From positions 1-27,108 of the IMG/VR virus record IMGVR_UViG_3300032214_000040: a stretch of 27,108 bases of DNA; one strand, given 5' to 3'. This DNA is from a virus. Position 1 is the stretch's first letter; every line of letters starts with the position of its first letter. Shown in pieces: positions 1-27,108 of this stretch. The position numbers were made by a program, and so were the translations under genes. The notes beneath the pieces are model-generated. The model ran no database searches. It was given only the letters and a program-made list of their open reading frames with translations, and was not told the DNA's origin.

Positions 1-94
1 CCCAATCGGTTGGATCGTTAAAGCCGATTGACAAGCCTTCGATGGACTTTGTGATCGACTTTCTAAATTTACTGATATCAAATGCTTTTGCCAT
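1..94 (-). CDS. uvsX: Probable UvsX/RecA-like recombinase, N-terminal fragment (cut by window edge)
   Basis: Only about 31 codons are visible, starting at the ATG at 94-92. The peptide begins MAKAFDISKFRKSITKSIEG and continues to a segment reading GFNDPTDW. An FNDPxxW stretch just before a Gly-rich P-loop region is what I remember from UvsX/RecA homologues of environmental T4-like phages, but the Walker A motif is outside the window. UvsX forms the recombination filament and works with gp32 during recombination-dependent replication, which fits its place in the same operon. The start overlaps the stop of the 69-aa gene (TAATG) and is preceded by an AAGGGTG-type ribosome site, suggesting translational coupling. 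The identity is inferred from a short piece and context. Confidence 0.5.
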   Translation of the reverse strand, partial: MAKAFDISKFRKSITKSIEGLSIGFNDPTDW

Positions 95-303
95 TATTCA
101 CCCTTTGGTAGTTTCTTTGGACTTACAACAATGTCATCACGACCGATTGCTTTAAGCCAAGTGTTTAGTCTATTAATTATAACAGAATCATCCTTGGGAT
201 TATCAAATCTAACATCAATGTCTGCTACTGTGTCGCCTGTTTGATCTTCTCTACTGTTAAAACTCAGAGAGAAGTTCTCATTAATTTTTTGTACTCTTGC
301 CAT
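94..303 (-). CDS. Hypothetical protein, 69 aa, between gp32 and probable uvsX
   Basis: A small soluble charged protein (starts MARVQKINENFSLSFNSRED, ends KKLPKGE) with no signal peptide, Cys motif or membrane segment. I do not recognise the family. The start has a good ribosome site (AGGAG, 6-7 nt from the ATG). The stop overlaps the next start (TAATG), so it is translated as part of a gp32-69aa-uvsX operon. Its place suggests a role in replication or recombination, but that rests only on position. The real coding nature is supported by the fitting spacing at both ends. Confidence 0.7.
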   Translation of the reverse strand: MARVQKINENFSLSFNSREDQTGDTVADIDVRFDNPKDDSVIINRLNTWLKAIGRDDIVVSPKKLPKGE

Positions 304-325
304 TATTATTCTCCTGAAATGAAAG

Positions 326-351
326 AGAGTACGAGCATAAGCCCGTACTCT
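326..351 (-). terminator. Hairpin after gp32 (weak terminator or attenuator)
   Basis: Perfect 8-bp inverted repeat (agagtacg at 326-333, cgtactct at 344-351) with a 10-nt loop that can extend by two inner pairs. On the minus strand it is followed by a pyrimidine-rich but broken T-run, so it may only partly stop transcription and make gp32 mRNA more abundant than that of the downstream genes. Confidence 0.5.
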
Positions 352-361
352 TATCTAATGT

Positions 362-1348
362 TTACTGCTTACGATTGCGAATCATTGCCAGGATATCCTG
401 GGCACGACTTGCACCACCTGCATCAGCAGCAGGTTGAGCTGCCGGAGCGGGCTTGGCCGCTGGCGCTGTATCGAAAGGAGCATCATCTTCATCTGCCACT
501 GGAGCAGGAGCGGCTGCACGAGTTGAAGACTTGTTAGGATCGCCAGTAGCACTACCCAAACCTGCTGGCTTGAAGTATTGTCCCCAACGCTCTAAGTCAT
601 ATGCTTCACCGTCAACTGACGCTTCAAACATTTCTTTCATTACCTTAAGCTCAACATCAGTTGGCTTCTTAGGCAGGAAGTCGCTCAAGTTAAACAAACC
701 GTGAGCATCAATTGCTGCCTTGTCTGCATCGCTGATAGCACGTTCACGACGGCTCCACTTAGATGTAGAATAGTCAGCAAAGCCACCTTTGCTTGTCTTA
801 GCGATACGGAAGTCTACGCCACGCATAAAGTCTGTTGGCAATTCTTCCAACTCAGGATCCATCAAAGCTGAACGGATGATTTGATAGATTTGAGGTCCAA
901 TGATAAATCTACGAATAGGATTATCTGGAGTTGAATCTTCTTTCAACGGATCTTCAACAATAAAGCCCTGGAAGATGTACGAACGCTTCTTCCAATACTT
1001 ACGACCCATTTCTTCTAGGCTCTTGTCTTTGAACCAACCACGAACTTCGCTAAGGATTGGACAGGCTGTACCGTCATTGTACATTTCAACACAGGGAACC
1101 TGTACTTGAACTGGACGTGAATCAGTTTCACCTTTGATACCTGCGAAAGGTAGTTTGATCATTGCTCGTTCTACCCAGAAAAACGTGTTGTTAGGATTAC
1201 CGTCAGGTAAGAAACGAATTACTGCTTCTTTGCCTTCTGGCATATTCCAATGTGGGTAAATTGCGTTGTCGCCACCGCCGGTGGAGTTTCCTGAAGATTT
1301 TGTTTGTGCTTCTTGAAGTTTCGCACGGATTTCTGCTAATGTAGCCAT
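362..1348 (-). CDS. gp32: Single-stranded DNA-binding protein gp32
   Basis: 328 aa, close to T4 gp32 (301 aa). gp32 coats single-stranded DNA at replication forks and recruits recombination and replication proteins. The N-terminus (MATLAEIRAKLQEAQ) matches the short basic helical self-assembly region. The core includes NMPEGKEAVIRFLPDG (about 35-50) and an aromatic/basic segment WFKDKSLEEMGRKYWKKRSY (about 105-124). The zinc site looks reduced: T4 uses one His and three Cys, while here the matching stretch has only C86 and C96, with CPIL where T4 has CPxC. The C-terminal tail (about 265-328) is Ala/Pro-rich with an acidic DEDDAP patch, like the acidic partner-binding tail of T4. The ribosome site is strong (AGGAGG at 1358-1363). 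A sigma70-type promoter with a palindrome lies upstream. Confidence 0.95.
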   Translation of the reverse strand: MATLAEIRAKLQEAQTKSSGNSTGGGDNAIYPHWNMPEGKEAVIRFLPDGNPNNTFFWVERAMIKLPFAGIKGETDSRPVQVQVPCVEMYNDGTACPILSEVRGWFKDKSLEEMGRKYWKKRSYIFQGFIVEDPLKEDSTPDNPIRRFIIGPQIYQIIRSALMDPELEELPTDFMRGVDFRIAKTSKGGFADYSTSKWSRRERAISDADKAAIDAHGLFNLSDFLPKKPTDVELKVMKEMFEASVDGEAYDLERWGQYFKPAGLGSATGDPNKSSTRAAAPAPVADEDDAPFDTAPAAKPAPAAQPAADAGGASRAQDILAMIRNRKQ

Positions 1349-1394
1349 TTTAATAAGCCTCCTTTTGCCTGTAAAATAAAATGTATGCCTTAAT

Positions 1395-1414
1395 GCACAT
1401 AAACTATTATGTGC
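1395..1414. promoter_or_regulatory. Perfect palindrome over the -10 box of the gp32 promoter
   Basis: gcacataa (1395-1402), loop acta, ttatgtgc (1407-1414): an 8-bp perfect inverted repeat. It contains the proposed -10 hexamer (1406-1411) and extends past the likely transcription start. It could be an operator for a repressor. Less likely it is an mRNA hairpin, since half of it lies at or before the predicted start. Confidence 0.5.
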
Positions 1415-1434
1415 TTTTTATTTAGCATTGTCAA
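1406..1434 (-). promoter_or_regulatory. Sigma70-type (early) promoter for gp32 operon
   Basis: On the minus strand: TTGACA (1434-1429), exactly 17 nt, then CATAAT (1411-1406). The -35 is perfect and the -10 has one mismatch to TATAAT. It sits 58 nt before the gp32 ATG, with the ribosome site between. Host RNA polymerase could read it without phage factors, so the operon is expected early in infection. Confidence 0.8.
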
Positions 1435-1465
1435 GATATTTCTAAACTTTTTTCACCAAACAAAA

Positions 1466-1487
1466 AAGCCCGATTAGACTCGGGCTT
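1466..1487 (-). terminator. Rho-independent terminator after the 1474-1657 ORF
   Basis: 8-bp perfect stem (aagcccga 1466-1473; tcgggctt 1480-1487), 6-nt loop, followed on the minus strand by a run of T (1467-1462). The TAA stop of the preceding ORF lies in the loop, so the terminator is tied to that gene. It separates it from the gp32 promoter. Confidence 0.85.
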
Positions 1488-1657
1488 CTCTGTATTTTGC
1501 TAGAGCAAGTTGTCTAGCTAGAAACAATCTCCAACGAATATGTTCGGGCAGTTCTTCATCATCATTGACAATTTGAATATCTCGAACTAATTCTGGACGA
1601 CGATATGCTACGTGAAAAACTAATTCTTCACAGAAGCACTCGTCGCTGTCTTCAAGA
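1474..1657 (-). CDS. Small ORF with conserved-looking C-terminus but no visible start codon
   Basis: The frame gives about 60 credible residues, from LEDSDECFCEELVFHVAYRR through ELPEHIRWRLFLARQLALAK to YREARV and a stop in the terminator loop. The mix of charged and aromatic residues looks like a real protein, and I have an impression of similar small phage proteins with an HIRWRLFLARQLAL-type helix, but I know no function. No ATG, GTG or TTG lies in this frame after the stop of the upstream gene (1658-1660). The only in-frame starts lie far inside the A/K/P-rich gene, where the frame reads as a shadow. Possible explanations are a lost start after insertion of the upstream gene, a rare start, frameshifting (+1 relative to the upstream frame), or a sequence error. 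The coordinates give the credible part. Confidence 0.45.
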
Positions 1658-1897
1658 TCACTTCTTAGCTGGAGCTGCGTCAGCAGGCTTTTTGTCGTCC
1701 TTTTTAGCGGGAGCGGCCTTGGCTTCACTTTTGACGTCAGCTTTGGCAGCTGGGGCGCTGGGTGCAGGAGTACTAGCGGCAGGTGCTGCGGCAGCAGGTT
1801 TGGCATCAGCTTTCTTTTCTTCTTTCTTAGCTGGTGCTTGTGCAAAAGCAGTTGCAGTCAATGCCAATGTAGCGATCAAAGTTGCGATAGTTTTCAT
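1658..1897 (-). CDS. Small secreted Ala/Lys/Pro-rich protein, likely host-derived
   Basis: 79 aa. Residues 1-19 are a clear signal peptide (MKTIATLIATLALTATAFA, cleavage AFA|Q), so the product is predicted to be exported to the periplasm. There is no lipobox. The mature part is a repetitive low-complexity chain of A, K, P, D and E (APAKKEEKKADAKP, PAAKADVKSEAK, APAKKDDKKP), with no Cys and no enzyme domain. Small periplasmic proteins of this make-up are common in Betaproteobacteria; I know no firm function. The gene is visibly more GC-rich than its neighbours, as expected for transfer from a host, though the Ala/Pro content alone raises GC. The ribosome site is AAAGGAAA. It lies between two terminators, so it forms its own small unit with the 1474-1657 ORF. 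A role at the cell envelope during infection is possible but unproven. Confidence 0.8.
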   Translation of the reverse strand: MKTIATLIATLALTATAFAQAPAKKEEKKADAKPAAAAPAASTPAPSAPAAKADVKSEAKAAPAKKDDKKPADAAPAKK

Positions 1898-1985
1898 TTC
1901 AAAGTTTCCTTTTGGTTAATGTAAGAAGAAATATTCCCCTACATATATATAACGCCGTAGACTAAGATTTAGTTGACAAAAGAAA

Positions 1986-2001
1986 GGGCACCTAAGTGCC
2001 C
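1986..2001 (-). terminator. Terminator after the 627-aa gene
   Basis: Stem gggcac (1986-1991) / gtgccc (1996-2001) with a ctaa loop, followed on the minus strand by TTTCTTTTG. It ends the packaging transcript 40 nt after the stop at 2044. The remaining bases up to 1898 are AT-rich (including TTATATATATG on the minus strand, around 1943-1953); no convincing -35/-10 pair or late octamer is seen there. Confidence 0.75.
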
Positions 2002-2043
2002 AATCTAATAGAGTTCCTAATCAACTCTAACTGCGACGAAATC

Positions 2044-3927
2044 TTACATTCCTGATAATTCTTTAATACGAGCCAATTCGTTTACTGTTGGATCTTGTTG
2101 TTGAGGTGCCATACGTTCTACCATTTTACGAGCAATCATTTCTGCCTGTTCGCCAAACTTTTTGCCTACCATAATAGCAACACCTTCTGGGCCTTTAGGG
2201 AATGTGCCTGATTCACGGTCGTAAAAACTGTGAATAAATTCTGCCAATTCTTGAACGTTCATAGAACTTTGTTGATCTTCCATACCTAGTTCTTTCTTTT
2301 TGCGGGCTAGGCCTGCTGAACTAGTGGGCGACTTTGTTTTTTCGTCGTCAAGATCTTTTGTACTCATTTTCCAATCATCGCCGCCTTTTGCCTTACGCAT
2401 AAATGCTGGGACATCGCTCTTGTTAGGGCCTTGGTCAGCCTCTTCTTTTGGCGCTTCCGGTGCAGTTTGGTCACCTCCTTGGGCTGCTGCCGGCGCTTCG
2501 CCTGCTTCTGGCTCATCAACAAAGTCACCAAAATCTAATTCTTCAATTACTTCCGGTGCGTTAGATTCGAGCCAGTCTTTAACAATTCCTCTAACACAAG
2601 TGTCGGGATCTGTCTTAGCTGCTTCTTTAATACTTCTATATAGTTGAGGATCTTCGATTAGTCCTTTAAGACTTTCAATAGCGTTAGATCCGTCAACTCC
2701 TGCTGGAAAATGTTGTCCTACTAATTCTTGTAGTTCTTTAACTGCCTGTGCTTGTTCTTCGGGGTCTTCGCTAACAATTCCGCTTTCTTCCCCTAATCCC
2801 ATAACCCAGTTTTCAAATCTTTCAAATCCCGTAGGACTATCTTCTAGGTCAATTTCGAGGTCTTCATTAGATATTTGCTCTTCGCCCTGTGTCATTGCGA
2901 CTATGTCGTCATAGCCTAATTCACTTTCTTTCATCAGTCTATACAGAACTGGAAATACACCTTTAATGTCTTCTTTAAAATTACGTACTGTAAATTTTTC
3001 AGTATAATCTTCTACCACTTCTTCTGGTACTTCAAATTGTTCTTGTGGCACAAAACTTTCTCTGTAAGCCTCGTAGTGTGTTTGTTTGCCTAGTCTTGCT
3101 AGTTGTTCTCTTAAGTCGTTTAGCTGTTGTTGACTGCGTTCAACAATGTTATTTGTTTCAAAATTCATTAGGTCGTTGCGAACAACATAGTTGTTAAAAC
3201 TCTTTAATTGAGCAATCTGCTCGCTCATATTGATAATGCTTTTACCAACATCATCGTAAGGTACGCCACCGTTGGCCACATGACGCTGCATTGCACGAGC
3301 ACCACTTAGGTGAATGAACGGATACTTAAATCTTTCACCGTCTTGGTTTTCAACAAACAGTGCAGAAATATTTCTAGTTCTTGCTCCAGGCTGTGTATCG
3401 TCCATAACTGCCTGGCTGTGTTTGATGATAAGGCGTGTATCCATTAGCTTTTGATAGCTAACGTTTCTAGATCCATACATTGTACTTTCATTTACATTCA
3501 TTGTGCTTTCTCCAACGGGTTGTATCACGGAATTAGGTTGTTGTTTTGGTTGGTTATGCTGTGTAAGAAATTCATAATCTCTACGATCTAGATTGTCTTT
3601 AGCAATATCTCTTGTATCAAAACTCATTAATCTTCTTTTGGCAAAGACTCGCAATTCTTTTAGGAATCCGTACCAATTACTTTTTTGTACAGTATCCATA
3701 CTTTCGGATATACCTGTACTAAAATAAACTTTCAAGCTGTTAGACTCAGCTAGGCTAATGCTAACGTGCCCGATAGCCTTTTCACCTTCCATATAATCAA
3801 AGTCAAAAAATCTAGCTTCTTCTGGGTTAATGGTTATTTGGCCCATTTCGTTGCCCAGCTTTAGCCCTTTGAATCGACTTCTAATTTTATAGAATAAGTC
3901 TGTAGCGATATTATTAGTTGCATCCAT
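2044..3927 (-). CDS. Conserved-looking phage protein downstream of terminase, 627 aa, function unknown
   Basis: The N-terminal half (about 1-200) looks globular. It is followed by a predicted coiled coil around the stretch NMSEQIAQLKSFNNYVVRND to QQQLNDLREQLARLGKQ (about 235-285), a long acidic region rich in E and D (about 340-490), an Ala/Glu/Gln linker, and a compact C-terminus with HSFYDRESGTFPKGPEGVAI (about 560-580) and a helix FGEQAEMIARKMVERM. I recognise the C-terminal style from environmental T4-like phages but know no function; a virion or packaging role is guessed from its place after gp17. A longer reading frame starts at a TTG at 3942. I prefer the ATG at 3927, because the octamer GATAAATA ends exactly 5 nt before it, as for other late genes here. 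The gp17 stop codon overlaps the octamer. Confidence 0.8.
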   Translation of the reverse strand: MDATNNIATDLFYKIRSRFKGLKLGNEMGQITINPEEARFFDFDYMEGEKAIGHVSISLAESNSLKVYFSTGISESMDTVQKSNWYGFLKELRVFAKRRLMSFDTRDIAKDNLDRRDYEFLTQHNQPKQQPNSVIQPVGESTMNVNESTMYGSRNVSYQKLMDTRLIIKHSQAVMDDTQPGARTRNISALFVENQDGERFKYPFIHLSGARAMQRHVANGGVPYDDVGKSIINMSEQIAQLKSFNNYVVRNDLMNFETNNIVERSQQQLNDLREQLARLGKQTHYEAYRESFVPQEQFEVPEEVVEDYTEKFTVRNFKEDIKGVFPVLYRLMKESELGYDDIVAMTQGEEQISNEDLEIDLEDSPTGFERFENWVMGLGEESGIVSEDPEEQAQAVKELQELVGQHFPAGVDGSNAIESLKGLIEDPQLYRSIKEAAKTDPDTCVRGIVKDWLESNAPEVIEELDFGDFVDEPEAGEAPAAAQGGDQTAPEAPKEEADQGPNKSDVPAFMRKAKGGDDWKMSTKDLDDEKTKSPTSSAGLARKKKELGMEDQQSSMNVQELAEFIHSFYDRESGTFPKGPEGVAIMVGKKFGEQAEMIARKMVERMAPQQQDPTVNELARIKELSGM

Positions 3928-3932
3928 AGTTA

Positions 3933-3940
3933 TATTTATC
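3933..3940 (-). promoter_or_regulatory. Late-promoter octamer GATAAATA, 5 nt before ATG at 3927
   Basis: Minus strand TGATAAATA-TAACT-ATG. The TGA stop of gp17 (3941-3939) overlaps the octamer. One mismatch to the T4 late consensus TATAAATA. No Shine-Dalgarno is visible, so a leaderless transcript is predicted. Confidence 0.6.
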
Positions 3941-5525
3941 AAAAACCGCTACTTACAAAAATCGGCATTGGCATTTGATCTTCGGTAATTTTTTCAGTTA
4001 GTTTGTCGTAAATCTGCGGATCCCAGTCAGCTAGCACACTAGCCATCCTTATAATCAACAATACACCGCTGATAAGATCGTCGTGTTCTCCAGTCTTGGC
4101 ATTAAAACCTATTCCAGTAGCTACGAATGTTTTAAGTTCAGAAACTAGAGGTTTACTGTAGATTTTCATTTTTTGAGTTTCTAACATATTCTTAAGCTGA
4201 CTACAGGCTGTAATTTTTGTACGGTGAGTGGTATTAAATCCTTTACGGAACTTACGAACATGGCCCTTACGAATAGGCTCGCTTAAGAACAGACCTGGAA
4301 AGTTTTCTTCGCCAATATCTCGAATAACAATAAGAGCAGCTTCTCCTAGAGTATTATTTTCTACAGAATAGTATAGCTGCGGTGGCCCGCCTCTTTCTGT
4401 GCCTCGATCTTGAATGTATTTTAATATGTCTCGCATTACCTTTACTTGACTTTGTATAGGTGTTAGATTGTGACGCCATTCTGCTACCTGTTCCATAGTG
4501 GGCATTTCAAAGACCTGTATAGCGCCATAATCGCCACCAGTACCTAGACTAGGATCGTGAGCCACTAGATAAGTTGCATTTGGATTTATATCTTTATACC
4601 AGCGTGTTTGTCCCATAGTCATTATAGGATCAACACCTTTCATTTCTGCAAGGCGTACTGCGTTGATTAGCGTTTCGTCAAAGATCAAGAACTCACAGTC
4701 AAATTCTCGACGGAATCGCTCTTCTCCAATTTTACTGCGTTCTGTTTGTGCCCAGGCTTCGTCGCGATCTGGGTGTTCATTCCAGTGTGCAAAAAAGCTG
4801 TGGAATCCGTTTGTTCCTAGAGCCTGCTCATTACCAAACTCGTCAAAGCGTTTTTGTGCTTCAGTCCAGATTAGCGCAAACTGATCTTCGTCTGAGTTTG
4901 GAGTTGATGTGATAATACACTTACCGCCCGTTGATAATGTTGGTGATAATGCAGTCCAAAATTCTTTGGCTTTCTCTGGCGGCTGTACGAACGCAAACTC
5001 ATCGCAATAGATCAATGAAAGAGATTTACCACGACCAGTATTTTCTGTAGTTGTTACTGCTTGAATGCGAGCACCGTTATCGTATTCAATTGTATTTCTG
5101 TTGTATGAATAAACACCAGCACGAATAAAGTCTGGCAAGTTCTCGTAACCAAAGCGGTAACGATTCATAATATCCTGCGCACCTTCATATTTGTGAGCAG
5201 CAATAAGCACCTGTGCTTCTGGTACAAACATTGTGTACCATAATAAGTAGGCACAGGCGCAGGTTGTTTTACCCATCTGACGAGGTAACATAGCAATACA
5301 TTGCTTGTTGTTGTGATAAGCGTCGATTAATCTTTCTTGATATTCATAAGGTTCAAATGGAATTGACCCTCTAGTAGGGTGTTGAATTTTTAAGAAATTT
5401 TTAGCAAAATAGATAGGCCCAGTAACAGGATCCATACAGGCTTCAAGGTGTTTAACTTCCTCAAGGGTGTACCGCTGAGGAGCATGAGCTTTCTTAATTA
5501 AATTACCGTCTAGTGATTTTGCCAT
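3939..5525 (-). CDS. gp17: Terminase large subunit gp17 (ATPase-nuclease DNA packaging motor)
   Basis: 528 aa (T4 gp17 is 610). It docks at the portal, pumps DNA into the prohead using ATP and cuts the concatemer. The ATPase half shows the upstream FEPYEYQERLI region (57-67), the T4-type variant Walker A PRQMGKTT (81-88), Walker B LIYCDE (171-176) with catalytic E176, and the coupling motif ITSTPN (205-210). The C-terminal RNase-H-like nuclease shows its acidic residues at VAHDPSLGTGGDYGA (D324), YYSVENNTLGEA (E390) and GEHDDLISG (D482/D483). The start is the ATG at 5525, 5 nt after an AGTAAATA octamer and just behind a strong terminator; no ribosome site is visible. The small subunit gp16 is encoded upstream at 7240-7731, with three other genes between them. 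Confidence 0.97.
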   Translation of the reverse strand: MAKSLDGNLIKKAHAPQRYTLEEVKHLEACMDPVTGPIYFAKNFLKIQHPTRGSIPFEPYEYQERLIDAYHNNKQCIAMLPRQMGKTTCACAYLLWYTMFVPEAQVLIAAHKYEGAQDIMNRYRFGYENLPDFIRAGVYSYNRNTIEYDNGARIQAVTTTENTGRGKSLSLIYCDEFAFVQPPEKAKEFWTALSPTLSTGGKCIITSTPNSDEDQFALIWTEAQKRFDEFGNEQALGTNGFHSFFAHWNEHPDRDEAWAQTERSKIGEERFRREFDCEFLIFDETLINAVRLAEMKGVDPIMTMGQTRWYKDINPNATYLVAHDPSLGTGGDYGAIQVFEMPTMEQVAEWRHNLTPIQSQVKVMRDILKYIQDRGTERGGPPQLYYSVENNTLGEAALIVIRDIGEENFPGLFLSEPIRKGHVRKFRKGFNTTHRTKITACSQLKNMLETQKMKIYSKPLVSELKTFVATGIGFNAKTGEHDDLISGVLLIIRMASVLADWDPQIYDKLTEKITEDQMPMPIFVSSGF

Positions 5526-5530
5526 ATTGT

Positions 5531-5538
5531 TATTTACT
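5531..5538 (-). promoter_or_regulatory. Late-promoter octamer AGTAAATA, 5 nt before gp17 ATG
   Basis: Minus strand AGTAAATA-ACAAT-ATG, directly following the T-run of the terminator at 5544-5567. There is no Shine-Dalgarno between the terminator and the ATG. Confidence 0.6.
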
Positions 5539-5543
5539 GAAAA

Positions 5544-5567
5544 AAATAGGCCCGGTAGGGCCTATTT
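5544..5567 (-). terminator. Strong terminator between the 117-aa gene and gp17
   Basis: 10-bp perfect stem (aaataggccc 5544-5553; gggcctattt 5558-5567) with a 4-nt loop ggta, followed on the minus strand by a T-run. It isolates gp17 transcription from the upstream head genes. Confidence 0.9.
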
Positions 5568-5583
5568 GGAGTTTAACTTATAG

Positions 5584-5937
5584 TTAAGCTATAGTGATGC
5601 TTGCAGCATCTGCTACTGTAGTTCCAGTAACGTCAAGATCATTTGGTCCAACTGCTGTACCTAAATTTCTAATTCTTGTTTGAATATCTGCTGCGGAAAG
5701 ACTTACATCAGTAACAATGTGCATTGTGCCAGCAGAAGAATTAGTCACAAAGAACATCAAAGGATTTAATTCTTTAACAATCATTTCAACAGCTTCATCT
5801 ACTGCATCATCTTCTGCACGTAAATCTCTTGCACTTGCGGCAGCATTTTTAACTGTAACTAAAAATGCCTTGGCATTTAAAGAATACACTGTGCCTGCTG
5901 TACAGGCTAATCCGTTTACTCTTGCAAATTCAGCCAT
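5584..5937 (-). CDS. Small Ala/Thr-rich protein, 117 aa, possibly a virion protein
   Basis: Begins MAEFARVNGLACTAGTVYSL and ends TVADAASITIA. It alternates short hydrophobic strands with Ala/Thr/Asp-rich turns (VKNAAASARDLRAEDDAVDE around 29-48; DVSLSAADIQTRIRNLGTAV around 78-97). No transmembrane segment or Cys motif is seen. I recall similar small proteins in cyanophage-type genomes but no assigned function; an abundant structural or decoration role is a guess from the composition and the strong terminator right after it. The ribosome site AAGGAG precedes the ATG. The start overlaps the TAA of the upstream 242-aa gene (TAATG), so the two are coupled. Confidence 0.75.
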   Translation of the reverse strand: MAEFARVNGLACTAGTVYSLNAKAFLVTVKNAAASARDLRAEDDAVDEAVEMIVKELNPLMFFVTNSSAGTMHIVTDVSLSAADIQTRIRNLGTAVGPNDLDVTGTTVADAASITIA

Positions 5938-6665
5938 TATTTCGCTCCTTTAGCTTCTGCTAGACGTTTAGCAAGTTCAGCTTTAATACTTGCACGTAGG
6001 TCTGTGCTTTCTGTACGTTGCATTGGATTATCACCACCTGCAACTTTAGGATAAGTTCCTTTAGGACGATTCATACCACCGGCTAGTTTGTTAACCATAT
6101 AGTCAACATCCTTGATTTCTTCTTCAGGTTCGTTAGCCCACTCGTCTTTTTTCTTATCGTCTTTTTCCATATCGTGATCATCCATATCATGATCACCGTC
6201 ATTGTCTAGATCGCCTTGAGCCTTGCTTATATTGTCGCCTGGCATATTGTCAGCATCCATATCGCTTGGGCCGCCGAAATTATCTGCATCTGGCTCGCTG
6301 TGTGCGCCCTTAGGCTCGTCCATATCTAGATCTGGTAACATCTTTAATGGACCAGAATCTAAATTACCCAACGGTCCCATTTTAGGTCCCTTAGGAGGAG
6401 CAATTGGAATTTCCATTGGCATCGGCATAGGTGCAGGTTGATTGATCATATCAGGGTTAACCTTGGTCATCAACTTCATTATGCTTTCGATGTTATCCAT
6501 ACCTTGTGCATTTAAATTAATGCTAAGACTTGGAGGACTCGGTGGTGGTGTCATTGGAGGTGTAGGCATCCCTACTGGATCTCCACACGCTTCTACTTGT
6601 GCTGATTGTACTTGTGCTGGCTGATCGAGCTCACGCATCTTAGCCATTAAACTTTGAAAATCCAT
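5937..6665 (-). CDS. Asp/Pro/Met-rich low-complexity protein, 242 aa, function unknown
   Basis: A short helix (MDFQSLMAKMRELDQP) is followed by Pro/Met-rich stretches (PTPPMTPPPSPPS at about 34-46, then QPAPMPMPMEIPIAPP), then an acidic Asp/His/Lys run (DLDNDGDHDMDDHDMEKDDK, about 152-171). The C-terminal part is ordered-looking (DYMVNKLAGGMNRPKGTYPK, about 188-207) and ends in a helix IKAELAKRLAEAKGAK. I remember the AGGMNRPKGTYP-like motif from environmental T4-like phages, in proteins of unknown role. Position among packaging and head genes and the disordered, acidic nature would suit a scaffold, core or adaptor protein, but this is inference. The ribosome site GGGGAG is 6 nt before the ATG. 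Confidence 0.75.
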   Translation of the reverse strand: MDFQSLMAKMRELDQPAQVQSAQVEACGDPVGMPTPPMTPPPSPPSLSINLNAQGMDNIESIMKLMTKVNPDMINQPAPMPMPMEIPIAPPKGPKMGPLGNLDSGPLKMLPDLDMDEPKGAHSEPDADNFGGPSDMDADNMPGDNISKAQGDLDNDGDHDMDDHDMEKDDKKKDEWANEPEEEIKDVDYMVNKLAGGMNRPKGTYPKVAGGDNPMQRTESTDLRASIKAELAKRLAEAKGAK

Positions 6666-6667
6666 TA

Positions 6668-7231
6668 TTAACTCCCCATGGCGCTTTTAAGACCGGCTTT
6701 GTCAGCCTTTGCCTTGGGCAGCTTATATTCTGTTGGCCCGTCTTGATCTTTCTTGCGCTGTTTAGCAGCCTTTTCTAGATCTTTTAAAAATGTTTTATTA
6801 AAGTCATCGCCAAAATAATCTTTGCCTTTAACTTTAGGATTGCCTGCCTGTGCATCTGCTAATAATACTTCAGTCTTTGGTTCCTCAACTGAAGCTGCTT
6901 GTTCCATTTCACTAGGTTCATCGCTTCCTCTAACTCGGAAACGATCTTCAACAATGCCTAGTGATTTTATATCGCTGGAAATTTCTGGACTTGTAATTGG
7001 ATATTCACAAGTCACTTCAAAAATGTGAACTTCACAGTTTGACATTGTAGGAAAGTCTAAAGGTAGTGACTGAATTGGTGTTGTGCTGATCTTTTCTAGT
7101 TTAGCTACCTTGCATCGTTCTAAAGATGATTTTAGATTTTCTTGAAAAGACTCTGGCAACTCACCTGCAACTTTAATCTTAAAGCTGTAGACCTTTTTAC
7201 TTTCGGTAAGATATTCTTTTAGAGTTTTCAT
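6668..7231 (-). CDS. Probable internal (prohead-packaged) protein with T4-type capsid-targeting peptide, 187 aa
   Basis: The first ten residues MKTLKEYLTE closely match the capsid-targeting peptide of the T4 internal proteins (MKTYQEFIAE), including the final L/I-x-E that the gp21 protease cuts after. Cleavage here would leave SKKVYSFKIKV as the new N-terminus. The next part (about 14-100) looks like an alpha/beta fold with two Cys. The C-terminal third is charged and probably disordered, with a Lys-rich helix (KTFLKDLEKAAKQRKKDQDG, about 144-163). The function after packaging is unknown: it may be a core/scaffold part or be injected with the DNA. The ATG lies 5 nt after octamer CATAAATA; the gp16 stop is inside that octamer. 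No Shine-Dalgarno is visible. Confidence 0.75.
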   Translation of the reverse strand: MKTLKEYLTESKKVYSFKIKVAGELPESFQENLKSSLERCKVAKLEKISTTPIQSLPLDFPTMSNCEVHIFEVTCEYPITSPEISSDIKSLGIVEDRFRVRGSDEPSEMEQAASVEEPKTEVLLADAQAGNPKVKGKDYFGDDFNKTFLKDLEKAAKQRKKDQDGPTEYKLPKAKADKAGLKSAMGS

Positions 7232-7236
7232 AGTTG

Positions 7237-7244
7237 TATTTATG
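7237..7244 (-). promoter_or_regulatory. Late-promoter octamer CATAAATA, 5 nt before ATG at 7231
   Basis: Minus strand GCATAAATA-CAACT-ATG. The TAA of gp16 (7242-7240) is the TAA of the octamer. One mismatch to T4 TATAAATA. Confidence 0.6.
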
Positions 7245-7731
7245 CTTTTCCGCTTAATTTTTTCAGTAGCTCGTTGCGATCCGTAATCACATAGCCCTGT
7301 CCATTTATAACATCGTTGCCACCTTCTGGGGTGTCTTTGTCTATCTTATACTTCTTCATTTGAAGGTCAATAGCCTTAAGTTTCTTTTCAATTTTATTAG
7401 ACTTTGCTGTAATAGCGTGTCCTAACATACTGCTAGCGACTTCAAAAATACGGCTAGAATAACGAACTTCAACATTCATACCCAGATCCATTAATTCGTC
7501 ATAGGCTTTTTCTGCTTTTGATGCTAGGTCGTCAAGCTCGCCGTCGCCTAGATCGTTAAGCTCTTTAATCTCTGGTAAAGTTTGAGTAATACGCTCTACG
7601 GCTGCATAGCTATCATCTAAACTGCGTACTTCAGCGTGATCTTTAACTGGTAATTCAGCAGGTATTTCAACCTCAGGAACAGGCTGCGCTTTTTCTTCTA
7701 GGTTAAATAATTCTTCTAACTTTTTGGTCAT
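7240..7731 (-). CDS. gp16: Terminase small subunit gp16
   Basis: 163 aa, the same size as T4 gp16 (164). The T4 pattern is visible: a variable acidic N-terminus, then a DDSYAAVERITQTLPEIKEL segment (about 39-58) matching the T4 DDYGVVRRN region, then two long helices forming the oligomerisation core (SSRIFEVASSMLGHAITAKS, about 92-111, followed by NKIEKKLKAIDLQMKKYK), and a C-terminal NGQGYVITDRNELLKKLSG like the T4 stretch that ends in a short helix. gp16 recognises DNA and regulates the gp17 ATPase and nuclease. It is separated from gp17 by three genes, unlike T4 where they are adjacent. The octamer GATAAGTA lies 5 nt before the ATG and includes part of the gp4 stop. Confidence 0.8.
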   Translation of the reverse strand: MTKKLEELFNLEEKAQPVPEVEIPAELPVKDHAEVRSLDDSYAAVERITQTLPEIKELNDLGDGELDDLASKAEKAYDELMDLGMNVEVRYSSRIFEVASSMLGHAITAKSNKIEKKLKAIDLQMKKYKIDKDTPEGGNDVINGQGYVITDRNELLKKLSGKA

Positions 7732-7736
7732 AAGTG

Positions 7737-7744
7737 TACTTATC
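7737..7744 (-). promoter_or_regulatory. Late-promoter-like octamer GATAAGTA, 5 nt before gp16 ATG
   Basis: Minus strand TGATAAGTA-CACTT-ATG. The gp4 stop TGA (7745-7743) overlaps it. It has a G in place of one A, so it is weaker than the other sites. Confidence 0.45.
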
Positions 7745-8180
7745 AGCGTTTTGAGCCCTGATGAAAAATATGTTCTTCGTTGACTACTCTAAAAATTAGT
7801 CCTTGTTGTTTGCACCAAGCTCTAGCTGCTTCCCACTTAGCCATATTTTTAACATACTGTTCTTGATTGTATCTACTTTTGCCCACACTTTCTAATTGTG
7901 TTTGACTTAAAGGTTTAACTTCAACTACTTCGGCGTGTTTGCTGCCGGTCTTATCGTTGTAGACAATAAAGAAATCAGGCACGTATATTGTATACTTGCC
8001 CGTGAACGGATCTCTATAAGGAATCTGTATGCTTTCACTGGCCCACTTTTCCACGCCCTGGTGTTCGTCAAGCATTCGCATAAAAATAAATTCCCACGAA
8101 CTTCGAGCTAAGGGTGTTTTCTTACCTACGTATTTCTCTGGGTTTTTCATTTCAAAACGGCCTTGTGCAAACTTAGCCAT
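7743..8180 (-). CDS. gp4: Head completion protein gp4 (TnsA-like nuclease fold)
   Basis: 145 aa, close to T4 gp4 (150). The pattern is typical: basic N-terminus GRFEMKNPEKYVGKKTPLAR, then SSWEFIFMRMLDEH (28-40), then PYRDPFTGKYTIYVPDFFI (54-72), then AEVVEVKP (83-90). The PD-(D/E)xK-type residues are E30, D69 and E87-x-K89, so the nuclease core appears intact. gp4 acts at the end of head filling, before tail joining, and in T4 is needed for heads to be infectious; the substrate of its nuclease fold is not settled. The start overlaps the stop of the 123-aa gene (CTAATGG), with an AGGTG ribosome site upstream. Confidence 0.9.
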   Translation of the reverse strand: MAKFAQGRFEMKNPEKYVGKKTPLARSSWEFIFMRMLDEHQGVEKWASESIQIPYRDPFTGKYTIYVPDFFIVYNDKTGSKHAEVVEVKPLSQTQLESVGKSRYNQEQYVKNMAKWEAARAWCKQQGLIFRVVNEEHIFHQGSKR

Positions 8181-8551
8181 TAGGCACCTATATTTCTAGT
8201 TTTAAATGTATCGTTAGAGTCTGCCATTTTAAAGCCTAACGAACTTGAACTTGGTCTATTATTGTTTAATATTTCACCGACCAAGGCGCTGAGCTTTACT
8301 CCGTCCATTGTTTTAAGTTGATCGATTATTTTAAACACTGGCATCGATTCTAATTTTGCTTGTCTTAATAAAACAGCCGCAGTAATTTCAGCTGCATCTC
8401 TATCAAACCCCTTGCTTTGAAAAAATCCCACGGCCGCTTCAACATCATTGGCATTGAACTCTAAAGGAGACTGACCGTATTCGTCAAAAAATAATTTTGT
8501 TTTTGTACCGCTGTCTGTTGACGATACTGGTGCTGGAAGATTAGATCTCAT
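8180..8551 (-). CDS. Conserved-looking small phage protein, 123 aa, function unknown
   Basis: Begins MRSNLPAPVSSTDSGTKTKL and ends FKTRNIGA. The middle is helical: LEFNANDVEAAVGFFQSKGF (about 30-49), RDAAEITAAVLLRQAKLE (about 51-68) and a Leu-rich helix (VFKIIDQLKTMDGVKLSALV, about 72-91). The N- and C-termini are polar and likely extended. I associate this kind of protein with the tail/neck block of cyanophage-like genomes, but no function is known to me. It sits between the gp54-like gene (6 nt upstream) and gp4 (overlapping), in the same transcript, so a virion assembly role is plausible. Confidence 0.75.
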   Translation of the reverse strand: MRSNLPAPVSSTDSGTKTKLFFDEYGQSPLEFNANDVEAAVGFFQSKGFDRDAAEITAAVLLRQAKLESMPVFKIIDQLKTMDGVKLSALVGEILNNNRPSSSSLGFKMADSNDTFKTRNIGA

Positions 8552-8557
8552 AAGGTG

Positions 8558-9661
8558 TTATCCAAAAAACTTTCTTACTGAGGCTACTACACTATTTCCA
8601 GACGGAGCATTTCTAGGAAATATACTGCCTGCAATGCCGCCAATGGTATTAACGATTCCGCTTACGGCTGCTGGACTAGTAATAATCTGCCCTAATTCTC
8701 TTCCTATTCCCTCTTTGCTAAGACTCTTAACATTGTTATAGGTATTAACAGTTTTAATAGCAGTACTTAAGAAACCTCCAGGGCTATCAAATGTAGTTCC
8801 TTTAGCTACATCCCCAAAAACACTTTCAATGCCGCCCAATACTCCTGCTTCACCAAATAGTGTTTGTGTTCCACCTCCTTGAAGACTCAATGGACTCGGT
8901 GCAAAATCGTAGTGTAGACTAGCAAAACCTTGATCCTTAAGAGCACTAACACTGCCTGAACTATATTGTACAGATTCGTATTCAACCTGCATTGAACTTT
9001 CAACAGTGTCGCCTTCGGCATACGACATACTACCGTGACTCCAACTTTTTATTCTAGGATTGAGTAAAGTATAGCCATTAAAACGTTGACGACTCATTGT
9101 ATAGATACTAATTGATTCAAAAAAATCAACAGCTTTGTCGTTGTCTAGGCCATATCTAAAACTGTCAAGAGGAGTGTTGCCCGGTCTATAATTTAATTCG
9201 TTTCTGTAGGCATAAGATGGCAATTTTCTATCTTGTACATAGGCTGCATAATAAATTGCCCATAAAGAATTTATAATACCGGAATTATCGTCGTGAAAGG
9301 TAAAACTTACTGGCTCGTAGTTCAATGATTTATATAATAATTTTTTTCTATTATATTGATTCTTTGTGACCATATCAAAATTATACTTTGGAAGCTCTGC
9401 GGTTTTTACTAGAACACTTATTTCTTGAGAGTGTTTCTCAGTAAAGGCCAAGGCAGTATGTGCATCCTTTCTGATTTTAAAAACTGCATGATATAAAAAC
9501 TTATGGCGTGGTGCTAGTCTGAATGTATCGTCAACAAAGACTCTAGAGGCGTGTTGCCAATCGGCCATATGCCCTTTAGGTTTAATAATGCCGCCGATAA
9601 GTCCTTTTCCAAACGATCCAAGACTTTCGCCGATAAGATATCTTGTGAATTTATTTGCCAT
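8558..9661 (-). CDS. Baseplate tail-tube initiator-like protein (gp54-like)
   Basis: 367 aa (T4 gp54 is 320). It lies just after the tail tube gene. The central part resembles the tube fold: ISVLVKTAELPKYNFDMVTKN (about 84-104), KKLLYKSLNYEPVSFTFHDD (about 107-126), then NSLWAIYYAAYV, and later FFESISIYTMSRQRFNGYTL and NPRIKSWSHGSMSYAEGDTVESSMQVEYESVQY (split over about 185-240). The Arg/Lys-Tyr-rich strand with a supporting HDD and the EYE segment are typical of gp19/gp54-like proteins. The C-terminal third is a Gly/Ser-rich, weakly hydrophobic tail (GEAGVLGGIESVFGDV). gp54 tops the baseplate and starts tube growth. A role as another gp19 paralogue cannot be excluded. Behind a terminator; the octamer is 5 nt before the ATG. 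Confidence 0.65.
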   Translation of the reverse strand: MANKFTRYLIGESLGSFGKGLIGGIIKPKGHMADWQHASRVFVDDTFRLAPRHKFLYHAVFKIRKDAHTALAFTEKHSQEISVLVKTAELPKYNFDMVTKNQYNRKKLLYKSLNYEPVSFTFHDDNSGIINSLWAIYYAAYVQDRKLPSYAYRNELNYRPGNTPLDSFRYGLDNDKAVDFFESISIYTMSRQRFNGYTLLNPRIKSWSHGSMSYAEGDTVESSMQVEYESVQYSSGSVSALKDQGFASLHYDFAPSPLSLQGGGTQTLFGEAGVLGGIESVFGDVAKGTTFDSPGGFLSTAIKTVNTYNNVKSLSKEGIGRELGQIITSPAAVSGIVNTIGGIAGSIFPRNAPSGNSVVASVRKFFG

Positions 9662-9666
9662 ACAAT

Positions 9667-9674
9667 TATTTATG
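9667..9674 (-). promoter_or_regulatory. Late-promoter octamer CATAAATA, 5 nt before ATG at 9661
   Basis: Minus strand ACATAAATA-ATTGT-ATG, immediately following the gp19 terminator. No Shine-Dalgarno lies between. Confidence 0.65.
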
Positions 9675-9683
9675 TCATAAAAA

Positions 9684-9703
9684 AACCCGGCCTAAACCGG
9701 GTT
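9684..9703 (-). terminator. Terminator after gp19 (tail tube)
   Basis: 7-bp perfect stem (aacccgg 9684-9690; ccgggtt 9697-9703) with a 6-nt loop, followed on the minus strand by seven T. It ends the sheath-tube transcript. Confidence 0.9.
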
Positions 9704-9721
9704 CTTTTAAGTTAATTAAAA

Positions 9722-10342
9722 TTAACCTTGTTGACCAGTAATCAACGCTGTAGCTGCCTGACGTCCTACTAGTGTTCCTACTCCAACTGTACCAGCTTCG
9801 TGTAAGAAGTTATCGTATCTGATTGTTAAAGCCACTGTAGCAACTTCGTTGGTACCGTAGTTCAAATCACCGTAGTCTGTGTTTTGTAGGAAGCAACCAA
9901 AGCACTCAAAAGTTTCAAGTACTTGCGGGCCTAGTGCGCCGTTACCACCGTCTAGTACCTCAACACGAGTTGTAAACTTGTAGTCAATACCAGAACGAGC
10001 ACTTGCTTGCTCTAAGAAGTCGAACTGCTTCTGAATTTGTTGTCCAACTAACTTAACAACGTTACCACTAGCGTCGTCACGGACGTTTAGTGTTAGTGTT
10101 TCGTGTGTTGGTTTACCGCTCAAGTAAATCTTAGAGTTATAAACAGGAACTTCAATTTCTTCGAAAGAAACTTTAGGTCTGCTTACGTCAATCACTTGTT
10201 TTGTTAGCTCAGTACTAGCCTGAGTTCCGAAGCCAAGCAATGTCACTCTGAAGCGATACTTCAGTTTAGGCATCAACAAACCCTGGTTTGTACCTGGGCC
10301 TGCTGGGTTAATCGAAAAGTTATTTAATGATGTAATTGGCAT
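9722..10342 (-). CDS. gp19: Tail tube protein gp19
   Basis: 206 aa (T4 gp19 is 163). It follows the sheath gene directly, as in T4. The protein begins with PITSLNNFSINPAGPGTNQG and then KLKYRFRVTLLGFG (about 26-39), TKQVIDVSRPKVSFEEIEVP (about 47-66), YNSKIYLSGKPTHETLTLNV (about 68-87), and a C-terminal stretch LNYGTNEVATVALTIRYDNF (about 159-178), which is the usual beta-barrel tube pattern. Many copies stack as hexameric rings to form the inner tube through which DNA passes. A good ribosome site (CGGAG) precedes the ATG, and the gap to gp18 is only 16 nt, so the two are co-transcribed from the gp18 promoter and stopped by the terminator at 9684-9703. Confidence 0.9.
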   Translation of the reverse strand: MPITSLNNFSINPAGPGTNQGLLMPKLKYRFRVTLLGFGTQASTELTKQVIDVSRPKVSFEEIEVPVYNSKIYLSGKPTHETLTLNVRDDASGNVVKLVGQQIQKQFDFLEQASARSGIDYKFTTRVEVLDGGNGALGPQVLETFECFGCFLQNTDYGDLNYGTNEVATVALTIRYDNFLHEAGTVGVGTLVGRQAATALITGQQG

Positions 10343-10358
10343 TTCTTTGCTCCGTTAA

Positions 10359-13300
10359 TTAGATTTCACCAGTATTCTTGATACGTACTGGAATGTAGAT
10401 GAATTCAACTGCCTTAACTGGCTCAATTGCAATGTCAACATACAATTCATTACGATCAACTCTACTTGGTGTGTTGTTTGACTCATCGCAGACTACTGCA
10501 AAGTCATATAGAGCTCTTAGACCAACTAGTTCTAATAACAAGCTCTCTACTGCACCTTTGATTTCATCACGAGTGATAGCATCATTTGGTTCAAAGACAT
10601 ATGGACGAGCTAGTTTTGTTAGCTGGCTTCTTAGATATACAACTAGACGAGCTACGTTGATTCTATCTAGTGCGCTGGCATTTCTAGCACGAGTCTTCTG
10701 ACCATAAGCAACTAGTCCAACGCCAACAAAGAATGGAATTGGGTTAACTTTTAGATCATACAATACATCTCTTGTACCTTCGTTTAGAGCAACAGTTTGG
10801 AATTCGCCTGTAGCTGCATCGATATAACCAACGGATGTTGCGTTAGTAATACCACCACGTCTTGTTCCTGCTGGTGCAAACCAAGGATACGAAACTTGGT
10901 CGCTTAGTGCGATTGTTTTCAACATCATGTGACTTGCTGGAACAACTGCGTTAGCACCACCTAGGTCTGTAGTAAATCCGTTTGGATAGTAAACTGCACA
11001 ATATTCGTCGTAGCTGACAATACCGTCATCACCGTTGTCTGTTACTAGAGCAGCATTAGTACCCCAGTTCAACAATGATGTAGCATCGCTTGGTAGACGC
11101 AATGGAGTGTCGCCGATAACGAACGCTGTTTGACCACGATCAATGTTCAAGCTGATCAAGTTCTGTAGTGTTTCTGGATATCCAGGTGCAGCGATCAAGT
11201 TAAAGTTTCTGCGCTCTTCGTCGCGGATTTCTTGGCTAGTGTCAATCACTGACTTCATTGCCTGAATAACAACTTTACGCTGTGCCTTACGTCCAAAGCT
11301 ACCAGAACCGTCTTCGTTATTACCGCTTTCTGTGGTCCAACGATCTGGCCAATAGTTAGCCTGACTCTGTCCGAGTGCAAATACTGCGCCGTTAGGGCTG
11401 TTATCTGCGTCATAACGAACGTTACGCTCTGCTAGATTTAGATAGTTGTTTTGATATTTCTTAACATTACCGCCAGAAGCACGTAGGTTCCATAGCAACA
11501 TACCTTTTGGATATAGTGCAGGATCTGGAGCATCTGTGTCTAAGAAGTTGCTGATTAATAGATCAGCAATGTCATCGCTAGGTGCTGTTGTAGCTGTACC
11601 ACCGCTGGTTCCTGCACGAGCATCTGCAAACAATACACCTTGATCGCTAACTTGATCAGTCTTATCGACTAGTGCCCACTCTAGATTCAACCCGTCATAC
11701 TTGTAAATTGTTGGGAAGTTTTCCATATCAGCGGTGCTAATCCATAAGTCACCGTTTACAAGTGCTGTACCGTCGCTTTGTGTTGTTGGCTCACTAGCAG
11801 CAACAATTGGACCTGCTGGGTCAGTTTTTAGTGCTGCTGAAGCATTGTAGTAAGGGCTAGTTGCAGTTCTGTAGCCAACCCAAGTAATACCACTGTGTAC
11901 CATAATATCAACTTTGGCAAAGTTATTGTTATACCATAGTTGACCGTCTGTTGGCTCGTTTAGTGGAGAATCAGGACTTGCAGCAAAACCGTTGTTAGCT
12001 TCATCTGCTAATGGAGTCCAGTTAGTTACAATGTAATCTTCCTCTGCTTCTGAAGGAGCTGTATAGAAGTTTGTTGTGCCTGCTTCTGTAAACGGATTGT
12101 AAGGAGTAAACAATGCGGCAACAGGAGATCCTGTACCGTCTGTAAAACGAATTTCACCGCCAGCTTTGTGACTGATTGTAACTGTTCCAGCTGCTGTTAC
12201 TGCTGCTTCGATATGATTAGTTACAGAATTTCCAGCTGCGTCAGTCATAGAAATTGCATTGATTGCTGCTGCCAGTGTTTCAGCATCAGCACTAGTACCT
12301 ACCGATGTAAAAGTTACTGTACTAGCAGCTGATAATGCTAGAGCACCTTTAATGCTTTGTTTGATTGTAAAACTACGATCTGCTCCAGCAGTAATAGTTC
12401 CAGTAGTAATTTCAGTAGATTCAACTACCGTAGCTCCTGTAGTCGAACGTCTCCAAGTGCGGAAGCTCAATTCTTTAAAAGTTGTATCACGTGCATCTGG
12501 TAAAGAATCAGTACCATCTGCATAGCTAAATTGTTCTTCTGCATTAGCCTGAACATAGATACTATCTACCGGAATGTTTGCGCCGCCGCCGCTACGATCT
12601 AGATAGTAACTGGCTGCTGCACCGTTGTCATAGATAGGAGCATCAATTTCTGCCCATGCCTGTGTAGCTGAATTCCATTTCTTAACAATTAGATCTGCAC
12701 CGTTTCCAGGTGTAGTTGTCTTTAACCAAACGCTGCCAGTTGGCTTAGGTTCAGTGTCAGCTGTTTTCCACTCAGGAACTGCTGTGTGAGGAGCAATGGC
12801 CAATGTTGGTGGAAAGTATTCACCTGCTCTAATACCTACATCACTCAGTGTTGTAGTAGCCGCAATAATATCACCTGTACCAGCTGCTAGAACAATGCTA
12901 CCTGAACTTGTCGAGTCTGCATTACCTTCTGTAGCACCGTTGCTGTATAGGTATAGTTTGTTGCTTACTGCTTTTGCATAAACTCCAGAACTACCACCCA
13001 TTGCTGTATTAATGTCAGATACTAGGCTTGCTAGAGTTGTTCCGCTAGCGGTAATCAACGTACCGTTCAAATAGAATGTATCGCTAACACTCCAGCTTGC
13101 TGTGGTAATTGTTTTAGATGTTACTGTTGGCCAGCTTGCTGCCCAACCACCCGAACCAACTTTAACCCAAGAACCGGCGCTAACTAAACTTCCGCTTTCG
13201 TTGTATCCACCACCCGGGCTCTTGTAATAGATTCTTGCTAGTTCTTTTTGTACAGAACCAGTTTCAAAAACTACACAGTAGTCGCCAATACTACCAACAC

Positions 13301-13859
13301 TTGCTCTTGGAGCATTGCTGTTAATTTTAGTAGTTGCATCTGCATCTGTTAGAACAATCGGCTGCTTGATTGTGAAAGTTTGGCCGCCTGTGGTATCACC
13401 AGCAGCACCGTTCCACTCAAAAATACCCCAAGCACTTGCCGAAGTATCAAACCACCAAGCTCCGTCATCTGGTTCGCTGCCTGGCTCAATTGCTGTACCT
13501 TCTAATTCGTCTAGGTTAACATCAGCACGTACAATAAATGCGCTTGCTGAAACACCTAGGTAGCTGTAAGCTGCTAGAAGACCGTATTCGTTACGCTCAC
13601 TACCGTGAATTGGTGTGTTGCTAGGAGTCTTTTCAAAGAAAGGAACACCAAACAAATCGCCAACATCTTTCTGACTTGTTAGTCTAAATGCTTTACCAGC
13701 ATTTGCTTTTGTTGTAGCAGTAGCAGTGCCGGTGCCTGCTCCATTGCTTTTATCTTGTGCGGTCGCAACTACAATAAGGGGAGTAGTACCAGGTTCTGCT
13801 GGTGTGTAAAAACTCTCGTCAATTATCGTAACTTGTACGCCTGGGGAAACTAGTGCCAT
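10359..13859 (-). CDS. gp18: Tail sheath protein gp18, greatly enlarged
   Basis: 1166 aa, far longer than T4 gp18 (659). The ends are typical: N-terminus MALVSPGVQVTIIDESFYTP, and a C-terminal sheath core from about 850 to 1166 with RNFNLIAAPGYPETLQNLI (about 884-902), INVARLVVYLRSQLTKLARPY and the ending RVDRNELYVDIAIEPVKAVE, which carries the inter-subunit arm. Between about 120 and 850 is a large insert of Ser/Thr/Gly/Ala-rich beta-like sequence. It contains four copies of a short module of the form P..G..W....(Y/W)(N/D)G..W, at about 125-152, 361-405, 630-664 and 686-733. Sheath subunits contract to drive the tube into the cell. The inserts would project outward. The ribosome site AGGAG is strong. 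The gene has a leader behind a CTAAATA-type late promoter. Confidence 0.93.
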   Translation of the reverse strand: MALVSPGVQVTIIDESFYTPAEPGTTPLIVVATAQDKSNGAGTGTATATTKANAGKAFRLTSQKDVGDLFGVPFFEKTPSNTPIHGSERNEYGLLAAYSYLGVSASAFIVRADVNLDELEGTAIEPGSEPDDGAWWFDTSASAWGIFEWNGAAGDTTGGQTFTIKQPIVLTDADATTKINSNAPRASVGSIGDYCVVFETGSVQKELARIYYKSPGGGYNESGSLVSAGSWVKVGSGGWAASWPTVTSKTITTASWSVSDTFYLNGTLITASGTTLASLVSDINTAMGGSSGVYAKAVSNKLYLYSNGATEGNADSTSSGSIVLAAGTGDIIAATTTLSDVGIRAGEYFPPTLAIAPHTAVPEWKTADTEPKPTGSVWLKTTTPGNGADLIVKKWNSATQAWAEIDAPIYDNGAAASYYLDRSGGGANIPVDSIYVQANAEEQFSYADGTDSLPDARDTTFKELSFRTWRRSTTGATVVESTEITTGTITAGADRSFTIKQSIKGALALSAASTVTFTSVGTSADAETLAAAINAISMTDAAGNSVTNHIEAAVTAAGTVTISHKAGGEIRFTDGTGSPVAALFTPYNPFTEAGTTNFYTAPSEAEEDYIVTNWTPLADEANNGFAASPDSPLNEPTDGQLWYNNNFAKVDIMVHSGITWVGYRTATSPYYNASAALKTDPAGPIVAASEPTTQSDGTALVNGDLWISTADMENFPTIYKYDGLNLEWALVDKTDQVSDQGVLFADARAGTSGGTATTAPSDDIADLLISNFLDTDAPDPALYPKGMLLWNLRASGGNVKKYQNNYLNLAERNVRYDADNSPNGAVFALGQSQANYWPDRWTTESGNNEDGSGSFGRKAQRKVVIQAMKSVIDTSQEIRDEERRNFNLIAAPGYPETLQNLISLNIDRGQTAFVIGDTPLRLPSDATSLLNWGTNAALVTDNGDDGIVSYDEYCAVYYPNGFTTDLGGANAVVPASHMMLKTIALSDQVSYPWFAPAGTRRGGITNATSVGYIDAATGEFQTVALNEGTRDVLYDLKVNPIPFFVGVGLVAYGQKTRARNASALDRINVARLVVYLRSQLTKLARPYVFEPNDAITRDEIKGAVESLLLELVGLRALYDFAVVCDESNNTPSRVDRNELYVDIAIEPVKAVEFIYIPVRIKNTGEI

Positions 13860-13892
13860 ATTGTATTCTCCTGAGGTTTAGTTCTCTCATAA

Positions 13893-13900
13893 TATTTAGC
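13893..13900 (-). promoter_or_regulatory. Late-promoter octamer GCTAAATA upstream of gp18
   Basis: Minus strand GCTAAATA about 33 nt before the gp18 ATG; CTAAATA is the late-promoter variant described for T4-like cyanophages. Unlike the leaderless-type sites here, it leaves a leader of roughly 28 nt with an AGGAG ribosome site, as expected for a highly expressed protein. Confidence 0.6.
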
Positions 13901-13952
13901 GTAGTCTAGGAAAAATGGGCAGTTATAGCATACCGAAAAGGGATTGAAAAGG

Positions 13953-13960
13953 TGTAAATA
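13953..13960 (+). promoter_or_regulatory. Late-promoter octamer TGTAAATA, 5 nt before ATG at 13966
   Basis: Plus strand TGTAAATA-TCTGT-ATG. It is divergent from the gp18 promoter and lies about 53 nt from it. A weak GAAAAGG stretch lies upstream of the octamer and so would not be in the predicted transcript. Confidence 0.55.
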
Positions 13961-13965
13961 TCTGT

Positions 13966-14301
13966 ATGAGACCCCTTTGTAAGTGCGCACAGCGACCTCG
14001 GGCCGTTAACTATAAAAAGAACGGCAGAACATACTATCGTAGCCTTTGCGAAATCTGTATGGCACACGGACTTAATCACGGGATACCCCGCTGGTTTAGA
14101 GCAGGGTATCGAGTAAAACTACAGTGCGATCGTTGCGGGTTTAAATCACTTCACAAAGATCCTTTTAGAGTTTTTCACGTCGACGGCGATCTAAATAATT
14201 GTAGACCAGCAAATTTAAAAACTGTTTGTCTAAACTGTGCCAGCGTGTTAGCTAAAGACGGAGTCCTGTGGAAGCAGGGAGATCTCGTTGCTGACTATTA
14301 A
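13966..14301 (+). CDS. Cys/His-rich HNH-like zinc-ribbon protein, 111 aa
   Basis: Four Cys-containing knuckles are visible: LCKCAQRPRA (4-13), LCEICMAHG (27-35), LQCDRCGFKS (about 52-61), and VCLNCAS (about 87-93). Between the last two is FRVFHVDGDLNNCRPANLKT (about 67-86), which looks like the HVDGDxxNNxxxNL core of HNH endonucleases flanked by zinc-binding pairs. Small proteins of this type occur in environmental T4-like phages, where I know no proven function; DNA or RNA binding or nicking is a reasonable inference. It is on the strand opposite to its neighbours and its 3' end overlaps the 3' end of the gp1 gene by 54 nt. The start fits the octamer-N5-ATG pattern. Confidence 0.8.
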   Translation: MRPLCKCAQRPRAVNYKKNGRTYYRSLCEICMAHGLNHGIPRWFRAGYRVKLQCDRCGFKSLHKDPFRVFHVDGDLNNCRPANLKTVCLNCASVLAKDGVLWKQGDLVADY

Positions 14302-14901
14302 TTTTGCCTGCTGATAAAGCTGGTCAATAGATCCATTATTATCTATAATTGAATTAAAATCTGTACCTACCCAGGCAGTTTCACTGGCATGAATCTTACG
14401 CATCTTTAGATCTTGTACTGCCCAATTATGACCTCGATTGGCTTCTATGGCTGTGTCGTACCAGTCGGGTAGCTTGCCTCGCTGTACCCATACAATTTGA
14501 CCGCCGGCATCACGTATGCTTTGAATTTCGTTAGGAAAACGACAATCCGAAATAACAACATTGTCTTTTGAATTACGCAGTTTGTTTTCTAAGCTGGCAA
14601 TCCAGATATCGTCGTGAAAGCCCTTGCGGCATACTTCTGTTCCCCAGTATTGTAGTACCCAACGAGGAGTAAGAGTAGGCATATCTAGTCTTGCGGCCCA
14701 CCAAGGATCTATTTGTTCCCGCCATTCTCGAGCTTCTTTAGTACGTCCCTCTAACATTGTTCGATCCCAACCAAACACTGCTGCCACTGCATCTTTAAGA
14801 GTTGACGCGAAACTTTCTCTTCTAAACTCGTGAAAGTTAACTAGATAGTCTGCAACAGTATCTTTGCCGCTGCCTATAAATCCGCAAATCCCAATAATCA
14901 T
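14248..14901 (-). CDS. gp1: Deoxynucleoside monophosphate kinase gp1
   Basis: 217 aa (T4 gp1 is 241). It phosphorylates dNMPs to dNDPs with ATP, feeding phage DNA synthesis in the cytoplasm. The N-terminal P-loop is GFIGSGKDT (7-15). Family-typical segments follow: ESFASTLKDAVAAVFGWDR (about 29-47), RWVLQYWGTEVCRKGF (about 80-95), HDDIWIASLENKL (about 96-108), and NVVISDCRFPNEIQSIRDAG (about 114-133), where the D-x-RFPNE motif binds substrate or nucleotide. The last 18 codons overlap the convergent 13966-14301 gene. The ribosome site (GAGGA) lies inside the end of the zinc-ribbon gene upstream, so the two form one early unit from the sigma70-type promoter at 15127-15155. Confidence 0.9.
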   Translation of the reverse strand: MIIGICGFIGSGKDTVADYLVNFHEFRRESFASTLKDAVAAVFGWDRTMLEGRTKEAREWREQIDPWWAARLDMPTLTPRWVLQYWGTEVCRKGFHDDIWIASLENKLRNSKDNVVISDCRFPNEIQSIRDAGGQIVWVQRGKLPDWYDTAIEANRGHNWAVQDLKMRKIHASETAWVGTDFNSIIDNNGSIDQLYQQAKLIVSNEISLLPQDSVFS

Positions 14902-14902
14902 A

Positions 14903-15109
14903 TTAATCCTCTATTTGGTAAAAATCTTTTATAGTAGGATCTTTTGGTGCCTGCGGCCATTTACCTTTAGGGCATTCGGAAACATTCCAAACTACTTTTG
15001 CTGGCATAAAACAAAGACATTGACTGCAGAATTTAGTAAATGTATTAAATTCTTCGCAGGTTTTACAAGTACTATATCTTTGTTGGGCAGTTTCTTTTTT
15101 AATTAACAC
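14903..15109 (-). CDS. Small zinc-ribbon protein, 68 aa (paralogue of 24418-24603)
   Basis: Two Cys pairs are visible, TCKTCEEF and FCSQCLCFMPAKV, then a final ECPKGKW. The pattern RYxxCxxC...CxxCxCFMPxK...CPxxKW is shared with the second copy at 24418-24603, and I believe it matches a small domain family of unknown function (DUF6171-like). It probably binds zinc through the four or five Cys and may be an adaptor or regulator. A longer frame starts at a TTG at 15139, but that codon lies upstream of the predicted transcription start (about 15120). I choose the GTG at 15109, which has a GGAG site 7 nt before it and aligns with the start of the paralogue (ETAQQRYSTC beside ETLAQSRYNVC). Confidence 0.75.
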   Translation of the reverse strand: MLIKKETAQQRYSTCKTCEEFNTFTKFCSQCLCFMPAKVVWNVSECPKGKWPQAPKDPTIKDFYQIED

Positions 15110-15126
15110 CTTCGATCTCCAAGTAC

Positions 15127-15155
15127 AGTATGCACTCAAAGAAAGAGGTTGTCAA
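15127..15155 (-). promoter_or_regulatory. Sigma70-type (early) promoter for zinc-ribbon and gp1 genes
   Basis: Minus strand TTGACA (15155-15150), 17 nt, CATACT (15132-15127). The -35 is perfect, and the spacing equals that of the gp32 promoter. It suits early expression of dNMP kinase inside an otherwise late region. Confidence 0.75.
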
Positions 15156-15162
15156 ATAATTT

Positions 15163-15921
15163 TTAACCAATTATAAATGCGTAGCCTGAACCACCAGAAA
15201 CAAGTGTTTCTAATTCTTTGGTTAGTCGATCTAAATCGGCTTGTGCTTCAGTTTTCATTGCCGCGCCATTCAGGCTGCTTCCGCCTTGCGGGCCTGCAAT
15301 TTGAGCAAACTTTTCACGGGCCTGCCCTAGCATCATCTTGCAGTTGGCTAGACTGTAATCTTTGATCCACTGTCCTGCGTAGGTGTCGTTGATGATAGCG
15401 TGATCTGGTTTAGTATTGTAACACCACAGCATAACTTCTTCGTCGCCTCTAGGACGCTGCATTATTACCAGTTTACGGCTCTGTGGGTTCCAAGTAAAGT
15501 TAATAAATGATCCAAACATCTTACCTACTAATTCTTGGTACTGGCTAAACAATTCGTAGGTAAGCAGGCCGCCCATATTAGTTGAGCTCAACAAATAGGT
15601 ATTTGTATAGGCTAGGTTAAATGGTTCAAATACTGTACCACCCGTTCCGTTGCCAGAACGTGATCCTACCGATCTTCTAAAAATCTGTCTAACCTGCTGT
15701 ATCTCTTTAGGCAAGATATACTCGTTAGTATTTTCTCTAAGAGTTAAAAACGCAAAACTTTCTTCAACAGCGTTATCGCTACGCTGCCTAAAAACTCCAA
15801 GGCTTCTAGATAATGCTGTTTCGTAGTGGATAGGGTCGAGTTCGATGTCTATCATACCATCGCCCAGCATTGCTTTGCAGTAATCGTAGACGTCTTTTTT
15901 AGCTTGATCTATTTGGTTCAT
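15163..15921 (-). CDS. gp13: Neck protein gp13
   Basis: 252 aa (T4 gp13 is 309). Recognised by the pattern known from cyanophage gp13: DIELDPIHYETALSRSLGVF (about 25-44), RQRSDNAVEESFAFLTL (about 45-61), EYILPKEIQQVRQIFRRSVG (about 67-86), AYTNTYLL, GGLLTYELFSQYQELVGKMFG (split over about 117-137), then NDTYAGQWIKDYSLANCKMM (about 178-197) and the end AGPQGGSSLNGAAM plus a helix. gp13 with gp14 seals the filled head below the portal and makes the tail docking site. It is encoded on the strand opposite to gp14, which is unusual. The octamer GGTAAATA lies 5 nt before the ATG; a second TGTAAATA is at 15963-15970 on the same strand. Confidence 0.88.
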   Translation of the reverse strand: MNQIDQAKKDVYDYCKAMLGDGMIDIELDPIHYETALSRSLGVFRQRSDNAVEESFAFLTLRENTNEYILPKEIQQVRQIFRRSVGSRSGNGTGGTVFEPFNLAYTNTYLLSSTNMGGLLTYELFSQYQELVGKMFGSFINFTWNPQSRKLVIMQRPRGDEEVMLWCYNTKPDHAIINDTYAGQWIKDYSLANCKMMLGQAREKFAQIAGPQGGSSLNGAAMKTEAQADLDRLTKELETLVSGGSGYAFIIG

Positions 15922-15926
15922 ACAAC

Positions 15927-15934
15927 TATTTACC
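15927..15934 (-). promoter_or_regulatory. Late-promoter octamer GGTAAATA, 5 nt before gp13 ATG
   Basis: Minus strand CGGTAAATA-GTTGT-ATG. The same nonamer CGGTAAATA stands before gp14 on the other strand (16411-16419), so the two neck genes have mirror-image promoters. Confidence 0.65.
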
Positions 15935-15968
15935 GCAGATAGCCGATAGGTTGTTTTTAAAATATTTA

Positions 15969-15976
15969 CATAAATA
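15969..15976 (+). promoter_or_regulatory. Late-promoter octamer CATAAATA upstream of HNH gene
   Basis: Plus strand CATAAATA, 17 nt before the ATG at 15994, leaving a short leader with a GAGG ribosome site. Confidence 0.55.
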
Positions 15977-15993
15977 CTTTAAGAGGAAAAAAT

Positions 15994-16416
15994 ATGGAAA
16001 TATGGAAAACTGTAGAATCTTCACCTAATTATAAAGTAAGTAATTCCGGCTCTATTAAAAACATCAAGACCGGGAGAATATTAAAAGTTTCAACTAATAA
16101 CTCCGGCTATAATCTAGTTTGTTTATCAACTGAAAATAAAAAACAAACCGGATATATACATAGATTAGTAGCAGAAGCATTTATTGATACCAACTTAGAC
16201 ACTAGAACTAGTGTAGTTAATCATATAGACGGAGACAAGAATAATAACAATATTGAAAACTTAGAATGGGCAACTTACGCTGAAAATGCCTATCACGGTA
16301 AAGCTCGATTAAAAGTAAAAGCCAAAGAAGTAACTGAGTTACTTGAACTTTTAGAACAAATGAATTTAGATCAGATCGATAAGGCGGTAACTTACTGTAA
16401 AGAACTATTACGGTAA
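15994..16416 (+). CDS. HNH homing endonuclease with NUMOD4 domain
   Basis: 140 aa. The N-terminus EIWKTVESSPNYKVSNSGSI (2-21) is a NUMOD4-type DNA-recognition motif. The HNH nuclease follows, with HRLVAEAFI (56-64), VVNHIDGDKNNNNIENLEW (74-92) and catalytic H77 with supporting D79/N83-like residues. The C-terminus (about 105-140) is a charged helix that could bind DNA. Such genes spread by cutting DNA that lacks them and are typical free-standing mobile genes of T4-like phages. This one is more AT-rich than its neighbours and sits in the divergent promoter region between gp13 and gp14. It has its own late-type promoter and ribosome site, and its stop codon (TAA) lies in the gp14 promoter octamer. 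Confidence 0.92.
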   Translation: MEIWKTVESSPNYKVSNSGSIKNIKTGRILKVSTNNSGYNLVCLSTENKKQTGYIHRLVAEAFIDTNLDTRTSVVNHIDGDKNNNNIENLEWATYAENAYHGKARLKVKAKEVTELLELLEQMNLDQIDKAVTYCKELLR

Positions 16417-16419
16417 ATA
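16412..16419 (+). promoter_or_regulatory. Late-promoter octamer GGTAAATA before gp14
   Basis: Plus strand CGGTAAATA, 7 nt before the gp14 ATG, 2 nt more than at most other sites. The TAA stop of the HNH gene is part of it. No Shine-Dalgarno is visible. Confidence 0.55.
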
Positions 16420-16426
16420 TACTACT

Positions 16427-17707
16427 ATGCCAAGACTTAGCCTCTATCGCCCAGAAAAGGGCAACGACTACAAATTCATCGATAAAACCGTTTGGGAAAT
16501 GTTTCAGGTTGGCGGCACTGATGTACTAGTTCACAAGTATATTGGGCCAGGGGATGCTACACAGGGCAATACGCCCAGCACCCCAAATTATGGTACATCT
16601 AACGAAACGCAGATTCAGGATTTGTTGTTCTTAGAAAATCGAGATCGCAAGTACGATCCCGACATTTATCTATTGAGAGGTGTTTATAACCTTTCAGATA
16701 TAGACTTTAATTTAAGTCAATTTGGCTTATTCTTACAAAATGACACAGTGTTTATGACGTTTCATATCAATGATACTGTGGAAAAACTAGGCCGTAAAAT
16801 CATAGCTGGGGATGTTGTAGAACTGCCGCACCTAAAAGACGAGTATGCACTTAACGATTTTAGTTTTGCCTTAAAACGTTTTTATGTTGTAGAAGAAGTC
16901 AATCGTGCAGCAGAAGGATTTTCAGTAACTTGGTATCCACACTTATATCGTGCCAAACTAAAACCACTAGTAGACAGTCAAGAATTTAAACAGATATTAG
17001 ACGGTGTTGCTGGAGAAGGCAGTAATCAAACACTCCGCGACATTATGTCGACCTATGAAAAAGAAATGCAGATCACTGCCGCAGTTCTTGATCAGGCTGA
17101 AGCCGATGCTCCTAAGAGCGGCTACGATACTACCAAATTTTATCATATGCAGAGAGGACCAGATGGCAGTCCTCAACTAATCAGTGCAGATTTAGAAAAC
17201 GTTCATATTACTAATGACCAGCCACAGGCCACTGATGAAAACGGTACTCCGTTATTTGATACCGAAGGCAATCCAATATATGCAGGTACCACTGCTGATC
17301 AAACATTTAGATCAATCGAGCGTCCAGGCTACGGTACACTAAATGGTAATACCAGCAGTTGGTTAGACGATGCTCTACCAGCAAATGGCGCAAGGTTCTC
17401 CGCTGGTATAGCATTTCCGACTACTCCCCAAGAAGGTCAGTTTTGTCTAAGAACAGATTATATGCCTCAGCGATTATTTAGATACAGTGGAACACGTTGG
17501 ATCAAAGTAGAGGACAATGTACGTATGACAATGAATAATCTAGGCGAAAGTGATGTGGGCACCGGAGATAGATTTGCAGGCAAAGATGTTAGACAAACAC
17601 AGAAAGCTGACTTTGTTAACAATACCAAAACCGCAACTATTAACGGTAAGACCGTTAAAGAGCGCCAGAGCTTGTCAAAAGCTCTTAGACCAGAGGCAGA
17701 CGAATAA
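16427..17707 (+). CDS. gp14: Neck protein gp14
   Basis: 426 aa, longer than T4 gp14 (256) but like cyanophage versions. The recognisable pattern is RPEKGNDYKFIDKTVWEMF (8-26), LFLENRDRKYDPDIYLLRGV (67-86), DIDFNLSQFGLFLQNDTVFM (91-110), GRKIIAGDVVELPHLKDEY (122-140), and SGYDTTKFYHMQRGPDGSP (231-249). It completes the head-tail connector with gp13. The C-terminal extension has a module PTTPQEGQFCLRTDYMPQRL plus FRYSGTRWIKVED (331-363), similar to short modules in the sheath and fibres of this phage. The gene runs opposite to gp13. Its stop overlaps the gp15 start (TAATGG), so the two are translationally coupled. Confidence 0.88.
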   Translation: MPRLSLYRPEKGNDYKFIDKTVWEMFQVGGTDVLVHKYIGPGDATQGNTPSTPNYGTSNETQIQDLLFLENRDRKYDPDIYLLRGVYNLSDIDFNLSQFGLFLQNDTVFMTFHINDTVEKLGRKIIAGDVVELPHLKDEYALNDFSFALKRFYVVEEVNRAAEGFSVTWYPHLYRAKLKPLVDSQEFKQILDGVAGEGSNQTLRDIMSTYEKEMQITAAVLDQAEADAPKSGYDTTKFYHMQRGPDGSPQLISADLENVHITNDQPQATDENGTPLFDTEGNPIYAGTTADQTFRSIERPGYGTLNGNTSSWLDDALPANGARFSAGIAFPTTPQEGQFCLRTDYMPQRLFRYSGTRWIKVEDNVRMTMNNLGESDVGTGDRFAGKDVRQTQKADFVNNTKTATINGKTVKERQSLSKALRPEADE

Positions 17708-19596
17708 TGGATTTCTTTTACGACGGGCAGATAAGACGCTATGTTACTCAGTTCATGCGAGTATTCATAGGTTTTAAATACCAGGCAGGTGATGGTGAAG
17801 AGCGGTTGGTACCAGTAATGTACGGCGACCTTACTAAACAGGTAGCCAGTATTATCAAAGATAACAGTGAAAACAAAATGCCCACTGTGCCAAGAATTGC
17901 CTGCTACATAACTGGATTAGAATTAGACACTAGTAGACTAGCAGACTCAACGTTTGTTAGTAAAATGCAGGTCAGAGAACGTACCTACGAAACCGTAGCA
18001 GGACAACGTGTCTATGGTAACGAACAAGGTGCAGGCTATACTGTTGAAAGACTAATGCCAACTCCATTTAAACTGCGTGTCAAAGCAGATATTTGGACTA
18101 GTAACACAGATCAAAAGCTACAGCTACTAGAACAAATATTAATCTTGTTTAATCCAAGTTTAGAAGTGCAAACTACAGACAACTATATTGATTGGACCAG
18201 TCTCAGCGTTATCTACCTCAACAGTACTAATTTTAGTTCAAGAACTATTCCACAAGGTACCTCTGAAGATATAGACATTGCAAGTTTAGAATTTGAAATG
18301 CCTATCTATATTACACCGCCAGCTAAGGTCAAGAAGCTCGGTGTTGTACGTGCTGTGGTTAATAATATGTTTACTAATACGGGTGATGCTGTAAACATTA
18401 ATAATTTAATTTATAATGATGGTGATGTTGTAAATACCATTGAATACAAACGCTACGGAATTGTCATGCTCAAGGCAGACAACGGAGTTGAAGGTGATTA
18501 CTATGTCAGTATTGTTGATGTTGGTCAAGCCGTTATTGATGCAGGCTTAGACCTATCTCCAGAAAAAATTGGCAAGAAATTAGATTGGCAATTAGTATTA
18601 GATCAATATGGCGGTCATAAAGAGGGTGTTAGTAGAATTACATTCAAACAGCCCAACGGTGGAGAACTAATTGGAACCATTGCTGTAAATCCCACTGACC
18701 CTACACTACTGTTAGTCTCTATGGACTTGGATACTGTGCCAAGTAATACTTTAATTACACAGGGTCAGTATCCAGATTTTACTACCTATACTAGTGTGAG
18801 AAGTGATAGCAAAGGTACTATAGATGCTATAATTAATCCTTATAACTTTAATCCGTTGACTACTTACGGATCTAAGTCAAACTATCCGCTTGGACTTAGA
18901 TATCTAATGTTAGATGATGTTAACACGTTCCTTGCACCCCAACAGGCTGCTAGCATTGCTACCAATGTGATTAACACAGATATTGACTATTATAGAATTG
19001 TACGTCCTAATCAAAGAGAAGTAGCAGGATTATCTAATCTTCCTAGATCTTATTCTAACATCTATCAAACTAAAGTTTATGTTAACGGTACTGAGGTATC
19101 ATTTACTGAAGTAGAAGATGGTGGCACTTTTAGCACGTTTGGCGTAGTTGGTGGTCAAAGTTATCGGATAACTTCGGGAAAATATAAAATATTGTTAGAC
19201 AATTTTCCTCCATTGGAAGATGCGGACGGAAATGCCAGCGTAATAACCTATAAGATCGAACGTTATACCTATCCCGATTGGTGGACTGAAGGTGATGATC
19301 CAGATACAATACCCGTAGAAACAAATGTCTACTTACCAGGTAAACCTGAACGTAGTAGCGGACCTAGTGCCTGGAAGAATCTTGACAATTCTGATACACA
19401 TATTAAGGCTAACTCTATAATTGAGTGGAGTGGCGCACAATGGGTTAGCGTATTTGATCCAGACGAAGTAGCTACCAATGTTTATATTACTAATCTGCGC
19501 ACAGGTATACAGTATAAATGGGACGGAGTGCAGTGGTTAAAATCTTTTGAAGGCGAATACTTGCCAGGTTCTTGGAGATTAACTTTAAATCCTTAA
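17707..19596 (+). CDS. gp15: Tail sheath stabilizer/completion protein gp15, extended
   Basis: 629 aa, more than twice T4 gp15 (272). The first 230 residues match the family pattern: FFYDGQIRRYVTQFMRVFIG (3-22), RLVPVMYGDLTKQVASIIKD (about 33-52), MPTPFKLRVKADIWTSNTDQ (about 117-136), KLQLLEQILILFNPSLEVQT (about 137-156), and a strand ending MPIYITPPAKVKKLGVV. gp15 caps the sheath and tube as a hexamer and connects the tail to the neck. The long C-terminal part is unrecognised; its last 60 residues contain two copies of the short W-rich module (IIEWSGAQWVS; IQYKWDGVQWLKSF). Placed directly after gp14 and coupled to it. Confidence 0.85.
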   Translation: MDFFYDGQIRRYVTQFMRVFIGFKYQAGDGEERLVPVMYGDLTKQVASIIKDNSENKMPTVPRIACYITGLELDTSRLADSTFVSKMQVRERTYETVAGQRVYGNEQGAGYTVERLMPTPFKLRVKADIWTSNTDQKLQLLEQILILFNPSLEVQTTDNYIDWTSLSVIYLNSTNFSSRTIPQGTSEDIDIASLEFEMPIYITPPAKVKKLGVVRAVVNNMFTNTGDAVNINNLIYNDGDVVNTIEYKRYGIVMLKADNGVEGDYYVSIVDVGQAVIDAGLDLSPEKIGKKLDWQLVLDQYGGHKEGVSRITFKQPNGGELIGTIAVNPTDPTLLLVSMDLDTVPSNTLITQGQYPDFTTYTSVRSDSKGTIDAIINPYNFNPLTTYGSKSNYPLGLRYLMLDDVNTFLAPQQAASIATNVINTDIDYYRIVRPNQREVAGLSNLPRSYSNIYQTKVYVNGTEVSFTEVEDGGTFSTFGVVGGQSYRITSGKYKILLDNFPPLEDADGNASVITYKIERYTYPDWWTEGDDPDTIPVETNVYLPGKPERSSGPSAWKNLDNSDTHIKANSIIEWSGAQWVSVFDPDEVATNVYITNLRTGIQYKWDGVQWLKSFEGEYLPGSWRLTLNP

Positions 19597-19606
19597 TAAG
19601 TACTGG

Positions 19607-19996
19607 ATGCAACAGCGTGCCGGACTATTATTTCTAGCAAAAACTACAGGAAGAATCCTACTTATCCTACAGGATGAGCGGTGGACTGTTCCGACTTTTG
19701 CTAGATCAGCATCACTGCTAGAAGATGCAGCAATTTTACTCAAAGAATACCACTCCGGTAGAATTCTACCCATAGAACTTTATCTCAGTGAAGACCGAGG
19801 GTTTGAATACGGCACATACGTATGCGTAGTAGATCAAGAATTTTTAACACTATCGGCCGCTACATTGTGTTGGGCCAATATAGATCAATTGCCAAAACAG
19901 TTGCATTCTGGTTTAAAAACCACATTAAATAATCAAATTATAAGAACCAAAATTGAAACTATAATGGAGTTAGTAAACAATGCTACAACAAACTGA
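19607..19996 (+). CDS. Nudix-fold-like protein lacking the catalytic Nudix box, 129 aa
   Basis: The start looks like a Nudix domain: AGLLFLAKTTGRILLILQDE (5-24), then WTVPTF (26-31), where active enzymes usually read W.LPGG. The expected Nudix box (G-x5-E-x7-REUxEExGU) would fall at about 30-52, but the sequence there is FARSASLLEDAAILLKEYHS, without the Gly and REx2EE pattern. Later parts (YGTYVCVVDQEF, ATLCWANIDQLPKQLHSGLK) still resemble a Nudix scaffold, including W89 in the usual place. It is therefore probably non-catalytic, perhaps a binding or structural protein; the family call is tentative. An AATAAGTA octamer-like site (19595-19602) lies 4 nt before the ATG and overlaps the gp15 stop. 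It overlaps the next gene by 17 nt. Confidence 0.65.
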   Translation: MQQRAGLLFLAKTTGRILLILQDERWTVPTFARSASLLEDAAILLKEYHSGRILPIELYLSEDRGFEYGTYVCVVDQEFLTLSAATLCWANIDQLPKQLHSGLKTTLNNQIIRTKIETIMELVNNATTN

Positions 19997-20237
19997 AAGA
20001 TTTCAAAATGACGTAAAGCGTTATAGAGATGCTATAGAAAAATTACCCAACGAAGAATCTAAAACTGAAGCTAAAAAGCTTCTTAATAATTTGATTATTG
20101 AGGTTAAAAGTCTAGACAACGCCTTTGCAGATATGGTTTACAAAAAACAGATACCCGCAGCTGGCGGAGAAGTTAGAGACCGAATTATGGTATTAAGAAA
20201 AAAATTAGATACCAGTTTAAAAAGTTATTTAACGTAA
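19980..20237 (+). CDS. Small helical protein, 85 aa, function unknown
   Basis: Mostly helix: MLQQTERFQNDVKRYRDAIE (1-20), LPNEESKTEAKKLLNNLIIE (about 22-41), VKSLDNAFADMVYKKQ (about 42-57), and RDRIMVLRKKLDTSLKSYLT (66-85), with a coiled-coil feel. I associate such short proteins with the neck/tail block of environmental T4-like phages but know no function. It starts inside the end of the preceding gene and ends overlapping the convergent fibre gene at 20229 by 9 nt. It is the last gene of the plus-strand gp14 unit. Confidence 0.75.
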   Translation: MLQQTERFQNDVKRYRDAIEKLPNEESKTEAKKLLNNLIIEVKSLDNAFADMVYKKQIPAAGGEVRDRIMVLRKKLDTSLKSYLT

Positions 20238-21161
20238 GTATCTTATAATTACTATACCGCTTCCGCCACCTTGTGCGACTGCGGTTCCAGAACTTGTGGG
20301 ATTCTTGCCACCACCTCCACCACCTCCAGTGTTAGGTAATCCGGCAGTATATGCACTGCCTCCACCACCAAGGCCTCCTTGCCCATCCGGATAGCCTCCT
20401 CCTCCACCTGCATAATACGTAGGAAATCCTGAAATATTAGAAACTACGCCAATGCCTCCGTATCCGCCTGTAGTAAGTTCTCCGTTTCGCCCACCGAGTC
20501 CACCAGCGCCGCCGCCGCCTGAACCGCCCGGATATGTATAATAAACGCTATAGCCTCCGTTATTTCCTTGCCCGGCCGTGCCTGCGCCGCCAGCTAAAGT
20601 CCCTGCGCCTCCGTCGGTAGTACCGTATGCACCACCACTTCCGCCACCTGACCCGCCTGCAAATCCAGTACCTCTATGGCCGCCGCCGCGGCCGCCTCCG
20701 ATAGCAGTCAATCCTAGAGCAGAACTATTAGTTCCGCTAGTAGCTACTCCGCCGCCGGGTCCAACTGTAATGGTGTATGTTTGAGGTGTAACAGTTGTTG
20801 TGCCGGTCAATAACCCACCTGCTCCACCGCCTGCTCCGTCGTCATATTGATTTTCACTGCCGCCACCGCCACCACCTACAATCAAATACTCTACTGTACC
20901 AGCATGAGTTACTACAAAACTGCTGCTACTTGTGTAGGTATGAATTACATAGTTATTAAATCTAGTGATAGTTCCGCCAGTTGCTCTTACTTTGTTATCT
21001 GCTGCAAACCATGCAGAACCGTTGTAATATTCGAGTACACCGACAGATGTATTAAATCTTGACATACCTGTTACAGGAGTACCAGGACGTTCAGCAGTTG
21101 TACCTTTAGGCAATGCTAGACGGTCTGTCGAATCAATTGTTAAGTTAGTTAAAGTTGCCAT
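20229..21161 (-). CDS. Glycine-rich tail fibre/adhesin, 310 aa (fibre paralogue 3)
   Basis: Residues 1-50 form a module shared with the next two genes upstream: MATLTNLTIDSTDRLALPKG, TTAERPGTPVTGM, then VLEYYNGSAWF. Residues about 65-100 form a strand-rich part ending in VEYLIVGGGGGG. From about 95 to 300 the protein is glycine-rich with many GG, GGG and longer runs separated by short variable loops, ending IVIIRYLR. This resembles the glycine-rich receptor-binding proteins of T-even-like phages (gp38 type) whose glycine motifs form polyproline-II-like sheets, with specificity in the loops. A receptor-binding role is inferred. The start overlaps the upstream stop (TAATGG). It has no LamG-like end, unlike paralogue 2. 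Confidence 0.8.
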   Translation of the reverse strand: MATLTNLTIDSTDRLALPKGTTAERPGTPVTGMSRFNTSVGVLEYYNGSAWFAADNKVRATGGTITRFNNYVIHTYTSSSSFVVTHAGTVEYLIVGGGGGGSENQYDDGAGGGAGGLLTGTTTVTPQTYTITVGPGGGVATSGTNSSALGLTAIGGGRGGGHRGTGFAGGSGGGSGGAYGTTDGGAGTLAGGAGTAGQGNNGGYSVYYTYPGGSGGGGAGGLGGRNGELTTGGYGGIGVVSNISGFPTYYAGGGGGYPDGQGGLGGGGSAYTAGLPNTGGGGGGGKNPTSSGTAVAQGGGSGIVIIRYLR

Positions 21162-22861
21162 TATTTGCCAAACCTCGTTCTTGTAGCATTATATATGTTT
21201 TCAATTTCTTTTTGGCCCAGGCCTCTGTTATAGCATAGTTGCATATACATCCATCCTGTCCAGTAGACACCGGTATATCCTAAGGTAATGCGTATTCTGC
21301 TTCCGCTATTGGTAGTGAGGTTGTAACCAGAAGTAAATGTTCCGTCTAAAACTCCATTTTTATACCATTGAATAGTATCGTGTCTTTGATTTCGACTTAC
21401 TGCATAAAACATAGGGCCTTCACCAGCTAGATATGTGGATGGGCTAGTAATACCTACATACGGACTATTATTTTCGCCGCCTGTACCAAAATAATAATTA
21501 ATTACTCCGCTCGGTTCGTGTGTTAATGTTCCGCTACCTGCATAGGCCTGATCGTGTAGATTTCTTCGATCAGTATTATTGGTTGGCTCGATCCATCCCA
21601 CTAAAGTCTGACCATATCTGAAATCCATATCATTTGCATCGTATGCAGTTTCACCGTAAACATTACCACTAAAATTAATTGCGCCACCGTATCTACCCGA
21701 ATATCCAAGTGTACCGAATAAGGTAAAATTAGTAGCTTTACCGTTGGCGTCTTTCCAAGTAGTTTTAGCACTGTTCCAGTTATAACTAGAAGGATTACCT
21801 GCATCTAAATGATAAACTAATCCGTCTTGTGGAATTTCTGGTACAGAAAATAATCCGGCTGTTCGAGGATACCTTACTACTGCTATTCCGCTTCCGCCAG
21901 CACCAGAAGCATTACCAGCTGTACCAGCACCGCCTCCTCCACCTGTGTTAATCCCCCCACCAAAAGCTGCTGCTGCTGGCGATCTTGTTCCTCCTGAACC
22001 GCCAACATTTAAACCGCCCGAAGCAATAGTACCGCTGGTCCACGAAGATCCAGCTCCGCCTGCTGCATAGTAACTTAATTTTCCTGTTATAGTTGACGAC
22101 CTTCCTAGTCCCCCTGCACCCCCAGGTTGGTTTTGATTGCCGTTGCCGCCGGGACCCCCAGCGCCACCACCCCCACCACCGCCACCACCGGGTCCACCGC
22201 CACCAGGTGCATTAGCTAATCCTCCGGGATAACCTTGTCCCGCAATACCTGCTCCGCCAACGCCGCCAGGACCGCTAGTACTGGCGCCGCCGCCTGAACC
22301 ACCAGATAATCCGTTTTGAACACTGTCAGATCCACCACCACCGCCACCACTAGCAGTCAAACCAAAAGCTGTAGTGTCACCTCCTGTAGTTCCACGAGAA
22401 GCAGGACTTGCAGCACCACCGGCACCGCCAACGCCTATAGAAATTGGATATGTTCCGGGACTTAAAAATATTCTGCCGGTTAACATTCCACCTCCACCGC
22501 CACCACCATTTCCGTCTGCTGAAGGATTTCCGCCTGCTCCACCACCACCACCACCAACTAGTAAATATTCTACTTCCCCGGCACTTGATACAGTTAAACT
22601 TCCTGAACCAAACCAGGCATGAACTTTATAAGGAACTCCGTCGTCTTCAATATCTACAGTATAGGCTGCACTTGTAGCTGTAGCAGATACGGTAGTATCT
22701 AAATTAATCCAGGCGGTGCCATTATAATATTCAACGTAACCAGTTGATGTATTATTTCTAATCATTCCAGCAACAGGCGACCCGGGTCGCTGAGCAGTCG
22801 TTCCGCTAGGTAGCGTAAAAAAACCAGTGTCATTTATTGTGGTGCTTTTTAAAGTTGCCAT
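21161..22861 (-). CDS. Glycine-rich fibre with C-terminal LamG-like domain, 566 aa (fibre paralogue 2)
   Basis: Three parts are visible. Residues 1-50 are the shared N-terminal module (MATLKSTTINDTGFFTLPSG, then YVEYYNGTAWINL). Residues about 85-340 are glycine-rich (starting VEYLLVGGGGGGAGG, ending GIAVVRYPRT), like the gene downstream. Residues about 345-566 look like a concanavalin/LamG-type sugar-binding fold: GLVYHLDAGNPSSY, then INFSGNVYGE, LVGWIEPTNN, IQWYKNGVLDGTF, and the usual ending GLGQKEIENIYNATRTRFGK. The combination reads as paralogue 3 plus a domain shared with paralogue 1. It is likely a host-recognition fibre. The start is only 3 nt from the end of the previous gene, and a GGAA ribosome site precedes the ATG. 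Confidence 0.82.
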   Translation of the reverse strand: MATLKSTTINDTGFFTLPSGTTAQRPGSPVAGMIRNNTSTGYVEYYNGTAWINLDTTVSATATSAAYTVDIEDDGVPYKVHAWFGSGSLTVSSAGEVEYLLVGGGGGGAGGNPSADGNGGGGGGGMLTGRIFLSPGTYPISIGVGGAGGAASPASRGTTGGDTTAFGLTASGGGGGGSDSVQNGLSGGSGGGASTSGPGGVGGAGIAGQGYPGGLANAPGGGGPGGGGGGGGGAGGPGGNGNQNQPGGAGGLGRSSTITGKLSYYAAGGAGSSWTSGTIASGGLNVGGSGGTRSPAAAAFGGGINTGGGGGAGTAGNASGAGGSGIAVVRYPRTAGLFSVPEIPQDGLVYHLDAGNPSSYNWNSAKTTWKDANGKATNFTLFGTLGYSGRYGGAINFSGNVYGETAYDANDMDFRYGQTLVGWIEPTNNTDRRNLHDQAYAGSGTLTHEPSGVINYYFGTGGENNSPYVGITSPSTYLAGEGPMFYAVSRNQRHDTIQWYKNGVLDGTFTSGYNLTTNSGSRIRITLGYTGVYWTGWMYMQLCYNRGLGQKEIENIYNATRTRFGK

Positions 22862-22863
22862 AT

Positions 22864-24372
22864 TTAGATTCCAAATCTTCCTCTATCAGCTTCAAAATTT
22901 TGTAAAACTTCGGCTGCTGATAATACTTTATTGTACATTCTTACCATACTCCACTGTCCGTCAGCTGGAGAGCTAATGCCCTGGCCTTGACCATAGGTCA
23001 TTCCGATTCTTAGATCGCTAACTGGTTGCGTGTATGCAGCTGGGCCGCTAACTACAGATCCGGATTGTTCAACTCCGTTTCTATACATTCGTTTAGAAGT
23101 TGCCGATGTAGGATTTGAATGATCATAGGTAAAGACATATTGATACCAAACTCCAGTTGAGGTGGTCATAGTAAAATCAGTGTCGTTACCGTACATTCCA
23201 AATCTTATCTGTGTACCGCTATAAAATAATATGTGTAATCCTTGATTAACAGTAGTAACACCGTGTCCAAAGAACCCAAATCCAGAAACTGTATCGTGTC
23301 TAACCCAGCACTCTAAAGTCCAACTCTGTGCTAAGTCTATATTTGGCACAACAGCATGATCATTTGAACCGTCAAAATTTAACCAGCCGTTGCTAGTGTC
23401 ATAAACTGGCCAATTTTGTAACCAGGCGTTTCTTCCGTTACCAGATCCATCATACCATTTGTGTGTATTTCCGTCTAGTAGATCTTGAATACTAGGTTGT
23501 GTACCGTCGCAGATTTCAACTCTCGGGTCAAAGAAATGCAAGCGTGTAGTACTATCTCCATTATAGAAATGGTAAACACGCTGACTGATACTAGATGTGC
23601 TTTGAGCATGTTTAGCATCTTCTCCTAGATTACAACCGTTGGCAAATTGTACTCGGCCAGTTTCCCTTGTGTAAACTCCAGTTTCTGGGTGCCTTGCGGT
23701 TCTGGTATAGCTCCAGGGAAATATATGAGCCACGTGTAGATACCATTGATTTTGCGTGTAGTTGCCCGTGCCTGAACAATCCCAATAGGGATTACATTCT
23801 TCGCCACTGTCACTTAATCTTCTTACACATTGTCCGCCACCGCTGGTTCCGTGATAAAAAGTTCCGCCGGCTGTAGACGATGTACGTTTCATCCACACTG
23901 TTGCTCTGTACAAAAATCCTCTATTACTAGCAATGCCAGGGCCGTTCCAACCACCGTCATCATTACCGTTGCCCGATGCTCTTGTTTCCCAAATTACCGC
24001 CTGATTGCCCCAGGGATCTGTAGCATTAATTCTTGCATTTTCTCCCGCTGATCCATTTGCACTAAATCCGTTTTCACTGTCGGCGCCTATTCTCCATCCT
24101 AACGGATATTGATTGTTTTCACCAGTTTGCGCCCATAGAGGTCTTCTATTAGATTTTGGAATATTATATGCATCATAATCAAAAATTAAATTTGACCTTA
24201 GTTCTCGTCGTGCCACAGATTCCCATCCGGTACTTACATACAATTCTATGTTTTGTCTCGAACTGTTATATCTAAAATCACCTGTACTTGGACTTATTCT
24301 TTCAGCAGTGGTGCCTACCGGCAACTTTACAAATCCTGTATCATTTATAGTGGTATTCTTTAGTGTTGCCAT
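22864..24372 (-). CDS. Tail fibre with carbohydrate-binding-like and LamG-like domains, 502 aa (fibre paralogue 1)
   Basis: Residues 1-50 are the shared module (MATLKNTTINDTGFVKLPVG, then IELYVSTGWESV). The middle (about 60-300) resembles beta-sandwich binding domains of phage fibres: LYRATVWMKRTSS, then NQWYLHVAHIFPW, and VYHFYNGDSTTRLHFFDPRVE; it has several Cys (GGGQCVRR, EECNPYWDCSG, ANGCN). The C-terminus (about 320-502) is LamG-like: WLNFDGSNDHAVVP, SWTLECWVRHDTV, SKRMYRNGVEQSG, VRMYNKVLSAAEVLQNF. There is no glycine-rich region. A late octamer GATAAATA lies about 25 nt upstream and an AAAGG ribosome site follows it, so this gene heads the three-gene fibre transcript. Confidence 0.82.
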   Translation of the reverse strand: MATLKNTTINDTGFVKLPVGTTAERISPSTGDFRYNSSRQNIELYVSTGWESVARRELRSNLIFDYDAYNIPKSNRRPLWAQTGENNQYPLGWRIGADSENGFSANGSAGENARINATDPWGNQAVIWETRASGNGNDDGGWNGPGIASNRGFLYRATVWMKRTSSTAGGTFYHGTSGGGQCVRRLSDSGEECNPYWDCSGTGNYTQNQWYLHVAHIFPWSYTRTARHPETGVYTRETGRVQFANGCNLGEDAKHAQSTSSISQRVYHFYNGDSTTRLHFFDPRVEICDGTQPSIQDLLDGNTHKWYDGSGNGRNAWLQNWPVYDTSNGWLNFDGSNDHAVVPNIDLAQSWTLECWVRHDTVSGFGFFGHGVTTVNQGLHILFYSGTQIRFGMYGNDTDFTMTTSTGVWYQYVFTYDHSNPTSATSKRMYRNGVEQSGSVVSGPAAYTQPVSDLRIGMTYGQGQGISSPADGQWSMVRMYNKVLSAAEVLQNFEADRGRFGI

Positions 24373-24396
24373 AGTATTTTTGTACCTTTATCCATA

Positions 24397-24404
24397 TATT
24401 TATC
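24397..24404 (-). promoter_or_regulatory. Late-promoter octamer GATAAATA before the fibre trio
   Basis: Minus strand GATAAATA about 24 nt before the ATG at 24372. It leaves a leader of about 19 nt with an AAAGG ribosome site, so this site is not of the leaderless type. Confidence 0.6.
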
Positions 24405-24417
24405 TTGTCTAAAAAGA

Positions 24418-24603
24418 TTAATTTTTGCCATCATTTGATTCTTCTTCGTTCCATTTTTTTAAAGGACACACTGTTTCTTGAAATTTAGTTTTTAACGGCA
24501 TAAAACAACCACATTCCCTACACAATCGAGTTAAAGAAATAAATCTATCGCAAGATTTACAAACATTGTATCTTGACTGAGCTAACGTTTCTTCTGCCCA
24601 CAT
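24418..24603 (-). CDS. Small zinc-ribbon protein, 61 aa (paralogue of 14903-15109)
   Basis: Cys pairs at VCKSCDRF and LCRECGCFMPLK, then VCPLKKW. It aligns through its whole conserved part with the protein at 14903-15109 (RYNVC beside RYSTC; CFMPLK beside CFMPAK; CPLKKW beside CPKGKW). It is likely zinc-binding and of unknown role, from the same DUF6171-like family. The start ATG overlaps the stop of the 150-aa gene (TAATG), with GAGG upstream. It lies in the fibre block, so unlike the other copy it is presumably expressed late. Confidence 0.78.
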   Translation of the reverse strand: MWAEETLAQSRYNVCKSCDRFISLTRLCRECGCFMPLKTKFQETVCPLKKWNEEESNDGKN

Positions 24604-25055
24604 TATTTTACCTCATAGCCTGATCCGGTCATTGGAGCAACTTGTCCAACTTGGGGCAAGGGTTGAGTATTAGGTGCAGCCGGTCTAATAAAATCTCCCG
24701 CTTCGTCCCAATTTTTTGAGGTTTCGTTCCAAGTATATAATTTATTTAAATTAGTAGGATGGGGAACTGGAGGTTGCCAATTGCAAGCTGAATCAAGAAT
24801 CCAACTGTTAAAAGGCTTTGGTGGAATAAATGCATCAAGTTTTTTATCGTATGTATAACCTAATCCAGCATATTTTTTTCTAAAATTTCCGTTGTAACTA
24901 GTCTGTAACCAGTTTCCAGGTAGACCAATACTGGCAATAAATTTCTGTCCTACTGGCTCGCTGGCTGGAAAATCTAATCCTTTTAATTCGTTATTATCTA
25001 TTACAGTCATATCTATAACTGTGTTATTACTGTCAATTTTAGCAAAATGCGCCAT
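24603..25055 (-). CDS. Conserved cyanophage-type virion-associated protein, 150 aa, function unknown
   Basis: Begins MAHFAKIDSNNTVIDMTVID, followed by NWLQTSYNGNFRKKYAGLGY (about 48-67), TYDKKLDAFIPPKPFNSWIL (about 68-87), CNWQPPVPHPTN and LYTWNETSKNWDEAG. I recognise this layout (QTSYNGN...YAGxGYTYD...FIPPKPF.SW) from many T4-like cyanophage genomes, where it lies near fibre genes and has no proven function. The Trp/Pro-rich pattern resembles surface beta modules, so a structural role or interaction with fibres is likely. The ribosome site is AAGGAA. The C-terminal 20 residues are Pro/Gln-rich. Confidence 0.8.
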   Translation of the reverse strand: MAHFAKIDSNNTVIDMTVIDNNELKGLDFPASEPVGQKFIASIGLPGNWLQTSYNGNFRKKYAGLGYTYDKKLDAFIPPKPFNSWILDSACNWQPPVPHPTNLNKLYTWNETSKNWDEAGDFIRPAAPNTQPLPQVGQVAPMTGSGYEVK

Positions 25056-25073
25056 TTCTAATTCCTTTTCAAT

Positions 25074-26051
25074 TTATTTTTTTAAACTTTCAATTTCTTT
25101 TTGCAAAGTTTTTATGGATTCAATCAAATAGGCAGTTATTTTAGTGTATTGAATTCCGTAAGGATTTCCATTTTCATCTAAACTTACTAGATTAGGTACT
25201 ATTTTATATACGTCTTCTGCAATTAAACCCGCTTCGTGACGATCGTGATCTTTACGATCGTATGTTACGCCTACTAGTTGTAAAATTAAATCCAATGCAT
25301 TTTCAATAGGGTTAATATTTTCTTTAAATGCAATACTAGAAGTTTCAACGATAGTGGCTGCGGTTAATTGCCCACTAACTCCTACTCCTCCTGTAACCAC
25401 TAGCGTTCCTGTACCAGTTGTGCTTGAAGCTACTCCGTCTGTCATTAATACAGAAGCTGTGGCTTTGGTAGCAGATGTGGTTCCCCTAATAGTAATAGTA
25501 CCGCTGTTTGAGTTGCTACCATAATGGTTAGGAGCATTAAGTGCAGTAGCAGTAAGTTCGCCTGTACTAGGAACAAAAGCAAGGTTTGTTCTTGCCAAAG
25601 GTGATAACGTTGATGGTAAGGAGCCTGCATTTGTTCCAAAAAATGGATAATGAACCGTGGCAGTAGCACCTGGATCGGCAACAGCAATATTGCCGCCTGC
25701 ACTAGTCCAAGATAAATTGCCGCTAGTGTCAGAAGATAGAACAAAGCCATTTGAAGATGCAACTGTTGACGGCCAAGTAACAGTGTAGTTAGCAGCCATA
25801 TTTGCAGCGGCCTGCTGAGCAATGTAGTTAGTACCGTTGCCGCTGGCTTCTCGTAATCTTAGATCGCCTTGGTTCATAATAGTAAAATCACCATTATGCA
25901 TTGTATCAGAGTTCATCTGAACAATACCAGTGCCGTTAGGATCTAATATTAAATCGGCATTAGCCTGAGTTGTTGTTAATGTCGCAGCGTTAGCCTGAAC
26001 TAATCCAATAGTTTGTAAGCCTACTTGCTGCCCGCTGGTTCTTCTTCCCAT
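25074..26051 (-). CDS. Tail fibre/spike with C-terminal S74 self-cleaving chaperone
   Basis: 325 aa. Residues 1-235 are a Thr/Ser/Ala/Gly-rich repetitive beta-fibre sequence with segments such as ADLILDPNGTGIVQMNSDTM and GTGTLVVTGGVGVSGQL, typical of trimeric fibre shafts. Residues about 237-325 form the peptidase S74 intramolecular chaperone: TSSIAFKENINPIENALDLI, then VTYDRKDHDRHEAGLIAEDV, then YTKITAYLIESIKTLQKEIE. The chaperone helps the trimer fold and then cuts itself off near the Ser before AFKENI, with a Ser-Lys pair (S238/S239 and K243) as the probable active residues. The last 20 residues are a coiled coil. The ribosome site (GGCGGA) precedes the ATG. A receptor- or baseplate-associated fibre is likely. 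Confidence 0.85.
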   Translation of the reverse strand: MGRRTSGQQVGLQTIGLVQANAATLTTTQANADLILDPNGTGIVQMNSDTMHNGDFTIMNQGDLRLREASGNGTNYIAQQAAANMAANYTVTWPSTVASSNGFVLSSDTSGNLSWTSAGGNIAVADPGATATVHYPFFGTNAGSLPSTLSPLARTNLAFVPSTGELTATALNAPNHYGSNSNSGTITIRGTTSATKATASVLMTDGVASSTTGTGTLVVTGGVGVSGQLTAATIVETSSIAFKENINPIENALDLILQLVGVTYDRKDHDRHEAGLIAEDVYKIVPNLVSLDENGNPYGIQYTKITAYLIESIKTLQKEIESLKK

Positions 26052-26063
26052 TTTTTATCCGCC

Positions 26064-26393
26064 TTATGCTGTTGATGTTTCGATACCGTACACAACTACA
26101 CTTAGAGTAGGTGTTGATGTTGGTGTCTGTACTACAATTAGTTTACCAGCATCTACCACAATACCGGTACGTTCTAGTACACCGTTAGCTACCAACGACG
26201 AATCGTATTCAATATATTCTGTTAGAGCTGGAGTAGCTGATGATGCTACTGCTATTCTAATCTGGGCTGACGCTGAACTCGACCTATTTACAATGTTTAT
26301 GCTAATCACTGCAAACGTACTTGCTGGTACTGTATATACTGTAGTATCTGAGGTAGTTGTAATGTTAGCTACGCCTAATCTTCCTGTTGCCAT
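26064..26393 (-). CDS. Small conserved structural protein, 109 aa, function unknown
   Basis: Begins MATGRLGVANITTTSDTTVY, followed by TVPASTFAVISINIVNRSSS (about 21-40), IRIAVASSATPALTEYIEYD (about 45-64), VLERTGIVVDAGKLIVVQTP (about 71-90), and ends YGIETSTA. It is all-beta, without Cys. I recognise the pattern (YxxPASTFAVxxxNxxNR...EYIEYD...LERTGIVxxAGK) from environmental T4-like phages, where it accompanies large fibre/baseplate genes; its role is unknown. The ribosome site GGAG is present, and a TTTAAATA octamer-like site (26412-26419) lies upstream, overlapping the end of the preceding gene. Confidence 0.78.
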   Translation of the reverse strand: MATGRLGVANITTTSDTTVYTVPASTFAVISINIVNRSSSASAQIRIAVASSATPALTEYIEYDSSLVANGVLERTGIVVDAGKLIVVQTPTSTPTLSVVVYGIETSTA

Positions 26394-26406
26394 TTAAGTT
26401 CTCCGT

Positions 26407-27108
26407 TTAATTATTTAAAAAGTAATTCCAAGCTACTGGATAACCTGTAACTCCAGCTCGGAAGTTAAAGTTCGCTTTCATTTGGATAGTTCCACCTGTT
26501 GTAGTAGTTATCTGTGATCCAGAGATCGAAACGAAACCTGCTACAATACTATTTACGTTTAGACTTGCGCCACCGCCACCGATCTGTGCGGCAATATAGG
26601 CTCTAATAGCCCGTTGAGTTGGAACTATGTTATCCGAATTAGCTGTCAAGAAAGGATCTGTGGAGAATTCAGTGATTGTGGCTGAATTTCCACCCAGTGT
26701 AATATTGCCTAGTGACAATTCTGCAAGACCTGCAATGTTAAATGCATCTGCGTTTAGTGTTGCAACACCAGTCGACTGCTCAATTGTAAACAACTCGCCG
26801 ACTCGGAAGTTACCGTCTTGGTCAGTTGATGTGTAGAATACACGACCACCGTTAAGATCCACAGTTTCGTTGGCCTGGATTGCGTTCTGAGTTGGTAGTC
26901 CTGGATAGTTTGTTTCTGCAAAGTTTCCTGTACCAATGTCTAAGAAGTCGTGTCCAGTTAATCGAACCTGACTGTATCTAATTCTTGTGGTAATTCCTGT
27001 TCCGTCTGTTGGCGAATTAAACAACGACATAGTTGGTGATAGTTGGAAAAACGCCGATCTAGCACCGTCGGCAGATCCACTCTGCGACAGCACAGAAACC
27101 AATTTATA
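26407..27108 (-). CDS. C-terminal part of a large virion structural/fibre protein (cut by window edge)
   Basis: The reading frame is open to the end of the window, so the true start lies beyond 27108; a TTG at 27102 is not a convincing start. The visible 230 residues include VFYTSTDQDGNFRVGELFTI (about 90-109), STGVATLNADAFNIAGLAEL (about 111-130), ITEFSTDPFLTANSDNIVPT (about 146-165) and QRAIRAYIAAQI. This pattern is typical of very large fibre-like or baseplate-associated structural proteins of T4-like cyanophages. The end (GTIQMKANFNFRAG, WNYFLNN) probably forms a beta-structured tip. The next gene follows 13 nt later with its own ribosome site. Confidence 0.75.
   Translation of the reverse strand, partial: YKLVSVLSQSGSADGARSAFFQLSPTMSLFNSPTDGTGITTRIRYSQVRLTGHDFLDIGTGNFAETNYPGLPTQNAIQANETVDLNGGRVFYTSTDQDGNFRVGELFTIEQSTGVATLNADAFNIAGLAELSLGNITLGGNSATITEFSTDPFLTANSDNIVPTQRAIRAYIAAQIGGGGASLNVNSIVAGFVSISGSQITTTTGGTIQMKANFNFRAGVTGYPVAWNYFLNN

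Follow-up and report, generated by a model that had tools for sequence, protein, structure and literature searches.

Gene content of the contig

The analyzed sequence, to which we refer as the window, is a 27,108-base virus contig (IMG/VR record IMGVR_UViG_3300032214_000040, positions 1 to 27,108) from a T4-like phage, with gene identities assigned by family matches (PHROGs). These matches identify an ssDNA-binding protein (362-1348), a 627-aa virion structural protein (2044-3927, minus strand), the terminase large subunit gp17 (3939-5525, minus), a head or internal protein (6668-7231, minus), a gp16-like small terminase (7240-7731, minus), a gp4-type head closure protein (7743-8180), two tail-tube proteins (8558-9661, minus, and 9722-10342), the gp18 tail sheath (10359-13859, minus), a dNMP kinase (14248-14901), a gp13-like neck protein (15163-15921, minus), an HNH endonuclease (15994-16416, plus), a tail sheath stabilizer (17707-19596) and several fibre proteins. 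A 111-aa protein gene (13966-14301, plus) and a further virion structural gene (16427-17707, plus) are also present. The gp13 homology was found for the orthologues of 15163-15921 by iterative search. An earlier note on this DNA had described the gene starting at 9661 as gp54-like, but its PHROGs matches are tail-tube families and not gp54.

Several of the products are of interest in their own right. The tail sheath protein (10359-13859, minus) measures 1166 aa and is far longer than T4 gp18. The fibre region at 20229-24372 (minus) contains a duplication, in which two neighbors both match the phrog_2295 family and have similar starts, and a third fibre gene has a weaker phrog_7459 match in common with them. 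The consensus N-terminus of the orthologues of the 7231 gene is MKTFKEYLAESKK, which we take to resemble the capsid-targeting sequences found at the N-termini of T4 internal head proteins.

The cultured phages with the most similar terminase are Pseudomonas phage PA5oct and its relatives, at 54% identity. The nearest sequences overall are IMG/VR contigs of up to 364 kb with terminases 86-98% identical; given the length of these relatives, the contig probably derives from the genome of a jumbo phage.

Putative late-promoter boxes at a fixed distance from start codons

Seven genes of the window carry a TAAATA or TAAGTA hexamer exactly five bases before the ATG (N5), at the sites where the earlier note had placed them: TAAATA before the ATGs at 3927, 5525, 7231, 9661 and 15921 on the minus strand and at 13966 on the plus strand, and TAAGTA before the ATG at 7731 on the minus strand. 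The start codon is ATG at all seven sites, and searches beyond the contig covered ATG starts only. In the 627-aa structural gene TAAATA occupies 3933-3938 and is followed by TAACT and the ATG (box to start codon, 3925..3938, minus); the box lies directly 3' of the gp17 TGA stop. The box of gp17 itself is found at 5531-5536 (5523..5536, minus), and that of the head or internal protein gene at 7237-7242 (7229..7242, minus), where its TAA doubles as the gp16 stop codon. The gp16-like small terminase has TAAGTA at 7737-7742 (7729..7742, minus), directly after the stop of the gp4-like gene. The remaining boxes precede the tail-tube-family gene (9667-9672; 9659..9672, minus), the gene of the 111-aa protein (13955-13960; 13955..13968, plus) and the gp13-like neck protein gene (15927-15932; 15919..15932, minus). 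A Shine-Dalgarno (SD) sequence is absent between box and ATG in all seven genes, as had been observed before.

Two short-spaced sites had been overlooked: TAAATA at 16414-16419, at N7 from the ATG of the virion structural gene at 16427 (16414..16429, plus), and TAAGTA at N4 from the ATG of the gene 19607-19996 (19597..19609, plus). The latter is possibly a further candidate leaderless site; the orthologue search found none for it. By contrast, genes with more distant boxes keep a ribosome binding site, in agreement with the earlier description. TAAATA at 15971-15976 stands at N17 from the ATG of the HNH endonuclease, with the SD AGAGG in between (15971..15996, plus), and TAAATA at 13893-13898 stands at N33 from the ATG of gp18, with the SD AGGAG (13857..13898, minus).

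Taken by itself, TAAATA shows no enrichment in the window (26 occurrences, 31.7 expected), as would be the case if the N5 boxes were products of chance or of the composition of an A+T-rich genome. The excess is nevertheless specific to the spacing, both in shuffles of the contig and in orthologues. The pattern TAARTAN5ATG is found 7 times against 1.12 expected, a count that none of 100 shuffles attains. The 60-nt stretches ahead of the 28 gene starts contain 16 TAARTA boxes, 7 of them at N5, whereas in 2000 shuffles of the upstream regions no single spacing received more than 3 boxes, which bears out the earlier judgement that a fixed 5-nt spacing is hard to obtain by chance. Other A/T hexamers do not produce a comparable peak at the same spacing. 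The signal is the spacing and not the abundance of TAAATA, and the probability that chance or composition accounts for it is vanishingly small.

Conservation of the boxes in orthologous genes

We compared the seven genes with their orthologues in 80 relatives (L008-L087), counting distinct upstream sequences. A box at N4-N6 is found in 191 of 194 such sequences, and the base preceding the ATG (-1) is T or C in 191 of the 191 that have it. The 627-aa gene shows N4 or N5 in 33/33 sequences and gp17 shows N4-N6 in 22/25. The spacing is kept in 34/34 sequences for the 7231 gene, in 34/34 for the gp16-like gene (24 at N4, 10 at N5), in 34/34 for the tail-tube gene at 9661, in 24/24 for the 13966 gene and in 10/10 for the gp13-like gene. 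The other genes of the contig with orthologues have no N4-N6 box, except for one N6 at 16427; most of them have an SD, the exceptions being the genes at 8180 and 8551 with few SD matches.

The box had originally been described as an octamer. In the orthologue alignment the hexamer holds and is essentially invariant as TAAATA (TAAGTA at gp16), but the two bases that precede it in the T4 octamer are not conserved. The letters of the spacer vary, with the exception of the pyrimidine at -1, and indels at gp16 and gp17 change the length of the spacer, always within N4-N6. SD-like matches of the 7231 gene must sit at or before the box, and hence before the predicted transcription start, because no SD core occurs between box and ATG.

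These alignments also bear on the assignment of start codons: an ATG might coincide with the transcription start by accident, while the real, SD-led start lies further downstream. No evidence supporting such misassignment was found. Third-codon-position differences dominate from codon 2 onward after these ATGs, and 2 of 257 sequences contain an alternative start with an SD in the first 20 codons; the ATGs are therefore real starts. The ATG also remains at N4-N6 when the spacer length shifts, and we regard misassigned starts as very improbable.

Spacing classes and the predicted transcription start

A spacing scan over relatives, proposed in the earlier note, reveals a sharp N5 peak with shoulders at N4 and N6-8 in 80 close and 80 more distant relatives as well as in two genomes of 350-360 kb. 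N5 is dominant in the relatives, while N4 and N7 form minor classes. In the two large genomes, G001 (364 kb) and G002 (353 kb), the distances from TAAATA to ATG are distributed bimodally. N4-N8 accounts for 26 and 42 called genes, respectively, and N9-N15 for 3 and 4; the second class is broad, begins at N16 and often has an SD. The close IMG/VR set contains 340 N5 boxes and a total of 5 at N9-N15, and the distant set 96 and 17. Raw whole-genome pattern counts are weak, as the reversed-pattern control of the tool contains ATAAAT, and gene-level spacing was used instead. The near emptiness of N9-N15 suggests that leaders of ~4-10 nt, too short for an SD and yet not leaderless, are avoided, which is what a leaderless model predicts. 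An SD core between box and ATG is found in 0 of the 398 distinct short-spaced upstream sequences of both IMG/VR sets, and 95% of these 398 leaderless-type sequences have a pyrimidine at -1, as opposed to 43% of SD genes.

The first base of the T4 late octamer is located at -13 (PMC2988020), which makes the sixth base downstream of TAAATA +1. Among late promoters with a leader, A stands here in 59% of cases in T4, 78% in PA5oct and 70% in the lineage of the contig; A at the sixth base is a preference (59-78%). At N5 the sixth base is the A of the ATG, and the predicted +1 thus falls on the start codon. The N5 peak and the A preference together lend support to the earlier reading that +1 would be the A of the ATG. 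Very probably, the boxes are T4-type gp55-dependent late promoters whose transcripts begin on the A of the ATG or up to 3 nt upstream of it. The seven genes would then produce late mRNAs that are leaderless or have leaders of 0-3 nt, leaders of 1-3 nt being compatible with the observed spacings.

A related possibility is that most of these genes have their transcription start 1-5 nt upstream of the ATG, so that the mRNAs are SD-free but not strictly leaderless. Start-site choice at -10-type promoters is flexible, and in the N7 class of the relatives 89% of the sequences have A five bases after the box, so that a 3-nt leader is predicted. For the N7 class, leaders of 1-3 nt are likely, and the 16427 mRNA would begin with ACU-AUG, its leader being predicted at 0-3 nt. 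The strong pyrimidine preference at -1 and the near fixation of N5/N4 among the short spacings, however, point to the A of the ATG as +1, and we consider an ultra-short leader at most genes possible but rather unlikely.

Terminators, late sigma factor and gene classes

An intrinsic terminator with a 10-bp stem and a T run lies just upstream of the gp17 promoter (5544..5567, minus; -15.5 kcal/mol, z -4.2). Another hairpin followed by a T run, also of the intrinsic type, is located immediately upstream of the 9661 promoter (9683..9704, minus; -14 kcal/mol, z -3.4). Both are kept in the relatives shown in the alignment, and both end ~14 nt before the ATG. Upstream transcripts are therefore expected to stop before gp17 and the 9661 gene, and the mRNA of each gene could have only a very short leader of its own.

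The box could also be regarded as a translational signal or a relic of spacing, with coupling or re-initiation on polycistronic mRNA accounting for translation of the genes. Three boxes overlap or abut the stop of the upstream gene at a typical coupling distance, and the genes at 3927, 7231 and 7731 could be translated in this manner from read-through mRNA. The boxes at 5525, 9661, 13966 and 15921, on the other hand, have a terminator upstream or lie in a spacer between divergent genes. The box also occurs ahead of SD-led genes, at N16-N36, in genomes that have the short-spaced class, and a late sigma factor is encoded. Coupling as the general explanation is improbable on these grounds.

The late sigma factor of the gp55 family (phrog_234) is present in 10/10 phages searched, namely four relatives of the lineage (G001-G004), PA5oct, XacN1, HTVC008M, T4, Syn9 and S-PM2, and in 0/14 control genomes. 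The gp55 gene lies outside the 27,108-base contig and was seen in the four relatives. A search of the relatives for the gp45 sliding clamp with PF02916 (Pfam) gave no convincing match. A sigma-70 reading of the sites was rejected: a scan for -10/-35 elements reports none of the seven boxes.

With the boxes taken as gp55-dependent late promoters, host RNA polymerase, equipped with the gp55 homologue of the phage, would start transcription on the A located six bases (five at N4) after TAAATA, with a pyrimidine before it, and the resulting mRNA would begin with 5'-AUG. SD-free leaderless mRNA is read by recognition of the 5'-AUG, probably by 70S ribosomes, and the SD-free late mRNAs may be translated by this leaderless route.

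Homology to T4 proteins in G001 and G002 assigns gp17 and gp13 to the leaderless class and gp18 and gp6 to the leadered class in both genomes, and gp19 to the leadered class in G001. For the major capsid gene, a strong SD was found and no late box nearby. Our impression is that abundant virion proteins (sheath, tube, major capsid) are SD-led, and many low-copy morphogenesis proteins (gp17, gp16-like, gp13) leaderless, a division that might have a meaning for protein dosage.

Distribution among T4-like phages

T4, Syn9, S-PM2 and PA5oct have leadered late genes and no N4-N6 class; a single T4 gene falls at N4-N6. Two cultured phages do display short-spaced boxes. Xanthomonas citri phage XacN1 has 15 TAAATA boxes at N5-N6, a looser set with a pyrimidine at -1 in 10/16, and a search of IMG/VR with its terminase found no relatives. 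Pelagibacter phage HTVC008M has 11 TAAATA boxes at N5, and in its published annotation, made independently, the starts of the gp2-, gp3- and gp4-like genes and of the tape-measure gene lie exactly N5 after TAAATA. Fifty-eight of its IMG/VR relatives contain 116 boxes at N5, 27 at N6 and 3 at N9-N15, and its more distant relatives few; many of these contigs are near-identical, and the counts are therefore not independent. The leaderless class is not a general property of T4-like phages, being absent from T4, Syn9, S-PM2 and PA5oct and from the stretches of Phosso, Atu_ph07, CBB and Munch. PA5oct lacks an N5 class, yet most of its uncultured relatives (L199-L278, terminases 53-59% identical) have one.

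Some of these phages encode components of the translation apparatus. Ribosomal protein bS21 is encoded in G001 (292290-292445, minus) and G002 (33352-33510, plus), and also in PA5oct, Phosso and Atu_ph07 and, by annotation, in HTVC008M; none is found in XacN1. As an explanation bS21 was rejected: its presence in G001, G002, PA5oct, Phosso and Atu_ph07, and not in XacN1, does not track the leaderless class. Assignment of a host from the phage bS21 rested on one weak match of 41% identity and was dropped. An IF3 homologue occurs in Sinorhizobium phage Phosso (382560-382817, plus) and Agrobacterium phage Atu_ph07 (256-501, minus). IF3 disfavors leaderless mRNAs, and no leaderless class is seen in the examined stretch of either phage; among the phages searched IF3 is found only in them and RegB only in T4, and neither was retained as an explanation.

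A broader scenario would combine a two-class late programme with a phage-driven shift of host ribosomes, for example by the phage's own bS21, to leaderless initiation late in infection, the trait having arisen separately, by adaptation to how the host translates, in pelagimyophages, XacN1 and the freshwater lineage. We consider this scenario speculative and unlikely.

Discussion

T4 provides a textbook example of late transcription, and its late genes carry SD leaders. The sites described here resemble T4 late promoters (TATAAATA, gp55/gp33/gp45) in having a TAAATA core about one helical turn before the predicted +1 without a needed -35 element, a phage-encoded sigma of the gp55 type and a favored A at the sixth base after the box. 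They differ in their distance from the gene: in T4 the box typically lies 13-29 nt before the ATG, with the strongest peak at N28 and an SD leader, whereas in the lineage of the contig dozens of genes have it at N4-N8. Cyanophages Syn9 and S-PM2 likewise share the T4-type late box and gp55, but their boxes lie ~20 nt or more upstream and form no N4-N6 class, unlike those of HTVC008M, a pelagiphage of the same family.

Leaderless transcripts are known from other settings. Most middle and late transcripts of Thermus phage phiYS40 have no leader, and these were reported together with raised IF2 and lowered IF3 (PMC3594737). That phage and its host are unrelated to the lineage of the contig. To our knowledge, no T4-type TAAATA late promoter is known in phiYS40. 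The late promoters of phiKZ are cited as TATG with G as the transcription start, so that the start overlaps an ATG-like sequence (cited in PMC5312081). The phiKZ promoters are used by a phage multisubunit RNA polymerase rather than by the host enzyme together with gp55. Bacterial leaderless genes offer another parallel, with a -10-type box five to seven nt before an SD-free start codon. They depend on a host sigma and a TANNNT box, while the lineage of the contig uses a phage TAAATA late box. Our literature search, which lacked most subscription journals, found no report of leaderless mRNAs at T4-type late promoters. As phiYS40 demonstrates, leaderless late phage mRNAs are already known; their predicted use at T4-type late promoters would be new.

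In an earlier study, late promoters were not predictable in pelagimyophages (PMC7029224). If our reading of the boxes is true, promoter finders that expect a leader would miss N5 boxes, and this may explain the failed prediction (PMC7029224). The TAAATA-N5-ATG rule would be usable for calling gene starts, and late leaderless translation in Gram-negative hosts would be testable in the cultured phages HTVC008M and XacN1. On the same reading, many T4-like phages of lakes and seas would start their late mRNAs at the AUG.
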